Source: Chlamydiota bacterium (GTDB lineage Bacteria > Auribacterota > Tritonobacteria > UBA1439). From it: DNA of 64,000 bases. Below are positions 1 to 64,000 of this stretch, in pieces. The stretch spans positions 12,183-76,182 of the forward strand of contig JAAYCL010000020.1 in NCBI GenBank assembly GCA_012729785.1, in the 5' to 3' direction. The translations under genes and the position numbers were made by a program. The notes under the pieces are model-generated. The model searched no databases. It saw nothing but the letters and a program-made list of their open reading frames with translations, and was not told the DNA's origin. Every line of letters begins with the position of its first letter. Position 1 is the stretch's first letter.

Positions 1-2
1 GA

Positions 3-1313
3 AACGCCCTCGCCCTCGGCATCGGGATGCTCCACCAGCACAGCATGCTCATCCCGCGCCACACGGTGGCCGAGAACGCGGCGCTCCTGATGCCCGACCT
101 TTCGTTCCTCTACCGCGCGCGCGAGATCGAGCGGCGCGTCGCGGAGACGGCGCAACGCTACGGTTTCGCGGTGGACCCGGGCGCCCCCGCCTGGCAGCTC
201 TCGGTCGGCGAGCAGCAGCGGGCCGAGATCGTCGCGCTCCTGCTCAGGCGGGCGCGTATCCTCATCCTGGATGAGCCGACGGCGGTGCTCGCCCCGGCCG
301 AGATCCGCTCCCTGTTCGCCGTGATGCGCGGCCTCGCCGCGGAGGGGCGTTCGATCGTCTTCATCTCGCACAAGCTCGACGAGGTGATGGAGATCTCCGA
401 CCGGATCACCGTGCTCAGGAAGGGACGGCGGGTCGCGGTGCTCGATCGGGCGGCGACGAGCGAGAGGGCGCTCGCCCGCCTGATGGTGGGGCGGGGATGC
501 GACGCACCCGCTCCCGCGGCCGCGCGGACGGGGGGGCTGCCGGTGGTCGAACTCAGGGGGATCGAGGCGTTCGGCGACCGCGGCGCCCCCGCCCTGCGCG
601 GGGTCGACCTCGACCTGCGGTGCGGGGAGATCCTCGGCATCGCGGGGGTCTCCGGCAACGGGCAGCGTGAGCTCGAGCAGGTGCTCACCGGCCTGCGGAA
701 GCCCTCGGCGGGACGGTACAGGCTGCTCGGGAGGGAGATGTCGGCGGCCTCCCCCGCGGCGATCATCGCCCGCGGGCTCGCCTGCATCCCCGGCGACCGG
801 AGCAGGGTCGGCACCGCCGCGGGGCTCGGCGCGGTCGAGAACCTCATCCTGAAGCGCCGCCGCCTGCCCCCGGTCGGGGCGGGGATCCTGCTGCGGGCCG
901 GCGAGGCCGAGGAGTGGGCGCGGGAACTCATCGAGCGCTACTCGATCTCCGTCCCCGATCTGCGCCTCCCCGTCCGGCTGCTTTCGGGCGGGAACCTTCA
1001 AAAGATCGTCCTCGCCCGGGAGCTCGCGTCCGGGCCGCGGGCCCTCCTCGCGGTCCACCCGACGCGGGGTCTCGACATCGGGGCGGCCGGGGAGGTCCGC
1101 GCCGCCCTCCTGACGATGCGGGACTGCGGGGCGGCGGTGCTGCTCATATCCGAGGACCTCGACGAAATCCTCGCCCTCGGCGACAGGGTGGCGGTGATGC
1201 ACCGGGGGAGGCTGAGCGGGGCGATGCGGCGGGGGGAGGCACACCGAGAGACCATCGGCCTCCTGATGACGGGGCAGGGGCCCGGGGCGGAGCGGGTGGA
1301 GGCGGAAGGATGA
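3..1313 (+). CDS. ABC transporter ATP-binding protein, BMP/nucleoside type (5' end cut off by window)
   Basis: This is the ATPase of a simple-sugar/nucleoside importer of the RbsA/YufO kind, with two ABC domains in one chain. The frame is open to the window edge and the codons before the first ATG (27) read NALALGIG, which matches the family just before its MLHQHSML motif, so the first Walker A lies upstream of the window. Visible are the first signature (LSVGEQQR) and Walker B (LILDEPTA), then the second domain with a lysine-less P-loop (GVSGNGQRE, usual for this family) and its signature LSGGNLQK. The stop overlaps the start of the permease gene in an ATGA, so translation is probably coupled. 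The substrate-binding lipoprotein would be expected upstream. Family assignment is firm; the substrate is inferred. Confidence 0.9.
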   Translation, partial: NALALGIGMLHQHSMLIPRHTVAENAALLMPDLSFLYRAREIERRVAETAQRYGFAVDPGAPAWQLSVGEQQRAEIVALLLRRARILILDEPTAVLAPAEIRSLFAVMRGLAAEGRSIVFISHKLDEVMEISDRITVLRKGRRVAVLDRAATSERALARLMVGRGCDAPAPAAARTGGLPVVELRGIEAFGDRGAPALRGVDLDLRCGEILGIAGVSGNGQRELEQVLTGLRKPSAGRYRLLGREMSAASPAAIIARGLACIPGDRSRVGTAAGLGAVENLILKRRRLPPVGAGILLRAGEAEEWARELIERYSISVPDLRLPVRLLSGGNLQKIVLARELASGPRALLAVHPTRGLDIGAAGEVRAALLTMRDCGAAVLLISEDLDEILALGDRVAVMHRGRLSGAMRRGEAHRETIGLLMTGQGPGAERVEAEG

Positions 1314-2392
1314 TAGTGCCCGCGCTCGAGAAGCGGCTTCAGGCGACGCGGCCTTTGCGCGCCGCGGTCACGCTCGGCTCGCTCGCCCTCGCGCTGCTTC
1401 TGGGCGGCGCCGTGATCGCGGCGGTCGGCGTCAACCCCCTCGACGCCTACGCCGCGCTCTGCAGGGGGGCGTTCGGGACCCGCTACGGCCTCGCGGAGAC
1501 GACGGTCAAGGCGATCCCGCTCCTCTTCTGCGGCCTGAGCGTCTCGCTGGCGCTCCGGATGCGGCTCTGGAACATCGGGGCGGAGGGACAGTACGTGGCC
1601 GGGGCGCTCGCCGCCTCCCTCGTCGCGCTCGGCATCCCCGGCTTCGGCCGCCCCGCCTACTTCGTCCTGATGCTCCTGGCCTCGTTCGCCGCCGGGGCGC
1701 TCTGGGGCGCGGTCCCGGGCCTGCTCCGCGCGCGCCTGAACGTGAGCGAGATCATCACCACGCTTCTGTTGAACTGGGTGGCGATCTACCTCGTCCAGTT
1801 CTTCGTCTACGGCCCCCTCCGCGGGGCGGACGGATTTCCGTTCACGAGCCCGTTTCCTCCCGCCGCCTGCCTCGCGCAGCTCGGGTGGGGGAGGGTCCAC
1901 GCCGGAATCTTCCTGGCCGCTGCGGCCGTGCTCGCGCTCCGGTTCGCGCTCGAGAGGACCGTCTGGGGGTACGAGGTCAGGGTGATCGGCGACAGCCCGG
2001 AGTGCGCCCGCTACGCCGGGATGGCGATCGGGCGGAACATCGTCGCGGTGATGGCCGCGGCCGGCGGGCTTGCCGGGCTCGCCGGCTTCTGCCAGGTCGC
2101 GGGGGTCGAGTGCAGGATCCCGCGCGAAATCTTCGCCCAGTACGGCTACACCGCGATCATCGTCGCCTGGCTCGCGCGGGCGCGCCCGCTCGGCGTGGCG
2201 CTGGTCGCGTTTCTCTTCGGGGGGCTCCTCACCGGGGGGGAGATGATCCAGATCGACCTCGGCGTCCCGATATCGGCGATCAACATCCTCACCGGGTCGA
2301 TCCTCTTCTTCCTTCTCGCCGGGGATCTGTTCCTGGACTATCGGGTCGTCATGCGGAGAGCCGTCTCGTCGCGGGGGGGGGCGGATGGATAG
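1310..2392 (+). CDS. ABC transporter permease, BMP/nucleoside type, first subunit
   Basis: Inner-membrane permease of about 360 residues, BPD_transp_2 family (YufP-like), partner of the ATPase just upstream and the second permease downstream. The start is set by the ATGA overlap with the ATPase stop; a longer open frame in the same phase runs back over the ATPase gene and is not coding. The sequence is strongly hydrophobic with about 8-10 predicted helices, and has family segments such as RLWNIGAEGQY and NVSEIITTLLLNW. The cytoplasmic loop after VRVIGDSPECARYAG is the expected EAA-like coupling region. Substrate is probably nucleosides or a related small molecule, by family only. Confidence 0.88.
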   Translation: MIVPALEKRLQATRPLRAAVTLGSLALALLLGGAVIAAVGVNPLDAYAALCRGAFGTRYGLAETTVKAIPLLFCGLSVSLALRMRLWNIGAEGQYVAGALAASLVALGIPGFGRPAYFVLMLLASFAAGALWGAVPGLLRARLNVSEIITTLLLNWVAIYLVQFFVYGPLRGADGFPFTSPFPPAACLAQLGWGRVHAGIFLAAAAVLALRFALERTVWGYEVRVIGDSPECARYAGMAIGRNIVAVMAAAGGLAGLAGFCQVAGVECRIPREIFAQYGYTAIIVAWLARARPLGVALVAFLFGGLLTGGEMIQIDLGVPISAINILTGSILFFLLAGDLFLDYRVVMRRAVSSRGGADG

Positions 2393-3332
2393 CGGGCTCG
2401 GCTTCGTCCAGGCGGTGCTCGCGGCGGCGGTGGACCAGGGCGCGCCGCTGCTGCTCGTCGCGCTCGGCGAGATCATCTCCGAGCGCGCCGGGGTGCTGAA
2501 CCTCGGCGCCGAGGGGATGATGCTGATGGGGGCGGTCTGCGGCTTCGCGGCGTGCGGCGCGGGGTCGAGCCTCCTCGCGGGCGTCGCGGCGGCGATGCTC
2601 GCCGGGGGGCTGTTCAGCCTCGCCCACGCCGTCCTCTCGGTGACGTTCAGGGCCAACCAGATCGTGAGCGGCCTCGCCCTCTCCATCCTGGGCCTGGGCC
2701 TCTCCTCGTTCATCGGGGAGCGGATGGACCTGATCCTGCAGCCCGCGGCGCTCGGCTTCACCGCGATCGAGATCCCCCTCCTGTCGCGGCTGCCGTTTCT
2801 CGGCCCGGCGCTCTTCCGACAGAACCTTCTCGCCTACGCGGCCTACGCCCTCGCCCCCGCGACCTGGTTTTTCCTCTTCAGGACGCGGCTCGGCCTGTGC
2901 ATCCGCGCGGTCGGGGAGAGCCCGGCGACGGCGGACGTGACGGGGGTGCGGGTCGCCGCCGTGCGGTACCTCTGCGTGACGCTCGGCGGGATCCTCGCCG
3001 GGCTCGGCGGGGCGTACCTCTCGCTCGCCCTATCCCCGGGATGGAAGGAGCAGATGACCGCGGGGCGCGGCTGGGTGGCGCTCGCCCTCGTGATATTCGG
3101 CGCCTGGCATCCCGGCAGGGCGGCGCTCGGGGCGCTGCTCTTCGGGGCGCTCTACTCGCTCGACACGAGGATGCAGGCGCGCGGGACCGTCATCCCGGTG
3201 CAGTTCCTCCAGATGATCCCGTACATCGGCACGATCGTCTTTCTCTCGGTCGCCCAGCGGGGGTCGTCGCGGCGCGCGGCATCCGCGCCGGAGGCGCTGG
3301 GGAGGCCGTACTTCAGGGAGGAGAAGGAGTAG
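2385..3332 (+). CDS. ABC transporter permease, BMP/nucleoside type, second subunit
   Basis: Second permease of the importer (YufQ-like, 315 residues). Its ATG overlaps the end of the preceding permease by 8 bases, so the three genes form one coupled unit. Typical family features are the early segment ISERAGVLNLGAEGMML, the RANQIVSGLALSILG segment and the coupling-loop region CIRAVGESPATADVTG. It ends 31 bases from the convergent symporter gene; no clear terminator is seen in that gap. Two permeases plus a double ABC ATPase is the standard composition of the nucleoside-type importers, where they act with a BMP-family lipoprotein. Confidence 0.88.
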   Translation: MDSGLGFVQAVLAAAVDQGAPLLLVALGEIISERAGVLNLGAEGMMLMGAVCGFAACGAGSSLLAGVAAAMLAGGLFSLAHAVLSVTFRANQIVSGLALSILGLGLSSFIGERMDLILQPAALGFTAIEIPLLSRLPFLGPALFRQNLLAYAAYALAPATWFFLFRTRLGLCIRAVGESPATADVTGVRVAAVRYLCVTLGGILAGLGGAYLSLALSPGWKEQMTAGRGWVALALVIFGAWHPGRAALGALLFGALYSLDTRMQARGTVIPVQFLQMIPYIGTIVFLSVAQRGSSRRAASAPEALGRPYFREEKE

Positions 3333-3363
3333 CCGCGGGGGGCGAACGACAGGAAGGGGCGAA

Positions 3364-4737
3364 TCAGGGACCGCAGAGCCTTTTGAGGCCGGCCTTCGTC
3401 TCGGCCGCCGCGACGCCGCTCAGCAAAACGAGCGAGACGAGGTTCGGGACGGCCATCAGGGCGTTGGCGATGTCCGCGAACGCCCAGACCGACGGGATGG
3501 AGAGGACCGATCCCGCCATCACCGCGGCGACCCAGATCCTTCGATACGGTTCGATCGCGCGGGCGCCGAGGAGGTACTCGATCGCCTTCTCCCCGTAGTA
3601 GCACCAGCCGAAGATGGTCGAGGCGACGAAGGTGCACAGCCCCACCGCGAGCACCGTCGGGCCGACACGGGGGATGCCGGCGAACGCCGCGGAGGTGAGC
3701 GCGGCGCCCTGCAGTCCGCTCGTCCACGCGCCGGAGTTCACCAGCACGAGCCCCGTCATGGCGCAGACCACCACCGTGTCCCAGAACGTCCCGGTCATCG
3801 AGATGAGCGCCTGGTCGATCGGCGTGCGGCTCCTGGCAGCCGCGGCGACAATCGGGGCGCTCCCCATCCCCGATTCGTTCGAGAAGAGCCCCCGGGCGAT
3901 CCCGTAGCGGACCGCGTCCCGCACCCCGGCGCCGACAAATCCCCCGAGCGCCGCCTGCCCCGTGAAGGCGCTCCGAAAAATCAAGGCGATCGTCCCCGGG
4001 ATGCCGCGCGCCCCCGCGAGCAGGAGCGCCGCGCAGCCGAGGATGTAGAAAACCGCCATGAACGGCACCAGGAGGCTGCAGACCCGCGCGATGGACCTGA
4101 TGCCGCGGATCATCACCAGCGCCGTGCAGGCCGTCAGCGCGGCGCCGGTGAGCCACGGGGAGACGCCGAAGCTGTCGCGCAGCATCGTCGCGATCGAGTT
4201 CGCCTGCACCATGTTGCCGATGCCGAAGGCGGCCGTCGCCGTGAGGGCGGCGAAGACCAGCCCGAGCCACCGGCAGCCGAGCCCCTTCTCGAGGACGTAC
4301 ATCGGCCCGCCCGCCATGGAACCGTCCTCCGTCGTGACGCGGTACTTCACGGAGAGCAGCGCCTCCGCGTACTTCGTGGCGATGCCGAAGAGGCCGGTGA
4401 GCCACATCCAGAGGACCGCCCCGGGCCCGCCGGCGCCGACCACCGTGGCGACGCCGACGATGTTGCCGGCGCCGATCGTCGCGGCGAGGGCCGTCATCAG
4501 GGAGGCGAACTGGCTGATGTCGCCCCGGCCACCGCCCCCGCGGGAAAACGAGAGTCTGATCGCCTTCCAGGTGTGTCGCTGGATGAGGCCGAGCCGGAAG
4601 GTGAGGAACAGGTGCGTGCCGAAGAGGAGCGCGAGCATCGGCGGGCCCCAGACCGCGTCGCTGACGCGGGAGAGGAACGGCCCGAGCCGCGCGTGCGCGG
4701 CCAGCCATGCGAACAGATCGGCGAAGTCCTGGAGCAT
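3364..4737 (-). CDS. Sodium:alanine symporter family (AGCS) transporter
   Basis: Membrane carrier of about 457 residues that imports alanine, glycine or a similar amino acid with Na+. The AGCS signature is present as GGPGAVLWMWLTGLFG followed by KYAE, and the conserved GAGNIVGVATV and GGPMYVLEKGLG segments are readable. I place the start at the ATG at 4737 (MLQDFADLF). A start 12 codons further upstream is open but would lie on top of the promoter, whose -10 is only 7 bases before 4737. No Shine-Dalgarno is seen, which suggests a leaderless message. It is transcribed alone, downstream of but separate from the ccsA/resB unit. Confidence 0.9.
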   Translation of the reverse strand: MLQDFADLFAWLAAHARLGPFLSRVSDAVWGPPMLALLFGTHLFLTFRLGLIQRHTWKAIRLSFSRGGGGRGDISQFASLMTALAATIGAGNIVGVATVVGAGGPGAVLWMWLTGLFGIATKYAEALLSVKYRVTTEDGSMAGGPMYVLEKGLGCRWLGLVFAALTATAAFGIGNMVQANSIATMLRDSFGVSPWLTGAALTACTALVMIRGIRSIARVCSLLVPFMAVFYILGCAALLLAGARGIPGTIALIFRSAFTGQAALGGFVGAGVRDAVRYGIARGLFSNESGMGSAPIVAAAARSRTPIDQALISMTGTFWDTVVVCAMTGLVLVNSGAWTSGLQGAALTSAAFAGIPRVGPTVLAVGLCTFVASTIFGWCYYGEKAIEYLLGARAIEPYRRIWVAAVMAGSVLSIPSVWAFADIANALMAVPNLVSLVLLSGVAAAETKAGLKRLCGP

Positions 4738-4744
4738 GCGCGGG

Positions 4745-4773
4745 AGTATAGCAGAGGGCGCCGGCAGGGACAA
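4745..4773 (-). promoter_or_regulatory. Promoter of the AGCS symporter, extended -10
   Basis: On the minus strand TTGTCC (4773-4768) is followed after exactly 17 bases by TATACT (4750-4745), and the -10 is preceded by TGC (extended -10). Only 7 bases separate the -10 from the ATG at 4737, so transcription would begin at or within a base or two of the start codon. Confidence 0.7.
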
Positions 4774-4803
4774 GCGCCGGCGGGAAGGAGCGGCGCCCCC
4801 CGG

Positions 4804-5586
4804 TCAGAGGTAGCTGTGAAGGCCGGGGAGGAGGAAGCTCACCCCGAGGTAGGTGAAGAGCACGAAGAGGAGCCCGGCCACGGAGAAGAGGGCGGTCAGG
4901 CGGGCCCGCGAGGCGCCCGTCCGGGGCCTGAGGGAGAGGAAGGCGAGATAGAAGAGCCAGGTGAGAAGCGCCCAGGTCTCCTTGGGGTCCCACCCCCACC
5001 AGGTGGTCCACGCCTCGTTGGCCCAGACCGATCCGGTCAAGATCCCGTAGGTGAGGAAGAGGAACCCGAAGCGGATGCAGAGCGTCGCCGACCGTTCCCA
5101 TCCATCCGCGGGCGTTCCGCGCCGCAGGGCCAACGCGGTGCCGATCCCCGCCGCCGCGCCGGCGGTGAAGCCGGCGTAGCCGAGGAAGCTCGCGGCCACG
5201 TGGACGACCAGCCAGTTGCTCCGCAGGGCGGGGACGAGGGGGCGGATCGAGGGGTCGAGGGTGGATGCGCCGGCGAGACAGGCGGCGCAGACGAACGGCG
5301 CCAGCGCCGCGGGCTCCCGCATCCGCCGGGGGACGAGGAGCGCAAAGGCCACGGCCCACGATGCCCAGGCGAGAAAGACGGCGGTCTCGTAGAGGGTGGT
5401 CAGGGGGGCGTGCCCCGCGTGCATCCACCTGAGAACGATGCCGAGCGAGAGGGCCGCGAAGCCGCCGGTCGCCGCCGAGATCGAGATCCGGTACAGGGAG
5501 GCGGGTCTCCCCAGCAGGTACAGGACGCCCGCGACGCAGGCGGCCAGGTAGAGCGCCAGGGCGGCGTTGATCAGCGCGGGGTCCAT
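4804..5586 (-). CDS. ccsA: Cytochrome c biogenesis protein CcsA/ResC (haem handling)
   Basis: Integral membrane protein of 260 residues of System II cytochrome c maturation, which with ResB carries haem across the membrane and attaches it to apocytochrome c. The diagnostic tryptophan-rich motif WWGWDPKETW is present, as are the flanking histidine regions HAGHAPLTTLYE and HVAASFLGYAGF that supply haem ligands in the family. The start (MDPALINAAL, 5586) overlaps the end of resB by 16 bases, so the two are translationally coupled; the open frame that continues upstream is resB read out of phase. It ends about 30 bases before the separately promoted symporter gene. Confidence 0.93.
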   Translation of the reverse strand: MDPALINAALALYLAACVAGVLYLLGRPASLYRISISAATGGFAALSLGIVLRWMHAGHAPLTTLYETAVFLAWASWAVAFALLVPRRMREPAALAPFVCAACLAGASTLDPSIRPLVPALRSNWLVVHVAASFLGYAGFTAGAAAGIGTALALRRGTPADGWERSATLCIRFGFLFLTYGILTGSVWANEAWTTWWGWDPKETWALLTWLFYLAFLSLRPRTGASRARLTALFSVAGLLFVLFTYLGVSFLLPGLHSYL

Positions 5587-6563
5587 GCGTCCTCCTCCCC
5601 GGGGCCGCCGCGCGCCGTCCAGAGCGTGACGCCGAGGGCGAGCAGGGCGAAGCCGCAGTAGACGAGCGGGACGCCCGGGTCGCGCACGAACTCGAGCCCG
5701 CTCCACTGCCATCCTGTGCGGTCGTACGTCGACTGGTAGACTTTCCAGCCGCCGATCCTGAGCGGGCGGTTGACCTCGATCCTCCCCTTCGCCGCCGGGG
5801 CGCCGTCTCGGAGGATGGTGACCTCCGACGCGTACGATTGCACCCGCTCGGAGCCGCGGTCCAGGAAGACGATGCGCCCGCTCCGCAGGGTCCGGCTCAG
5901 CCCCAGGGGAGGGAAGCCGGGGAAGCGGGCGAGCAGCCAGCCGCGTTCCGTCTCCCCGCCCGCGCGCACCTCGACCTCGAGCGCCGGATTGTTGGGGGAG
6001 GCGCTCCGCTCGACGATCTCCCCCGACGCGGCCACCTTGAAGTCGGGGATATAGCGCAGGGGGAGGACCCGCAGCCCCTCCGGACCGGTCCATCGCCCGA
6101 TACGGACCCGGTATAGTTCCATCCCTTCCGCGCCGGGGACGCTGATGCCCAGTTCCAGCGCGCCCCCCGGGTAACGCTCCACGGCGAAACGGTCGAGCCG
6201 GAGGGAGAAGCCGGGGTCGAAGCTCCCCCCCTTGCCGTCATCGAACGCGCGGACCTCCTGGCCGGGGTAGAGCTGCACCCGCCCGCGCATCCCCGCCCGG
6301 GCGCCCACGAATCCCCCGAGCAGTATGAGCATCGCGCCCAGGCGCATGAGGACGGCCCGGGGCGCCCGGCTGCCTGGCAGGAGGACGCCGAGCAGGAGAT
6401 TGAGGAAGAGGAGGGCGCAGAGGAGGGAGAAAAGAGGCGAACCGGCGAACGCCGCGGCGCGCGGCGGCGGCAGCAGGGAGCCGGCGGCCGAGAGGAATCC
6501 GAGGCAGACGAGGAGCCCCGCGGAGACGCCGGGAGAGGCGCAGAGCACCGGGAACCGTTTCAT
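5571..6563 (-). CDS. resB: ResB-like cytochrome c biogenesis protein
   Basis: Partner of CcsA in System II cytochrome c maturation; 330 residues, short for the family. Two or three hydrophobic segments near the N-terminus (around residues 10-30, 40-62 and 70-88) are followed by a large periplasmic beta-rich region containing PLRIGGWKVYQSTYD, which matches the ResB consensus, and a final membrane helix near residue 300. It starts 37 bases after the di-haem cytochrome stop and overlaps ccsA at its own end. Placement next to ccsA, a c-type cytochrome and hemA is the usual haem/cytochrome neighbourhood. Confidence 0.88.
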   Translation of the reverse strand: MKRFPVLCASPGVSAGLLVCLGFLSAAGSLLPPPRAAAFAGSPLFSLLCALLFLNLLLGVLLPGSRAPRAVLMRLGAMLILLGGFVGARAGMRGRVQLYPGQEVRAFDDGKGGSFDPGFSLRLDRFAVERYPGGALELGISVPGAEGMELYRVRIGRWTGPEGLRVLPLRYIPDFKVAASGEIVERSASPNNPALEVEVRAGGETERGWLLARFPGFPPLGLSRTLRSGRIVFLDRGSERVQSYASEVTILRDGAPAAKGRIEVNRPLRIGGWKVYQSTYDRTGWQWSGLEFVRDPGVPLVYCGFALLALGVTLWTARGGPGEEDAWTPR

Positions 6564-6600
6564 CGCGCGCCAGGCGCCCTCCCCGCCCCGGTCCGGGCGA

Positions 6601-7998
6601 CTAGAGCGCCCGCATGAAGGCGACCAGATCCTTCTTCTCCTGCGCGCTCAGCTTCAGATCCAGGATCAGATTGAAGAACTCGGCCGTGTCCTCCAGCGTC
6701 AGCAAACGCCCGTCGTGCAGGTACGGCGGCGAGTCCTTGATCCCGCGCAGCGGGAAGGTCTTGATCGGCCCCTCGGCGCGGATATACTGCCCGTTGATCA
6801 TCCGCGGCGCGTAGAAGCGCTCGACCTGGAGGTCGTACATACCGTTGTCGGTGTAGTAGGGGGCCGGGTGGCACTCCGCGCAGCGGCCCTTGCTGAAGAA
6901 GACGGCCTCCCCCCTGAGCTCGGACTCGGTGGCCGCGTCCTTCCTCAGCCGCCCGAAGACGTCGAGCTTCGGCGCGGGCGGGAAGTCCAGCAGCGCCTGG
7001 AACTCGGCCATGAAGTGGACCTGGCTGCCGCGCTCGAGGATGTTGGCGCCCTTCTTCGTGGCCATCACCGGGTCGCCGTCGAAGTACGCGGCCCGCTGCT
7101 CGAACTCGGTAAAATCCTCGACGCTCTTGAGCCCGCGCTGCGACCCGAAGAGGCGCTGGATATTGACGCCGCGCAGCGACGGGACGTCGAGCCTGCTCCG
7201 GTGGCTCTGCGGCCGGATGTCGCCCACGAGGTGCGTGGCGGCGACGGTATGGCCGTTGGCGTGGCAGTCGAAGCAGGTCACGCCGAGGCTCGGCTTCTCG
7301 GATTTGCGGTCCTCGGTCGCGTTGAACTGCTGCTGCGGGAACTGCGTCACGAGGAGCCGCAGCCCCTCGAGCTGCTTGGGGTTCAACAGCCCGTTGAAGA
7401 GGATATGGTAGTTGTCGATGGTGACGTTGCGCCCCTGCGAGACATCGCCCATGCCCTTGTGCGTGGTGAGGTACATCGGGGCCGGAAACTCGGGGAGGAA
7501 ATGCTCCGGCAGGTCGAAGTCCATGTCGAACCGCTTCAGCCGGTCGAACTCCTTCAGCACCATCTCCGGGAAGACCATTCCGCCGACCTCATGGACCGGA
7601 TGGGGGAGCGGGAGGTACGGGAAGACGCCCTTCTCCTTGATCTCCTCCGGGCTCATCGCGGCGAGCGTATCCCAGGTGAGGCCGTTCTTCAGCCTCGCCG
7701 TGGGGCCGACGGGGAGCGGTTTCCCCCCCGACATCGTCGCGTCGTCGGCGATATTCTTCGACAGGTCGTAGCGCTCGTTGAGGAGGTCCATCTGGCGTTT
7801 CATCCGCGCCGGCTTGGCGGCGATGTCCTTGTGCATCGTCTCCTCGAACGGCTCCGTCACCACCACCGGGGAGTAGCTGGACTCCCACGCGGGTTCGATC
7901 CTGGGCCGCGAGGCCTCCTCGGCGGCGAGGAGACCCGCGCAGGCGGGCGCGAAGACGAGACACAGGGCGATCAAAACGGGCGCGGATCTCTTCATCAT
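6601..7998 (-). CDS. Di-haem c-type cytochrome, MauG/cytochrome c peroxidase-like
   Basis: Exported protein of 465 residues with a signal peptide (a second ATG directly follows the first). Two CxxCH haem-binding motifs are visible, CFDCH around residues 242-246 and CAECH around 373-377. The C-terminal part (PPYLHDGRLLTLEDTAEFFN, then DLVAFMRAL) is typical of bacterial di-haem peroxidases and MauG-like enzymes. It is longer than classical cytochrome c peroxidase because of an N-terminal extension of about 180 residues. A strong Shine-Dalgarno (AAGGAGGAG) precedes the start 22 bases after the hemA stop. It is a likely client of the ResB/CcsA pair encoded next to it; the substrate is unknown. 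Confidence 0.85.
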   Translation of the reverse strand: MMKRSAPVLIALCLVFAPACAGLLAAEEASRPRIEPAWESSYSPVVVTEPFEETMHKDIAAKPARMKRQMDLLNERYDLSKNIADDATMSGGKPLPVGPTARLKNGLTWDTLAAMSPEEIKEKGVFPYLPLPHPVHEVGGMVFPEMVLKEFDRLKRFDMDFDLPEHFLPEFPAPMYLTTHKGMGDVSQGRNVTIDNYHILFNGLLNPKQLEGLRLLVTQFPQQQFNATEDRKSEKPSLGVTCFDCHANGHTVAATHLVGDIRPQSHRSRLDVPSLRGVNIQRLFGSQRGLKSVEDFTEFEQRAAYFDGDPVMATKKGANILERGSQVHFMAEFQALLDFPPAPKLDVFGRLRKDAATESELRGEAVFFSKGRCAECHPAPYYTDNGMYDLQVERFYAPRMINGQYIRAEGPIKTFPLRGIKDSPPYLHDGRLLTLEDTAEFFNLILDLKLSAQEKKDLVAFMRAL

Positions 7999-8020
7999 CT
8001 CCTCCTTGACGGCGCGGCCG

Positions 8021-9067
8021 TCAGACGGCGCAGGCGGCGGCGCGTCTCGCCGTTTCCCGCGCGCGGGCGAACTCCCCGATAGACTCCTCTATCATGGCCC
8101 GGGCGTTCCTCATCGCCGCGAGGCGGGCCTGTTTCGGCGCCTCCGCGAGCGCGTCGACGCAGCGCAGCGTATAGAGCGTCACCCCCCCGATCGACGCGAC
8201 GCGGGGGTCCACGTCAGGCGGGTCGGCGAGATCGACGATGCAGAGGGGCCGGCCCCCCCGTCGTTTCATCGCCTCCCCGATCGTCGCGTACCCTACGACC
8301 TGGTGCGGGGCGCCGGTGGCGGCAAGGAGGATATCCGTCTCATCCAGCGCCTTGGAGACGGCGCCGAACGGTATGCACGCGGCGCCGCACTGCCCCGCGA
8401 CGATGCGCGCGTTCTCCTCGGAGCGCGCGGCGAAGCGGATCGCGCCGCACCCGTTCGCGGCGAGGTTGAGGGCGGCGAGCTTTCCCATCTGCCCCGCGCC
8501 GAGGACCAGGGCGCGCGCGCCCTCGAGCGTCCCGAGCCGCCGCCGGACGAGCGTCACCGCGAGCGAGGCGGCGGAACAGACGCCGCGGTCTATGCCGGTC
8601 CGCGTCCGGACCCGCTTGGATACGTTCAGGCACTTCTGGAAGAGCCGGTTGAGCACGGGCCCGGTGCAGCCGGCGGCGTGCGCGGCGTGGTATGCCTCCT
8701 TCACCTGGGCGACGATCTGCTTCTCCCCGACGATGGATGAGTCGAGGCCGCAGACGACCTCGAAGAGGTGCCGCACCGCGTCCCCCTCCTCGAAGACGGA
8801 GATCGACGCCCCCGGCGCGGCCGGGTCGACCCCGTGCGCGAGGCGGAGGTAGTCCGCGATCGGCCCCGGGATCCCGACGCCCTCCTCCAGCGCGGCGTAG
8901 ATCTCGAAACGCAGGCAGGTGGAGAGGATGACGGCCTCGAGGACGCCGGGTGCGCTCCGCAGGGAGCGGGTCTCGGCGAAAAGAAGCTCCCGGGGGATGA
9001 AGATGCGCCCGCCTCGCGGGGAGGAGACGCGCGCCCGCTGTGAAAGGCAGACGATGCGGCGACGCAT
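8021..9067 (-). CDS. hemA: Glutamyl-tRNA reductase (HemA), short form without C-terminal dimerization domain
   Basis: Homologue of the enzyme that reduces glutamyl-tRNA to glutamate-1-semialdehyde, the first committed step of tetrapyrrole synthesis. The catalytic Cys (about residue 51) and His (about 100), the GLDSSIVGEKQI region and the NADPH-binding GAGQMGKLAA are present. Three things are odd. The usual STCNRxE is STCLRFE here; the N-terminal GxNHKTAPxxxRE region is barely recognisable; and the protein stops at 348 residues, where the family has another 70-90 forming the dimerization domain. Start supported by GGAGGG seven bases upstream. First gene of the hemA-cytochrome-resB-ccsA unit. 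It could be a functional short form or a diverged paralogue. Confidence 0.85.
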   Translation of the reverse strand: MRRRIVCLSQRARVSSPRGGRIFIPRELLFAETRSLRSAPGVLEAVILSTCLRFEIYAALEEGVGIPGPIADYLRLAHGVDPAAPGASISVFEEGDAVRHLFEVVCGLDSSIVGEKQIVAQVKEAYHAAHAAGCTGPVLNRLFQKCLNVSKRVRTRTGIDRGVCSAASLAVTLVRRRLGTLEGARALVLGAGQMGKLAALNLAANGCGAIRFAARSEENARIVAGQCGAACIPFGAVSKALDETDILLAATGAPHQVVGYATIGEAMKRRGGRPLCIVDLADPPDVDPRVASIGGVTLYTLRCVDALAEAPKQARLAAMRNARAMIEESIGEFARARETARRAAACAV

Positions 9068-9091
9068 ATCTCATCCCTCCGTGAATAATTC

Positions 9092-9120
9092 CTTATAGCA
9101 CAAGATCCCGCCCGGAACAA
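9092..9120 (-). promoter_or_regulatory. Promoter of the hemA-cytochrome-resB-ccsA unit
   Basis: Minus strand: TTGTTC (9120-9115), 17-base spacer, then TATAAG (9097-9092) preceded by TGC. The message would have a leader of about 18-24 bases containing the GGAGGG ribosome site of hemA. Confidence 0.6.
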
Positions 9121-9160
9121 CCGAAATCCTCCGCTATCTTCCCGCACCCTCCCCCGCACA

Positions 9161-9192
9161 TTGAGGCGCCGTGCCGCCGGTTGTAGTACACT
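9161..9192 (+). promoter_or_regulatory. Probable miaB promoter, leaderless arrangement
   Basis: TTGAGG at 9161-9166 and TACACT at 9187-9192, with a 20-base spacer, longer than ideal; TAGTAC at 9184-9189 would give 17. The -10 ends 6 bases before the miaB ATG and no Shine-Dalgarno is visible in between. Divergent from the hemA promoter. Confidence 0.45.
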
Positions 9193-9198
9193 ACCCGC

Positions 9199-10536
9199 AT
9201 GGACCGGACCGTGCACGCCGCGTTACCTCCCTCCCGCGCGGTGTATCTGCGCACCTACGGCTGTCAGATGAACGAACTGGACTCCGAGACGATCGCGGGG
9301 CTGTTCGAGCAGGACGGATGGGCGCTCACGGACCTCGAGCGGGAGGCGGATTTCGTCGTGTTCAACACCTGCGCCGTCCGGCAACATGCCGAGGACCGGG
9401 TCTGGGGGGCTCTGTTCGCCCTGAAGGAGCGCGCCGCGCGGGAACCGGGTTTCGGGGTGGCCGTCTGCGGCTGCATGGCCCAGGCGCGGGCGGCGGAGAT
9501 CGCCCGGCGCTGCCCGTGGGTTCGGGTCGTCTGCGGCACGCGGTCGTTCGACCGGCTCCCCGCGCTCGTCGCAGAGGCGGAGCGGGAGGGGAGGACGCTG
9601 ATCGATGTCGCGACCGACAGGGAGCCGCCGCACGGGTCCCTTCCCCGGAGGCGGGGGGGGCGCCTCAAAGGGTTCGTCGCGGCGATGCGGGGCTGCGGCG
9701 CCTACTGCGCCTACTGTATCGTGCCGTACGTGCGGGGGGGGGAGGTCAGTCGGCCGCCCGGGGAGGTCGTCGCGGAGGTGAAACGGCTCGCGCGGGACGG
9801 CTGCCGCGAGTTGATGCTGCTGGGGCAGAACGTCAACCGCTACTCCTCCGAACGGGTCTCGTTCGCGGGGCTCCTCAGACGCGTCGGCGCCGTCGAGGGG
9901 ATCCTCCGCGTCCGTTTCATGACCTCGCACCCGCGGGATTTTCCCGAGGAGCTCATCGACGCGATGGCCGAGACGCCCCGGGTCTGCCCGCACCTCCACC
10001 TGCCGCTCCAGTCCGGATCGGACCGGATACTCTCCCTGATGAACCGCGGCTACACGATCGCCCACTACCGCATCCTCGTCGAACGCCTCCGGGAACGGGT
10101 GCCCGGCATCGCCGTCACCACCGACCTGATCGCGGGGTTCCCGGGGGAGACGGAGGAGGATTTCAGGGACACCCTCCAGGCGCTGGAGGAGATCCGGTTC
10201 GACGACGCGTTCGTCTTTAAATACTCCGACCGCGAGGGGACGCGGGCGGCGCGGATGGGCCCGAAGGTGCCCCCGGAGGAGATCAGGCGGCGGCACGCGG
10301 CGATCCTGCGGCTCCAGGGCACCATCAACGCCGAGAAGCACGCCTCGGCGGCGGGCACGGAGGTCGAGGTGCTCGTCGAGGGGGTGAGCCGCCGGAACCC
10401 GAACCGCCTCTTCGGCAGGACGGCGGAGAACCGTCGCGTGGTCTTCGCGGGGGGGCGAGGATTGACAGAGAGACTTGTTCGTGTTATAATTACAGATACT
10501 ACGCCGATCACGCTGATCGGCGATGTCAGGGGGTGA
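9199..10536 (+). CDS. miaB: tRNA-2-methylthio-N6-dimethylallyladenosine synthase MiaB
   Basis: Radical-SAM methylthiotransferase (445 residues) that adds the methylthio group to i6A37 in tRNAs reading UNN codons. The N-terminal domain (YLRTYGCQMNELDSE, NTCAVR, CGCMAQ) carries the three cysteines of the auxiliary 4Fe-4S cluster. The radical-SAM cysteines are in GCGAYCAYCIVP (CxxxCxxC). The C-terminal TRAM domain ends the protein. miaA, the enzyme that makes its substrate i6A37, is encoded about 5.4 kb downstream on the same strand. The start is the ATG at 9199, only 6 bases after a candidate -10. Confidence 0.95.
   Translation: MDRTVHAALPPSRAVYLRTYGCQMNELDSETIAGLFEQDGWALTDLEREADFVVFNTCAVRQHAEDRVWGALFALKERAAREPGFGVAVCGCMAQARAAEIARRCPWVRVVCGTRSFDRLPALVAEAEREGRTLIDVATDREPPHGSLPRRRGGRLKGFVAAMRGCGAYCAYCIVPYVRGGEVSRPPGEVVAEVKRLARDGCRELMLLGQNVNRYSSERVSFAGLLRRVGAVEGILRVRFMTSHPRDFPEELIDAMAETPRVCPHLHLPLQSGSDRILSLMNRGYTIAHYRILVERLRERVPGIAVTTDLIAGFPGETEEDFRDTLQALEEIRFDDAFVFKYSDREGTRAARMGPKVPPEEIRRRHAAILRLQGTINAEKHASAAGTEVEVLVEGVSRRNPNRLFGRTAENRRVVFAGGRGLTERLVRVIITDTTPITLIGDVRG
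10462..10490 (+). promoter_or_regulatory. Perfect-consensus sigma-70 promoter inside the 3' end of miaB
   Basis: TTGACA (10462-10467), exactly 17 bases, TATAAT (10485-10490), preceded by TGT. It matches the E. coli consensus at every position and lies inside the last codons of miaB, about 50 bases before the LapA-like gene. Confidence 0.75.
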
Positions 10537-10541
10537 AGAGG

Positions 10542-10868
10542 ATGCCTCCGGTTGCAGTCAAGGACCCGATGCCAGAGAAGACGGTCGTCAAGCTCATCGC
10601 CGCCCTGGTGATCTGCATCGTGCTGATCGTGTTCGCCATCCAGAACTTCGGCCACGAGTGCCGGATCAGGCTCTTCTTCTGGAACATCGGGAAGTGGCCG
10701 GTCAGCGTCATCATCTTCGTCTCGATCCTGATCGGGGTGCTGATCGCCGTCTGCGAGATCCTCCCGCACGTGATGCGCCTTCGCAGGCGTCTGCAGGATG
10801 CCGAGGAAGCGCTGAGGAACGCCGTCGCCGCGCGCGCCGCGCGCGACAGGACCCCGCCGCATCCCTGA
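10542..10868 (+). CDS. LapA-domain small membrane protein
   Basis: Short inner-membrane protein (about 108 residues) of the LapA/DUF1049 family. There are two membrane helices (around residues 17-35 and 52-76) separated by the family motif AIQNFGHECRIRLFFWN, then a basic cytoplasmic tail. In E. coli LapA takes part in lipopolysaccharide assembly control, but many genomes carry members of unknown role. I chose the ATG at 10542 because AGGGGG lies 8 bases upstream; a GTG at 10533 overlapping the miaB stop would add three residues. A consensus promoter inside miaB probably drives it. Confidence 0.75.
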   Translation: MPPVAVKDPMPEKTVVKLIAALVICIVLIVFAIQNFGHECRIRLFFWNIGKWPVSVIIFVSILIGVLIAVCEILPHVMRLRRRLQDAEEALRNAVAARAARDRTPPHP

Positions 10869-10915
10869 ACCCCCTCCGTCTCCCCCCTCCGGCCCTGTGG
10901 CGAAGCGGCGATTTC

Positions 10916-10924
10916 TGCTACAAT
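10916..10924 (+). promoter_or_regulatory. mutS extended -10 element
   Basis: TGC followed by TACAAT (10919-10924), six bases before the mutS ATG. No good -35 is seen at 17 bases; the extended -10 may compensate. The distance predicts a leaderless mutS mRNA. Confidence 0.5.
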
Positions 10925-10930
10925 GCCGCC

Positions 10931-13540
10931 ATGCAGCTCACGCCGATGATGCAGCAGTACCGCCGGATCAAGCGCGAGACCCCTCCCTCGATCCTGATGT
11001 TCCGCCTCGGCGATTTCTACGAGATGTTCTTCGAGGACGCCGTCACCGCCTCGCGCGTCCTGGGGATCACGCTCACCGGGCGCGAGAGCGGGAAGGGGAA
11101 CCGGGTCCCGATGTGCGGGGTCCCCTACCACGCGGCGCAGGAGTACATCGCCAAGCTGATCCGCGCCGGGCACAAGGTGGCCGTCTGCGACCAGATCGAG
11201 GACCCGTCGCTCGCCAAGGGGCTCGTGAAGCGGGAGGTGACGAGGGTCGTCACGCCCGGGACCGCGCTCGAGGAGGAGCTGCTGGGGGCGGGGAGCAACA
11301 ACTATCTCGCGGCGATCCACCGCGCGGGGGGCCTCTACGGGCTCTCCTGCCTCGATCTCTCCACCGGCGAGTTCCTCGCGACCGAGCTTTCGTGCGAGGC
11401 GGACCTGCTGAACGAGATCGCCCGGCTGTCGCCGAGCGAGTTTTTGCTCCCCCGCGCGCTCGCCGAGGACGCGGCGTTCATGAAGGCGCTCCGGCGGGTG
11501 TCGGACAAGCTGGTCAATCCGTGCGACGACTGGCTCTTCGAGCGGGAGGGCGCCTTCCGGCGTCTCCGGGAGCTCTTCCGCACCCAGTCGCTCGACGGCT
11601 TCGGCTGCGCCGGGCTCACCGTCGCCGCCTCGGCGGCCGGGGCGGCGGTCCAGTACCTCAAGGACGCCGGGCACGCCTCGCTGGCCCACGTGACGAAGAT
11701 CGTCCCGTACGCGGCGGACCGCGCGCTGGTGATCGATCTCGCCACCCAGCGCAACCTCGAGCTCGCGCGCAACCTCCGCGACGGTGGGCGCGAGGGGACC
11801 CTGCTCGCCGTCCTGGACCGCACCGCGACCGCGATGGGCGCGCGCCTGCTCAAGGGGTGGCTCCTCCGGCCCCTCGCGGACCCGGATGAGATATCGGCCC
11901 GCCTCGACGGGGTGGAGGAGCTCGCCGGGAACCCGGCGGCCGCGGCCGCCCTCGCGCGCCTCCTCGCCGACTTCAAGGACACCGAGCGCCTGATCGCCCG
12001 GATCGACTGCGGGCGCGCGAACGCGCGCGACCTCCTCTCCCTCGGGCAGTCGCTCGCGCTCCTGCCCGCGCTCGCGGAAACGGTCGCTTCGCTGAAGGCG
12101 CCGATCCTCGCCGGCGCCCGGGGCCTTCTCGAGGACGCCGGTGATCTCGCGGCGCTCATCGAGAAGGCGATCGATCCGGCCGCCCCGCTCACAATCCGCG
12201 AGGGCGGGATCATCCGCCAGGGGTACGACGCGGCGCTCGACGAGGTCCGGGCCGTCTCCCGCGGGGGCAAGGAGTGGATCGCCGCGCTCCAGAAACGCGA
12301 GGCGGAGCGGACCGGGATCAGGTCGCTGAAGGTGGGCTACAACAGGGTCTTCGGCTACTACCTCGAGGTGACGAAGGCCAACCTCGGGATGGTGCCGCCG
12401 GACTACGTCCGGAAGCAGACCCTCGTCAACGCCGAACGGTTCGTGACCCCGGAGCTCAAGGAGCACGAGGAGCGGGTGCTCAACGCCGAGGGGAAGGCCG
12501 CGGCGATGGAGTACGAGCTGTTCGGCGCGATCCGCGAGCGGGTCGTGGCCGAGACGGAGCGGATCCAGCGGATCGGCCGGGGCGCCGCCCTGTTGGACGT
12601 GCTGCAGGCGCTCGCGTCCGTCGCGAAACGCAACAACTACGTCCGCCCCGTCGTCAACGGCGCCGATCTGATAGAGATCGTCGACGGCCGGCACCCGGTG
12701 ATCGAACTCTCCCTCGCCGGGGAGCGGTTCGTCCCCAACGACACCCTGCTCAACACCGAGACCGATCAGCTTCTCATCATCACCGGCCCGAACATGGCGG
12801 GGAAGTCGACCTACATACGGCAGACGGCGCTCATCGTCTTGATGGCGCAGATGGGGAGCTTCGTCCCCGCCGCCCGGGCGACGATCGGCGTCGCCGACCG
12901 GATCTTCACGCGCGTGGGGGCCTCCGACGAACTCTCCCGGGGGCAGAGCACCTTCATGGTCGAGATGAACGAGACGGCGAATATCCTCAACAACGCGACC
13001 GAGAGGAGCCTGATCGTCCTGGACGAGATCGGGCGGGGGACCAGCACCTTCGACGGCATCAGCATCGCCTGGGCCGTGGCCGAGTACCTGCACAACACGC
13101 CGGCGGTGCGGGCCCGCACCCTTTTCGCCACGCACTACCACGAACTCACCGAGCTCCAGATGAACCTCCCCGGGGTGAAGAACTACAACGTCGCCGTCCG
13201 GGAGTGGAACGACGAGATCATTTTCCTCAGGAAGATCGTCCCCGGCGGCACCGACAAGAGCTACGGGATCCACGTGGCGCGGCTTGCGGGGCTGCCGGGG
13301 AGGGTGATCGAACGGGCCAAGGACATCCTCAACGCCCTCGAGGATGGGTGCATCCGCGAGGAGCGGCTCCCGCAGCCCGAGGAGCAGGCGGGGGGCCCGG
13401 CGCCGCCCCGGCAGATGAGCCTCTTCGATGCGCGCCCGAGTCCGATCGCGGAACAGCTCCGGCGGCTGGACCTGGACCGGATGACGCCGTTGGAGGCGAT
13501 GCACCTCCTCAAACGGCTCAAGGAGATGAACGATGGGTAA
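10931..13540 (+). CDS. mutS: DNA mismatch repair protein MutS
   Basis: Mismatch-recognition ATPase of 869 residues. Near the N-terminus the mismatch-binding GDFYEMF (Phe-x-Glu) motif is intact. The C-terminal ABC-type ATPase has Walker A GPNMAGKSTY (around residue 620), the signature region around ELSRGQSTFM, Walker B LIVLDEIGRGTS and the ATHYHEL histidine. The ATG at 10931 gives the normal family N-terminus (MQLTPMMQQY); an open frame upstream in the same phase covers the LapA-like gene and is not part of it. The end overlaps mutL by 8 bases, so MutS and MutL are probably made together. Confidence 0.97.
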   Translation: MQLTPMMQQYRRIKRETPPSILMFRLGDFYEMFFEDAVTASRVLGITLTGRESGKGNRVPMCGVPYHAAQEYIAKLIRAGHKVAVCDQIEDPSLAKGLVKREVTRVVTPGTALEEELLGAGSNNYLAAIHRAGGLYGLSCLDLSTGEFLATELSCEADLLNEIARLSPSEFLLPRALAEDAAFMKALRRVSDKLVNPCDDWLFEREGAFRRLRELFRTQSLDGFGCAGLTVAASAAGAAVQYLKDAGHASLAHVTKIVPYAADRALVIDLATQRNLELARNLRDGGREGTLLAVLDRTATAMGARLLKGWLLRPLADPDEISARLDGVEELAGNPAAAAALARLLADFKDTERLIARIDCGRANARDLLSLGQSLALLPALAETVASLKAPILAGARGLLEDAGDLAALIEKAIDPAAPLTIREGGIIRQGYDAALDEVRAVSRGGKEWIAALQKREAERTGIRSLKVGYNRVFGYYLEVTKANLGMVPPDYVRKQTLVNAERFVTPELKEHEERVLNAEGKAAAMEYELFGAIRERVVAETERIQRIGRGAALLDVLQALASVAKRNNYVRPVVNGADLIEIVDGRHPVIELSLAGERFVPNDTLLNTETDQLLIITGPNMAGKSTYIRQTALIVLMAQMGSFVPAARATIGVADRIFTRVGASDELSRGQSTFMVEMNETANILNNATERSLIVLDEIGRGTSTFDGISIAWAVAEYLHNTPAVRARTLFATHYHELTELQMNLPGVKNYNVAVREWNDEIIFLRKIVPGGTDKSYGIHVARLAGLPGRVIERAKDILNALEDGCIREERLPQPEEQAGGPAPPRQMSLFDARPSPIAEQLRRLDLDRMTPLEAMHLLKRLKEMNDG

Positions 13541-15272
13541 CATCAGCGTGCTCCCCGAGGCGGTGATCAACAAGATCGCCGCGGGCGAGGTGGTGGAGCG
13601 CCCCGCCTCGGTGGTCAAGGAGCTCGTCGAGAACGCCCTCGACGCCGGCGCCTCGCAGGTGGAGGTCGAGATACGCAACGGGGGGAAGTCGCTCGTGCGG
13701 GTGCGCGACGACGGGTGCGGGATGGGGCGCGACGACGCCGTCCTCGCGATCGAGCGCCACTCGACGAGCAAGATCGCCGGGGCGGACGACCTCTTCGCCG
13801 TCCGCACGATGGGGTTCCGCGGGGAGGCGCTCCCCTCGATCGCGGCCGTCTCGCGGCTCGAGATCGTCACGAAGGAGAAGGGGGCGCTCGCCGGGACCAG
13901 GTTTTCGGTCGAGGGGGGGCGCGCCGGGGAGGCGCGCGACGCCGGCGCCCCGGAGGGGACCGAGGTGACGGTCCGCGACCTCTTCTTCAACGTCCCCGCG
14001 CGGCGCAAGTTCCTCAAGTCGGAGGCGGCGGAGAACTCCCGCATCGCCGCCGCCCTCACGGCGGAGGCGCTCGCCCGCCCGGGCACCGGGTTCTCCCTGC
14101 GCGCCGACGGGGAGGAGCTCCTCAAGGCGCCCCCGGCGGCCTCCCCGCGGGAGAGGATCGCCTCCCTCTTCGGCGCGGAGCTCGCGGCGGCGCTGCTTTC
14201 GTTCGAGGCGTCGGCGGGGGGGGCGCGCGTGCGCGGCTTCGTCAGCCCGCCCGGCATCACGCGCGGGAACCGCGCCGTGCAATACCTGTTCGTGAACGGG
14301 CGGCCGGTGCAGGACCGGATCCTCTCGTTCGCCGTCTCGGACGCCTGCGACGGGTTCATACCGGCCCGGCGGTACCCGGTCGCGTTCGTCTACCTCGAGA
14401 TCGAGCCGCGGGAGGTGGACGTCAACGTGCACCCGGCCAAGCGGGAGGTGCGTTTCCGTAACGCCGCCCTCGCAAGGGATCTCGTGCGCAACGCCGTCTC
14501 GCAGGCCCTTGGAGGAACGGGGCGGCCCCGCGCGGCGGGCCCGGCCTTCACCTACGAGTCGCGCGCGCGGGAGGGGGCCGTCGAGCGGGTGCCGGTCGCC
14601 GCGGAGGGGGGCGTGCCCCGCCCGCCGGAAACGAGCGCGCGCCCGCCCCTGGGCGCCGAGACGGCCGTTCTGCCGCTCGAGGAGGCCGAACCGGCGCACC
14701 GGCTCCGCGTCGTCGGGCAGGTGAAGAACCTCTACGTCGTCTGCGAGGACGCCGACGGCATCGCCGTGGTCGACCAGCACGCCGCACACGAGCGGATACT
14801 GTTCGAGAAGGTGATGCGCGCGCGGGAGGAGGGGGGGGGCGAACTCCAGCGGCTCCTCATCCCGTCGATCGTGGAGCTTTCGGCGCACGAGCGGGCGCTC
14901 GCCGCGGAGCACCTCGAGGCGTTCCGGTCGCTCGGGATCGGCCTGGAACCGTTCGGGAAACACGCGCTCAAGGTGGACCATCTCCCGGCGTGTCTCGGGG
15001 CGGCCGACCCGGAGGCGCTCCTGCGCGACGTGCTGGCCGAGCTCGCGGCGGAGGGGAGGAGCCGGGCGGTCAGGGACGGGGTCGCCGCTGCGGTCGCGGC
15101 GAAGGTCTGCCGCGCCGCCGTGAAACGGCGGGATCCGTTGCGGGGCGAGGAGCTCCGGCGCCTCGTGGACGACCTGATGCGCTGCCGCTCGCCGTTTACC
15201 TGTCCGCACGGGCGCCCGACCGTCATCCGCATCCCCGCCGCGGAGCTGGACAGGAGGTTCGGGAGGACGTGA
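13533..15272 (+). CDS. mutL: DNA mismatch repair protein MutL, endonuclease type
   Basis: GHKL ATPase of 579 residues that links mismatch recognition to strand incision. N-terminal motifs are VKELVENALDAGA, DDGCGMG, STSKI and TMGFRGEAL. After a short variable linker the C-terminal domain carries DQHAAHERILFE, which fits the metal-binding endonuclease motif DQHA(x)2E(x)4E, plus KVCRAAVK and CPHGRPT. So this MutL is predicted to nick DNA itself, as in bacteria without MutH. It overlaps mutS by 8 bases. Confidence 0.96.
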   Translation: MGNISVLPEAVINKIAAGEVVERPASVVKELVENALDAGASQVEVEIRNGGKSLVRVRDDGCGMGRDDAVLAIERHSTSKIAGADDLFAVRTMGFRGEALPSIAAVSRLEIVTKEKGALAGTRFSVEGGRAGEARDAGAPEGTEVTVRDLFFNVPARRKFLKSEAAENSRIAAALTAEALARPGTGFSLRADGEELLKAPPAASPRERIASLFGAELAAALLSFEASAGGARVRGFVSPPGITRGNRAVQYLFVNGRPVQDRILSFAVSDACDGFIPARRYPVAFVYLEIEPREVDVNVHPAKREVRFRNAALARDLVRNAVSQALGGTGRPRAAGPAFTYESRAREGAVERVPVAAEGGVPRPPETSARPPLGAETAVLPLEEAEPAHRLRVVGQVKNLYVVCEDADGIAVVDQHAAHERILFEKVMRAREEGGGELQRLLIPSIVELSAHERALAAEHLEAFRSLGIGLEPFGKHALKVDHLPACLGAADPEALLRDVLAELAAEGRSRAVRDGVAAAVAAKVCRAAVKRRDPLRGEELRRLVDDLMRCRSPFTCPHGRPTVIRIPAAELDRRFGRT

Positions 15273-15426
15273 CGCGTCCGCCGCGGGTGCGGATGATCCC
15301 AAGCAGGAAGGATGCGGGGAGGCGGGTGGTGCAGCGGATCTTCGCGGCTACCCGCGGATCGGGAATCGATCCCGAAGGCGTGAAGGACGCCACGGGGCGA
15401 TTCGGCCCACACGGCGTTTCGGGGTG

Positions 15427-15457
15427 AAAAGAATGCCCCTCGTGACGAGGGGCATTC
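15427..15457 (-). terminator. Intrinsic terminator of the Cys-rich gene
   Basis: A perfect 12-bp inverted repeat (arms 15431-15442 and 15446-15457, 3-base loop) is followed on the minus strand by four T residues (15430-15427). It lies 23 bases beyond the stop of the minus-strand Cys-rich gene. The rest of 15273-15480, between mutL and that gene, holds nothing else I can identify. Confidence 0.7.
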
Positions 15458-15480
15458 GCACGACCTGGTCCTGCGCGCCG

Positions 15481-15807
15481 CTACTGGAGATCCTTGCAGC
15501 AGATCTTGCAGAACGCCGCGCAGCCGGCGGTCTTGGCGGCGTCGGCGGTGGGGAAGCACTTGACATCCTTTCTCGGGAAAAACTTGCAGGCCTTCCGGTG
15601 GCATTTCCCGAGGGTCGGCTTTCCGTCCTGCATCCGCTCCCTGCAGCAGAAATCCCCCTCCGCCGCCGGGGCGGCCGCGGGAGCCTCCTTCACCTCTGCG
15701 GCCGATTCCGCCGCGGGGGCCTGCGGCTTCTCGGCATCCGGCGCCTCCTGGGCAAAGAGGACGCCGGCGAAGGCGAGAAGGACCATCGCGATCGCGTATC
15801 GTTTCAC
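15481..15807 (-). CDS. Small secreted cysteine-rich protein, unknown function
   Basis: 108 residues, not recognised. A clear signal peptide (residues 1-19, cleaved near LFAQEA) is followed by an Ala/Glu/Pro-rich linker to about residue 50. A compact C-terminal domain carries about ten cysteines in short spacings (FCCRER, GKCHRKACKFFP, KCFP, CAAFCKICC). The pattern suggests a disulfide-rich or metal-binding periplasmic protein. The start is GTG with GGAGGAGG upstream. It is monocistronic, opposite in direction to mutL and miaA, with its own terminator. The cysteine count could serve thiol redox, copper or Fe-S handling; none of this is shown by the sequence. Confidence 0.75.
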   Translation of the reverse strand: MKRYAIAMVLLAFAGVLFAQEAPDAEKPQAPAAESAAEVKEAPAAAPAAEGDFCCRERMQDGKPTLGKCHRKACKFFPRKDVKCFPTADAAKTAGCAAFCKICCKDLQ

Positions 15808-15911
15808 GTTACCTCCTCCGTGGTTGGATGGTGACTACCCGTTTTCCATGGTCCGCCATAGGCAAAAAAATTGCAAGAAGATTCGGGGGCCGCGCGGGGG
15901 GCGCGAACCCC

Positions 15912-15940
15912 TTGATTCCGCCCGGAACCTCTGTTACCCT
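15912..15940 (+). promoter_or_regulatory. miaA promoter
   Basis: TTGATT (15912-15917), 17 bases, TACCCT (15935-15940), preceded by TGT. The -10 is 15 bases before the ATG at 15956 (39 before the alternative GTG at 15980), so the leader is very short and shows no ribosome site. Confidence 0.55.
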
Positions 15941-15955
15941 CCGGCCGTCCATCGG

Positions 15956-16951
15956 ATGCGTTCGACCCCCGGGGATCCTGTGACCGCTCCCGTTCTGTTT
16001 CTCGTGGGCCCGACGGCCTCGGGCAAAAGCGATGTCGCCGTCGCGCTCGCCGCGCGCCTCGGCGGGGAGATCGTCTCCGCCGATTCGATGCAGGTCTACC
16101 GGGGCCTCGACATCCTCTCCGCCAAGCCCGGCCCCGCCCTGCGGGCGCGCGTCCCCCACCACCTCCTCGACGTCGCCGAACCGTGGGAGCGGTTCGACGC
16201 GGCCCGCTACGCCCGCCTGGCGAAGGCGGCGGTGGAGCGGATACGCGGGCGCGGGCGCACGGCGATCGTCGCGGGGGGCGCCGGGATGTACGTGCGCGCC
16301 CTGGCCGACGGGCTCTTCGAGGGGGCGGGGCGCGACGACGCCCTCCGGGAGCGCCTCGAGCGGCTCGCCGACGCCTCCGGCGAAGAGGCGCTCCACAGGC
16401 GGCTCCAGGCGGTCGACCCCGCGGCCGCCGCGCGGATACACCCGCACGACCGCAGGCGGATCGTCCGCGCCCTGGAGGTGTTCGAGGCGTGCGGGCGTCC
16501 GATCTCGTCGCTCCAGAGGGAGTGGGGCAGGGGAGGGGGGAAGGTCGTGCCCGGCGCCGCGTGGTTCAGCCCGACCCTCGCCTGCGCCTGCGTCTTCTTC
16601 GGGCTGCGGCGCGGCAGGGAGGATCTCGCCCGGAGGATCGAGGCGCGGACCCGGGCGATGCTCGCGGCGGGGGCCGTCGCGGAGGCCCGGGCCCTCTCCT
16701 CCCGAAGCGGCGGGGCGGGCGCGACGATCCTGCAGTCGCTCGGCCTCAAGGAGTTCGCCGGCGTCATCGAGGGGGGGTGCGGAGTCGACGAGGCGGCCGA
16801 GACGATCGCGCGGGCGACGCGCGCCTACGCCAGGAGGCAGTACGGCTGGTTCACGCGCGATCCGAGGATCCTCTGGATCGACGTCGCCTCGGACGAGGCG
16901 GCCGCGGAGACGGCGGGGCGGATCCTGGGCCGTCTCGACAGCGCACGATGA
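15956..16951 (+). CDS. miaA: tRNA dimethylallyltransferase MiaA
   Basis: Transfers a dimethylallyl group to N6 of A37 in tRNAs reading UNN codons, making the substrate of MiaB encoded at 9199. The P-loop GPTASGKSD near the N-terminus and the substrate region SADSMQVYRGLDI are intact, followed by HHLLDV and the GGAGMYVRAL segment. Length is about 331 residues from the ATG at 15956; a GTG eight codons later is an alternative and is where family similarity begins. It is followed after 7 bases by hflX, the familiar miaA-hflX order (hfq, often between them elsewhere, is absent here). Confidence 0.94.
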   Translation: MRSTPGDPVTAPVLFLVGPTASGKSDVAVALAARLGGEIVSADSMQVYRGLDILSAKPGPALRARVPHHLLDVAEPWERFDAARYARLAKAAVERIRGRGRTAIVAGGAGMYVRALADGLFEGAGRDDALRERLERLADASGEEALHRRLQAVDPAAAARIHPHDRRRIVRALEVFEACGRPISSLQREWGRGGGKVVPGAAWFSPTLACACVFFGLRRGREDLARRIEARTRAMLAAGAVAEARALSSRSGGAGATILQSLGLKEFAGVIEGGCGVDEAAETIARATRAYARRQYGWFTRDPRILWIDVASDEAAAETAGRILGRLDSAR

Positions 16952-16958
16952 GGCCGCA

Positions 16959-18242
16959 ATGACCGGACACCGCACAGACCCCGGCTCGACGGCGCGCCCG
17001 CCCGAGCGCGCGATCCTCGTCGGCCTCGAGGTCGGCGGGGTCCGCCGGTGGCAGGTCGAGGACCACCTCGCCGAACTCTCCCACCTCGCCCGGACCGCCG
17101 GGGCGGAGGTGGCGGGCACGCTCGTGCAGAAACTTTCCTCCCCCAACCCCGCCTACTACGTGGGGAGGGGGAAGGCGGAGGAGCTGCGCCTTCTCTGCGC
17201 GCGGGAGGGGGCGACGCTCGCCGTCTTCGACGACGAGCTGAGCCCCGCGCAGGTGAAAAACCTCCAGGAGCTCACCGGGCGCCGGGTGATCGACCGGACC
17301 GAACTGATACTGGACATCTTCGCCCTGCGCGCCCGTTCGCGCGAGGGCAGGATACAGGTCGAACTGGCCCAGCTCCGCTACATGCTCCCCCGCCTCACGA
17401 GGGCGTGGACGCACCTGTCGCGGCAGGAGGGCGGCATCGGCACCCGCGGGCCCGGCGAGCAGCAGCTCGAGGTGGACCGGCGGCGCATCCGGGAGAAGAT
17501 CCGGCGGCTCAAGGAACGGCTCGCGGACGTCGAACGGGAGCGTCAGACGCAGGGGACGCGCCGGCGGAGGCGGGAGATCCCCGTCGCGGCGCTCGTCGGC
17601 TACACCAACGCGGGGAAATCGACCCTCATGAACGCGCTCACCTCCGCGGGGGTCCGTGTCGAGGACCGGCTCTTCGCGACGCTTGACCCGACCACGCGCG
17701 TTCTGCCGCTGCCCGGGGGGCGCAAAGCCCTCCTGACGGACACGGTGGGGTTCATTCGCAAGCTCCCGCACCACCTCGTCGAGTCGTTCAAGGCGACGCT
17801 CGACGGGGTGCGGCAGGCCGATCTTCTGCTCCACGTCATCGATTCCGCCCACCCGCAGGTCGAGGAGCAGATCCAGGCCGCCTTCAGGGTGCTAGGCGAG
17901 ATCGGGGCGGGCGAGAAACCGTGCATCGCGGTCTTCAACAAGATCGACCTTCTCCCGGAGGAGGCGCGGCTGCAGCGCCTCGCCCGCGGCTTTTCGATGC
18001 ACGCCGCGGTCTCCGCCCTGCGCGGGACCGGCTGCGACGCGCTGCGCCTCTTGGTGGCGGCGGAACTCGGGCGCGGACTGATCCGCTGCCGCCTCGTCCT
18101 GCCCCAGGCGGAGGCGGCCCTGCTGTCGAGGATCTACGAGGAGGGGACCGTATTCTCCCGCTGCTACGAGGGGGATTGCGTGGTCATCACGGCGGAGATC
18201 CCCCCGTCCCTCGCCCGGGAGACGGCGCAGTACCGGGCATGA
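16959..18242 (+). CDS. hflX: GTPase HflX (ribosome-associated)
   Basis: GTPase of 427 residues that in E. coli splits stalled ribosomes after stress. The N-terminal HflX domain has PNPAYYVGRGKAEEL and FDDELSPAQ; a glycine-rich GGIGTRGPGEQQLE precedes the coiled region. The G domain has G1 GYTNAGKSTLMN, G2 TLDPTTR, G3 DTVGFI and G4 NKID. The ATG at 16959 follows the miaA stop by 7 bases; the long open frame reaching back over miaA is not coding. The C-terminus overlaps the convergent membrane-protein gene by 56 bases. Confidence 0.95.
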   Translation: MTGHRTDPGSTARPPERAILVGLEVGGVRRWQVEDHLAELSHLARTAGAEVAGTLVQKLSSPNPAYYVGRGKAEELRLLCAREGATLAVFDDELSPAQVKNLQELTGRRVIDRTELILDIFALRARSREGRIQVELAQLRYMLPRLTRAWTHLSRQEGGIGTRGPGEQQLEVDRRRIREKIRRLKERLADVERERQTQGTRRRRREIPVAALVGYTNAGKSTLMNALTSAGVRVEDRLFATLDPTTRVLPLPGGRKALLTDTVGFIRKLPHHLVESFKATLDGVRQADLLLHVIDSAHPQVEEQIQAAFRVLGEIGAGEKPCIAVFNKIDLLPEEARLQRLARGFSMHAAVSALRGTGCDALRLLVAAELGRGLIRCRLVLPQAEAALLSRIYEEGTVFSRCYEGDCVVITAEIPPSLARETAQYRA

Positions 18243-20499
18243 CGCGCCCGGTGGCGGCGTCGGGGCCGCGGCGAACGGAACGGAGGAGGGCGCAGAGGAG
18301 CAGCCCCGCCGCCAGCGCCGTCGCCGCCAGGCTCGTGCAGGCGCCCGCCGCGAACGACGCGGGCGCATAGCTGAATCGCACCCGGTGCGCGCCCTTCTTC
18401 AGGGGGACCGCCCTGAACAGGTAGTGGGCGCGGTGGATCGCCCCGGGGGCGCCGTCGACCGAGACCTTCCATCCGGGGAAGAATATCTCGGAGACGAACA
18501 GGAACGAGTCCCCGTCGGCGACCGTCTCGATGTCGATGCAGTCGGGGGTGTACCGCGCGACTCGGGCGCTCCCGCGCGTCGCCGGGGAGAAGTCGAACCC
18601 CTCCAGCCCCTCGGCGGACTCCAGCAACACCGTCGCCGCCGGATCGAACCCTTCGTCCCCCAGGATCTCCAATATCCGGGCCCGTTCGGGCACCAGTGCG
18701 AAACGCGGGACGATGAATGCCCGGGGGTAGAAATGCCTGCGGGCGGAGACCTGCATCCACACGGCGCCGTCCCGCCTGAACGGGGCGACATGGTACTTGA
18801 CGTTCATCAGGCCGCTCATCTTCGTGTCCAGATCGGGCAGGAGGAAAAACCTCGAGGTCGGCTGTATCCCGCCGAGGTCGTGGGAACCGGTGGCGTTGTA
18901 GATCAGGTAGCGGAGGGTGTCGGCCAGGATGGCCGGGCTGTAGCCGCCGATGTTCTGCAGGGAGTAGACCATCGGCAGGTTGAGGCCTATCCGCCTGTCG
19001 AGGATCGAGACGCGGTAGAGGCCCGGGTCGCGCTCGAAGAAATCGAATACGGGGGGCTTCGCGCCCGCCGCGGCCGCGTCGCCGAACCGGAGGTAGCCGC
19101 GGCCGAAGGAGAGGAGGTCGGCGAGCGCGAGGACGAGCAGGAGCGCCTTGAGCGGCCTGGGGCCGACCGCCCCGCCGGCCCGCAGGCGGAGGCACGCCAG
19201 GCAGGCGGCGAGCGGCAGGAGGAAGGCGCAGATCCCCCGGACGGCCCCCCCGGCGGAGGGCCCCGGCCCGTGGCCGCGGAGCGCGCATGCCGCCAGGGCC
19301 AGGCCGAAGAAGGCGAGGAAGGCGGCGCACACGGCTCCTCCCGGCCGCGGCGCGAGGCGGGAGGCGGGAGGCGTCCCGGCCGCCCGGTCCAGCGCGAGGG
19401 CCGAGAGCACCGACAGCGCCGTCATGTACGGGAGGAAGAACCTCAGCGGCAGTTGGAGCGCGGGGCGGAGCGGCGGGACGGCGGCGAGCAGGCGATGGAG
19501 CGGCGTCGCCTCCCCGAGCGCGGCGAGGAGCGAGAAGACGGCGAGGATGCCGTAGAACGCGGCGAGCCCCGTGCGCGCCCCGGTCGCGGCCAGCAGGGCG
19601 AGGAGGAACGGGACGGCGCCCGCGTAGATGCCCCCGGTCACCTCGTCGAGCTCGCCCTCGCCGGGGGCGAGCGCGGGCACGAGCAAAGCGGGGAGCCGTC
19701 GAGGGGAGAGGGAGAGCCCCGCGGTCCCGGGCGCGCCGGCGGTCGCCCGCAGCGAGTGACGGTACGCCTCCGCGAACGGGAGGAGTGCCACGGCGGCGAG
19801 CGCGGTTCCCAAGGCGACGACCGCGGCCCCGATGCGCACCCGCCGCGCCAGTTCCGCCCGGTTGCCGGCGAGCGCCGGGCCGCGGAGCAGGAAGAGGAGA
19901 TAGGCCCCGGCGGTGCAGAGGCCTATCAGCGCCATCTGCGGATGCCCGGCCAGGAACTGGAGCCCCACGGCGATGCCCGCGAAAGTCGGGTATGCGAGCC
20001 CGCGCCGCTCGGAGGCCCGCTGGACCAGGAGGAGGATCAGCGGCAGCCAGGCGCAGGAGGAGATGATCGAGAGCTGCTCCGTGTGTACGATGCTGAATCC
20101 GTTGTAGCCGAAGACGCAGGCGCCGAACAGGGACGAACCGCGTGAGATCCCGAGCCCGCGCAGGTACAGGTACATGAAGAGGGAGGCGAGGAAGAGGTGG
20201 AGGGCCGCGAAATGGGCGATCGCCCTGAAGATCGAGAGCGGGAGGAAGAGGAGGTTGAAAGGATAGAAGAGCGCGGTCTGTATCTCCGCGCCGCCCGGGA
20301 GCCCGGCGAAGATGTACGGGTCCCAGAGGGCGATGCGGCCATCCCGGTACATCCGCGCCGCGGCGGATCTGAACGGGTAGAAGAAGGAGAGATGGTCCTC
20401 GAAGAGGAGCGCCTGCGTTCCGAACGTCGCCGGGAAGAGGAGGAGATGCGGCAGCAGGAGCAGGAAGACGACGATGAGCGCCGCGGTGTACCTGTGCAT
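18187..20499 (-). CDS. YfhO-family large membrane protein
   Basis: 770-residue integral membrane protein with about 12 helices, then a large extracytoplasmic domain near the C-terminus (around residues 470-720) and a last helix. The opening (LFEDHLSFFYPFRSAAARMYRDG, then LPLSIFRAIAHF) and the closing FFPGWKVSVDG...VPLKKGAHRVRFSY are typical of the YfhO family, which is used or proposed in glycosylation of envelope polymers. The start is the ATG at 20499, 41 bases after the DUF2079 stop; the ribosome site is weak. Substrate is unknown. The same frame stays open far upstream, but that part covers the DUF2079 gene out of phase. Confidence 0.82.
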   Translation of the reverse strand: MHRYTAALIVVFLLLLPHLLLFPATFGTQALLFEDHLSFFYPFRSAAARMYRDGRIALWDPYIFAGLPGGAEIQTALFYPFNLLFLPLSIFRAIAHFAALHLFLASLFMYLYLRGLGISRGSSLFGACVFGYNGFSIVHTEQLSIISSCAWLPLILLLVQRASERRGLAYPTFAGIAVGLQFLAGHPQMALIGLCTAGAYLLFLLRGPALAGNRAELARRVRIGAAVVALGTALAAVALLPFAEAYRHSLRATAGAPGTAGLSLSPRRLPALLVPALAPGEGELDEVTGGIYAGAVPFLLALLAATGARTGLAAFYGILAVFSLLAALGEATPLHRLLAAVPPLRPALQLPLRFFLPYMTALSVLSALALDRAAGTPPASRLAPRPGGAVCAAFLAFFGLALAACALRGHGPGPSAGGAVRGICAFLLPLAACLACLRLRAGGAVGPRPLKALLLVLALADLLSFGRGYLRFGDAAAAGAKPPVFDFFERDPGLYRVSILDRRIGLNLPMVYSLQNIGGYSPAILADTLRYLIYNATGSHDLGGIQPTSRFFLLPDLDTKMSGLMNVKYHVAPFRRDGAVWMQVSARRHFYPRAFIVPRFALVPERARILEILGDEGFDPAATVLLESAEGLEGFDFSPATRGSARVARYTPDCIDIETVADGDSFLFVSEIFFPGWKVSVDGAPGAIHRAHYLFRAVPLKKGAHRVRFSYAPASFAAGACTSLAATALAAGLLLCALLRSVRRGPDAATGRVMPGTAPSPGRGTGGSPP

Positions 20500-20540
20500 T
20501 CGCGTCGCGCCCCGTGCGAAGACGAGGGGCGCCTCCCGGA

Positions 20541-22460
20541 TCAGAGCCGCACGTCGCCGAGCGAGAGCCACCCGTCGCGGGTGACGATGCCCGGCCTCGC
20601 GGCGAATTGTCGCACCCTGCAGGGGGGGAAGGTGTCGATCGGGAGCATCTGGAGCGAGTAGACGCCGCGGGGAAGATCCGGCGGGACGGCGACGAAGTGG
20701 CGCGCCTGTATCCGCTCCCCCTCCTCCCACTCCGAGGTGGGGTGGAGATGGTGGCAGATGCAGGCCACCTGGCGCAGCAGCTCCCCCCCCTCCGGCCCCC
20801 GCATCCTCAAAATCAGCGACAGATCCCCCCGGCCCGCGCCCGCGGCCTCCCAGAGGGAGCTGACGCGGATCTGGCGCATCCCCCGCGCCTCCTCCGGCGC
20901 GAGCTCCGCCTTTCTCAGGAGGAGGCCGTCGAACGCCGCCAGGATGCCTTCGCCACCGCCGCCCGGGGCGAGCCGCTCCCAGAGCGCGACCGCGTCGGGC
21001 GACCCGCGCCGGTACAGCGCGATCTGGCCGACGATGCGCACGAGGCCGAGTTCGTTCCGGGCCAGATACTCCCTGAAGCGCGCGGGGCTCCTGCGCGGGT
21101 CGTAGAATTTCACGAACGTGGTCGGGTCCCCGAAGTCGATCAAGGCGCACTGGATGTCGGCGCGCCCGGGGTAGGGGCTCGGGAGGTCGCCGAAACGCCC
21201 CGCGAGCACCCACGGGATCGAGTCGAGCTCCTTCCGGCTCGAGAGGGCGGTGAAGAAGCCGAAGTTCGTGGCCGCGGGGAGGCCGTCGGGGACGGCGCGC
21301 ACCAGCTCCCATTTCGCCGCGGCCATCGGGTCGGTCCGGGGAAGGCAGTCGACCGCCCCGCGCCAGGAGTCCGACAGGAGATGGAGCTGCGGCCCGAGGC
21401 GCCAGCTGAATCCGATCCCGGCGACCGCCAGGATCGCGGCCGCCGGACGCCGGAACGCGGCGGCGCCGAGGAGCCCCTGCAAACGCCTGAATCCCGCGAT
21501 CCCTGCGATGAAGACGAACGGGATGATCGGGGCGTTGTACTGGTAGATGATGTCGGCGACGTACGGTTTCGTGGCCAGCAGGTTGAGCAGGAGGGGGGGG
21601 AGGCAGAGGAACAGGGCGCCGGGGGCCAGGAGCGGGAGAAAGGCGAGGGGGGCGAAGAGCCGGAACAGGTAGAGGAGCTTGGCCGGCCGCAAGACGATCC
21701 CCAGGATCAGAAGCGGCCGGCGGACGATGTTCGCGGCCACCGCCCCCGCCGACCCGCCGGCCTCCGCGTAGAACGGGAGGAACGGCGAGGGGGCGCCCCC
21801 CCTGAGGTGCGGGGCGAGCCAGAAGAAGTAGGCGCAGAACCAGCCGATGCCCAGGCAGAGCGGCGCAACGGACCAGCGCAGTCCCCTCCGCTCCCAGAGC
21901 GCGCACGCGCCGAACGCGGCGGCGACGAACGCGATCTCCTCCCGGGTGCTCATCGCGACGACGAGGAAGGCGAGGAAGGGGCCGTAGCGCATCCGCCGGT
22001 AGAAGAGGTAGGCCCACGCGAGAAGGAAGGGGGCGAAGTTGACCGTATGGACGTGGAGCAGGGTGATATAGCCCAGCGGGGGATAGAGGAGGTAGAGCAG
22101 GAGGAAGAGGAGCGGCACGGCGCCGCCGCCGATCTCCCGCTTCGCGACGAGGTAGATCGGCCATCCCGCCAGCGCCAGGAAGAGGGTCTGAAGGCACAGG
22201 AGCATGAGCGGGGACTGCCAGAGTGCGTAGAGGGGGGAGAGGAGGAGGAGGAACAGGTACGCGTGGAAGCCGAGGATGTTGCCGCCGTGCAGCGAGGAGT
22301 AGCACAGGTCGCCGCGCAGGTTGTTCCAGGCGATCTGGTTCGCGGTCGCCGTGTCGAAGTCGTAGTAGCCGAACGCCAGGTATTTCTTGACGCAGAGGGG
22401 GACGAAGGCGGCGATGTAGAGGCAGAGCAGCGATACCGCGATCGTGTCGTATTTTTTCAA
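20541..22460 (-). CDS. DUF2079 multi-spanning membrane protein
   Basis: About 640-residue membrane protein of the DUF2079 group (resembling GT-C type glycosyltransferase scaffolds), with a first loop containing DFDTATANQIAWNNLRG and about 11-12 helices, followed by a soluble C-terminal part of about 200 residues. I start it at the TTG at 22460 (LKKYDTIAVS). A TTG at 22520 would give 20 more residues, but that triplet is the -35 of the promoter. Together with the YfhO-type gene downstream it probably handles lipid-linked sugars or another envelope glycan; that role is inferred from family and pairing. Confidence 0.8.
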   Translation of the reverse strand: MKKYDTIAVSLLCLYIAAFVPLCVKKYLAFGYYDFDTATANQIAWNNLRGDLCYSSLHGGNILGFHAYLFLLLLSPLYALWQSPLMLLCLQTLFLALAGWPIYLVAKREIGGGAVPLLFLLLYLLYPPLGYITLLHVHTVNFAPFLLAWAYLFYRRMRYGPFLAFLVVAMSTREEIAFVAAAFGACALWERRGLRWSVAPLCLGIGWFCAYFFWLAPHLRGGAPSPFLPFYAEAGGSAGAVAANIVRRPLLILGIVLRPAKLLYLFRLFAPLAFLPLLAPGALFLCLPPLLLNLLATKPYVADIIYQYNAPIIPFVFIAGIAGFRRLQGLLGAAAFRRPAAAILAVAGIGFSWRLGPQLHLLSDSWRGAVDCLPRTDPMAAAKWELVRAVPDGLPAATNFGFFTALSSRKELDSIPWVLAGRFGDLPSPYPGRADIQCALIDFGDPTTFVKFYDPRRSPARFREYLARNELGLVRIVGQIALYRRGSPDAVALWERLAPGGGGEGILAAFDGLLLRKAELAPEEARGMRQIRVSSLWEAAGAGRGDLSLILRMRGPEGGELLRQVACICHHLHPTSEWEEGERIQARHFVAVPPDLPRGVYSLQMLPIDTFPPCRVRQFAARPGIVTRDGWLSLGDVRL

Positions 22461-22491
22461 GGCGATCGCTCGGGACCGGCGAACCGTGGCA

Positions 22492-22520
22492 AGGGTAGCA
22501 CAGGGAGGGGAGGGGGGCAA
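22492..22520 (-). promoter_or_regulatory. Promoter of the DUF2079-YfhO pair
   Basis: Minus strand TTGCCC (22520-22515), 17 bases, TACCCT (22497-22492), preceded by TGC. It excludes the upstream TTG at 22520 as a start codon and supports a start near 22460 with a leader of about 25 bases. It is divergent from the walJ-like promoter 20 bases away. Confidence 0.5.
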
Positions 22521-22540
22521 GGGGCCCCGGGCGGGCTGTT

Positions 22541-22569
22541 TTGAACCGGCGCCGCAAAGATGCTATCCT
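22541..22569 (+). promoter_or_regulatory. Promoter of the WalJ-like hydrolase gene
   Basis: TTGAAC (22541-22546), exactly 17 bases, TATCCT (22564-22569), preceded by TGC. The -10 is 12 bases before the ATG and no ribosome site is seen between them. Confidence 0.65.
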
Positions 22570-22581
22570 TCGGGCGTCCGC

Positions 22582-23358
22582 ATGAAGATCTGCATCCTCG
22601 GCAGCGGGAGTTCAGGCAACTCCATCTACATGGAGAGCGGCGGCTTCCCCCTCCTCGTCGACGCGGGGCTGAGCCGGCGGGCGCTCGCGGCGCGTCTCCT
22701 CTCGATCGGCGTCGAGATCGAATCGATCCGGGCCGTGCTGGTGAGCCACGAGCACGGCGACCATGTGCGGGGGCTGCCGGCGCTGCACCGGGCGCACGGC
22801 GTCGCCGTACACCTGAACCGCCTGACGGCGAGCGGCCTGCTCGGCCGGGATTTTCCCGCGGCGGCGTTCAACTACTTCAAAACCGGCGTGGATTTCCGCG
22901 TCGGGCCGTTCACGGTGCACCCGTTTCCGGTTCCGCACGACGCGCTCGACCCGGTCGGCTTCGTCGTTTCCGCGGCGGGATGCCGTGTGGGCATCGCGAC
23001 GGATCTCGGGCATCCGTCCCCCCGGGTGATGGAGCGCCTCAAGAACTGCCGTGCGCTTATCCTCGAGTCCAATCACGATCCGATCCTCCTCGAAAACTCC
23101 GACCGCCCCCGGTCGGTGAAGGAGCGGATCCTGGGCGAAATGGGGCACCTGTCGAACCGCTCCGCCGCCGCGCTGCTCGCGGAGGTCGCCTCGGAGGCGC
23201 TCCAGGACATCTTTCTCGCGCACCTCTCCGAGGAGTGCAACCGGCCCGAGTTGGCGCGCATGAGCGCCGTGCAAGCCGCGAGGGGGAACGGTTTCGGCCA
23301 TGTCGCCGTGCGCCTTTCCTGGGCCGACCGCGCGAGCGAGGTGCTGGAGTACGACTGA
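22582..23358 (+). CDS. MBL-fold metallohydrolase, WalJ/YycJ type
   Basis: Metallo-beta-lactamase fold protein of 258 residues. The N-terminus KICILGSGSSGNSIYME and the metal motif SHEHGDHVRGL (HxHxDH), then PHDALDP, ATDLGH and LESNHDP match the YycJ/WalJ group, thought to be 5'-to-3' DNA exonucleases linked to cell-wall regulation or mismatch repair in some bacteria. The ATG at 22582 gives the expected N-terminus; the frame stays open upstream across the promoter. Transcribed alone. The actual substrate is not visible from sequence. Confidence 0.88.
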   Translation: MKICILGSGSSGNSIYMESGGFPLLVDAGLSRRALAARLLSIGVEIESIRAVLVSHEHGDHVRGLPALHRAHGVAVHLNRLTASGLLGRDFPAAAFNYFKTGVDFRVGPFTVHPFPVPHDALDPVGFVVSAAGCRVGIATDLGHPSPRVMERLKNCRALILESNHDPILLENSDRPRSVKERILGEMGHLSNRSAAALLAEVASEALQDIFLAHLSEECNRPELARMSAVQAARGNGFGHVAVRLSWADRASEVLEYD

Positions 23359-23382
23359 GGGGGATCGGGTCGGATTATCCCC

Positions 23383-23410
23383 TTGCGGTGCGCCGCAGGC
23401 GTGCTATACT
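23383..23410 (+). promoter_or_regulatory. Promoter of the OB-fold/TctA/YdjM module
   Basis: TTGCGG (23383-23388), 16 bases, TATACT (23405-23410), preceded by TGC. The leader to the first gene is unusually long (about 190 bases) and contains the large hairpin at 23502-23544. Confidence 0.6.
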
Positions 23411-23501
23411 TTTCGCGTGCGATTTCACGCGCCGGCGCGGCGCCGCGGGATCCCTTCCAGGGGTGATCATGCGCGACGACGTAGGAAGCGGCGGAGACCC
23501 G

Positions 23502-23544
23502 GATGCGCGGGACAGGCGGCGTTGCGCCGCCTGTCCCGCGCATC
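23502..23544 (+). repeat. Perfect 20-bp inverted repeat in a leader (hairpin)
   Basis: Arms 23502-23521 and 23525-23544 are perfect complements with a 3-base loop. It sits in the 5' leader of the OB-fold gene, 134 bases after the -10. No T-tract follows, so it does not look like an ordinary intrinsic terminator. A 43-codon open frame (ATG 23469, stop overlapping the ATG at 23597) runs through it and could be a leader peptide or chance. Confidence 0.7.
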
Positions 23545-23605
23545 GTGCTTTGCGGACGGAGCGGCGAGCAACGCGGCCGTACACCAGAAAGGGAGGATGA
23601 CGCCG

Positions 23606-24517
23606 ATGCAAGAGCAGAAGCAGCCGAACGTGTGTCCCGATCCCCAGAAGGCGCTCCTCGACGAGGTGCTCTGCCCGGGGTGCGGCAAGTTCGTCGGCGC
23701 CTACGAGAAGTGCCCGTACTGCGGGACCGAGATGAAGAAGCGGATGAGCATCATCTTCTTCAAGCGCGCGGCGCTCGTCCTTGCCTTCGGGGGCCTCGCC
23801 CTCCTCTGGTTCACCGCCACGAAGATGCAGCCGCCGCTCATCAGGATCGGCGACGTCGACGAGAAGGATCCCAACAGCGCCCGCTACAACAACGCCGTCG
23901 TCGAGGTGCGGGGCACCGTCGAGAGCGTCCGGACGACGGGCAGGGACGGCATCTCGTTCGAGATCGACGACGGGACCGGCAACATCAAGGCGCAGGCGTT
24001 CCGCGGGCGGGAGGTGATGCGGCAGACGGGCAACACCCCCCACGTCGGGGACCAGGTCGCGGTGGTCGGCTCGATCCAGCTCACCGACAAGTACGGCACC
24101 TCGCTGATGATCAACATACCCGAGAAGGTGAAGGTCACCCCCGCCAAGGCCGAGAAGGTCCTGCTCGAGCGGATCACGCTCGACCGGAAGGGGGCGCTCG
24201 TCGAGGCGACCGGCGAGATCGTGATCGCCCGCAGGAGCGGGGACGACATCTTCCTGACCATCGGCGACGCGACCGGCCTCGTCGAGGTCCCGCTCTTCGG
24301 CCGCACCATCAGGTACGCCAAGAACAAGGAGCGCTTCAGCACCGTCGGCAGGGAGATCACGGTCATCGGTACGATCGGTGAGTACCGGGGCCGCCCCCAG
24401 ATCACCATCCGCGACGTGGAGGAGATCGTCACGCTCGCCGAGGACACCATCCCGACCGACAAGATCCCCGGCCGCGAGGAGGCGGTCAAGAAGGCCGCGG
24501 AGCTCGAGTCGAAATAG
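23606..24517 (+). CDS. Membrane-anchored zinc-ribbon protein with OB-fold domains
   Basis: 303 residues. Order: a zinc ribbon (CPGCGKF...CPYCGTE, around residues 19-40), one membrane helix (around 50-68, FFKRAALVLAFGGLALLWF), then two beta-rich OB-fold-like domains (DGISFEIDDGTGNIKAQAF and DDIFLTIGDATGLVEVPLF, the tRNA_anti-type nucleic-acid-binding pattern). The ATG at 23606 has GGGAGG 9 bases upstream; an ATG at 23597 abuts that site directly. Topology suggests the ribbon is cytoplasmic and the OB domains are outside, so binding of nucleic acid is not assured. First gene of a three-gene unit. Confidence 0.78.
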   Translation: MQEQKQPNVCPDPQKALLDEVLCPGCGKFVGAYEKCPYCGTEMKKRMSIIFFKRAALVLAFGGLALLWFTATKMQPPLIRIGDVDEKDPNSARYNNAVVEVRGTVESVRTTGRDGISFEIDDGTGNIKAQAFRGREVMRQTGNTPHVGDQVAVVGSIQLTDKYGTSLMINIPEKVKVTPAKAEKVLLERITLDRKGALVEATGEIVIARRSGDDIFLTIGDATGLVEVPLFGRTIRYAKNKERFSTVGREITVIGTIGEYRGRPQITIRDVEEIVTLAEDTIPTDKIPGREEAVKKAAELESK

Positions 24518-24593
24518 CCCGCCCCCGCGGCCAGCGCCGGGGCCGTCCCGGGCGCGCCGCGGAGGACCCGTGGACACGGCGGAGGACTGACTG

Positions 24594-25922
24594 ATGGATA
24601 CGATCGCGGCGCTCCAGATACTCTTCTACACCGTCCTCGGGACGGTCATCGGGGGCGTCCTCTCGATGCTCCCCTCGCTGCACATCTTCAACGTCAGCGG
24701 GATCGCGCTCCTCATCTGGATGAAGTGGCCGTTCCTGATGCCCGAGCTGGCGCTCCCGGCGTTCTTTATGGCGATGCTGGTGGCGTGGGCCAACATCAAC
24801 ACCATCCCCTCGATGTTCATCGGGGCCCCCGACGAATCGGCGGTCTTCGTGGTGCTGCCGGGGCAGAAGTACATGCTGCAGGGGCGCGGCTTCGAGGCGG
24901 CGATCCTCACCGGGGTCGGCTCGCTCGGGGCCATCTTCATGATGGTGCTCCTCACGCCGTTCCTCTATCGCGCGATGCCGGTCATCAAGAACATCCGGAG
25001 CGATAACCTGGCCTGGATCATGCTCCTCTTCATCATCTACATGCTGATGAGCGAATGGCCCAAGGGGACCGGGCTGGGCAAGACCACCTGGGAGCGGTTC
25101 AAGTGGGCGTGGGCCAACCTCATCTCCGGGATCACCACCTTCGCCCTTTCGGCCTTTCTCGGTTTCATCATCCTGAACCGGACCATGGTCCCGCTCGACA
25201 TGAGTTTCCAGGGGATCATGCCGGTCTTCGTCGGGCTCTTCGCGGTGGCGGGGATCATCCAGAACCTCGTCTCCAAGCAGAAGGTGCCGCCCCAGCACGA
25301 GGCCACGTCGATCGACGTGGACTACCGCCTCCTCGGGAAGGGGATCTTCGCCGGGACGATCGGCGGCGGGCTCGCGGCGACCATCCCCGCCGTCACGGGC
25401 GGCATCGGCGGCATCATCGCGGGGCACGCCACCGGGCAGCGCGACGACCGCATCTTCGTCATCTCGCAGGGGGTCTCGAAGACGATCTACTACGTCGGGG
25501 CGTTTCTCCTCTTCTTCGTCCCGACGCTCCAGCTCTCCCGCGGCGGGATGACGATCATCCTGAAGCCGCTCTTTACCCCCTACACCAACCAGGAATATTT
25601 CAGCATCCTCTCGGTGATCATGATCAGCGGCGCGTTGAGCTTTTTGATGATGTTCCCGCTGACGCGCTGGACCATCCGCCTCATCACGCGGGTCGACTAC
25701 CATGTCCTCCTCTGGGGCGCCCTCGGCCTCTGCTGCCTCATCGTCGGGGGGCTCTGCGGCTGGATGGGGCTCTTTCTGATGATCGTCTCGACCGGCATCG
25801 GCCTCATCCCCGCGTTCTACCACTCGCGCAAGAGCAACTGCATGGCGGTGCTCCTCGTCTGGATGGTGCTCAGCATGAGCGGGCACGGGCCGGCGATACT
25901 GAGGTTCTTCCGTCTCGACTGA
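24594..25922 (+). CDS. TctA-like (archaeal DUF112-type) multi-spanning permease
   Basis: 442-residue membrane protein with about 11-12 helices. The N-terminal GTVIGGVLSMLPSLH segment and the central IPAVTGGIGGIIAGHATG fit the TctA family (large permease of tripartite tricarboxylate transporters) and look most like its DUF112 branch, known mainly from archaea. No TctB or TctC partner is nearby, so ordinary tripartite transport is unlikely. It lies between the OB-fold gene (76 bases) and the YdjM-like gene (30 bases) and is presumably co-transcribed. Substrate unknown. Confidence 0.72.
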   Translation: MDTIAALQILFYTVLGTVIGGVLSMLPSLHIFNVSGIALLIWMKWPFLMPELALPAFFMAMLVAWANINTIPSMFIGAPDESAVFVVLPGQKYMLQGRGFEAAILTGVGSLGAIFMMVLLTPFLYRAMPVIKNIRSDNLAWIMLLFIIYMLMSEWPKGTGLGKTTWERFKWAWANLISGITTFALSAFLGFIILNRTMVPLDMSFQGIMPVFVGLFAVAGIIQNLVSKQKVPPQHEATSIDVDYRLLGKGIFAGTIGGGLAATIPAVTGGIGGIIAGHATGQRDDRIFVISQGVSKTIYYVGAFLLFFVPTLQLSRGGMTIILKPLFTPYTNQEYFSILSVIMISGALSFLMMFPLTRWTIRLITRVDYHVLLWGALGLCCLIVGGLCGWMGLFLMIVSTGIGLIPAFYHSRKSNCMAVLLVWMVLSMSGHGPAILRFFRLD

Positions 25923-25952
25923 GAAAGCGCACACACAGGAGGCCAGGCTGCG

Positions 25953-27044
25953 ATGAAAGGTCTGACGCATTTCATAAGCGGCGTCGCGATGGGGTCGTTC
26001 ATCCCGGCCGCCGTCCGGATGGCCAACAACAAGATCGACAACTCCCTCATCCTCGGGCTCGGGGGGCTCTTCGGCATCATGCCCGACACCCTCGACTTCA
26101 AGGTGGGGCAGTTCTTCTCCCAGGCCGACTACGACGTCGACGTCGACCCGAACAACCTGAACCCGCAGGATATGGCGGAGCAGATCGCCAAGGGGATCAA
26201 CGACGCGTGGGAGACGGGGCGGTACGTGAAGGTCCAGCTCTACCCGATCCGCCTCGGCGTGGATCTGTGGCGGCAGTACGTGGTCAAGTTCGACGGGGAG
26301 AAGAACGAGGTGGTCGTGGTGATCAACGAGATCGTCAACACCTCGCAGACCCCGTACCTCGGCACCGCGCCCAAGACCAACCGCGTCGGCCGCTGCCGCG
26401 TGAAGGGGAAGATGCTGGAGACGCACGGCAAGCCGTCGGTGGTGGATATCATGAGCGGGCCGCAGTTCGGCTTCATCAAGCGGGCGGGGCAGGTCGAGGT
26501 CGAGTTCCTGCCCTGGCACCGGACCTGGAGCCACAGCTACGTCCTCGGCTTCATCCTCTCCTCCGTCGTCTGGGTCCTCGCCTCGCTCGTCGCCGGCTGG
26601 GATAAGGGGTGGCTCTACGGCCTCGTCGCCTTCCTCGGCTACGCCATCCACATCACCGAGGACCTCACCGGCCACATGGGCGGAAGCCTCCTCTGGCCGT
26701 TCCAGAAGGACCGGACCAACGGGCTCTGCCTCTTCAAGGCAAGCAACCCGCACGCCAACTTCACCGTCGACTACATCGCGGTGACGCTGCTCCTCTTCAA
26801 CCTGAACCGTTTCGCCCCGAGGCCGTACTTCGCGATGGGGGCGTGGCAGTACCTCCTCTACGTCATCGCCATCCCGCTCGTCATCTACGGGCTGATCACC
26901 AAGATCTTCGGCGAGAGGAAGGGCGAGGCGAAGAAGGAGGGGGAGATCTCCGCGGAGAAGGCGCTCGCCGAGCATCTGAAGCAGTCCAACGAGGAGATGC
27001 TCTACGAGGCTGAGGACGCGCTCCTCGGGGACGTCCAACGGTAG
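25953..27044 (+). CDS. YdjM-like membrane-bound metal-dependent hydrolase
   Basis: 363-residue membrane protein of the YdjM/LexA-regulated hydrolase family. Conserved polar motifs are present: LTHFISG at the N-terminus, IMPDTLDF, the HRTWSHS box and GYAIHITEDLTGHMGGS. An insertion of about 130 residues lies between the PD and HRxxSHS motifs, making it longer than E. coli YdjM. A charged coiled C-terminal tail follows the last helix. The RBS is AGGAGG. Its end is followed by a strong terminator, so it closes the three-gene unit. The hydrolysed substrate is unknown for the family. Confidence 0.8.
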   Translation: MKGLTHFISGVAMGSFIPAAVRMANNKIDNSLILGLGGLFGIMPDTLDFKVGQFFSQADYDVDVDPNNLNPQDMAEQIAKGINDAWETGRYVKVQLYPIRLGVDLWRQYVVKFDGEKNEVVVVINEIVNTSQTPYLGTAPKTNRVGRCRVKGKMLETHGKPSVVDIMSGPQFGFIKRAGQVEVEFLPWHRTWSHSYVLGFILSSVVWVLASLVAGWDKGWLYGLVAFLGYAIHITEDLTGHMGGSLLWPFQKDRTNGLCLFKASNPHANFTVDYIAVTLLLFNLNRFAPRPYFAMGAWQYLLYVIAIPLVIYGLITKIFGERKGEAKKEGEISAEKALAEHLKQSNEEMLYEAEDALLGDVQR

Positions 27045-27066
27045 CTTCTTCGCCGCAGTGCCGGGG

Positions 27067-27126
27067 CCGGGCATGCATCCCCGCGCGGGCCGCCGCGCCG
27101 GGGGAGGATGCCCGGTTCGTTTTTTA
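27067..27126 (+). terminator. Intrinsic terminator after the YdjM-like gene
   Basis: Stem of 8 bp (27067-27074 with 27108-27115) closed further by CCCC/GGGG inside, then a T-rich tract (six T's at about 27120-27125, continuing AT-rich to 27136). The remaining 27127-27302 is GC-rich without a gene or clear motif. Confidence 0.75.
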
Positions 27127-27302
27127 ATATATTTTTGAACGAACGCCCGCCGGCGTCGTCGAAACATCCGAAGAGGACCGATCGGGCGGGCGACCCCCTC
27201 GCGGGCGCGCCCGGTCGCCGGTGCGGCGGCCTCTCCGTCCGGTCCCCGGCCGTCCTCGAGCCCGGCCGCGGGGAGGGAGTGGCTCGCGCGGCCGGCGCGT
27301 CT

Positions 27303-27331
27303 TTGAGTTGCACGCCCCCCTGTAGTATAGT
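27303..27331 (+). promoter_or_regulatory. Promoter of the sigma factor/HtrA/Bat island
   Basis: TTGAGT (27303-27308), 17 bases, TATAGT (27326-27331). It looks like a housekeeping promoter, with no obvious ECF-type AAC/GTC pair, about 40 bases before the sigma-factor ATG. Confidence 0.65.
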
Positions 27332-27371
27332 GTCTGGTACGCCTGGTGCGCCGCGGCGGACGCGGGGGGGT

Positions 27372-27929
27372 ATGGAGTTCACGGAAGAGGATCTTGTACG
27401 CCGCGCGAGGGGGCGCGATCGCGACGCGTTCAGGCAGCTCGTCGAGCGGTACCGGGAGCGGGTGTACGGCATCGCCCGCGGGATGACCGGGAATCACGCC
27501 GATGCGGACGACGTCGCCCAGGAGACGTTCATCCGCGCGTACAGGAAGCTGGACGACTTCGAGGGCCGTGCACGCTTCTGCACGTGGCTGTATCGGATCG
27601 CGGTGAACTGCAGCCTCGACCTGCTCAGGAAACGGTTGCGGCGGGCGGAGTTCGACCTCGGGGACGCGGGCGGCGTGGAGGGGCTCGCCGCCGCGGGGGG
27701 ACGGCACGGCGGGGACGGGGCGGCACACCGCGAGCTCATCGAGGCGATCGCGCGGGGGATCGAGTCGCTGCCCGAGAGGCACCGCGCGGTGCTCGTGCTC
27801 CACGACCTGGAGGGGCTGCCGCACGACGAGATCGGCGCCGTGCTGGGGTGCTCGCCGGGGACGGTGCGCTCCCGGCTCCACTACGCGCGGCGGAGGATGC
27901 AGCGGAAGCTGAGGGGCTTCCTCGGGTGA
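27372..27929 (+). CDS. ECF (RpoE-like) sigma factor
   Basis: 185-residue sigma factor with region 2 (LVERYRERVYGIARGMTG...DADDVAQETFIRAYR) and region 4 (LPERHRAVLVLHDLEGLP, then the helix-turn-helix HDEIGAVLGCSPGTVRSRL). It would direct RNA polymerase to promoters of an envelope or stress regulon. A zinc-finger anti-sigma gene follows 47 bases later, and two HtrA genes after that, the same logic as RpoE systems in which protease and sigma factor respond to misfolded envelope proteins. Its targets cannot be told from this window alone. Confidence 0.93.
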   Translation: MEFTEEDLVRRARGRDRDAFRQLVERYRERVYGIARGMTGNHADADDVAQETFIRAYRKLDDFEGRARFCTWLYRIAVNCSLDLLRKRLRRAEFDLGDAGGVEGLAAAGGRHGGDGAAHRELIEAIARGIESLPERHRAVLVLHDLEGLPHDEIGAVLGCSPGTVRSRLHYARRRMQRKLRGFLG

Positions 27930-27976
27930 CGGCGTGCGGGGTGGGGCGCCGGGGGATTGGGAGGGGGGACGGGGAT

Positions 27977-28627
27977 ATGAGATGCCGGAAGGCGGCGAGG
28001 CTTCTCTCCGACCAGGTCGACGGCGCGCTCGACGCGGCGGCCGGGCGCGCGGTCGAGGAGCACCTCGCGCGGTGTCCCTCGTGCGCAAACGCGCGGGACA
28101 GGATCGAGCGCACGCGCCGCCTCCTCCTCCAGGCGCGGGCGGTCCGGCCCGGCGACGGCTACTGGGAGAGGTTCTGGCCGCGGCTTGCACAAAGGCTCGA
28201 CGCGGCGGAGGAGGGGAGCGGATCGATCCTCGCCTCGGTGCGCGCGTTCCTCTCCCGCCAGCGGCGTGCGGGCCTCCTCTCCCCGGCGCCCGCGCTGTCG
28301 CTCCTCGCCCTGGGCTGCTTCAGCGCGTTCCTCGTCATGCAGTTCATGCACAGACCGGGTACGGGCCGAGAGGCGCCCGCCCCCGCCCCCGCAGCTGTCG
28401 TGTCGGCGGCGCGGAACCTGCCGCGCCACGCGCCGGTCGAGGGAGCCGGGCCGCGGTTCGGGGTCGATGCGGTGCTCTGCGACGGCGCGGGGCGCACGGG
28501 GATAGACGAGTACGTGCTCCAGCCGGCGGCGCTTTTCCGGAGCGGTGGAAACGCCCGGGGGATCGACTTCGTCCTCTCGCGTCCGTCCGTCCGGTCGCGG
28601 CGCGCGGAGCCGTACGGAGCATACTGA
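27977..28627 (+). CDS. Zinc-finger anti-sigma factor, single-pass membrane protein
   Basis: 216 residues. The N-terminal anti-sigma domain has an early Cys (MRCRKAARLLSDQVDGAL) and HLARCPSCAN, the Hx3Cx2C of zf-HC2 anti-sigma factors. One membrane helix follows (around residues 97-118), then a Pro/Ala-rich periplasmic segment of about 95 residues with no recognised domain. Placed between the ECF sigma gene and the HtrA genes, it probably holds the sigma factor inactive until an envelope signal releases it. Start at the ATG at 27977, set by the conserved MRCRKA start. Confidence 0.85.
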   Translation: MRCRKAARLLSDQVDGALDAAAGRAVEEHLARCPSCANARDRIERTRRLLLQARAVRPGDGYWERFWPRLAQRLDAAEEGSGSILASVRAFLSRQRRAGLLSPAPALSLLALGCFSAFLVMQFMHRPGTGREAPAPAPAAVVSAARNLPRHAPVEGAGPRFGVDAVLCDGAGRTGIDEYVLQPAALFRSGGNARGIDFVLSRPSVRSRRAEPYGAY

Positions 28628-28661
28628 AGGGGGCCGCCCGTCCCCCGCGGAGGGTTCGCCT

Positions 28662-30000
28662 GATGAAGACGCTTTTCGCGGCGCTCCTGATACTCCTCGC
28701 AGCCGTCCGGGCGGATGCGGGAGGGAAAGAGGAACCGCTGCTCGCGCGGATGGGCCGCGAACTCGAACGGTTCGCCGCCGCCGTGCGTCCCTCGGTCGTG
28801 CAGGTCATCGCCGAGTGCGATCCCTCCGCGCAGGGGGCCGGTTTCGAAGGCGGCATGCGCGGGAGGGGCGGGATCTTCCGTGCCGCCACCAGGCGTTCCG
28901 GCAGCGGCTTCTTCATCAGCCGGGACGGGCACATCCTCACCACCGCCTACGTCGTCCGCGCCGCGCGGCGGATCGTCGTCCGGCTCGACGACGGCGCCGA
29001 GCACGAGGCGCGACTGTGCGGGAGCGATCCCGGGCTAAACGCCGCGGTGCTCGGGATCGAGGGGGCGCGGCGAAACCCGCCTCCGCTCGGCGATTCCGAC
29101 CGGCTGCGCCCGGGGAGTTTTGTCTTCGCGATCGGCAACCCGTTCGGTCTCGCCGGGAGCGTGATCCCGGGCGTCGTAGCGGAGCGCGGCAGAACCGTCC
29201 CCGAGATCGCCGAACTCGCGGAGCTGCTCCAGGTGAGCGCGAGCATCAACCCCGGGGACAGCGGCGCGCCGCTCGTCGACGCGGGCGGGGAGGTGGTGGG
29301 GATCCTCGCGGCCTCGATGGGCGGCCCGGGCGACGCGGGCGACGCCCCGCAGGGGATCTGCTTCGCGGTGCCGCTCAACGCCGTGAAGGGGGCCCTCCCG
29401 GCGCTCATGGCGGGAGAGGAGATCGAGCGCGGGTGGCTGGGCGTGGGGGTGCAGGAGCTCACCCCGGCGCTCCAGGCGGAGTTCGGCGTCCTCGACGGGC
29501 GGGGGGTGATGGTGGCGCGCGTGATCGAGGGGGGTCCCGCCGCCGCCGCGGGCGTGCGGTCGGGGGACGTCGTGCGCGCCTTCGACGGCGCCCCGGTGCG
29601 CAGCCCGCGCGAACTGATCGCCCGCGTCGCGGCGGCGCCGGCGGGCTCCGACGCGACGCTGGTGCTGATGCGGAACGGGAGGGAGGAGACGCTCTCCGTC
29701 CGGATCGGCAGGCGCGCCGTCTCCTTCGCTCCCATGGCCGAGGGCGAAACCTCCCGCGGGCTGGGGCTGGTGGTCGGGGAGGCCGAGCCCGGCGAGGATG
29801 GAGCGGCGGTCGAGATCAGGGAGGTCCGGCCGGGCAGCCCGGCCGCCCGCGCGGGCCTGCGGCCGGGCGACCGGATCCTGGAGGCGAACAGGAAGCGGGT
29901 GTCGGGGCCGGAGGAGTGGGAGGCCGCCGTCGGCCGGAGCGGCGTGGAGAGGATCCTCGTCAGGACGCAGCGGGGCTTCTTCGTCATCAGGGGCGACTGA
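28662..30000 (+). CDS. HtrA/DegP-like protein with two PDZ domains, predicted inactive protease
   Basis: 446-residue exported protein (signal peptide to about residue 18). The trypsin-like domain aligns well with DegP (AIGNPFGL, ASINPGDSGAPLV), but at the catalytic His position it has Tyr (ILTTAYVV, residue 96, family ILTNxHVV) and at the catalytic Asp it has Asn (PGLNAAVL, residue 126, family SDIAVL). Only the Ser (about residue 200) remains. Two PDZ domains follow (around 250-345 and 360-440) with intact GWLGVGVQ and GLRPGDRI motifs. A binding or chaperone role, or partnership with the intact HtrA encoded 16 bases downstream, is likely. The three-residue reading comes directly from the translation. 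Confidence 0.88.
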
Positions 30001-30016
30001 GCGAAAGGGGGGGGCG

Positions 30017-31132
30017 GTGAGGAACAGACTGTGTGCGGCCGCGGCGGCGTTCCTGCTCGCGGGAACGGCGTTCGGGCAGGGGGGGGCGCGCGACGCGGGG
30101 GAGCGGGCCGCCTCGCTCCAGGCGGCCTTCATCCGGGTCGCCAACGAGGTCGGGCCCTCCGTCGTCGGGGTCTACAACATCAGGAAGGCGCGGGTGGCGG
30201 GCTTCGTCGTGCGCCCGGGGGGGCATTTCGACCTCGACGAGTTTTTCAGACAGTTCGACAGCCCGATCGAGCGGCGGAGCATCGGCTCCGGGGTCATCAT
30301 CGATCCGGCGGGGTACATCCTCACCAACGAGCACGTCGTGGGGAACGCGGACGCGATCGAGGTGATGCTGCCCGACGGGCGCAGGTTCGAGGGGAGGGTG
30401 GCCGGGACGGACGCCCGCTCCGACATGGCGGTGCTGAAGATAGACGCCGAGAATCTCCCCGCCGCGACCCTCGGCGACTCCGACGGCGTGAAGACCGGCC
30501 AGTGGGCGATCGCGATCGGCAACCCGTTCGGCATCGTCGAGGAGAACCCGATGCCCACGATGACGGTCGGTGTGGTGAGCGCGCTCCACCGGAGGCTCGG
30601 CGGCCCCGCCATCGGGGGGAGGTACTACGGCGACCTGATACAGACCGACGCGGCGATCAATCCCGGCAACAGCGGCGGCCCGCTCCTCAACCTGAACGGC
30701 GAGGTCGTGGGGATCAACGCGGCGATCATCAGCCCCTCGGGGGCGTTCGCGGGGATCGGCTTCGCCATCCCGGTGAACAGGGCGAAGGAGGTGCTGCAGC
30801 AGTTGAAGGAGGGGAAGGCGATCGACTACGGGTGGCTCGGCATCGGCGTGCAATCGCTCGATCGGGACCTCGCGGCGGAGTTCGGCGTGTCCGATCTGCT
30901 CGGGGCGCTCGTGGTGACCATCGTCCCGGGAAGCCCCGCGGCGGCGGCGGGGATCGCGGTCGGCGACGTCATCCGGGAGTGCACGGGCGTCCAGGTCAAG
31001 GACGCGGACGCGCTGATGGAGCAGATCGGCACCACGCGCGCCGGCACGACGCTGCGGCTCAAGGTGCTGCGCGAGGGGCGGGAGGTCGCGATCGACGCGA
31101 CCGTGGGGAGGAAGGGTGAGAAGGTTACCTGA
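30017..31132 (+). CDS. HtrA/DegS-like serine protease with one PDZ domain
   Basis: 371-residue periplasmic protease. Signal peptide to about residue 20, trypsin-like domain with complete triad: His106 (ILTNEHVV), Asp136 (RSDMAVLKI), Ser219 (INPGNSGGPL), then one PDZ domain (around 270-365). One PDZ domain makes it DegS-like in layout, though a cleavable signal rather than an anchor is predicted. GTG start at 30017 with a purine-rich site upstream. Neighbour of an HtrA lacking two triad residues and of a sigma/anti-sigma pair, so it may cut the anti-sigma factor or degrade envelope proteins. Confidence 0.93.
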   Translation: MRNRLCAAAAAFLLAGTAFGQGGARDAGERAASLQAAFIRVANEVGPSVVGVYNIRKARVAGFVVRPGGHFDLDEFFRQFDSPIERRSIGSGVIIDPAGYILTNEHVVGNADAIEVMLPDGRRFEGRVAGTDARSDMAVLKIDAENLPAATLGDSDGVKTGQWAIAIGNPFGIVEENPMPTMTVGVVSALHRRLGGPAIGGRYYGDLIQTDAAINPGNSGGPLLNLNGEVVGINAAIISPSGAFAGIGFAIPVNRAKEVLQQLKEGKAIDYGWLGIGVQSLDRDLAAEFGVSDLLGALVVTIVPGSPAAAAGIAVGDVIRECTGVQVKDADALMEQIGTTRAGTTLRLKVLREGREVAIDATVGRKGEKVT

Positions 31133-31192
31133 CCGGCGCCGTCCGCGCGTAGGCGCAACGCCGGGCCCCGCGGTCCCGGGCGGGGGTGAACG

Positions 31193-32062
31193 GTGAGCGC
31201 GCCGCCGGGGCGAAACGCCCTGTATGCGGCGGTCTTCGCCGGTTGCGCGGCCGCGTCGCTTGGCCTCGCCGCCCGCCCCGCGCGCGCCGGCGGCCTGACC
31301 GGCGCGCTCGCCGCCGACAAGAGCCGCGTCGCGGAGGGGGGGATCGTCCGCCTTGTTTTGACCGTTTCCGGCCCGGCCTCTTCGCCCGCGATCCGCCTGC
31401 TGCAGCCGCTTTTCCCGCCGACGGAAAGATTCGAGCTCCTCTCGACCGGGCAGCGCAACGAGATCTCGATCGGGAAGGACGGAGAGACATTCTCGGCGGC
31501 GTTTCTCTACACGCTCCGCGCGCGGGAAGCGGGGGAGGAGAGGATCCCGGCGTTCGAGGTGCGGGAGAAGGTCGGGGACGGCGAACAGGGCGAGAAGGGC
31601 GGGGAGGAGAGAGACACGCTCCTCCTGACCGTGGAGGGCATCACGCTTGTCGTCGAGCCCCCGGGGAGGGGCGTCTATCGCGCGGGGATCGTCGTCGCCG
31701 CAGTCGCCGGCCTCTCCGCGGCCGCCCTCGCCGCCTCCTGTCTTGCCCGCCGCCGGAGGCCGCTCTCCGCCGCGCCGCCGCCCCCTCGCGGCGGATGCGC
31801 GCTCGCGGCCCTCGCCGCGATGGAGGATGCGCGCCCGCTGTTGGGCGCGGGGGATCGGGGCGCGTACGCCGGCGCGATACACCCCGCCCTCGCGGAGTGC
31901 GCGGCGCGGGAGGGGGACGAGGAGCTCGCGGCGCTCGCCGGTTCGCTCGCGGCGCTCCGGGAGCGCGTCCGGTACGCCAAAGACGAGGAGGCGGAGCGCG
32001 AAATCCGCGACGGCGTGCGCAGGGCCGAGCAGATCCTCAAGCGCAAGCTCCGGGACGCCTGA
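31193..32062 (+). CDS. BatD-like membrane protein (short form 1)
   Basis: 289 residues, GTG start. A probable signal sequence, then a beta-rich extracytoplasmic domain (to about residue 155), one membrane helix (around 162-183) with a run of arginines, and a helical cytoplasmic tail. The layout matches a shortened BatD with the C-terminal helical region found in Bat operons, and it is followed by moxR and DUF58 genes. No catalytic motif is visible. One of three proteins of this layout in the cluster (also 35522 and 39994). The 60 bases upstream hold a GC-rich dyad but no T-tract. Confidence 0.6.
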   Translation: MSAPPGRNALYAAVFAGCAAASLGLAARPARAGGLTGALAADKSRVAEGGIVRLVLTVSGPASSPAIRLLQPLFPPTERFELLSTGQRNEISIGKDGETFSAAFLYTLRAREAGEERIPAFEVREKVGDGEQGEKGGEERDTLLLTVEGITLVVEPPGRGVYRAGIVVAAVAGLSAAALAASCLARRRRPLSAAPPPPRGGCALAALAAMEDARPLLGAGDRGAYAGAIHPALAECAAREGDEELAALAGSLAALRERVRYAKDEEAEREIRDGVRRAEQILKRKLRDA

Positions 32063-32278
32063 GCGGGAGGGAGACGTCGCGGGGGATGGGGCGGAACGGC
32101 GTCACGCGGCAGGAACGAAGCCGCGCCCGCCGTCCGCGAGGCGATGCCGTTTTGGAAGAGGCGGAGGCGGGGAATCCGGCGGGTCGCCGCCGCGGATCGG
32201 CGCGGCTGGAACGCGGGATCGGTGTCGTTTGATTCGCGGAGCGCAGCGGCACACGGGAGGTTGAGAGGGGGGATCGCG

Positions 32279-33268
<990 letters not shown>

Positions 33269-33340
33269 CGGCCCTCCGGCCCTCACCCCCCCGCCCCGGG
33301 TCCGCAAGACGGCGGTGCGGGGTTCGATAGGCGGGAACGA

Positions 33341-34222
33341 ATGCTCCCGAGAGAGATACTGAAAAAGGTCCGGCGCATCCAGATCTTCACGACCCGGATG
33401 GTCCAGGACGTCTTCGCGGGCGAGTACCAGAGCGTCTTCAAGGGGCGCGGGATGGAGTTCGAGGAGGTCCGCGAGTACCACCCCGGGGACGACGTGCGGA
33501 GCATCGACTGGAACGTCACCGCGCGCACCGGGCACCCGCACGTGAAGGTGTTCAGGGAGGAACGCGAGCTCACCGTGATGTTGCTCGCGGACGTCAGCGC
33601 CTCGGGGACGTTCGGCAGCGTCCGGCAGCGCAAGGAGGAGCTGATCGCCGAATTCTCCGCCGTGCTCGCCTTCGCCGCGATCAACAACAACGACCGGGTC
33701 GGGCTGATCTTGTTCAGCGACCGGATCGAGAAGTACCTCCCCCCGAAGAAGGGGGTCACGCACGTCCTGCGCGTCATCAGGGAGCTGCTCTACCAGTCCC
33801 CGCGGGGGAGGGGGACCGACATCGGCGCGGCGCTCGAGTTCTTGAGCAGGGTGGCCACGCGGAGGACCGTCTCGTTCCTCGTCTCGGACTTCCTCGCCTC
33901 CGGCTACGAGCGGGCGCTCTCGATCGCCGCCAGGCGGCACGATCTGATCGCGGTAGAGGTCGTCGACCCACGGGAGCGGGCGCTCCCGGACGCGGGGATC
34001 ATCGAGTTCGAGGATCCGGAGACCGGGGCCGCCGTCGCGGCCGACACCGGCGACCGGAGGGTGCGCGAGGCGTTCGAGCGGATCGCGGCCCGGCAGGCGG
34101 AGATGCGCAACGACTTCCTCGCCTCGCGCGGCGTCGACCGGATCCGCGTGGAGACCGCGCGGCCGTACGCGGGGGAGCTCCTGAAGTTCTTCAGGGCGCG
34201 CGAGCACAGAATGGCGATCTGA
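33341..34222 (+). CDS. DUF58 domain protein (VWA-like), MoxR partner
   Basis: 293-residue cytosolic protein of the DUF58 family that accompanies MoxR ATPases in Bat-type operons. The family hallmark FEEVREYHPGDDVRSIDWNVTAR is clear, here given only in part, and a degenerate VWA fold follows (LLADVSASGTFGS, then DFLASGYERAL). It has no membrane helix. It sits 72 bases after moxR and is followed by the parvulin lipoprotein gene. Function in the family is not settled; assembly or activation of the VWA membrane proteins is the usual suggestion. Confidence 0.92.
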   Translation: MLPREILKKVRRIQIFTTRMVQDVFAGEYQSVFKGRGMEFEEVREYHPGDDVRSIDWNVTARTGHPHVKVFREERELTVMLLADVSASGTFGSVRQRKEELIAEFSAVLAFAAINNNDRVGLILFSDRIEKYLPPKKGVTHVLRVIRELLYQSPRGRGTDIGAALEFLSRVATRRTVSFLVSDFLASGYERALSIAARRHDLIAVEVVDPRERALPDAGIIEFEDPETGAAVAADTGDRRVREAFERIAARQAEMRNDFLASRGVDRIRVETARPYAGELLKFFRAREHRMAI

Positions 34223-34296
34223 ACCCCGGGGCGGGCGTTCCGTTCCCGGGCGGTGAAAACGGCGGCGCGCGAGAGGCGCCGTGAAAGGAGAGGACG

Positions 34297-35412
34297 ATGA
34301 GGGGGGCGATGACGGTGTGCGTGGCGGCGGGGATCTGCCTTTGCGGATGCGCCGCCCCGGCGGGCAGGGCGGATGCCCCGGGGGGGACGGCCTCTGCGGC
34401 CGCGCCGGCGGGCGCGTCGGGCGAGGTGCTCGCGAGGGTCGGCGGCACGGTGATCACGGACAGGGACCTCGACGAGAAGATCGCCTCGATGCCGGCCAGG
34501 GTCGCGGGGCGTTTCCGCACCCCCGTGGGGAAGAGAAACCTGCTCTCCACGATGGTGGAGCTGGAGATCATCTCCCGCGAGGCGGCCGCGAAGGGGCTCG
34601 ACAGGGACCAGGAGACGCTCGCGCGCATCGAGGACGCCCGGAAGCGGATCGTGGCGGAGAAGCTGCGCGAACAGGTGCTCGAATCCGTGGAGGTGGACCG
34701 GGACGAGATCCTCAAGGAGTACGAAAAGGATGCGGACCGCTACAAGACCCAGAAGCAGGTCAGGGTGAGCCAGATCCTCTTCACATGGGACGCGGCCGCC
34801 CCCCCGAAGACGATCGATGCGGTGAAGCAGGATGCGGCGAAGATCCTCGAGCGCGCGAGGAAGGGCGAGGAGTTCGCCGAGCTCGCCCGCAACTACTCGC
34901 TCGACCGGGCGAGCGCCTCGAAGGGCGGCGACATCGGCTACGCCACGCGGCGATCCCTGACCTCGGAGGCGTACGCCGCCGCGATGGCGATGGAGAAGGA
35001 GGGCGAGCTCAGCGGGTTGATCGAGGGGAAGGACGAGCTGCGCATCCTCAAGGCGACCGAAATCGTCCCCGAGAGGAAAAAACCGTTCGAGGAGATGAGC
35101 GCCTGGCTCGAGCGCACCGTGCGGAGCAGGAAACAGCGCGAGGCCTGGAGCGCCTACCTGGCCGAATTGAAGAACAGGGAAGGCGTCGAGATCTACGAGG
35201 AGAAGCTCGGCGCGGCCGAGGGGACGGCGGAGAGCGGCCCCCCCGCCCTCAGGCGGCCGAGACGCCCCCGGCCGGAGGAGGGGCCGCAGGGCGCGGTTAA
35301 AATCAACCTCGGGGGGCCGAGCAGTTCGACAGGGGCCTCCGGCTGGGTGCAGCCCGACAAAGGGAAGGAGCAGGCGCCTCCCGCATCGGCCCCGTCTTCC
35401 GGGGCGATGTAG
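34297..35412 (+). CDS. Parvulin-type peptidyl-prolyl isomerase, lipoprotein
   Basis: 371-residue SurA/PrsA-like chaperone. Signal sequence with lipobox-like ICLCGC (Cys near residue 18), N-terminal SurA-type helices, then the parvulin domain (VRVSQILF ... ARKGEEFAELARNYSLDRASASKGG ... IGYATRR), each quoted in part. The family His in SHILF is Gln here (SQILF). A low-complexity Pro/Gly-rich tail of about 60 residues ends the protein. Its place inside a MoxR-Bat operon is not usual and points to envelope protein folding. RBS GAAAGGAGAG. Confidence 0.85.
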   Translation: MRGAMTVCVAAGICLCGCAAPAGRADAPGGTASAAAPAGASGEVLARVGGTVITDRDLDEKIASMPARVAGRFRTPVGKRNLLSTMVELEIISREAAAKGLDRDQETLARIEDARKRIVAEKLREQVLESVEVDRDEILKEYEKDADRYKTQKQVRVSQILFTWDAAAPPKTIDAVKQDAAKILERARKGEEFAELARNYSLDRASASKGGDIGYATRRSLTSEAYAAAMAMEKEGELSGLIEGKDELRILKATEIVPERKKPFEEMSAWLERTVRSRKQREAWSAYLAELKNREGVEIYEEKLGAAEGTAESGPPALRRPRRPRPEEGPQGAVKINLGGPSSSTGASGWVQPDKGKEQAPPASAPSSGAM

Positions 35413-35438
35413 GGCACCCGTCTCCTCAGGGCGTCCTC

Positions 35439-35472
35439 CCTTCCCCCTCCCCCCGCGGGGGGAGGGGGAGGG
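35439..35472. repeat. GC-rich hairpin between the parvulin and next bat gene
   Basis: 16-base arms (35439-35454 and 35457-35472, one G-T pair and one mismatch) with a 2-base loop, followed by TTT. It may attenuate or end transcription from the parvulin side, or stabilise mRNA ends. The T-tract is too short to call it a terminator with confidence. Confidence 0.5.
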
Positions 35473-35521
35473 TTTCCCCCGATGCGGTTCCCGCGGACTC
35501 GGGGAAAAGGGTAACGACACG

Positions 35522-36502
35522 GTGACGACGAGAACCGGCTGCGTCCTTCTGTGCAGTGCGCCGCTCCTGGCGGGCTCCGTCGCGCGCGGCGCAGAGGCGC
35601 CGGCGTGGCGTCCGGAAGGGGTGCGCGTCACCGCGTCGGCCGCCCCCACGAGGGTGACGGTCGGCGACCCGGTGCGGTACGCCTTCTCCGTCTCCGCCCC
35701 CGAGGGGCTCGAGATCGATCTCCCGCCCGTCGCCGCGCGGGCGGGGGATTTCAGCGTGCGGGAGACGGGACGCGCGGTTCGCCGCGACCCGAAGGAGAAG
35801 CGCGAAGAGGTCGCGGCCGTCTACGACCTGCGCGTCTACGAAACCGGCGACAAGGAGATTCCGCCGTTCAGGGCGATCGTGCGGGACCGGGAGGGGAGGT
35901 CGGCGGAGATCGACGGCGGCGCCGTCGCGGTGACGGTGGAGAGCGTCCTCGACGCGGATTCGAAGGAGATACGGGATATCAAACCCCCGATCGCCCTGCG
36001 GCGGTTCCCCGCCCGGCTCGCGGCGATCCTCGCCGCCGGCGCGGGCGCCATCGCAGTCGCGGCCGCCTTGGTGTTGCGCCGCCGCCGGCGGCGGGAGGCC
36101 GCGCCCGCCGTTGCGCCGCGCCCGCCGCACGAGATAGCCCGGGAGGAACTCCGGCGGCTTCGGGCGATGCATCTGCCCGAAGCGGGACGCGTGGCGGAGT
36201 GCTATGTCCGGCTCTCGGGAATCGCCCGGCGCTACATCGAGGCGCGGTTCGGCCTGCGGGCGCCCGACAGGACCACCGAGGAGTTTCTCGCCGAGGCGGG
36301 CAGGGGGGGCGTTCTGGATGCCCGGGCGCGGGTGCTCATCGGCGATTTTCTCGAGCGGTGCGATCTGGTGAAGTTCGCGCGCTACGGCCCCACCGCCGGG
36401 GAGGTGGACGGGGCGTTCGATGCGGCGGAGCGATTCGTGGAGGAGACGGCGCGGGAACGCGAGACGGGAGAGGTGCGAGGGGAGACGGGAGGAGTGGCCT
36501 GA
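35522..36502 (+). CDS. BatD-like/DUF4381-type membrane protein (short form 2)
   Basis: 326 residues, GTG start. A signal sequence, an extracytoplasmic beta domain with VTVGDPVRYAFSV (oxygen-tolerance/BatD pattern), one membrane helix (around 161-185) followed by a strongly basic stretch, and a C-terminal helical domain (YVRLSGIARRYIEARFG ... FLERCDLVKFARYGP) that recurs at the end of BatD-type proteins. Its stop overlaps the batA start (TGATG). Likely a periplasmic and cytoplasmic adaptor for the BatA/BatB VWA proteins; no enzyme motif. Confidence 0.75.
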   Translation: MTTRTGCVLLCSAPLLAGSVARGAEAPAWRPEGVRVTASAAPTRVTVGDPVRYAFSVSAPEGLEIDLPPVAARAGDFSVRETGRAVRRDPKEKREEVAAVYDLRVYETGDKEIPPFRAIVRDREGRSAEIDGGAVAVTVESVLDADSKEIRDIKPPIALRRFPARLAAILAAGAGAIAVAAALVLRRRRRREAAPAVAPRPPHEIAREELRRLRAMHLPEAGRVAECYVRLSGIARRYIEARFGLRAPDRTTEEFLAEAGRGGVLDARARVLIGDFLERCDLVKFARYGPTAGEVDGAFDAAERFVEETARERETGEVRGETGGVA

Positions 36503-37497
36503 TGCGCTTCCAGAGTCCGCTGCTCCTCCTGCTGCTGCTCGCGATCCCGCCGGCCGCCTGGCTCCGGCTGCGCCGGCGCCCGCCCGCGGTGAACTTCCCC
36601 GCCTTCAACGCGCTCCGGGAGGCGTTGCCGGCGGGAAGGATCCGCCTCTCCCGCCTCCCGCTCATCCTCAGGTGCCTGGCGGCCGCCTGCATCGTCCTCG
36701 CCCTGGCGCGGCCGGTGCAGGGGGTCGGGCGCGCAAGGGTCTTCGCCGAGGGGATCGACATCGTGCTGGCGCTGGATCTGTCCAGCAGCATGGACGCCCG
36801 CGACATGACCGGCGATTTGCGGGTGAACCGGCTCGACGCGGTGAAGGAGGTGGTGAAGCAGTTCATCCCGGCGCGGCGCAACGACCGGATCGGGATCGTC
36901 GCCTTCGCGCGATACGCCTACACCATGTCCCCGCTCACGCTCGACCACGACCTGCTCCTGGAGATCGTCGACCGGCTGAAGATCGTCCCGCGCGGGGGGG
37001 AGGAGGACCGGACCGCGATCGGCTCCGCCATCATCGCCGCCGTCGCGCGACTGAAGGATTCGGAGGCGAAATCCAAGGTCGTCATCCTCCTGACCGACGG
37101 GGTGAACAACATCGGCGAGATCGGCCCCGAGAGCGCGGCGGAGATCGCCAAGAGCCTAAAGATAAAAATCTACACCATCGGCGCGGGCACGAAGGGGCTC
37201 GCCCCCTACCCGGTCTCGGTGATGGGGCGGGTCGTCTTCGAACGCGCCCCGACCGACATCGACGAGGAGACGTTGCGCATGATCGCGCGGACGACCGGCG
37301 GGCAGTACCACCGGGCGCAGGACGAAGAGGCGCTCCGGCGGATCTACGACCGGATCAACGCGATGGAGAAGGTTCAGATCGAAGAGGACCGTTTCTCCGA
37401 GCATCGCGAACTGTTCCCGTTCCTCCTGATCCCGGCGTTCGTCCTCCTCTTCGCGGAGGCGGCGGCAGGCGCGACGGTGTTGCGGAGGCTGCCCTGA
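36502..37497 (+). CDS. batA: BatA-type VWA-domain membrane protein
   Basis: 331 residues. Two N-terminal helices (around 6-20 and 55-73) flank a short loop, followed by a VWA domain with an intact MIDAS (DLSSSMD, then LTDGVNNIG) and a C-terminal membrane helix (FLLIPAFVLLFAEAAAG). This is the Aerotolerance BatA layout. The VWA face is predicted in the periplasm. ATG overlaps the stop of the preceding BatD-like gene. MoxR and DUF58 products from the same cluster are its probable partners. Confidence 0.92.
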   Translation: MRFQSPLLLLLLLAIPPAAWLRLRRRPPAVNFPAFNALREALPAGRIRLSRLPLILRCLAAACIVLALARPVQGVGRARVFAEGIDIVLALDLSSSMDARDMTGDLRVNRLDAVKEVVKQFIPARRNDRIGIVAFARYAYTMSPLTLDHDLLLEIVDRLKIVPRGGEEDRTAIGSAIIAAVARLKDSEAKSKVVILLTDGVNNIGEIGPESAAEIAKSLKIKIYTIGAGTKGLAPYPVSVMGRVVFERAPTDIDEETLRMIARTTGGQYHRAQDEEALRRIYDRINAMEKVQIEEDRFSEHRELFPFLLIPAFVLLFAEAAAGATVLRRLP

Positions 37498-37503
37498 TAT
37501 GCA

Positions 37504-38544
37504 GTGGGGAAACGCGTCGTTCCTGCATCTGCTCTGCTGGTGGCGGCCTTCGCCCTGTTCCTGAAATGGGCCGCGGGTCGTCGGCGCAGGGCGCTGGAGA
37601 GATTCGCCGAGCCGGCGCTCGCCCCCGCCCTCGTCATCGGCCTGAGCGGCCGGCGGCGCAAGGCGCGGGCGCTCCTTTTGACGGCCGCCCTCGCCCTCAT
37701 CGCGGTCTCCCTCGCCCAGCCCAAGTGGGGCTACCATTGGCGGCGGGTGACGCGGGAGGGGATCGATATCGTCATCGCCATGGACACCTCCAAGAGCATG
37801 CTCGCCGCGGACGTGAAGCCGGACCGCCTCACCCGGGCCAGGATGGAGGTGAGCGAGCTGTTGGACCGCCTGCGGGGGGACCGGGTGGCGCTCGTCGTCT
37901 TCGCGGGGACGGCCTACACCCTCTGCCCGCCGACGCTCGACTACGCGGCGCTCCAGATGTTCCTCAAGGCGGTGCGGGTGGGGGTCGTTCCGCTCGGCGG
38001 CACGGATATCGGGGGCGCCATCGGGCAGGCGATCCGCATCTTCGAGGAGGGCGAGCGCGAGCACCGCGCGCTCATCCTCCTCTCAGACGGGGAGGATCTG
38101 CGGGAAGGGACCGAGGCCGCGGCGAAGAGGGCGAAGGAGCTCGGCGTGAAGATCTTCTCGGTGGGGATCGGGAGCCCGTCGGGCGAGCTGATCCCTGTCG
38201 AGGACGACGCGGGGGGCACAAGCCACCTCAAGGACCGCGAGGGGCGGGTCGTGCAGACGAAGCTGGACGAGCGCACGCTCCAGCAGGCGGCCTTGTTGAC
38301 GGGGGGCGCCTACGTCTATCCCTCCGGCGGAACCTTCGGCCTCGTGACACTGTACGAGCAGGAGATCGCCGAGATGGAGAAGAAGGAGCTCGTGGAACGG
38401 CAGCGGAGGGTGTACGTCAACCGGTTCCAATGGCCGCTCGCCGCGGCGTTCGTCCTCCTCTGCGTGGAGACGGCGATAAGCGAGCGGATGGGCCGCAGGA
38501 AACGGGGGCCCGCCCGGGCGGGAGTCGGGGGGCGCGGCGCATGA
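37504..38544 (+). CDS. batB: BatB-type VWA-domain membrane protein, 5' end apparently frameshifted
   Basis: About 346 residues from the first in-frame GTG: a membrane helix, the RRRRALERFAEP segment common in BatB, a second helix, a VWA domain with MIDAS (DTSKSML, then LLSDGEDL) and a C-terminal helix. The normal N-terminus appears in another frame: ATG at 37499, two bases after the batA stop, reads MQWGNASFLHLL and then hits a stop at 37562. Restoring one C near 37534/37535 joins it to LLVAAFALFLKWAAG and gives a typical BatB start. So either the assembly lacks a base or the cell uses the GTG or slips. The end overlaps the TPR gene in ATGA. Confidence 0.85.
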   Translation: MGKRVVPASALLVAAFALFLKWAAGRRRRALERFAEPALAPALVIGLSGRRRKARALLLTAALALIAVSLAQPKWGYHWRRVTREGIDIVIAMDTSKSMLAADVKPDRLTRARMEVSELLDRLRGDRVALVVFAGTAYTLCPPTLDYAALQMFLKAVRVGVVPLGGTDIGGAIGQAIRIFEEGEREHRALILLSDGEDLREGTEAAAKRAKELGVKIFSVGIGSPSGELIPVEDDAGGTSHLKDREGRVVQTKLDERTLQQAALLTGGAYVYPSGGTFGLVTLYEQEIAEMEKKELVERQRRVYVNRFQWPLAAAFVLLCVETAISERMGRRKRGPARAGVGGRGA

Positions 38545-39200
38545 GCGGATTCGGCGCGTGGAGGAGGATCGGGGCGGGCGTCGCCGCGGCGGCCCTCTCC
38601 GTCTCCTCTCTCGGCCTCTCGTATCCCGCCGCGCGGAAAGCCGTGCGGGGCGACGAGGCGTACCGGAGGGGCGACTACGGGGAGGCGCTGCAGCGCTACT
38701 CGGAGGCGCTGGCGGAGGCGCCCGAGGAGCCGCGGCTCTTCTTCAACATCGGCGACGTCCTCTACCGCCAGGGGGGCTACCCCGAGGCCGTGAAGTTGTT
38801 CCAGAGGGCCGCGGTGACGGGCGATTCGCGGCTCCGCGCGAAGTCGTGGTACAACATCGGCAACGCGCACTACCGCTCCGCCGCGCGGGAAGGCGCGCCG
38901 GAGGCGGCGGGGCAGGCCGGCGACATGGAGGCGCTGAAGCGGTCGGCCGCCTCCTACATCAGGGCGCTCGAGTGCGCCCCCGACGACCTGGACGCGAAGT
39001 ACAACCTCGAGTTCGTCCAGCGAGAGATCCGGAAACTGGAACAGCAGCAGCAAAAGCAGAAAAACAAGGAGGAGGAGAAGGAAAAGGAGAAGGAGAAGGA
39101 CAAGCGGCAGGAACAACAAGACAAGGATGATAAAGACAAAGAGGACGAGCAGGACAAGCCGCCCCAGTTCACCTATCGCCCTGCGCCGGACGAGGAGTGA
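38541..39200 (+). CDS. batC: BatC-type TPR protein, probably lacking its C-terminal tail
   Basis: 219 residues. Signal-like helix (around 10-30), then three TPR units (DEAYRRGDYGEALQRYSEAL; LFFNIGDVLYRQGGYPEA; the YNIGNAHYRSA region) and a long Glu/Lys/Gln-rich charged segment. BatC-type proteins I know usually close with a short conserved tail ending in KDW after such a charged linker. Here the protein stops at PDEE, and a tail of that kind is found at the end of the next gene. It overlaps batB by four bases. Confidence 0.8.
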   Translation: MSGFGAWRRIGAGVAAAALSVSSLGLSYPAARKAVRGDEAYRRGDYGEALQRYSEALAEAPEEPRLFFNIGDVLYRQGGYPEAVKLFQRAAVTGDSRLRAKSWYNIGNAHYRSAAREGAPEAAGQAGDMEALKRSAASYIRALECAPDDLDAKYNLEFVQREIRKLEQQQQKQKNKEEEKEKEKEKDKRQEQQDKDDKDKEDEQDKPPQFTYRPAPDEE

Positions 39201-39202
39201 GT

Positions 39203-39928
39203 ATGCGATTGAACGCAGTGCCGAGTCGCGCAGTTATCGCTGCGGTACTGGTGTGTGCGGCATCTGTGACCCCGCGCGCCCATGCCGCCAAAAACGATGT
39301 GCCGTCGGGCGCCGGCCGGACCGAAGTGGATACAAAGGGCACGCCCATCTGGTGGCAGGGCATGCTACACAAGGACGGCGATGTCGATTGGTACCGCTTT
39401 GATTCAGAAGAGCCGGGGATGCTCAATCTGGCGTTTGAAAAACCTGCAGGGAAGGAGTTCTTCTGTAGCCTTTTTTCGGAGGGCGATACCCGCACGCCTA
39501 TTATTGCGGTGCCGCCCGGAGAGGTGGGGAAGAAGTTCAACGGATACACCGCTGTGAAACTGGGAAGGGGGACGTACTTCCTCAAGATCTGGGGATCGCC
39601 GGGCCATTTCTCCAAGAAGCAGGATGAGAAATATCAGTATGCGCTCACCGTGCCGATGGGGGGCGGCACGGGGGGCGGCGCCAACCAGCAGCAGCCTCAG
39701 CAGGAGCATGAAACCCCCCAGCCGCAGCAGGCGCAGCCGACCCCCCAGGTGACGCAGACCCCCCAGGCGCGACAGGAAGGACAGCCGGTCCCAAAGGCAG
39801 GTGGAGAACTGACGGAGGATCAGGCAAGGGCGCTGATCGAGGCGCTCGAGCGGGAGGAGCGCGACCCCACGCACCTGCTCCAGATCGAGGGCGCCCCCGC
39901 AGAGACGCACGCGGACAAGGATTGGTGA
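39203..39928 (+). CDS. Exported PPC-like beta-domain protein with a BatC-like KDW tail
   Basis: 241 residues. Signal peptide (to about residue 28), a beta-sandwich-like domain with DGDVDWYRFDSEEPGMLNL, the pattern of bacterial pre-peptidase C-terminal (PPC) domains, then a Gln/Pro-rich linker (around 150-195) and LTEDQARALIEALEREER ending in DKDW. The first about 580 bases are visibly less GC-rich and use more A/T-ending codons than all neighbours, while the last about 130 bases return to local composition. That suggests a foreign segment inserted in front of the batC tail. Two bases separate it from the batC stop. Function unknown. Confidence 0.78.
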   Translation: MRLNAVPSRAVIAAVLVCAASVTPRAHAAKNDVPSGAGRTEVDTKGTPIWWQGMLHKDGDVDWYRFDSEEPGMLNLAFEKPAGKEFFCSLFSEGDTRTPIIAVPPGEVGKKFNGYTAVKLGRGTYFLKIWGSPGHFSKKQDEKYQYALTVPMGGGTGGGANQQQPQQEHETPQPQQAQPTPQVTQTPQARQEGQPVPKAGGELTEDQARALIEALEREERDPTHLLQIEGAPAETHADKDW

Positions 39929-39978
39929 CGGTCGCGGTTCCCGGCATCTCGTTGCTGGTTTCCGCGGGGAGCGGAGGA

Positions 39979-39984
39979 TATACT
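39979..39984 (+). promoter_or_regulatory. -10 element directly before batD
   Basis: TATACT nine bases before the batD ATG, no Shine-Dalgarno between. A convincing -35 is not seen (TTGCTG at 39952 is 21 bases away). It implies an internal, possibly leaderless, start for batD and batE. Confidence 0.4.
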
Positions 39985-39993
39985 TACGCCGGT

Positions 39994-41838
39994 ATGCGCA
40001 CGCTGGTCTGCGGCATTGTGGCGGCATGCATCTGCGCTCCGGGAAGCGCCGGCGCGGCGGAGCTCTCCGCCTCGGTGGACCGGAACGTCGTCTCCCTCGA
40101 CGACCGGCTGGTGTTGAGCGTGGAGGTCTCGGGGGCCGGGCAGGGGAGCGCCCCCGAGCTCCCCCCGCTCGACGGTTTCGCCGTCGCCCACACGGAGCGC
40201 TCGACACAGATCCAGATCGCGAACTTCCAGATGACGACGAGCGCCCGGTACGACTACACCCTCGTTCCCCTCAAGGCCGGCAGGCTCGTCATCGGCCCCG
40301 TCACCCTGCGGGAGGGGGACCGGGAACAGCGCACGCCGCCGATCACGGTCGAGGTGCTCGACCGAGGCCGTCCGGTTCCCCCCTCCCCGCCGCCTTCCGG
40401 CGCCGGCCGCCCGGCTTCGCCCGCCCCGCGCGAACCCGACTCCGCCCCGGGCGCCGCGCCGCCGGAGCGGATGTTCATCGAGATCGAGGCCGACAAGACG
40501 AATCCGTGGCTCCGCGAGCAGGTCATCCTCACCTTCAGGTTCTGTTACGCCGACGTGGCGCTCGCGGATCAGCCCGTCTACGAGGCCCCCCCCGCGCACG
40601 GCTTCGTCGAGAAGCAGCTTGGCGACGGGAGGAGCGTCAACTCCACCCGCGTGATCAACGGCAGGCGCTACCTGGTAAGCGAGCTCAAGACCGCGCTCTA
40701 CCCGTACCGGACGGGGGAGCTCGCCGTGGGCCCGGCGCGCCTCAAGGGGAACATCCTGGCCGATTCGCCGCGTCGCGCGCGCCCCCCGCGCGGCTTTTTC
40801 GACATGGACGATTTCTTCGGCGATCCGTTCTTCGGCGGCTTCGTCAAGAAGCCGTTCTCGCTCGTCTCCAACGAACTGAAGATCGACGTCCGCCCCCTCC
40901 CGAAGGAGGGGGCGCCGGAGGGGGAGGTCCCGGTCGGCAGGTACCGACTCGCGGTGGAGGCCAAGCCGCGGGAGGTCCGTGCGGGCGACCCGGTCACGCT
41001 CACGATGACGCTCACCGGCGAGGGGGACCTGGAGCGTGTGCCCCCGCCCCGGGTGCGCGCCCTCGACGGCTTCAAGAGCTACGAGCCGACCGGGAGCGTT
41101 TCGGCGGGGGGCAAGACGTTCGAGCAGGCGATCGTGCCGCTCGACGAGAAGATCACCGAGATCCCGCCGGTGATCTTCACCTATTTCGATCCCGGCGAGG
41201 GGCGGTACGTGACCCTGAAGGAGGGCCCCGTTCCCCTGAAGGTGCTCCCGCCGCAGGAGGGCAACGGGAAGATCGTGAGTCTGCCGTCGGCGGCGGGGGG
41301 GCGGGACGTGCAGCTCATCGAGAGGAACATCGTCTTCATCAAGACCTCGCCGGGAACGCTGAAACGGGAGGCGGCCACGGAGGCGCCGGGAGTTCGTTTC
41401 TGGCTCCTCCAGGCGGTTCCACTTATCGCGGTCGCCGCGGCGGCCGCGCACGCGCGGCACCGGTCGCGCCTTCGCTCCGACCGCGGGTATGCCCGCCTCC
41501 ACCGCGCCGGGCGGGCCACCCGGGCGCGCCTGAAATCGGTCGAGAGGGCGATGCGGAAGGGGAACGCGGAGGAGTTCTACGGCGGCATCGCGAAGGCGGT
41601 GAGCGGCTATGTCGCCGACCGGCTGAACATGCCGGCGGGGGGGATGACGCCCGATCTGGTCCGCGAGGCGCTGGCCTCGCGGGGGGTGGACCCCGGGCTC
41701 ATCCGACGCCTGGACGAATTGTACCGGACCTGCGACCTCGCGCGTTTCGCCCCCTCCGGCGCGGCGGGGAACGAGATGGCGCACTGCCACGGCGAGGCGA
41801 CGGGGGTGCTGGAGGAGCTCAGGAGGGGGAGATGGTGA
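39994..41838 (+). CDS. batD: BatD (oxygen-tolerance family) membrane protein
   Basis: 614 residues. Signal peptide (to about residue 22), three beta-rich extracytoplasmic domains (ELSASVDRNVVSLDDRLVLSV; FIEIEADKTNPWLREQV; RLAVEAKPREVRAGDPVTL, the last two partial) typical of the BatD family, a membrane helix (around 469-487) and a helical cytoplasmic C-terminus similar to the end of the 35522 product. The ATG at 39994 fits the signal peptide and the promoter; an in-frame extension upstream covers non-coding sequence. Its stop overlaps batE by seven bases. Confidence 0.9.
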   Translation: MRTLVCGIVAACICAPGSAGAAELSASVDRNVVSLDDRLVLSVEVSGAGQGSAPELPPLDGFAVAHTERSTQIQIANFQMTTSARYDYTLVPLKAGRLVIGPVTLREGDREQRTPPITVEVLDRGRPVPPSPPPSGAGRPASPAPREPDSAPGAAPPERMFIEIEADKTNPWLREQVILTFRFCYADVALADQPVYEAPPAHGFVEKQLGDGRSVNSTRVINGRRYLVSELKTALYPYRTGELAVGPARLKGNILADSPRRARPPRGFFDMDDFFGDPFFGGFVKKPFSLVSNELKIDVRPLPKEGAPEGEVPVGRYRLAVEAKPREVRAGDPVTLTMTLTGEGDLERVPPPRVRALDGFKSYEPTGSVSAGGKTFEQAIVPLDEKITEIPPVIFTYFDPGEGRYVTLKEGPVPLKVLPPQEGNGKIVSLPSAAGGRDVQLIERNIVFIKTSPGTLKREAATEAPGVRFWLLQAVPLIAVAAAAAHARHRSRLRSDRGYARLHRAGRATRARLKSVERAMRKGNAEEFYGGIAKAVSGYVADRLNMPAGGMTPDLVREALASRGVDPGLIRRLDELYRTCDLARFAPSGAAGNEMAHCHGEATGVLEELRRGRW

Positions 41839-42662
41839 GACCGACGGGAACCGTGCTCCTTTTCGCGTCGCTCCTCGCCGCCCCGCTCGCCGCCGGAGGC
41901 GCCGAAACGGCGCCGCTTCGCGAGACGCCCCAATCCGCGGCGGCCGCCGCGGGCAGGCCGGAGACGAACGCCGACCCGCGCGAAATCTTCGCGCGCGCCA
42001 ACCGTCTCTACGAGGCGGGCGACTACGCCGCGGCGGCGGTGGGGTACGAGAAGCTGGCGAAACGCGGCTACCGGGGCGGGAACCTCTTCTACAACCTCGG
42101 GAACGCCTACCTGAAGCTGGACCGGAAGGGGCCCGCGATCCTCTGCTACCGGAAGGCGTCGCGGTTCCTTCCGCGGGACCAGGACCTCAAGAGCAACCTC
42201 GACTACGCCATTTCCCTCATCGAGGATCGGCTGGAACCGGCGCGCCGGTCGCCGCTCCTGCGGCGGTGGGACGCGGCGGTCGGTTGGTTCACCCTGCCGG
42301 AGTGGCTGCTCGCGGCGGCGGCGATCCTCTGGGCGCTCTGCGCCTCGCTGGTCGTCATGATCTACGCCCCGCCCGCGCGGCCCGCCTTCTCGAGGGTCTC
42401 CGCGACGCTCGCTGTTCTCCTCCTCGCCGCCTCCGCGGCCGCCTTTTCCCGCGCCCGCGTCGAGAGGCGCGAGGAGGCGGTCATCCTCGCCCGCGAGGCG
42501 CGCGTCAGGTACGGCCCCTCGGAGAACGACGTGGTCGCCTTCCTGCTCCATGAGGGGGCGACGGTCGAGGCGAGGAACGAGAAGGGGGACTGGCGCCAGG
42601 TGTCTCTCCCGGACGGGAAGGCGGGGTGGGTGCGGAAGGAGGAGTGCGGCCTCGTCCAATGA
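41832..42662 (+). CDS. batE: BatE-type TPR/SH3 membrane protein
   Basis: 276 residues: signal peptide, TPR units (EIFARANRLYEAGDYAAAA; NLFYNLGNAYLKLDRKGPA), two membrane helices (around 155-175 and 180-205), and a C-terminal bacterial SH3 domain (ILAREARVRYGPSEND ... WRQVSLPDGKAGWVRKEE). This is the BatE layout and ends the plus-strand cluster that began with the sigma factor. ATG overlaps the batD stop. Five bases separate it from the convergent small gene. Confidence 0.88.
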   Translation: MVRPTGTVLLFASLLAAPLAAGGAETAPLRETPQSAAAAAGRPETNADPREIFARANRLYEAGDYAAAAVGYEKLAKRGYRGGNLFYNLGNAYLKLDRKGPAILCYRKASRFLPRDQDLKSNLDYAISLIEDRLEPARRSPLLRRWDAAVGWFTLPEWLLAAAAILWALCASLVVMIYAPPARPAFSRVSATLAVLLLAASAAAFSRARVERREEAVILAREARVRYGPSENDVVAFLLHEGATVEARNEKGDWRQVSLPDGKAGWVRKEECGLVQ

Positions 42663-42667
42663 GCGCG

Positions 42668-42904
42668 TCAGCGCCGGAGCCGCAGCTCCTTCAGGGCGCG
42701 CTCCAGCTCCTCGACGCGGGCCTTGAGCCGCTCCTTCTCCATCGTCTTCTCCTTGCTCCTGACGTGGACGAGCATGCCCAGCACGGTGAACATCAGCGCC
42801 CAGGTCACCGCGCGGCCCGAACCGCCCGCGTGGTGCATGATCAGAATCTCCTCGAGGATGCCGTAGATCCCGAGGATGCACAGTACCACACACCAGAAGA
42901 GCAT
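42668..42904 (-). CDS. Small membrane protein with C-terminal coiled coil
   Basis: 78 residues, not recognised. Two short hydrophobic segments (around 1-22 and 33-48) are followed by a charged heptad-like helix (VRSKEKTMEKERLKARVEEL). It has a strong ribosome site (GGAGGGAGGTG). It lies downstream of the MFS gene on the same strand and may also have its own -10. It resembles phage-shock or two-helix accessory proteins in size only. Confidence 0.65.
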   Translation of the reverse strand: MLFWCVVLCILGIYGILEEILIMHHAGGSGRAVTWALMFTVLGMLVHVRSKEKTMEKERLKARVEELERALKELRLRR

Positions 42905-42930
42905 CGATCACCTCCCTCCGCCGGCGCCGC

Positions 42931-44133
42931 TCACGAACGAAGTATAGCGCACCGTCGCGGGTTCGTATACGGGGAAGCGCACGGCTCCTCCGTCGCGTAT
43001 CGGTAGTCGTCGCGGGCGAGGAGGATGAGCGGGATCGCCGCGAGACTGCACGCCCCCGCCGCCAGATACGCCGCCGAAAAGCCGAACCGCCCGCCCGCCC
43101 ACCCGAAGACGAGCGCCCCCGCGGACTGGGATCCGACCATCAGCAGGTAGATGAGGCCGCTCGCGCCGCCGAGGCGCGCGCGGGGAAAGAGCCGGGCGAT
43201 GCCGAGGTAGGAGAAGACGGCGAAGCCGGCGTCGCCCGCCTCGTGGACGAGTCGGAAGAGGAACGCGGGGACCGTGTTTCGCGCCGCCCCGAAGGCGATG
43301 AGCCCCGCGCCGGAGAGGGCGATCGCGCCGAGGGCCAGGCGCAGGGTCGACGCCCCGCGGTCCCGCCGCGTGCCGAACCAGTAGGAGCAGCAGGCGAGGA
43401 AGATGATCGGGACGCCCATGAAGATTCCCGCCTCGGCGGTGCCGAGGCGGAGATCGGTTTCGAGGAACGGCGCGTAGCAGGCGATCTCCGCGCCCCAGTG
43501 CAGGCAGAAGAGGAGGATGGCGGCGGCGAAGAGGAGCACGCGCCGCGAGGCCAGGTCGCGCGCGTAGCGGCCCAGCGGCTCGATGCGCACGGTGACCGGG
43601 CGGAGGAGAACGGCGCATCCCGTCAACGCGAGGGAGAACGCCGCGGAGAGGAGGAAGACGGCGCGGAAATCGAGCCGCGCGAGGAGGAGGCTGCCGGCGA
43701 TGATCCCGCAGCCCATCGCGAACTGGGTGAGGAGGTTGTAGAAACCGATCGCGCGGCCCTGGCGGCTCCGGTCGTGGGTCTTGAAGAAAAGGGCGTTCAT
43801 CGTGACGCGCACGATGTTGTTGCCCAGGCCGCCGACGAGAAACAGCAGGACCAGGGCGGCGAAGCCGCGGCAGAAGGCGAGCCCGAGGTAGAAGACGCAG
43901 GTGAGGGCCAGTCCGGCCACGGTGTTCCCCCTCGCGCCGAAGCGGTCCTCGAGGAGGCCGACGAAGAAGGAGCCGAAAATCGCCGTGGCGGTGTAGAGCA
44001 TCAGCAGGACGCCGATCCGGCCCCCGGCCATCCCGAGCCCGGCCAGATGGATCGAGTAGATGAAGTAGCTGAAGTAGGTGAAGAAGGCGTAGGCGCCGAT
44101 GAGCGCGTGGTTGAGGAATTTGTCCCTGTCCAT
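42931..44133 (-). CDS. Major facilitator superfamily transporter
   Basis: 400-residue carrier with 12 predicted helices. The loop after helix 2 (GLLEDRFGARGN) and the FFKTHDRSRQGRAIGFYNLL segment are MFS-type. Start ATG 13 bases after the recJ stop, hence probably one transcript with recJ. No substrate can be assigned; general similarity is to the drug/sugar exporter branches. Confidence 0.85.
   Translation of the reverse strand: MDRDKFLNHALIGAYAFFTYFSYFIYSIHLAGLGMAGGRIGVLLMLYTATAIFGSFFVGLLEDRFGARGNTVAGLALTCVFYLGLAFCRGFAALVLLFLVGGLGNNIVRVTMNALFFKTHDRSRQGRAIGFYNLLTQFAMGCGIIAGSLLLARLDFRAVFLLSAAFSLALTGCAVLLRPVTVRIEPLGRYARDLASRRVLLFAAAILLFCLHWGAEIACYAPFLETDLRLGTAEAGIFMGVPIIFLACCSYWFGTRRDRGASTLRLALGAIALSGAGLIAFGAARNTVPAFLFRLVHEAGDAGFAVFSYLGIARLFPRARLGGASGLIYLLMVGSQSAGALVFGWAGGRFGFSAAYLAAGACSLAAIPLILLARDDYRYATEEPCASPYTNPRRCAILRS
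42941..42946 (-). promoter_or_regulatory. Possible -10 for the small membrane protein
   Basis: TATACT on the minus strand within the last codons of the MFS gene, 36 bases before the small gene. No convincing -35 at 17 bases. Confidence 0.3.
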
Positions 44134-44146
44134 CCGTCCGCCGGGG

Positions 44147-45871
44147 TTACCCGGCGCCTCCCGAGGGCCTGAAGTCCTTGAGGATGAGTTCCGTCCGTTT
44201 CACGCCGCGCCACTCCCCCCGGCGGGGGGCGTAGGCGATGTCGAGCGGGCCGCCGGAGAGCTCGGGGAGGCGATGCGCCATGTTCCAGCCGACGCACTCG
44301 AGCGGGTCGGCGCCCGGCTCGGGAGCGACGAGGGCGAACTTGAGGTGCGTCCCGCTCGCGCCCATCGTCCGCGGCGCCCCCGCCACGTGCACCCGTTCCG
44401 AAACGATGACCGGCTGCGGGTTCCCCGACCCGAACGGTTCGAGGCGACCGAGAAGGCCGAGGAAGGCGGGATCCAGCTCGCCGAGCGGAAGGGCGCAGTC
44501 GACGGAGAGGGAGGGGACGAGGTCCTCGTCGGAGAGGAGCTCCTCGGCGACCGCGCTGAACCGCTCGCGGAACGCCTCGATGTTATGGAGGGGCAGGGTG
44601 AGCCCGGCGGCGAGACGGTGCCCCCCGAACGAGGAGAAGAGGTCCCGGCATCGGGAGAGGCCGCCGAACAGGTCGAAGGCGGGGATGCTGCGCGCGGAGC
44701 CGTGGCCCCCCTGCGCGTCGAGGGCGATGACCACGGTCGGGCGGTGGTACCGTTCCAGTATCCGCGCCGCGACGATCCCGATGACGCCCGGGTGCCAGTC
44801 CTTTCCCGCGACGACGAGCGCCTTCCGCCGCCCGGCATCCCCGCTTCGCTCCACCTGGAGGAGCGCCTCCCCGGCGATCCGCTTCTCGATCGCCTGGCGG
44901 CGGGCGTTCAGCCGGTTGAGGGCATGCGCGGCCGGCCGGCAGTTCGCGAGGTCCCGCGCGAGGAGCAGGCCGGTCGCCTCCTCCGGCGAACCGACGCGAC
45001 CCGCGGCGTTGATCCGCGGGCCCACCTGGAAGGCGAGATGGCGCGCCTGCACCGCCCCCGGGTCGATATCCGCCGCCAGGAGCAGCGCCTCGATCCCCGG
45101 GAGCGGTTCGCGGGCGAGGGCTTCGAGGCCGAGCATCGCGATGATGCGGTTCTCGCCCCGGAGCGGGGCCACGTCGGCGACGGTGCCGAGCGCCGCGAGC
45201 TGGAGCAGCTCCCCCCACGGGAGGCGGGCCGGGAGCGTCTCCACGAGCGCGCGGGCGAACTTGAGGACGACGCCCGCGGCGGCGAGGTCCCCGAACGGAT
45301 AGGGGCACCCCTCCTTCTTCGGGTTGACGACCGCCGTCGCCGGGGGGAGGGGCCCCTTGGGGAGATGGTGGTCGATGACGATCACGTCCAGCCCCGCCTC
45401 GCGGGCCTCGGCGACCGGGCCCGCCGCCTCGGTGCCGCAGTCGAGCGTGACGATGAGCGAGGCGCCGAGGCGGCGCGCCGCGCGCACCCCCCGGGCGTTG
45501 AAGCCGTACCCCTCGGTCAGGCGGTTTGGATGGATGAACGCGTAGCGGAGCCCGAGCGCCTCGAGCACCTTCCCCATCGCCGCGGTGGAGCTGATGCCGT
45601 CGACGTCGTAGTCGCCGAAGAGGAGCACCGTCTCCCCGCGTTCCCGCGCCATGCGCAGACGCACGGTCGCCTTCTCCATTTCGTCCATCAGGAGGGGGTC
45701 GTGGAGGTCGGAGATGCGCGGGGAGAGGAAGATACGCGCCGCCTCGGCGGTGGCGATTCCCCTGCCGGCGAGGATGCGGGCGAGGGGGAGGGGGAGGGAC
45801 GCATCGGCGGCGAGGCGGGCGACCTCCCCCTCGTCCACGGCACGGATCCGCCAGCGCATCGCACCCCCCAT
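44147..45871 (-). CDS. recJ: Single-stranded-DNA-specific exonuclease RecJ
   Basis: 5'-to-3' single-strand exonuclease of 574 residues used in recombination and mismatch repair. DHH-superfamily motifs are intact: LLFGDYDVDGISS, LDCGTEA, VIDHHLPKG, then the DHHA1 part with GGHRLAAGLTL and the C-terminal OB domain. An internal ATG (MRWRIRAV, 45859) four codons in may be the true start. It heads a short minus-strand unit with the MFS gene. Confidence 0.94.
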   Translation of the reverse strand: MGGAMRWRIRAVDEGEVARLAADASLPLPLARILAGRGIATAEAARIFLSPRISDLHDPLLMDEMEKATVRLRMARERGETVLLFGDYDVDGISSTAAMGKVLEALGLRYAFIHPNRLTEGYGFNARGVRAARRLGASLIVTLDCGTEAAGPVAEAREAGLDVIVIDHHLPKGPLPPATAVVNPKKEGCPYPFGDLAAAGVVLKFARALVETLPARLPWGELLQLAALGTVADVAPLRGENRIIAMLGLEALAREPLPGIEALLLAADIDPGAVQARHLAFQVGPRINAAGRVGSPEEATGLLLARDLANCRPAAHALNRLNARRQAIEKRIAGEALLQVERSGDAGRRKALVVAGKDWHPGVIGIVAARILERYHRPTVVIALDAQGGHGSARSIPAFDLFGGLSRCRDLFSSFGGHRLAAGLTLPLHNIEAFRERFSAVAEELLSDEDLVPSLSVDCALPLGELDPAFLGLLGRLEPFGSGNPQPVIVSERVHVAGAPRTMGASGTHLKFALVAPEPGADPLECVGWNMAHRLPELSGGPLDIAYAPRRGEWRGVKRTELILKDFRPSGGAG

Positions 45872-45915
45872 ACCCGCATGCGGGCCGTTGTTGTGGAAGG
45901 CGGCCCCGCACGGTG

Positions 45916-45924
45916 TGCTATACT
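45916..45924 (+). promoter_or_regulatory. Extended -10 of the lipoprotein-hydrolase unit
   Basis: TGC followed by TATACT (45919-45924), nine bases before the ATG at 45934, no ribosome site in between. No good -35 at 17 bases (TTGTGG is 22 away). Confidence 0.5.
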
Positions 45925-45933
45925 ACCATAGAA

Positions 45934-48177
45934 ATGAGAAGACGGTTCATCCCCGCACTCCTGCTCCTCCTCGCCGCGCATGGCTGCGCCCTGATCGGCG
46001 GGCGCGCGCCGTGCGTCGACACGGCACGGCGCCTGCAGGAGCTCGACGCCGCGCTCACCGATGCGGAGCGGATGTGGAGGGAGGCGATCGACGATCCGTG
46101 GACCGAGCCCGAGCTCAGGCGGAGCTACGCGGAGATGCAGAATCTGTGCCGGGAATGCGGCGCCCGCCGCGGCGGCTTCGAGAGCGTGGAGCAGAAGACG
46201 CTCTGCGACCGCGTCGCGAGCCCGTTCGAGATCTACCACAACCGGCTCCGCGTGCAGGTGAACAACCTCGAGGAGCAGATAGAGATCAGGGACCTCAAGG
46301 GCGCCCCCGAGCCGAACACGGTCGCCTACGAATACAAGCGGCGCCCCTCGAGGGACAACCTCGAGAAGCTCCGGAACGTCTTTTCCCAGGTCCACCGCTA
46401 CTACGTCGGCGATCGGTACACCTGGACGCGGTACATCAACAAGTACGCCTTCCAGAAGTCCCGCAGCGACCATTTCGGCGCGGCCTTCGCCGCGCGCGAC
46501 GCGGAGTACCGCGCCCTGCGCGACACGCCGGGCGCGGAGCGGCGCGAGGTGCGGCTCGCCCGCAAGCGCGCGGAGTTCGCCTTCAAACGGCTCAAGAACG
46601 AGTACCTCGACAACGATCTTCCCCCCGCGGGGGAGGTGAACGCGTTCTTCCTCGCCCGCTCGCTCGATGACTACCACCGCCTCGCCAGGGAGGAGGCCGC
46701 CGACGCCGCGACGCGGGCCGCCAACGGGAGACGCAAGGAGGTCGTCGTCTTCGTCCACGGGCTCGGGGAGACGAGGCGCTCGTGGGGGAGGCTCCCCGAA
46801 CTGCTCGCCCGCGAGGATACGGTGAACCCGTTGCCGGGGGGGATCTACTTCAAGGTCTACCTCTTCCAGTACGACACGGTCGAGGACTCCAAGAGCGTGG
46901 AGGGGTTCAAGAACGAGCTCGCCGGCTTCATCAGCGACGTGCGGCGGGACGAAGGCGTCGAGCGCATCCACCTCGTCGGCCACAGCTTCGGCGCGGTCCT
47001 CTCCCTCAAATACATCGGCCACCAGGCGGACGAATTCCTCGAGGGGGTCGACGCGAACGATTCGCGGCGCGTCGCCGAGACGCTCCTGCGCGCCCGCCTC
47101 GAGGGTAGATTCGCGCCGACGGTGAAGAGCTTCACCTCCGTCGCCGGGTCGCTCTGCGGGAGCGAGATCGCCAACATCGCGGGCGACCGATTCATCCCGC
47201 AGGAGCGGCTCTTCCGCAGGTCGCTCCCCCTCTTCCGCAGCGGCGTGCCCGGCTACGGCGACATCCAGGTGCGCGAGAACCAGATCGGCAGCGAGGTAAA
47301 CATCGCCTCCTTCAGGCGGCTCGACACCGAACACCCGCTGGATCCGCTGGGGCTCCTCGGCATCCTCCCGAAGGGCGCCCGGGAGGAGGCCGGGGGGGAC
47401 GCGGAGACGCTCCGGGCGGCGGCGATACCGACGCTCTGCATCGTGGGGGATCCGGTGAAGATCCAGTCGTTCTCCACGGCGAAGGGGTTCCTCAAGCTGG
47501 GGGAGGCGTGGAGGATCTTTTGGGTGGACGGTCTCGCGCAGGTGCTCGGCTCATTCCAGAGGGATGAGGACGACGGCCTGGTGAAGAGCTACAGCGCCAA
47601 CCTCAACCACGGATGGCTGACCGGGGCGGGGGAGGAGATCGGCTACCGCAGTGCGGGGGTGCGCTACGCCCCGTACGCGCACTTCAGCCTCTGCCGCGTC
47701 GACTCCCGGCAGCACCCGACCTACCGCTACCTCGTTTCGTTCCTCAGCGGCCGACTGTTGCCGCAGCTCGGAAAGTCGTTCCACCGGATAGAGCTGTTCG
47801 GGACGCTCCTGCGGGTCTTCCCGGAGGGGATCGACCCGGTGCGGGCGCCCGGCTCGTCGTTCATGCCGGAGGAGCGCGTCGTCTACCTCGACGACCGCAA
47901 GCTGGTGCTTCCCCGCCTCCGGATCCGGCCCGTCTTCGACCGCCGCGGCGGGGAACCGGCCACGGAGAACGTGCGCCTGCGGCATCCGACATGGAACAGG
48001 ATGACCGGGGTGCATTTCTGCGAGGGCCGGGTGCGGGACCTGTCGCGCCCGGCGCGGGTTGTCTACCTGATTTCCGCCGACGGCTACGAGGATATGCGCG
48101 TCTCCATCCCGGTGCAACCGGGGGAGGCGACGTACGCCGTCGATCTGACGCTGAAGAAAAAGGGAGGGAAACCGTGA
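45934..48177 (+). CDS. Large lipoprotein with alpha/beta-hydrolase domain
   Basis: 747 residues. An N-terminal signal with Cys near residue 18 (AAHGCAL) suggests a lipoprotein. A helical charged region (to about 265) precedes an alpha/beta-hydrolase core with VVVFVHGLGETRRSW and the nucleophile elbow LVGHSFGAVL (GxSxG), resembling lipases of the PGAP1/serine-esterase kind. The C-terminal 150 residues form a beta-rich domain of unknown type. Its stop overlaps the next gene, which overlaps a methyltransferase, so the three are translationally linked. A lipid substrate is plausible given the phospholipid-methyltransferase-like neighbour; this is inferred. Confidence 0.8.
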   Translation: MRRRFIPALLLLLAAHGCALIGGRAPCVDTARRLQELDAALTDAERMWREAIDDPWTEPELRRSYAEMQNLCRECGARRGGFESVEQKTLCDRVASPFEIYHNRLRVQVNNLEEQIEIRDLKGAPEPNTVAYEYKRRPSRDNLEKLRNVFSQVHRYYVGDRYTWTRYINKYAFQKSRSDHFGAAFAARDAEYRALRDTPGAERREVRLARKRAEFAFKRLKNEYLDNDLPPAGEVNAFFLARSLDDYHRLAREEAADAATRAANGRRKEVVVFVHGLGETRRSWGRLPELLAREDTVNPLPGGIYFKVYLFQYDTVEDSKSVEGFKNELAGFISDVRRDEGVERIHLVGHSFGAVLSLKYIGHQADEFLEGVDANDSRRVAETLLRARLEGRFAPTVKSFTSVAGSLCGSEIANIAGDRFIPQERLFRRSLPLFRSGVPGYGDIQVRENQIGSEVNIASFRRLDTEHPLDPLGLLGILPKGAREEAGGDAETLRAAAIPTLCIVGDPVKIQSFSTAKGFLKLGEAWRIFWVDGLAQVLGSFQRDEDDGLVKSYSANLNHGWLTGAGEEIGYRSAGVRYAPYAHFSLCRVDSRQHPTYRYLVSFLSGRLLPQLGKSFHRIELFGTLLRVFPEGIDPVRAPGSSFMPEERVVYLDDRKLVLPRLRIRPVFDRRGGEPATENVRLRHPTWNRMTGVHFCEGRVRDLSRPARVVYLISADGYEDMRVSIPVQPGEATYAVDLTLKKKGGKP

Positions 48178-48533
48178 ACCTTGCGATTCTCGCGGCCATC
48201 ACCGCATTTCTTGTCTCCCCGTCGGCGGTTGAGGGGGAGGAGTACAGCTTCTCCGAGGGGGAGGGGAGTTTCTACGCCCTGCGGCACCGCCCGGCGGACC
48301 AGGAGCCGCACGAAGAGGTGGTGGGGTCCTGGATCGCGATGAACCGGGCGAGGAGGCAGGCGCGCGAGGGCGGCTACGAGCTCGAGATCAAGGGACCGTT
48401 CGGGGGCCCCCGCGAGGCGTCGTCGTTCATCCGGAGGGCGTGGAATCCGGAGTTCGGCAAGCCCAAAAAGCCGGTCTACATCGTCACCCCGCGTTCGAGT
48501 CCCACCGTGGGGGGGGGGGCCGCTTCGCAATGA
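48174..48533 (+). CDS. Small exported protein, unknown
   Basis: 119 residues with GTG start overlapping the hydrolase stop by four bases. A signal peptide (to about residue 22) is followed by a charged, aromatic-containing stretch (EEYSFSEGEGSFYALR) and no recognisable domain. AAGGGAGGG lies just upstream of the start. The end overlaps the methyltransferase start in ATGA, which supports its reality. Confidence 0.65.
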   Translation: MNLAILAAITAFLVSPSAVEGEEYSFSEGEGSFYALRHRPADQEPHEEVVGSWIAMNRARRQAREGGYELEIKGPFGGPREASSFIRRAWNPEFGKPKKPVYIVTPRSSPTVGGGAASQ

Positions 48534-49126
48534 GCCGCATCCGCTTTTTCCTCAACTTCATCAGGAGCCCGCGGCAGGTGGGCTCGGTGACGCCCAGCAG
48601 CCGGTGGCTGTGCAGGCGTCTCCTGGGAGCGGCGGATTTGCCCGAGACCGGTTGCGTCGTGGAATTCGGCCCCGGCACGGCCTGCCTCACGCGGATGATC
48701 CTCGACGCGCTCCCGGCCGGCGCGCGCCTCATGGCGTTCGAGATCAACCAGGATTTCGTGGAGATGCTGCAACGCGAACTGCCGCACCCGCGGCTGCTGC
48801 TCGTCAACGACAGCGCCGAGCACGTCGAGCGGCACCTGCGCGCCCGCGGGTACGACGGGGCCGACTACATCTTCTCCGGGCTCCCGTTCACGACGATCCC
48901 GTCGGCCCTCCGGGAGCGGATACTCCGCGCCGCCTATGCCGCCCTCAAGCCCGGCGGGAAGTTCATCGCCTACCAGTACTCGTTGATCCTGCGGCGGATG
49001 CTCCTCGGGATCTTCGACGACGTGCGACTGGGCTTCGAACCCCGGAACATCCCTCCGGCGTTCTGTTTCGTCTGCACGAAGCGTTCGTCGGAACCGCGCG
49101 GATCGGAGCGGGGACGGGGAAGCTGA
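48530..49126 (+). CDS. Class I SAM methyltransferase, phospholipid N-methyltransferase (PmtA)-like
   Basis: 198 residues. The N-terminus FLNFIRSPRQVGSVTPSSRWL is typical of the PmtA/rRNA-dimethylase-like group that methylates phosphatidylethanolamine. The SAM motif is VVEFGPGTACLT, followed by MAFEINQDFVE and FSGLPFTTIP. It may modify membrane lipids; a different small substrate is possible. Tightly coupled to the lipoprotein hydrolase and the small exported protein. The 137 bases after it hold no gene. Confidence 0.78.
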   Translation: MSRIRFFLNFIRSPRQVGSVTPSSRWLCRRLLGAADLPETGCVVEFGPGTACLTRMILDALPAGARLMAFEINQDFVEMLQRELPHPRLLLVNDSAEHVERHLRARGYDGADYIFSGLPFTTIPSALRERILRAAYAALKPGGKFIAYQYSLILRRMLLGIFDDVRLGFEPRNIPPAFCFVCTKRSSEPRGSERGRGS

Positions 49127-49263
49127 ATCCGGCCGCGGGGCGAGGATCGGCCTGATCGGCCAGCGGACCGGCACGGATATCCGCGGATCGTCCGTGCGCG
49201 TCACGCCGGGCATCACCGTGCGGATCCGCGCCGACGCGGGCCCTGCACCCTCTGCGGCAACGT

Positions 49264-50070
49264 ATGCGTATGGACACGCCGATCGGCGTCTTCGACTCGG
49301 GGCTCGGGGGCCTCACGGTCGTGCGGCATCTCCGGCGGCTGCTGCCGGACGCGGGGATCGTCTACTTCGGCGACACCGCGCGGGTGCCGTACGGGAGCAA
49401 GTCCCGGGAATCCGTCACCCGCTTTTCCCGGGAGAGCTGCCGCTTCCTGCTCGGCCAGGGCGTGGGGAGGATCGTCGTCGCCTGCAACACCTCCTCGGCG
49501 CTCGCCCTCGAGGCCTTGCGGGCCGAGTTCGCCGTCCCGCTGCACGACGTGATCGTCCCGGGCGCGCGCACGGCCGCGGAGCTCACCCGCAGCGGCAGGA
49601 TCGGGGTCATCGGCACGCACGCCACGGTCCGCAGCGGCGCCTACGAACGCGCGCTCAAGGCCCTCGACCCGTCCCTCTCCGTGCACCAGCGGGCCTGCCC
49701 GCTGTTCGTCCCCCTCGCGGAGGAGGGGTGGCTCGACAGGCCCGCGACGGTCGAGATCGCCCGCGACTACCTGCTGCCCCTCAGAGAGACCGGGATCGAC
49801 GTGTTGATACTCGGCTGCACCCACTACCCGGTCCTCGCGGCGACGATCCGCCTCGTGATGGGCGACGGCGTGGCGCTGGTCGACTCGGGCCGCTCCTGCG
49901 CCGAGGCGGTCCGCCGCGGGGCAGGGGCGCACCCGCCGCCCGGGAGGGCGGGGCGGGTCCGCTACTTCGTGAGCGACATGCCGGAGCGGTTCAGGGAGAT
50001 CGGCAGGGTCTTCATGGGCGCCGAGATCGGGGACGTGACGGTGGTGAGCCCGGGGGGCGGAGTGAGATGA
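49264..50070 (+). CDS. murI: Glutamate racemase
   Basis: Makes D-glutamate for peptidoglycan. 268 residues with both catalytic cysteines in context (VVACNTSSA and LILGCTHYPVL), the N-terminal IGVFDSGLGGLTV and YFGDTARVPYG. A second in-frame ATG lies two codons after the first. The stop overlaps the DUF362 gene in ATGA, starting a four-gene run (murI, DUF362, yjbQ, macro domain). Confidence 0.95.
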   Translation: MRMDTPIGVFDSGLGGLTVVRHLRRLLPDAGIVYFGDTARVPYGSKSRESVTRFSRESCRFLLGQGVGRIVVACNTSSALALEALRAEFAVPLHDVIVPGARTAAELTRSGRIGVIGTHATVRSGAYERALKALDPSLSVHQRACPLFVPLAEEGWLDRPATVEIARDYLLPLRETGIDVLILGCTHYPVLAATIRLVMGDGVALVDSGRSCAEAVRRGAGAHPPPGRAGRVRYFVSDMPERFREIGRVFMGAEIGDVTVVSPGGGVR

Positions 50071-51119
50071 GACCGGTCGGCCTTGTCGCCGGGGGGTGCA
50101 GGCGCGACAACGTGCGGCGCGCCCTCGATCTCGTGCGTGACGACTGCGCCCCCCTCGCCGCGGCGCGCCGCGTCCTCGTCAAGCCGAACCTAACAGCCAC
50201 GCGCGCGGCCCGCGCGAACTCCCACGCGGACGCCGTCCGGGGGATCATGGACTTCATCTCCTCCCTCCCCGGCGGCCTCGCGGGGAAGGAGATCGCGGTC
50301 GTCGAGGGGAGCGGGAGCGCCTACTACGAGCGATGCCTCACGCGCGACCTCTTCGAGACGTTCGGCTTCACGGCTCTCGCGCGGGAGTACCCGAACCTGT
50401 CGCTCGTGCCGATCGAGGAGTGCCGCGACTACCTCCCGGTCCCCGTCCGCTCGATCGCCGGGCCGGAGACGGTCGGCCTGGCGGCGGTCGTCCGCGACTT
50501 CGACTACCGTATCTCCCTCAACCTCCCCAAGACCCACAACTACGCCATCCTCACGGCGGGGATCAAGAACATGATGGGGCTGCTGCGGCAGGAGGACAAG
50601 TCGATGATCCACGGCCTCCGCACCCCGAGCGCCCCGGACGCCGGCTCCGTCATCGGCAGGATCCCGACCGCCTGGATCGCCTGGATGCGGAGGAGGGCGC
50701 CGTGGCTCGTGAACGCCGTCTTCGCCCGCTCGACGGCGTACCTCAACGCCGTCCGGGTGATCCACCGCAACGTCGCCGCGGTGGCCCGCGAGGCCTGGCC
50801 GGACCTCGTGGTGATCGACGCGTGGGAGGGGATGGAGGGGAACGGGCCGATCGACGGGGAGCTGGTGGATTTGAAGGCGGCGGTGGCGTCCGCGGACGCG
50901 CTGAAGGCCGACGGGGTGACGGCGCGCCTGATGGGGTTCGAGCCGGCCGAGGTCGGCTACCTCCACTACCTTGCCGAGGAGGGGAGGGGCTCGACCGGGC
51001 TCGAGGGGCTGAGGGGGGAGGAGGTCGGGCGCGTCGCCCGGCGGTTCCGGCGGCACCCGACCTACCCGATCCAGCGGCTCTGGCGTGAGGGCCCCGAAGG
51101 GAGGGGAGGGGCGGCGTGA
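50067..51119 (+). CDS. DUF362 domain protein
   Basis: 350 residues, DUF362 family ([29 protein letters not shown]), seen in Fe-S-associated and uncharacterised proteins. No ferredoxin-type CxxCxxC cluster motif is present in this copy. It is cytoplasmic with no signal. The start overlaps murI and the stop overlaps yjbQ, so its expression is tied to both. Biochemical role unknown. Confidence 0.85.
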
Positions 51120-51535
51120 AATCGTTCACCGAGCACCTCTGGTTCGATACGAAGCGCCGGCGTGAGTTCATCAACATCACACCCCTCGTCGAGGAGTGCC
51201 TGCGGAAGAGCGGAATCCGCGAGGGGCTCTGCCTCGTGAACGCCATGCACATCACCGCGAGCGTCTTCGTGAACGACGACGAACGGGGGCTCCACGAGGA
51301 CCTCGAGGCGTGGCTCGAGTCGCTCGCCCCGCACGCGCCCGTCTCCCGCTACCGGCACAACGACACGGGGGAGGAGAACGCGGACGCGCACCTCAAGCGG
51401 ACGGTCATGGGGCGGGAGGTCGTGGTCGCGGTTACGCGCGGGAAGCTCGACGTCGGCCCGTGGGAGCGGATCTTCTACGGGGAATTCGACGGAAGGCGGA
51501 GGAAGCGGGTGCTCGTGAAGATCGTGGGGGAGTAG
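51116..51535 (+). CDS. YjbQ family (UPF0047) protein
   Basis: 139 residues, GTG start overlapping the DUF362 stop. The conserved core is complete: [47 protein letters not shown] and [16 protein letters not shown] (in part). E. coli YjbQ has weak thiamine-phosphate synthase activity; the physiological role is unclear. Three bases separate it from the macro-domain gene. Confidence 0.93.
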
Positions 51536-51538
51536 GCC

Positions 51539-52051
51539 GTGATCACCATCGTGCTCGGGGACATCACGCGGGAGGATACGGAGGCGATCGTCAACGCCGC
51601 CAACAGCGGCCTGCGCGGGGGCGGCGGGGTCGACGGCGCCATCCACCGGGCGGCGGGCCCCTCCGTCATGCGGGAGTGCCGGGAAATCGGGGGGTGCCCG
51701 ACCGGCGGGGCGGTCGTCACTGGGGCGGGAAACCTCGCGGCGAAGAAGATCATCCACGCCGTCGGACCGGTCTGGCGGGGCGGGTCGCGCGGCGAAGCGG
51801 AGCTGCTCGCCTCCGCGTACGCCCGATGCTTTCTCCTCGCCCGGCAGCACCGGCTCCGAACCATCTCCTTCCCCTGCATCAGCACCGGCGTGTACCGCTA
51901 TCCGCTGGAGGACGCCGCCCGGATCGCCCTCCGGCAGGGAAAGGTTTCCGAGGGCGATTTCGACGAGATCCGCTACGTCTGCTTCTCGGAGCAGGACGCG
52001 CGGGTGTACCGGAGGGTGCGGGAGGAGATCGAGCGCGGCGACCGGCGCTGA
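51539..52051 (+). CDS. Macro domain protein (ADP-ribose binding/hydrolase)
   Basis: 170 residues of the MacroD/YmdB type. IVNAANSGLRGGGGVDGAIH and FPCISTGVYRYPLEDAA provide the ADP-ribose site and the catalytic Asn/Asp/Gly-rich loop. Expected activity is removal of acetyl or ADP-ribosyl groups from O-acetyl-ADP-ribose or proteins. GTG start three bases after the yjbQ stop, ribosome site GGGGGAG. Confidence 0.93.
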   Translation: MITIVLGDITREDTEAIVNAANSGLRGGGGVDGAIHRAAGPSVMRECREIGGCPTGGAVVTGAGNLAAKKIIHAVGPVWRGGSRGEAELLASAYARCFLLARQHRLRTISFPCISTGVYRYPLEDAARIALRQGKVSEGDFDEIRYVCFSEQDARVYRRVREEIERGDRR

Positions 52052-52070
52052 CCAGGGGGCGTCTATTCTC

Positions 52071-52099
52071 TGGACACGCGCCCCCCGTCGCCATACAAT
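52071..52099 (+). promoter_or_regulatory. Promoter of the PilZ-like/acetolactate decarboxylase pair
   Basis: TGGACA (52071-52076), 17 bases, TACAAT (52094-52099). One mismatch from consensus in each element; leader about 25 bases. Confidence 0.65.
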
Positions 52100-52126
52100 G
52101 CACCGCTGCACCGACCGACCGGAGCC

Positions 52127-52555
52127 GTGATGAGGGACAGGCCGCGCAGAAAACCGAGGATGCACGGGCACTACCTCCGCATCCCGTCCTGGGCCGCGCT
52201 GAAGTGCCGGACGCTCCCCGCGCACGGCCCCGCCGCGAGCGTCGTCAGCATCGAGATCGAGAAGCACCGCCCGATCCCCGTGCGCGAGCCGATCGTCCCC
52301 GAGGAGAAGCACGGCGGCGCATCCGCGGACGGCGTGCTCTTCGAGTGGGGCGAGCGCCTCCCCCCGGGGATGCCGATCGAGATCGAATTCGTGTTGCAGC
52401 CCGGGGACGCGCCCGTCGTCCTGAGAGGGGAGGTGGTCGACGCGGCGCCGTGCGAGGATGCGCGCGGCCTTCACCGGATCAGGATGGGGTTCATCGCGGC
52501 GACCGACGCCGAGGTGGACGCCATCGCGCTGTTCGTCAAGAGATACTACGTATGA
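52127..52555 (+). CDS. PilZ-like domain protein
   Basis: 142 residues (GTG at 52127, or ATG one codon later). The C-terminal half GVLFEWGERLPPGMPIEIEF and the GEVVDAAP ... IRMGFIAATDAEVDAI strands read as a PilZ barrel. The cyclic-di-GMP motif (RxxxR and [ND]xSxxG) is imperfect: a basic N-terminal stretch is present and GASADG replaces the usual D/N. Nucleotide binding is therefore uncertain. Its stop overlaps the next gene in ATGA. Confidence 0.6.
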   Translation: MMRDRPRRKPRMHGHYLRIPSWAALKCRTLPAHGPAASVVSIEIEKHRPIPVREPIVPEEKHGGASADGVLFEWGERLPPGMPIEIEFVLQPGDAPVVLRGEVVDAAPCEDARGLHRIRMGFIAATDAEVDAIALFVKRYYV

Positions 52556-53355
52556 GCCCCCGCCCGCGCCTGGCCGCGGCGCTCCTTCTCGTGGCGGCGA
52601 TTGTTTCTTCCGGATGCCTCCGCCCCCCCGCGCACACGATCACGCAGGTGTGCGTCATCGACGCCCTGCTCGCCGGGGCCTACGACGGGCAGCTCTCCTG
52701 CGCGGCGCGGCGCAGGCACGGGGATTTCGGACTCGGGACCTTCGACCGGCTCGACGGGGAGATGGCGATGCTCGACGGCGTCGTCCACCAGGTGCGGGCC
52801 GACGGGAGTGTGCGTGAGGCGCCGGGCTCGGAGACGACCCCCTTCGCGATGGTGACCCGGTTCTCCCCGACCCGCGCCGTCCCGGTCGCCCCCGGCGCCG
52901 GGCCCGCCGATCTGGAGGCGCTCCTCGACCGCGCCTTCCCGGACGCGAACCTCTTCTGCGCGATCCGAATGCGGGGGCGCTTCTCCGCGGTGAGGACGCG
53001 GAGCGTCCCCGCGCAAAAGAAACCGTACCCGCCGCTCGTGGAGGTGACGAAATCGCAGCCGGTCTTCGGGAGGGAGCAGGTTTCGGGCACGCTCCTCGGC
53101 TTCCGCTCGCCGGCCTATGCCGGCAGGGTTACCGCCCCCGGATACCACCTGCACTTCCTCTCCGACGACAGGGCCTTCGGGGGGCACGTCCTCGATTTCA
53201 GGGTCGAATCCGGCGTCGCCGAGCTGGACCCGTGCACCCGCTTCCTCCTCGTCCTCCCGGAGCCGGGAAGCGCGTTCGGGACGATGGACCTCGGGGGGGA
53301 CAGGTCGGCGGAGCTGGAGGCGGCGGAGCGGGGCGGCGGGACGGTCAGACGCTGA
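52552..53355 (+). CDS. Alpha-acetolactate decarboxylase, predicted lipoprotein/exported
   Basis: 267 residues. The family signature is clear: AGAYDGQLSC, HGDFGLGTFDRLDGEM, LDGVVHQV, and the metal site HLHFLSDDRAFGGHVLDF with its three histidines. The enzyme converts acetolactate to acetoin. Unlike most members it begins with a signal sequence ending in a lipobox-like VSSGC (Cys about 21), so it may act outside the cytoplasm, as in a few exported Bacillus/Brevibacillus forms. No acetolactate synthase gene is nearby. It overlaps the PilZ-like gene by four bases and the convergent ychF-like gene by 11. Confidence 0.9.
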   Translation: MSPRPRLAAALLLVAAIVSSGCLRPPAHTITQVCVIDALLAGAYDGQLSCAARRRHGDFGLGTFDRLDGEMAMLDGVVHQVRADGSVREAPGSETTPFAMVTRFSPTRAVPVAPGAGPADLEALLDRAFPDANLFCAIRMRGRFSAVRTRSVPAQKKPYPPLVEVTKSQPVFGREQVSGTLLGFRSPAYAGRVTAPGYHLHFLSDDRAFGGHVLDFRVESGVAELDPCTRFLLVLPEPGSAFGTMDLGGDRSAELEAAERGGGTVRR

Positions 53356-54418
53356 AGCGGATCGCGAGGATGTCGCCGTCCTGCACGACGTACTCCTTCC
53401 CCTTGAGGTACTCCTTCCCCGCCTCCTTGACCGCGTTCTCGCTCCCCAGCGCGGCGAGGTCGTCGTACCTGATCACCTCCGCCCGGATGAAGCCGCGCTC
53501 CATGTCGGAGTGCACGACCCCCGCCGCCGCCGGCGCCGCGGAGCCGCGCCGCACGAGCCACTGGCGCACCTCGTCCGGGCCGACGGTGAAGAACGAGACG
53601 AGGTCGAGTGCCGAGAGGAGGAGCCGCGTGAGGGCGTCGACGGCGGGCTCGGCGATCCCCGACGCATCGAGGAACGCCGCCCGCTCCTCCTCCGATTCCA
53701 GGCGGGCGATCTCCGCCTCCACCTTGGCCGAGACGGCCATCGCGTGGATGCCGGCGGCGCGGCACTGCGCGGCGATCTGATCGAGCGGCCCGCGGTCCAG
53801 GATCGCCTTCTCGGAGACGTTCAGGGCGACGATCATCTGCATCCCGGTGATGAACGGGTAGCCGGAGATCATCCGTCGCTCCTCCGGCGAGAGGGGGAGG
53901 GTCCGCAGGGGGCGTTCGCCTTCGAGGTGGGCCTTGATTTTTTCGAGCAGAACCTTCTCGCGGAGGGCGGCGTCGTCGGCCTTCTTCTTCAGGGCGTGCT
54001 CGATCCTGCCGAGCCTCGTGTCGGCGAATACGAGGTCGTGAAGGATCAGCTCCGCGTTCACGGCGGCGATGTCCCTGCGGGCGTCCGGCGCCCCGTCGAC
54101 ATGGTAGACCGTGTCGTCCTCGAATCCGCGCACCACATGGCAGATCGCGTCGGCCTCCGCGATCCTCTTGAAGACCGTCCCCTTGGCCAGATCCTCCCTG
54201 TTGAGCGCCGGCAGAAGCTCGATCTCGATCCGCGCCCGCGCAATCTTTTCCGGACGGTAAAGGGAGACGAGGCGGTCGAAGCGCGGGTCGCGGATCTCGA
54301 CGATGCCGACGACCGGCTTGTGAAACGACAGCTCCGCGGCTGAGAGGGGGCGGCGTGCGAGCAGCTCGAAGAGGGTCTTCTTCCCCGTCTGGGGAAGCCC
54401 CATGACGACGACCTTCAT
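53345..54418 (-). CDS. YchF-like (DUF933/TGS) P-loop protein with degenerate nucleotide motifs
   Basis: 357 residues, YchF layout: G domain, helical arm, TGS domain (FFTVGPDEVRQWLV ... GVVHSDMERGFIRAEV, in part). The middle region ADAICHVVRGFEDDTVYHVDG aligns well with YchF. P-loop is GLPQTGKKT, where the Mg-binding Ser/Thr after the Lys is Lys, and the family G3 segment DIAGLVKGAS is replaced by ELLPALNRED. So ATP hydrolysis is doubtful, although the TGS end is intact. It is probably a diverged paralogue of the housekeeping YchF. Confidence 0.85.
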   Translation of the reverse strand: MKVVVMGLPQTGKKTLFELLARRPLSAAELSFHKPVVGIVEIRDPRFDRLVSLYRPEKIARARIEIELLPALNREDLAKGTVFKRIAEADAICHVVRGFEDDTVYHVDGAPDARRDIAAVNAELILHDLVFADTRLGRIEHALKKKADDAALREKVLLEKIKAHLEGERPLRTLPLSPEERRMISGYPFITGMQMIVALNVSEKAILDRGPLDQIAAQCRAAGIHAMAVSAKVEAEIARLESEEERAAFLDASGIAEPAVDALTRLLLSALDLVSFFTVGPDEVRQWLVRRGSAAPAAAGVVHSDMERGFIRAEVIRYDDLAALGSENAVKEAGKEYLKGKEYVVQDGDILAIRFSV

Positions 54419-54503
54419 GCCGCGCCGCTCCGCCCGCGGGAACCGAAAGACGTCCTCATGCCGGTGGCGGCGTCGGGGAGACGGCGAGGCGGGATGGGAA
54501 GGA

Positions 54504-54579
<76 letters not shown>

Positions 54580-54659
54580 ACGGCGTCGCGCGGCGCGGCC
54601 TGCGCAGGGCCGACCATCGCCGCAGGCGACATTATCCCCGCCCGCCCGGGGGAAGTCAA

Positions 54660-54688
54660 TTGCTTTCAAGCTCTGCATCGGATATACT
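54660..54688 (+). promoter_or_regulatory. leuC promoter
   Basis: TTGCTT (54660-54665), 17 bases, TATACT (54683-54688). Leader about 40 bases, with a GGAGAGGGG ribosome site before the leuC ATG. No T-box or leader peptide is seen. Confidence 0.65.
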
Positions 54689-54730
54689 CCTCCCGAAACG
54701 CGTCCGAACCGGGCGCGGAGAGGGGCGGCA

Positions 54731-55990
54731 ATGGGAATGACCATCGTCGAGAAGATCCTCGCGGCGCACGCGGGGAAGGGGTCGGTATCGCCGGGCGAGA
54801 TCGTGATGGCCTCGGTGGACATCGCCCTCGGCAACGACATCACCGCCCCGATCGCGATCCAAGAGTTCAGGGAGGCGGGCGCCCGGCGCGTCTTCGACCC
54901 GGCGCGCGTCGTCCTCGTGGCCGACCATTTCACCCCCAACAAGGACATCAAGTCGGCCGAGCATGCGAAGCTCCTCAGGGAGTTCGCCCGGGAACAGGGG
55001 CTCACGCACTACTTCGACGTGGGCCGCGCCGGGATCGAGCACGCCCTCCTCCCCGAGAAGGGGATCGTCGTCCCCGGCGACCTCGTGATCGGCGCAGACA
55101 GCCACACCTGCACCTACGGGGCGCTCGGCGCCTTCGCGACGGGGGTCGGGAGCACCGATCTCGCCGCGGCAATGGCGACCGGGGAGGTGTGGCTGCGGGT
55201 GCCGAACTCCATCCGGTTCGTCTACCGGGGGGCGCTGCGAAGGTGGGTGGGGGGCAAGGATCTGATCCTCCGCACGATCGGCGAGGTGGGGGTCGACGGG
55301 GCGCTCTACCGGGCGATGGAGTTCTGCGGCGAGACGATCGAGGCGCTCCCGATGCACGACCGGATCTCCATCTGCAACATGGCGATCGAGGCGGGCGGCA
55401 AGTGCGGGATCGTCGCCCCCGACGCGGTCACCGACGAGTACGTCCGCGGGCGGGCGGAGCGCGCGCCGCGCCTGTACGCGAGCGACCCGGACGCCTCCTA
55501 CGAGCGGGTGATCGAGATCGACGCCGCCGCCGTCGAGCCGCAGGTCGCCCTCCCGCCGCTCCCGGAGAACGCGCGCGGGGTGAGCGAGATCGGCGACGTC
55601 CGCATCGACCAGGTGGTGATCGGCTCCTGCACGAACGGGCAGATCGAGGACCTCCGGATCGCGGCGGGGATCCTGAAGGGGCGGAAGGTGCACCCGCGCG
55701 TGCGGCTCATCGTCATCCCGGCGACGCAGGCGATCTACGCGCAGGCCCTCGCGGAGGGGCTGCTGGGGACGTTCGTCGAGGCGGAGGGGGCGGTCTCCAC
55801 GCCCACCTGCGGGCCGTGCCTCGGCGGGCACATGGGCGTGCTCGCCGCGGGCGAGCGGGCGCTCGCGACGACGAACCGCAACTTCACCGGGAGGATGGGG
55901 CACCCGTCGAGCGAGGTGTACCTGAGCGGACCCGCCGTGGCCGCGGCGAGCGCGGTCGCGGGGCGCATCGTCGGGCCGGACGCCCTGTGA
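54731..55990 (+). CDS. leuC: 3-isopropylmalate dehydratase large subunit
   Basis: Aconitase-family enzyme of leucine synthesis (419 residues, HacA/LeuC2 type). Fe-S cysteines lie in IGSCTNGQ and in CGPCLGG, and [13 protein letters not shown] is intact. It isomerises 2- to 3-isopropylmalate together with LeuD encoded 140 bases downstream. Homoaconitase activity is possible for this subgroup, but the neighbours leuD-leuB favour leucine. ATG at 54731 with a nearby second ATG two codons later. Confidence 0.93.
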
Positions 55991-56130
55991 GCTTCGCCGC
56001 GGAGAGGCGGAACGCGCCTTGATGCGGCCGCGGCGCGACCTGGATGCTCGCGGACCGGACGGTGGCGCGGAAGGACTGCGATAGGGGGCGGGGCGCCCTG
56101 CGTGCGGGCTCCGGGCACCAAGAGGAAGGC

Positions 56131-56634
56131 ATGAAGATCAGAGGGGCGGCGTGGAAGTTCGGCGACGACGTCAACACCGACGAGATCATCCCCGCGCGGT
56201 ACCTGAACACCATCGATCCCGCCGCGCTCGCGGCGCACTGCATGGAGGACGCCGACCGCGATTTTGCGAAGAGGGTGCGCCCGGGGGATCTGCTCGTCGC
56301 GGGGAAGAACTTCGGCTGCGGCTCCTCCCGCGAGCACGCGCCGATCTGCATCAAGGCCGCGGGGGTGGCGGCGGTGATCGCCTCCTCCTTCGCCAGGATC
56401 TTCTACCGGAACGCGTTCAACATCGGCCTCCCGATCTTCGAGTCGCCCGAGGCAAGCGCGGCGGTCGCCGCCGGGGATGAGGTCGAGATAGACGCCGATG
56501 CCGGAAAGATCGCAAATCTCACCCGGAAGGAGACGTACCGGGCGGCGGTCATCCCGCCGTTCATGCAGGAGCTCGTGAAGGCGGGGGGGTTGATGGCGTA
56601 CGTGAAGAAACGGATCGGGGAAAAGCAACGGTAG
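56131..56634 (+). CDS. leuD: 3-isopropylmalate dehydratase small subunit
   Basis: 167 residues, swivel domain of the dehydratase. FGDDVNTDEIIPARYL at the N-terminus and GKNFGCGSSREHAP identify it. RBS AGAGGAAGG, nine bases from leuB at its end. The 140 bases between leuC and leuD hold no recognisable gene and are longer than the other gaps in the operon. Confidence 0.94.
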   Translation: MKIRGAAWKFGDDVNTDEIIPARYLNTIDPAALAAHCMEDADRDFAKRVRPGDLLVAGKNFGCGSSREHAPICIKAAGVAAVIASSFARIFYRNAFNIGLPIFESPEASAAVAAGDEVEIDADAGKIANLTRKETYRAAVIPPFMQELVKAGGLMAYVKKRIGEKQR

Positions 56635-56643
56635 GGAGGGGAG

Positions 56644-57705
56644 ATGGCACGGAACCACGAGATCGCGGTCATCCCCGGCGACGGGACGGGGCCGGAGGTG
56701 ATTCGGGAGGGGCTCAAGGTCGTGCGGGCCGCCGCGGAGCGGTTCGGGTTCGAGATCACGACCCGGGAGTACGACTTCGGAGGGGAGCGCTACCTCAAGA
56801 CGGGCGAGACGCTCCCCGACGGGGCCGTCGACGAGCTCCGCGGGTTCAAGGTCGTCTACCTCGGCGCCATCGGCCACCCGGGCGTGAAGCCCGGCATCCT
56901 CGAGAAGGGGATCCTCTTGCGGCTGCGCTTCGAGCTCGACCAGTACATCAACCTGAGGCCGATCAGACTCTATCCGGGCGTCGAGACCCCGCTGAAGAAC
57001 AAGGGGCCCGCGGAGATCGACTTCGTCGTGGTCCGGGAGAACACCGAGGACGTCTACGCGGGGATCGGGGGGTTCCTCAAGAAGGGGACCCCGGACGAGG
57101 TGGCGCTGCAGGAGATGATCTACACCCGCAAGGGGGTGGAGCGCTGCGTCCGGTACGCCTTCGAGCTCGCCAGGACCCGGAAGAGGAAGAAGCTCACCCT
57201 CTGCGCGAAGACGAACGTGCTGACCTACGCGCACGACCTCTGGCAGCGCGTCTTCGACGAGGTGGGGGCGGAGTACCCGGACGTGCAGCGGGACTACGCG
57301 CACGTGGACGCCACCTGCATGTGGATGGTGAAGAGCCCCGAGTTCTTCGACGTGATCGTGACGACGAACATGTTCGGCGACATCATCACCGACCTCGGCG
57401 CGATGATCCAGGGCGGGATGGGGATCGCGGCCGGGGCCAACATCAACCCATCCGGCACCTCCATGTTCGAGCCGATCGGCGGCTCGGCGCCCAAGTACAC
57501 CGGGAAGAACGTCATCAACCCCCTCGCGGCGATCTCCGCGGGCGGGATGATGCTCGATTTCCTGGGGGAGAAGGAGGCGGGGCGCGCCGTCGAGGAGGCC
57601 GTGATGAAGGCGGTCTCGACCAGAATCAGGTGCCTCTCGGCCGGCAAAATGGGGATGGGGACCGACGCGGTCGGGGACCTGGTCGCGTCCCTGGTGCGCG
57701 GCTGA
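56644..57705 (+). CDS. leuB: 3-isopropylmalate dehydrogenase
   Basis: 353 residues, NAD-dependent oxidative decarboxylase of leucine synthesis. IPGDGTGPEVIREG, LRFELDQYINLRPIR, VRENTEDVYAG and TTNMFGDIITDLG are present. Isocitrate/homoisocitrate dehydrogenase relatives share these motifs; the operon supports LeuB. RBS GGGAGGGGAG; followed after 20 bases by asd. Confidence 0.9.
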   Translation: MARNHEIAVIPGDGTGPEVIREGLKVVRAAAERFGFEITTREYDFGGERYLKTGETLPDGAVDELRGFKVVYLGAIGHPGVKPGILEKGILLRLRFELDQYINLRPIRLYPGVETPLKNKGPAEIDFVVVRENTEDVYAGIGGFLKKGTPDEVALQEMIYTRKGVERCVRYAFELARTRKRKKLTLCAKTNVLTYAHDLWQRVFDEVGAEYPDVQRDYAHVDATCMWMVKSPEFFDVIVTTNMFGDIITDLGAMIQGGMGIAAGANINPSGTSMFEPIGGSAPKYTGKNVINPLAAISAGGMMLDFLGEKEAGRAVEEAVMKAVSTRIRCLSAGKMGMGTDAVGDLVASLVRG

Positions 57706-57725
57706 CGGGGGAGAGGACGAAGAGT

Positions 57726-58736
57726 ATGGCGCGACGATACACGGTGGCAATCGCCGGCGCGACGGGGGTCGTGGGGACGGAGATGCTCCGCACCCTCGCG
57801 GCGAGGAACTTCCCCGTGGGGAAACTGCGGCTGCTCGCCTCGGCGCGGTCGGCGGGGAAGCGGTTGCGCTTCGCCGGAGAGGATATCCCGGTCGAGGAAC
57901 TCACGGCGGATTCGTTCGCGGGGGTCGAGATCGCGCTCTTCAGCGCGGGGGCGGCGCGCAGCAAGGAGTTCGCCCCGGCGGCGGTGAAGGCCGGGGCGGT
58001 CGTCGTGGACAACTCGAGCGCCTTCCGGATGGATCCCGACGTCCCCCTCGTCGTCCCCGAGGTGAACCCGGAGAAGGTGCGGGAGCACAAGGGGATCGTC
58101 GCCAACCCCAACTGCTCGACGAGCATCCTCGCCGTGCCGCTCTGGCCGCTCCACCGGGCGGCCCGCATCGTGCGGATCGTGGCGGCCACCTACCAGGCGG
58201 CCTCGGGGGCGGGGGCGGGCGCGATGGCGGAACTCCGCCGTCAGGTCCGGGAGATCGAGGAGGGGAGGGAGGCGAACGTCTCCGTCCTCCCGCAGCAGAT
58301 CGCCTTCAACCTGTTCCCGCATGTGGACGTGTTCCTCCCCAACGGGTACACGAAGGAGGAGATGAAGCTGGTCCACGAGACCCGCAAGATCTTCGGGGAC
58401 GAGACGATCCGGGTGACCGCGACCTGCGTGCGGGTGCCGATCCTGCGGGCGCATTCGGAGGCGGTGAACATCGAGACGGAGCGCAAGCTCTCCGCGGAGG
58501 AGGCGCGCCGGATCCTGGCGAAGGCCCCCGGGGTGTGCGTCGTGGACGAGCCGGAGCGGAAGCGCTACCCGATGCCCTTGACGGCGAGCGGGCGGGACGA
58601 GGTCCTCGTCGGTCGCATCCGGGAGGATATCTCCCAGCCCAACGGCCTCGACCTGTTCATCGCCGGCGACCAGCTCCTCAAGGGGGCCGCCCTGAACGCG
58701 GTGCAGATCGCGGAACTCCTGATCAAAAACGGATAG
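57726..58736 (+). CDS. asd: Aspartate-semialdehyde dehydrogenase
   Basis: 336 residues. Reduces aspartyl phosphate to aspartate semialdehyde for lysine, threonine, methionine and diaminopimelate. GATGVVGTEML (NADP site), NPNCSTS (catalytic Cys), and RVPILRAHSEAVNIE (His) are intact. ATG at 57726 gives the right N-terminus; the open frame further upstream is out-of-phase leuB. Last gene of the leuC-D-B-asd run, a common arrangement. Confidence 0.95.
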   Translation: MARRYTVAIAGATGVVGTEMLRTLAARNFPVGKLRLLASARSAGKRLRFAGEDIPVEELTADSFAGVEIALFSAGAARSKEFAPAAVKAGAVVVDNSSAFRMDPDVPLVVPEVNPEKVREHKGIVANPNCSTSILAVPLWPLHRAARIVRIVAATYQAASGAGAGAMAELRRQVREIEEGREANVSVLPQQIAFNLFPHVDVFLPNGYTKEEMKLVHETRKIFGDETIRVTATCVRVPILRAHSEAVNIETERKLSAEEARRILAKAPGVCVVDEPERKRYPMPLTASGRDEVLVGRIREDISQPNGLDLFIAGDQLLKGAALNAVQIAELLIKNG

Positions 58737-58767
58737 GCGCGCGGCCGCTGATTGACGCTGCGTTCCA

Positions 58768-58993
58768 TCCTTTCCCCAGGGCGGACTTCAGCCTGCCCAT
58801 GGACGAGCGCTGCATTCCATCCATTCCCCAGGGCGGACATCAGTCCGCCCGCGAATGAGCGAGGATAGAGAAAATGGCGGACTTCAGTCCGCCCGTGGAC
58901 GAGCGCTGCATCCCATCCATTCCCCAGGGCGGACATCAGTCCGCCCGCGGATGAGTAAGGATAGAGAGAAGGGCGGACTTCAGCCCGCCCGCG
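58768..58993. repeat. Tandem 96-bp repeat with paired hairpins
   Basis: Two full copies (58802-58897 and 58898-58993) and a partial one starting at 58768. Each unit contains two small palindromes of the type GGCGGACxTCAGTCCGCC separated by ATGAGxxAGGATAGAGA-like sequence. The period and dyads are exact with few substitutions. It fills the 354-base gap between asd and truA. No protein is credible across it; it looks like a multicopy intergenic palindromic element. Confidence 0.8.
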
Positions 58994-59090
58994 GACAGCC
59001 GTTTGATCTGTTTGAACCGCTTGAACTGCCTGCACGGAAAAGGATTCAACGCCGGGACGCGCTAGAGTCTATGCCCGGCTGTGGACCGAT

Positions 59091-59834
59091 ATGGGGAACG
59101 ACCGCACCATCCGGTTGCTGATCGAGTACGACGGCACGGACTACCGCGGCTGGCAACTGCAGCCCGACGGCCCCACCGTCCAGGGGAAGATCGAATCGGC
59201 CCTCCGCCAGATCACCGGCGCGGCGGTGCGCGTCGCCGGCGCGGGGAGGACCGACGCGGGGGTGCACGCCGCCGGGCAGGTGGCGAGCTTCCGCACCCCG
59301 AGCCTTCTCCCCGCCGCGACGATCGCCCGGGCCCTGAACGCCCTCCTTCCGCCCGACATCGCCGTCCTCTCCGCCGAGGAGGCGGCCGCCTCATTCCACG
59401 CCCGCTTCAGCGCGGTGCGCAAGAAATACCGGTACTCCATCCTCAATCGCCCCGTCCGTCCCGCGCTCGGGCGGCGGACCGTCCTTCACGTCCCGCGTCC
59501 CCTCGACGAGCGGGCGATGCGGGAGGCGGCGCGCTGCCTCGTCGGAACGCACGACTTCTCCTCGTTCAGGTGCAACTCCGGGAAGGAGGATCTCCCGATC
59601 AGGACCGTCCAGGCGCTCGCGATCGAGCGGAGAGAGGATCTCGTGACCATCGAGATCGAGGCGGCGAGTTTCCTGTACAAGATGGTCCGCTCCATCGTCG
59701 GGACGCTGATCGCCGTCGGGCGGGGAAAGGCGCCCCCGTCGGAGGTCGCGGCGATACTCGCCGCGCGCGACCGTTCCGTGGCCTTCCCGACAGCCCCCGC
59801 CTGCGGCCTCTGCCTCCTCAGCGTCTCGTACTAG
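59091..59834 (+). CDS. truA: tRNA pseudouridine(38-40) synthase TruA
   Basis: 247 residues. LLIEYDGTDYRGWQLQP and the catalytic GRTDAGVHAAGQV (Asp) are intact, then RKKYRYSIL, RNPxG-like and FLYKMVRSIVGTL. Start ATG at 59091; no strong ribosome site; TAGAGT (59063) may be a -10. It lies alone between the repeat patch and the HdeD-like gene. Confidence 0.95.
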   Translation: MGNDRTIRLLIEYDGTDYRGWQLQPDGPTVQGKIESALRQITGAAVRVAGAGRTDAGVHAAGQVASFRTPSLLPAATIARALNALLPPDIAVLSAEEAAASFHARFSAVRKKYRYSILNRPVRPALGRRTVLHVPRPLDERAMREAARCLVGTHDFSSFRCNSGKEDLPIRTVQALAIERREDLVTIEIEAASFLYKMVRSIVGTLIAVGRGKAPPSEVAAILAARDRSVAFPTAPACGLCLLSVSY

Positions 59835-59959
59835 CGGGCGTTGTAGGTGACTCTTACGCCCGGGGACAATCAGGCGGAAATCCGCCCCCTGTGCCTCTGG
59901 GGGAAGAATATCCGCCCAACGAACCGCGCCGCAATACCTTGCATGCAGCGTCCGGGCGA

Positions 59960-59988
59960 TTGACTTCCGCGCGCACGCCTGACATACT
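59960..59988 (+). promoter_or_regulatory. Promoter of the HdeD-like gene
   Basis: TTGACT (59960-59965), 17 bases, CATACT (59983-59988). Near-consensus -35. Leader about 40 bases with AGGGGAGGG before the ATG. Confidence 0.6.
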
Positions 59989-60034
59989 TGACGGCAGGTG
60001 CAGGAGCGGACAACCGCAACAGGGGAGGGACGGG

Positions 60035-60553
60035 ATGCGCGACATCGTAAAGGCGGCGACCGGGCAGATGATCGCTGCCGCGGTGCTGGGGATCGTGTTG
60101 GGGGCGCTGATGCTCCTCTATCCGGGCGGGACGGTGGTGCTGATGCAGTCGGCATTCGTCGTCTTCAAGGCGCTCCTCTCTCTCTTCATCATCTGCTGGG
60201 TCTCCAGCGAGGCCGCGGGCTACTTCAGGGTTCGCGCCACGATGACGGGGATCGGCACCGTGCTGCTCGGCGCCCTGGCGGTCATCCTCATCTGGAGTCT
60301 CGGCCTCGGCATCGTCTACCTGGTCGTCGCCGCGTTCCTGTTGATCTCGGGGACGGGTGAGATCGTCGACTCGTTCCGCGCCCCGCGGGGGACCTTCTTC
60401 CTCACGCTCCTGGGCCTCATCGACATCATCATCGGCATCCTCGTGATCACGAACCCGGTCATCCTCCCGCTCCTCATCGCCTGGTACGTGCTCTTCTGGG
60501 GGATCTCGCGGCTGCTCCTCGCCCTCGAGCTCAGGCGCCTCTTCTCGCTCTAG
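60035..60553 (+). CDS. HdeD/DUF308-family membrane protein
   Basis: 172 residues with six helices arranged as three repeated pairs (AAVLGIVLGALMLLYPG; GIGTVLLGALAVILIW; LLGLIDIIIGILVITNP), the HdeD pattern. In E. coli HdeD is linked to acid resistance; elsewhere the role is unknown. 54 bases separate it from the barrel-protein gene. Confidence 0.85.
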   Translation: MRDIVKAATGQMIAAAVLGIVLGALMLLYPGGTVVLMQSAFVVFKALLSLFIICWVSSEAAGYFRVRATMTGIGTVLLGALAVILIWSLGLGIVYLVVAAFLLISGTGEIVDSFRAPRGTFFLTLLGLIDIIIGILVITNPVILPLLIAWYVLFWGISRLLLALELRRLFSL

Positions 60554-60607
60554 ACCGGGGGCCGGGTCGTCTGTTCGTGAACATTCGCTTCGAGAGGAGG
60601 GAATGCA

Positions 60608-61693
60608 ATGCGCGTCACCGCATGGACCGCCGCCCTTGCCGCGGCGGCGCTCTTCCTGCCGTTCGTCGCCCCGGCGCAGGACGAGGCGTCGTTCGACGCC
60701 GAGACGGGACAGGACGCGCTGGCGGGCGTGCCCGCGCATCCAGAGGAACCGGAGGCGGCGCCGGAGACCGGCGGTCTGGAGGGCCTGGTGCGGGCGGCGA
60801 AGAAGCGCGCCGCCTTCTCCGTCGCCAATATCTTCACCTCGCGCGATGTCTGGCGGGGCATCGACTGGTTCGGCAACAACGACCCGGCCTACCTCCTCGG
60901 CGGGGATATGAAGTTCGACCTGACCCCGTACGATGCGCAACACAAGCGCGACATCTGGGAGGTGAAGCTGCACACGATGGTCGCCGGCGCCTACTCGTTG
61001 AAGTCCGGGCACGAGAACGTCGACCGGTGGAAGGTGATGGCCGTCCTCGAGAACCGTTTTTACAGGTACCTCGACCTCGACATCGGCTACGAGCACTACG
61101 GCCTTCCCCCCTTCGACGACCACGATCGCGACTTCGAGGAGCTGATGCTCCGCGCGGGATTCAACTCGGTCCCGACGTTCACGCCTCTCTCCCTTCCGGG
61201 ATTCAAGGAGCCGGTCACGGCGATCCCGTTCGCCGTCCACTACGGCGCCTACAGCGCCTACTCGAGCAAGCGCTTCACGCTCACGAACGACAAGTTCGGA
61301 TTCCACGGCTACCCGAACAGCTGGTGGTGGCACAACGTCGAGTTCAACCTGATCGTGCCGTTCCCCGACGCCGTGCCGGAGAAGACCTGCGGCGTCCTGC
61401 GCTGCCTGAAGCTCGACTCGCAGATATGGGCGATCGACCGGGAGAACGTCCTCCCCGGCCTCAAGGACGGCCTCCAGGACGCGGAGTTCGGCCTCGCCCT
61501 CCCGCTCATCCTCGACCTCGGCGGGGGGCTCGGCCTCGACCGGTGCCTGTGGGGTGTCCTCGGGGAGTCGAAGATCATCGCCGAGCCGTTCATCCGCTAC
61601 GCCCTCGACGCGCAGAACCTCGACTCCAAGACCGGCGCCTGGACCAGCGAGGACGAGATCTTCGGCGGCGTGGCGCTGGTCTACGCGTTCTGA
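60608..61693 (+). CDS. Exported outer-membrane barrel-like protein, unknown
   Basis: 361 residues, signal peptide to about 23, an Ala/Glu/Pro-rich linker, then many alternating strands rich in Tyr/Trp (DVWRGIDWFGNNDPAY; FPNSWWWHNVEFNLI-like) and a C-terminal Phe in GVALVYAF, as in outer-membrane barrels. It resembles MltA-type or porin-like hypothetical proteins, but I cannot name a family. RBS GAGGAGGG. May share the HdeD-like promoter. Confidence 0.72.
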   Translation: MRVTAWTAALAAAALFLPFVAPAQDEASFDAETGQDALAGVPAHPEEPEAAPETGGLEGLVRAAKKRAAFSVANIFTSRDVWRGIDWFGNNDPAYLLGGDMKFDLTPYDAQHKRDIWEVKLHTMVAGAYSLKSGHENVDRWKVMAVLENRFYRYLDLDIGYEHYGLPPFDDHDRDFEELMLRAGFNSVPTFTPLSLPGFKEPVTAIPFAVHYGAYSAYSSKRFTLTNDKFGFHGYPNSWWWHNVEFNLIVPFPDAVPEKTCGVLRCLKLDSQIWAIDRENVLPGLKDGLQDAEFGLALPLILDLGGGLGLDRCLWGVLGESKIIAEPFIRYALDAQNLDSKTGAWTSEDEIFGGVALVYAF

Positions 61694-61805
61694 TCGCGCT
61701 ACGGGATCGAATCCCTGATCGCCTGTCTTCAGCGTTGGGCTGATTGCCGCCAGCAGCTCGAACCGGCCCGGCATCGCGGGTTCCGCGAAGGCGATGGTCA
61801 ACAAC

Positions 61806-61857
61806 GGGGACCTGACCCCCAAAACGCAAATGGCAAGATTTGACCCCAAAGCCCCTT
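61806..61857 (+). other. Short GGGGACCTGACCCC-type remnant motif
   Basis: GGGGACCTGACCCC (61806-61819) followed by an A-rich spacer, TTTGACCCCAAA and CCCCTTAG. In my experience such motifs occur beside REP/RAYT-type transposases in scattered genomes; no transposase lies here. The rest of 61694-61874 shows nothing else. Confidence 0.35.
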
Positions 61858-61874
61858 AGGACCCCGGACAGCAG

Positions 61875-62573
61875 ATGCTGCTCAAAGCGGACTTCCACGT
61901 TCACACCTCCGAGGATCCGGAGGATCCGGTCGAGCATTCCGCCCTGGAACTCATCGACACGGCCTCCCGGCTCGGCTACGGCGTCCTCTCGATCACCAAC
62001 CACAACACGGTGACCTGGGACGAGCAACTCGCCGCGTACGCGGAACGCAAGGGAATCCTGCTCCTCCCCGGCGTCGAGCTCTCCGTGGCGGGGAAAAAGC
62101 ACGTCCTTGTCGTGAACTCCCCGCTTCGCGGGGCGAACCTCGCAAGAAGCTTCCCGAGGTTCGAGGATCTCGCGGCCGTCCGGGGTGAGTCGTCGCTGGT
62201 CATCGCCCCGCACCCTTTCCACCGCGCCCCCGTGTGCCTCGGGAGCGATCTCGAGACGCACCGCCACCTCTTCGACGCCGTCGAGTCGTCGCACTTCCAC
62301 TCCCGCCTCTTCGCCCTGAATCGGAGGAGCGAGAGCTTCTCGCGCCGGTACGGCATCCCGATGGTAGGCACCTCTGACGCGCACTTCAGGTCGCAGTTCG
62401 GCCGCGCCTATTCCCTGGTCGAGGCGGAGAGGAACCCTAAAAGCGTCGTCGAAGCGGTGCGGAAGGGTAGGGTTCAGGTGGTCTGCCCCCCGCTCACGGT
62501 GGCGGGGATGGCCGGCACCCTGGCGCGCATGCTCGTGGCCCGGGTCCGGAGCGCGCCCGCCCGTGAACGCTGA
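61875..62573 (+). CDS. PHP-domain metal-dependent phosphoesterase
   Basis: 232 residues. PHP metal motifs: DFHVHTSED, ITNHNTVTWD, LPGVELSV, APHPFHR and the closing GTSDAHF. Similar to TrpH/YciV-type 5'-3' nucleases or 3',5'-nucleotide phosphatases and to histidinol-phosphatase-like proteins. No neighbouring gene hints at its substrate. ATG preceded by no clear ribosome site. Confidence 0.85.
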   Translation: MLLKADFHVHTSEDPEDPVEHSALELIDTASRLGYGVLSITNHNTVTWDEQLAAYAERKGILLLPGVELSVAGKKHVLVVNSPLRGANLARSFPRFEDLAAVRGESSLVIAPHPFHRAPVCLGSDLETHRHLFDAVESSHFHSRLFALNRRSESFSRRYGIPMVGTSDAHFRSQFGRAYSLVEAERNPKSVVEAVRKGRVQVVCPPLTVAGMAGTLARMLVARVRSAPARER

Positions 62574-62613
62574 ATACCCCGGTACGGCCGGTGCGTGAGA
62601 AGCACCGACTCCT

Positions 62614-62868
62614 TCATGCGCAAGAATCCAGAATACCCGTCAGCGCAATCCTGAACCGCCCCCCGGCATCAGTCATGACGAAATACCCGTGGTATGCCCC
62701 AATCTCCATCACCGCGGCGCAGCCGTTGTTATGGCACGCTCCGAAGCAGATAGCGTCAATATCCTCTCCGGCTGCAAGGAGAAAAAGATTGACATAACAT
62801 CCTTCCGGCGCTACGCTGCCGAGAAAGGCGCGATGCTCTTCGCAAACAGAGATTGAGTAGATGGACAA
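62614..62868 (-). pseudogene. Lower-GC coding remnant cut at the repeat
   Basis: An 84-codon frame ends at 62614 and reads like real protein (SVCEEHRAFLGSVAPEGCY ... GYFVMTDAGGRFRIALTG), in part. The only start is a TTG at 62868, directly abutting the multi-hairpin repeat at 62869, and no ribosome site precedes it. I take it as the C-terminal part of a gene whose 5' end was replaced by the repeat. Composition is much less GC-rich than the surroundings. Not recognised. The flanking 62574-62613 holds nothing. Confidence 0.4.
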
Positions 62869-63015
62869 GTTCGCGGGACGCTGCGCATCCCGCGAACGGC
62901 GCCGCGGATTGCCATCCGCCTGTTCTCGGGCGCTTCGCGCCCTCGAACACGCGGATGCAGCGGACGGTTCGCTGCGGCGGGCGAGCCCGCCTCCGCGTCC
63001 GCCGCTGATCAGCAG
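62869..63015. repeat. Multi-hairpin repeat, copy A (~147 bp)
   Basis: Four successive stem-loops: 10-bp arms at 62869-62878/62888-62897; a GCGGAT/ATCCGC stem; GGGCGC/GCGCCC; and a larger GCGGGC/GCCCGC stem bracketed by CAGCGGACG and CGTCCGCCGCTG. About 95% identical to copy B at 63855 by eye (one 1-base indel). It ends 20 bases before the ribosome site of the next gene. Confidence 0.85.
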
Positions 63016-63039
63016 CGCCGTTGTGCAAAGGAGAGATGA

Positions 63040-63846
63040 ATGAAGAACTGCATCGTGGCAATGGTACTCACCATGATGGCGTCGTTGACGGCGCATGCTG
63101 AAGACATGCGGAAATATCTGAACGACACACAAACCTTGGTTCGGGATGGAAAGCATGAGGAAGCATTGGAGCGCTTCATATGGTTCCACGACCACGCACT
63201 TGAACATCAACCTTCCATGTATGGAGTGCGCCTTTCATTTGCACTGTCCTACTGGAAACAACTCGGAGATGTCTATCCGCCTGCGCTCACTGCCCTCAAG
63301 ACAACCCGAGACTACAAGACGGATCTCTTCGTTCAGAACAAAGGGAATCGCAACCTCTTTCATGACGTGATGGCTCTCAACAGAACTCTTGGCCAGGATA
63401 TCAAGACGGTTGATTTGTTTCGAACACTCGACAAAGATCAGGCTGATTTGGCGAAGGAATGCTGGGACGTTGCGAAAGATGCGGTAATCAAGGAGAAAGC
63501 CTACGATCTTGCCCGAAAGTACATTGGCAACCCCATTCGTGAATGGGGCAAAGTGAAGCAGATGTATGAAATGAAGAAGGCCATGTATGGCGGCAAGAAC
63601 TTCGGAGAGCACTTTAAAGCGTATAACGAGAACAACTTCGTCGAAGAGAGCCTTAAATTGATCGAAGTTGCCCTCGCTCTCGACGACGCGGAAGCAGCCC
63701 ACGAGATAAAATCAAAGGCTTCGGCCATCATTGATGACAATCGTCTCAATGATGCCATGCCCGAAGAAAGAAGGAAGGATGCACAACAAGCCGAGTTCAC
63801 CGTACCATCGAAAGCCGCGCCGAGCGCGTCTTCCGATGTCCGGTGA
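63040..63846 (+). CDS. Exported protein of unknown function, foreign composition
   Basis: 268 residues, signal peptide to about 20 (cleaved near TAHAED), then a mostly helical acidic/basic body without recognised motifs; the first 60 residues could be TPR-like (DTQTLVRDGKHEEALERFIW). GAAAGGAGAG lies just upstream, and an overlapping ATG at 63036 opens a short unrelated frame. Codon use is distinctly AT-richer than the window average. It lies between repeat copies A and B in the same orientation, like a cassette. Confidence 0.75.
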   Translation: MKNCIVAMVLTMMASLTAHAEDMRKYLNDTQTLVRDGKHEEALERFIWFHDHALEHQPSMYGVRLSFALSYWKQLGDVYPPALTALKTTRDYKTDLFVQNKGNRNLFHDVMALNRTLGQDIKTVDLFRTLDKDQADLAKECWDVAKDAVIKEKAYDLARKYIGNPIREWGKVKQMYEMKKAMYGGKNFGEHFKAYNENNFVEESLKLIEVALALDDAEAAHEIKSKASAIIDDNRLNDAMPEERRKDAQQAEFTVPSKAAPSASSDVR

Positions 63847-63854
63847 CTCGCGCC

Positions 63855-64000
63855 GTTCGCGGGACGCTGCGCGTCCCGCGAACGGCGCTGCGGATTGCCA
63901 TCCGCCTGTTCTCGGGCGCTTCGCGCCCTCGAACAAGCGGCTGCAGCGGACGGCCGCTGCGGCGGGCAAGCCCGCCTCCGCGTCCGCCGCTGATCCGCAG
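63855..64000. repeat. Multi-hairpin repeat, copy B (runs to window edge)
   Basis: Direct repeat of copy A with the same four stem-loops. Differences are scattered (about eight). It begins nine bases after the stop codon of the exported protein and may continue beyond 64000. Confidence 0.85.

What the first reader, a model, noticed from the sequence alone, without database searches (positions are those of the whole stretch)
27303..42662. 15-kb island joining ECF sigma/anti-sigma, an HtrA pair, parvulin and a MoxR-Bat cluster
All genes run in one direction with short gaps. Sigma, zinc-finger anti-sigma, protease-dead HtrA, active HtrA, then BatD-like, MoxR, DUF58, parvulin lipoprotein, second BatD-like, BatA, BatB, BatC, PPC-like protein, BatD, BatE. 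The combination is what an RpoE-like envelope-stress loop with its own VWA/MoxR remodelling machine would look like. Bat operons are known, but I do not know of this fusion with a sigma/HtrA module.
Basis: partly seen in the sequence, partly recalled or inferred. Interest (0 to 1): 0.68.

Follow-up and report, generated by a model that had tools for sequence, protein, structure and literature searches.

The report
Stress-sensor island joined to MoxR-Bat genes
A 15-gene block in an uncultured bacterium couples an alternative sigma factor, its membrane inhibitor and a protease-like sensor that has lost its catalytic residues to the poorly understood MoxR-Bat membrane machinery; the coupling recurs in several related families, which gives a testable lead on what Bat proteins do.

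Summary
In the window's phylum the sigma/anti-sigma(/HtrA) half sits directly upstream of MoxR-Bat in nine genomes from five families. It is absent in nine other genomes whose loci can be judged, in 30 Omnitrophota and in about 16 Planctomycetota. The linked sigmas cluster on a tree.

(1) All eight sigma-linked HtrAs have lost catalytic His and/or Asp, while nine other HtrAs keep the triad. (2) Two relatives fuse the zinc-finger anti-sigma directly to PDZ domain(s), with no protease. (3) A rare ECF-type promoter, TTTTGAAC-N16/17-CGTC or close to it, precedes the sigma gene in four genera. (4) In three of those genera (not recognisably in the window) it drives a ~110-nt hairpin RNA with its own terminator, covariation and a shared CCCUCC.

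Best reading: an ECF envelope-stress switch whose sensor is a pseudoprotease PDZ platform, co-expressed with MoxR-Bat. Anatomy and conservation are shown; sensing, regulation and co-transcription are inferred. A new variant of known kinds, not classical RpoE.

The parts
24594..25922 (+). TctA-family permease; upstream neighbour, conserved upstream of the sigma gene in G003, G004 and G013
   Evidence: Pfam TctA 3.4e-38; synteny
25953..27044 (+). YdjM-like membrane protein; conserved upstream neighbour
   Evidence: Pfam YdjM 1.8e-13; synteny
27097..27126 (+). Intrinsic-terminator-like hairpin + T run that would end the YdjM transcript
   Evidence: sequence
27133..27160 (+). ECF-type promoter TTTTGAAC-N16-CGTC (-35 TGAAC, -10 CGTC) after an A/T tract; same kind of site upstream of sigma in G002, G003, G004
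   Evidence: only 4 strict matches in the 2.6-Mb genome, the other three not in front of a recognisable gene
27303..27331 (+). sigma70-like promoter TTGAGT-17-TATAGT; 17-nt spacing and CCCCYTGTAN spacer end conserved in G002, G003, G004
27372..27929 (+). ECF sigma factor
   Evidence: Pfam Sigma70_r2 1.1e-21, r4_2 2.4e-17; nearest solved relatives SigW and RpoE
27977..28627 (+). Zinc-finger (zf-HC2) anti-sigma with one transmembrane segment (about aa 106-124) and ~90-aa outer tail ending in an aromatic residue
   Evidence: Pfam zf-HC2 8.1e-10; TM and C-termini
28663..30000 (+). Pseudoprotease HtrA (His->Tyr, Asp->Asn, Ser kept) with two PDZ domains
30017..31132 (+). HtrA/Do-type serine protease with intact triad, one PDZ
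31193..32062 (+). BatD-like membrane protein 1
   Evidence: Pfam BatD 1.7e-07; profile match to BatD E 1.6e-12
32279..33268 (+). MoxR AAA+ ATPase
   Evidence: Pfam AAA_3 8.8e-65
33341..34222 (+). DUF58 (VWA-type) protein
   Evidence: Pfam DUF58 2.2e-84
34297..35412 (+). Parvulin-type prolyl isomerase, probable lipoprotein
   Evidence: Pfam Rotamase 4e-16; LCGC lipobox seen in sequence
35522..36502 (+). BatD-like membrane protein 2
   Evidence: Profile match to BatD E 1.5e-23; conserved position
36502..37497 (+). BatA (VWA)
   Evidence: Pfam BatA 7.5e-13, VWA 1.1e-21
37504..38544 (+). BatB (VWA)
   Evidence: Pfam VWA_2 1.7e-19
38541..39200 (+). BatC (TPR)
   Evidence: Pfam TPR_11 5.4e-13
39203..39928 (+).
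   Evidence: No Pfam or NCBIfam match; no homologue in relatives' loci
39994..41838 (+). BatD
   Evidence: Pfam BatD 1.2e-29
41832..42662 (+). BatE-like (TPR + SH3)
   Evidence: Pfam SH3_4 3.7e-08; TPR below cut-off

Best explanation
The island is an envelope-stress switch and its output in one transcription unit. A membrane-anchored zinc-finger anti-sigma holds the ECF sigma. A periplasmic HtrA that has lost its protease activity offers its PDZ domains as a sensor or scaffold on the outer part of the anti-sigma. When misfolded envelope proteins compete for those PDZ domains, the anti-sigma is released to other proteases and the sigma is freed. The sigma drives its own locus from the TTTTGAAC-N16/17-CGTC promoter. 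In three sister genera this promoter first makes a small C-rich RNA that probably blocks translation of envelope mRNAs at their Shine-Dalgarno sites; some transcripts run on into the operon. A housekeeping-type promoter gives the basal level. The operon supplies an active HtrA, a parvulin and the MoxR-Bat complex to repair or remodel the envelope. Shown: gene order and its conservation, triad loss, anti-sigma-PDZ fusions, conserved promoter sequences, the covarying RNA with promoter-like and terminator-like ends. Inferred: sensing, regulation of the sigma, promoter use, RNA targets, co-transcription and Bat as effector.
For: Linkage in nine genomes of five families; linked sigmas need 2 changes on the ECF tree against a shuffled mean of 9.3. 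All 8 sigma-linked HtrAs lack the full triad, 9 of 9 others keep it. Anti-sigma fused to PDZ in G004 (zf-HC2 plus two PDZ above Pfam cut-offs) and G008 (PDZ E 1.7e-8 and 9e-8 against a PDZ profile built here). Aromatic last or penultimate residue in 7 of 8 linked anti-sigmas against 2 of 30 other anti-sigmas, as PDZ ligands often have. ECF-type promoter at sigma in G000, G002, G003, G004; strict pattern found 4 times in G000, once in G003, twice in G004, reversed control 0. Hairpin RNA in G002 (4 copies, 3 with the promoter), G003 and G004; 94.9% pairs kept, 4 pairs with changes on both sides, 2-3 of 500 shuffles as good.
Against: Half of the judgeable genomes of the phylum and all Omnitrophota and Planctomycetota loci have MoxR-Bat without the sigma, so Bat can exist without this switch. 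No second convincing sigma site was found in the window. In the window genome itself the RNA is not recognisable (fold z +0.59). No expression data. The proteases that would cut the anti-sigma were not looked for. The terminator-like RNA between the ECF promoter and the sigma gene means ECF transcription may seldom reach the operon.
Confidence: 0.6

Rival explanations
1. Neighbours without shared function: the sigma/anti-sigma/HtrA module and the Bat operon are separate units that happen to be adjacent by common descent in part of this phylum.
For: Bat loci lack the sigma in nine judgeable genomes of the phylum and in 30 Omnitrophota and about 16 Planctomycetota loci. A sigma70-like promoter and short gaps do not prove one transcript.
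Against: Linkage held over five families with large divergence (BatB identity 39-68%) and despite changes inside the module (absence of the active HtrA, absence of the protease domain). Same strand and short gaps throughout. In G008 the anti-sigma-PDZ gene sits about 40 nt from MoxR.
Confidence: 0.2
2. Classical RpoE/DegS-type loop: the active HtrA (30017) cleaves the anti-sigma, and the dead HtrA is only a decaying duplicate.
For: An active HtrA lies two genes from the anti-sigma in three f1 genomes. Sigma resembles RpoE and SigW.
Against: The active HtrA is absent from the linked loci of G008, G011, G013, G018, G019 and G022, where the pseudoprotease or a PDZ fusion remains. The dead copy keeps its fold and PDZ domains across families, so it is not decaying. 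The anti-sigma is zf-HC2, not RseA.
Confidence: 0.15
3. A MoxR-VWA conflict (defence) system of the kind described by Kaur et al. 2020 (PMC7159879).
For: MoxR + VWA + trypsin-like protein; the MoxR passes the Pfam bpMoxR cut-off (48 bits).
Against: No third component (VMAP, iSTAND, FtsH-like, beta-propeller) in the island. PADLOC finds nothing but a weak trypsin-domain match. The MoxR matches generic AAA_3 far better (217 bits). The full Bat set is present.
Confidence: 0.03

Closest known systems
Bat (Bacteroides aerotolerance) operon with MoxR and DUF58
   Same: MoxR, DUF58, BatA, BatB, BatC, BatD, BatE in the usual order; Bat function itself unresolved (PMC3557215)
   Different: Here preceded by ECF sigma, anti-sigma and HtrA pseudoprotease; extra BatD-like genes; a parvulin inside
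Mycobacterium sigE / rseA-htrA-tatB locus (PMC10027907)
   Same: ECF sigma, anti-sigma and HtrA as neighbours; the meaning of that arrangement is called hard to understand in the review
   Different: Mycobacterial HtrA is an essential serine protease and no MoxR-Bat genes are named there; here the linked HtrA lacks the triad
E. coli sigma-E / RseA / DegS-RseP envelope stress loop (PMC8103513)
   Same: ECF sigma, membrane anti-sigma, PDZ-bearing HtrA-family sensor; small RNAs in the regulon (PMC12249550)
   Different: Anti-sigma of zf-HC2 type; sensor not expected to cleave; two relatives carry the PDZ on the anti-sigma itself
Listeria LhrC multicopy sRNA (PMC4132741)
   Same: Multicopy small RNA linked to envelope stress; a comparable pyrimidine-rich pairing region is from own knowledge
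   Different: LhrC is driven by the LisRK two-component system; this RNA has an ECF-type promoter beside its sigma gene and no Rfam match

Membership tests
ECF sigma factor / ZAS-type anti-sigma pair | Sigma regions 2 and 4 only; adjacent zf-HC2 anti-sigma with a transmembrane segment | tested here: met
RpoE-RseA (gamma-proteobacterial sigma-E) system | RseA-type anti-sigma | tested here: not met
   Only zf-HC2 matched in Pfam; NCBIfam RpoE equivalog for the sigma 128.5 bits against cut-off 236
RpoE-RseA (gamma-proteobacterial sigma-E) system | Catalytic DegS-type site-1 protease as sensor beside the pair | tested here: not met
   Sigma-linked HtrA lacks His and/or Asp in 8 of 8 genomes; an active HtrA one gene further exists only in family f1
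RpoE-RseA (gamma-proteobacterial sigma-E) system | Autoregulated promoter of ECF type | tested here: inconclusive
   Motif conserved at the sigma gene in four genera; activity not testable here
HtrA/Do serine protease (S1C), gene 28663 | His-Asp-Ser triad | tested here: not met
   Tyr, Asn, Ser; fold and PDZ matched
HtrA/Do serine protease (S1C), gene 30017 | His-Asp-Ser triad | tested here: met
   367 bits to TIGR02037, below its 416 cut-off, it has one PDZ only
Bat operon | MoxR, DUF58, BatA, BatB, BatC, BatD, BatE contiguous on one strand | tested here: met
MoxR-VWA ternary conflict systems | Third core component (VMAP, iSTAND, FtsH-like or beta-propeller protein) | tested here: not met
   No such gene in the island by Pfam; PADLOC negative
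Known Rfam RNA families (for the hairpin RNA) | Match at or near a gathering score | tested here: not met

The most novel reading that the evidence does not exclude
A new class of envelope-stress switch in which the sensor is a catalytically dead HtrA (or just its PDZ domains fused to the anti-sigma) that controls the sigma by binding rather than cutting, with an ECF-driven anti-Shine-Dalgarno small RNA, and with the MoxR-Bat complex as a dedicated effector; this would give the Bat proteins a physiological role.
Probability: 0.3. Interest if true: 0.85.

Novelty: new variant of a known kind. Interest (0 to 1): 0.62.

Why it matters
Bat proteins are widespread, yet deletion in Leptospira gave no phenotype and their function 'remains elusive' (PMC3557215). 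A conserved link to an ECF sigma, anti-sigma and PDZ sensor suggests when they are needed and supplies a reporter-based test. The repeated loss of HtrA catalysis and the fusion of anti-sigma to PDZ argue that PDZ binding alone can be the sensing step, which differs from the DegS paradigm. Searches of the held library showed no paper describing the combination; most subscription journals are not held.

Tried and rejected
Defence-system reading: PADLOC negative and no third component. Decaying-duplicate reading of the dead HtrA: rejected because it is dead but otherwise conserved in eight genomes, while other HtrAs keep the triad. The hairpin as a mere YdjM terminator: rejected because a separate terminator-like hairpin precedes the ECF promoter in G000, G002b and G004, and the RNA has its own promoter-like site and occurs in extra copies. 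RNA in the window genome: not found, even with filters off. Wider regulon by pattern: the relaxed pattern TTGAAC-N16/17-CGTC gave 20, 16 and 16 hits against 5, 5 and 11 in the reversed controls, too noisy to name targets. Known RNA families: none. Taxon: unnamed; only that the phylum also holds the MAG 'Chlamydiae bacterium B51_G9'. No structure prediction was run: it would not decide between the readings.
Full report
WHAT IS THERE. The window lies in an unnamed 2.6-Mb genome (G000, 96.6% complete). Fifteen genes run on the + strand from 27372 to 42662. Pfam gives, in order: ECF sigma; zf-HC2 anti-sigma; Trypsin_2 + two PDZ; Trypsin_2 + PDZ; BatD domain; MoxR; DUF58; parvulin; (nothing above cut-off); BatA/VWA; VWA; TPR; (no hit); BatD; SH3 with weak TPR. 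The first unmatched gene fits BatD by profile (E 1.5e-23). The second (39203-39928) has no recognised domain and occurs only here. MFS and RecJ genes on the other strand follow, so the unit ends at a convergent boundary.

IS THE LINKAGE MORE THAN CHANCE? BatB was sought in 37 genomes of the phylum and the loci were read and annotated with profiles built here. The sigma/anti-sigma pair lies directly upstream of MoxR-Bat on the same strand in G000, G002, G008, G011, G013, G018, G019 and G022. In G003 it is split over three contigs whose ends fall inside the genes. These nine genomes fall in five families. Nine judgeable genomes lack it (G006, G007, G009, G014, G016, G017, G020, G031, G033); several others are cut by contig ends. 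None of about 30 Omnitrophota loci and 16 Planctomycetota loci with at least ~3 kb upstream of MoxR has it. One planctomycete locus (L182) has an active HtrA, BatD-like, MoxR, DUF58, parvulin and Bat without sigma. On a tree of 50 ECF sigmas the ten Bat-type ones need two changes of label against a shuffled mean of 9.3, none of 500 shuffles as low; one origin is not ruled out, and support for the main group is weak (82/70). The tenth, G004, has no BatB found and its sigma lies near a contig end.

THE PSEUDOPROTEASE. In eight genomes (G000, G002, G003, G011, G013, G018, G019, G022) the HtrA next to the anti-sigma has lost His (7 of 8) and/or Asp (7 of 8, always Asn). Ser is kept except in G022 (Ala); in G003 it is read from the second contig. 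Nine other HtrAs, namely three active neighbours, five from elsewhere in the phylum and one planctomycete, keep His-Asp-Ser.

THE FUSIONS. In G004 (L084:207-1379) one open frame holds zf-HC2 (residues 14-48), a membrane segment and two PDZ domains homologous to those of the pseudo-HtrA, with no protease domain. In G008 (L015:7695-8513) a zf-HC2-like N-terminus, weak in Pfam, a membrane segment and a C-terminal PDZ-like domain (below the Pfam cut-off; hmmsearch E 1.7e-8 and hhalign E 9e-8 against the PDZ profile built here) sit between sigma and MoxR. Two fusions in separate families tie the PDZ domain physically to the anti-sigma. The linked anti-sigmas end with an aromatic last or penultimate residue in 7 of 8, against 2 of 30 other anti-sigmas of the phylum. 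This is only suggestive of a PDZ ligand; relatedness is not corrected for.

CONTROL REGION. Between YdjM and sigma the genomes G000, G003 and G004 share, in order, an ECF-type promoter and a sigma70-like promoter with exact 17-nt spacing and a CCCCYTGTAN spacer end; G002 has both in front of its sigma. In G000, G004 and the second G002 copy a separate terminator-like hairpin lies before the ECF promoter. The strict ECF pattern TTTTGAAC-N15/17-CGTC occurs four times in G000 (the other three not in front of a recognisable gene), once in G003 (this site) and twice in G004 (one is this site); reversed controls are zero in these genomes. My arithmetic: four sites placed at random give about 2e-4 for one to fall in the 300 nt before sigma on the right strand. 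The pattern was taken from these sequences, so the genome-wide rarity, not the match, is the evidence.

THE RNA. Downstream of that promoter G002, G003 and G004 carry a hairpin RNA with a U-tract (about 105-130 nt from promoter to U-tract). A covariance model from four sequences found it at sigma in G002, G003 and G004 and three more times in G002, one of those next to YdjM on another contig. Three of the four G002 copies have the promoter; one of these has the variant -35 CGAAC. Over six sequences 94.9% of cells pair, four pairs change on both sides, only 2-3 of 500 shuffles do as well, and sliding the strands destroys it. A CCCTCC stretch shared by all copies is unpaired in the G003 and G004 folds and could pair with GGAGG. 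There is no Rfam match. The window genome has the promoter but no recognisable RNA, so this part is a property of sister genera.

HOW IT PROBABLY WORKS. See the best explanation. The weakest steps are the direction of PDZ control, the fate of the anti-sigma and whether Bat is an effector. The fusions make a PDZ-anti-sigma contact likely; the missing triad makes DegS-type cutting by this protein unlikely.

COMPARISON AND NOVELTY. The parts are known kinds. The E. coli loop uses DegS with a PDZ sensor that unlocks cleavage (PMC8103513). Mycobacteria have sigE next to rseA-htrA-tatB, whose meaning is called difficult (PMC10027907). Bat proteins have no settled function (PMC3557215). Full-text searches showed no paper describing the combination, and the PDZ survey PMC6411480 does not mention anti-sigma factors in its main text. 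I rate it a new variant of a known kind.

Noticed in passing
L182:11839-13377 (planctomycete G184): An HtrA with intact triad lies directly upstream of BatD-like, MoxR, DUF58, parvulin and Bat genes, without any sigma factor: a second HtrA-Bat association.
   Followed up: partly
L098:1500-1640 (G002:C159): Second copy of the hairpin RNA with its ECF-type promoter, right after TctA-YdjM, the genes that precede the sigma in the window; suggests a rearrangement or duplication in G002.
   Followed up: partly
G002, nine places (e.g. L085): Repeated element TTTTGAACCGTTCAGTGTCCTCAGCGTC matches the ECF pattern, probably by chance; it looks like a dispersed repeat.
   Followed up: no
L019:11416-11781 (G013): A 23S rRNA intervening-sequence-type protein gene sits between MoxR and DUF58.
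   Followed up: no
L015:9167-10522 (G008): A GGDEF diguanylate cyclase gene directly precedes the sigma gene.
   Followed up: no
G004 and G012: No BatB match in two genomes over 90% complete; G004 still has the sigma and the anti-sigma-PDZ fusion near a contig end.
   Followed up: no
L014:7303-7848 and relatives (genus g6): In the parvulin position of the Bat cluster these genomes have a short TPR protein instead.
   Followed up: no
window 39203-39928: Probably secreted protein of unknown fold between BatC and BatD, found only in the window genome.
   Followed up: partly
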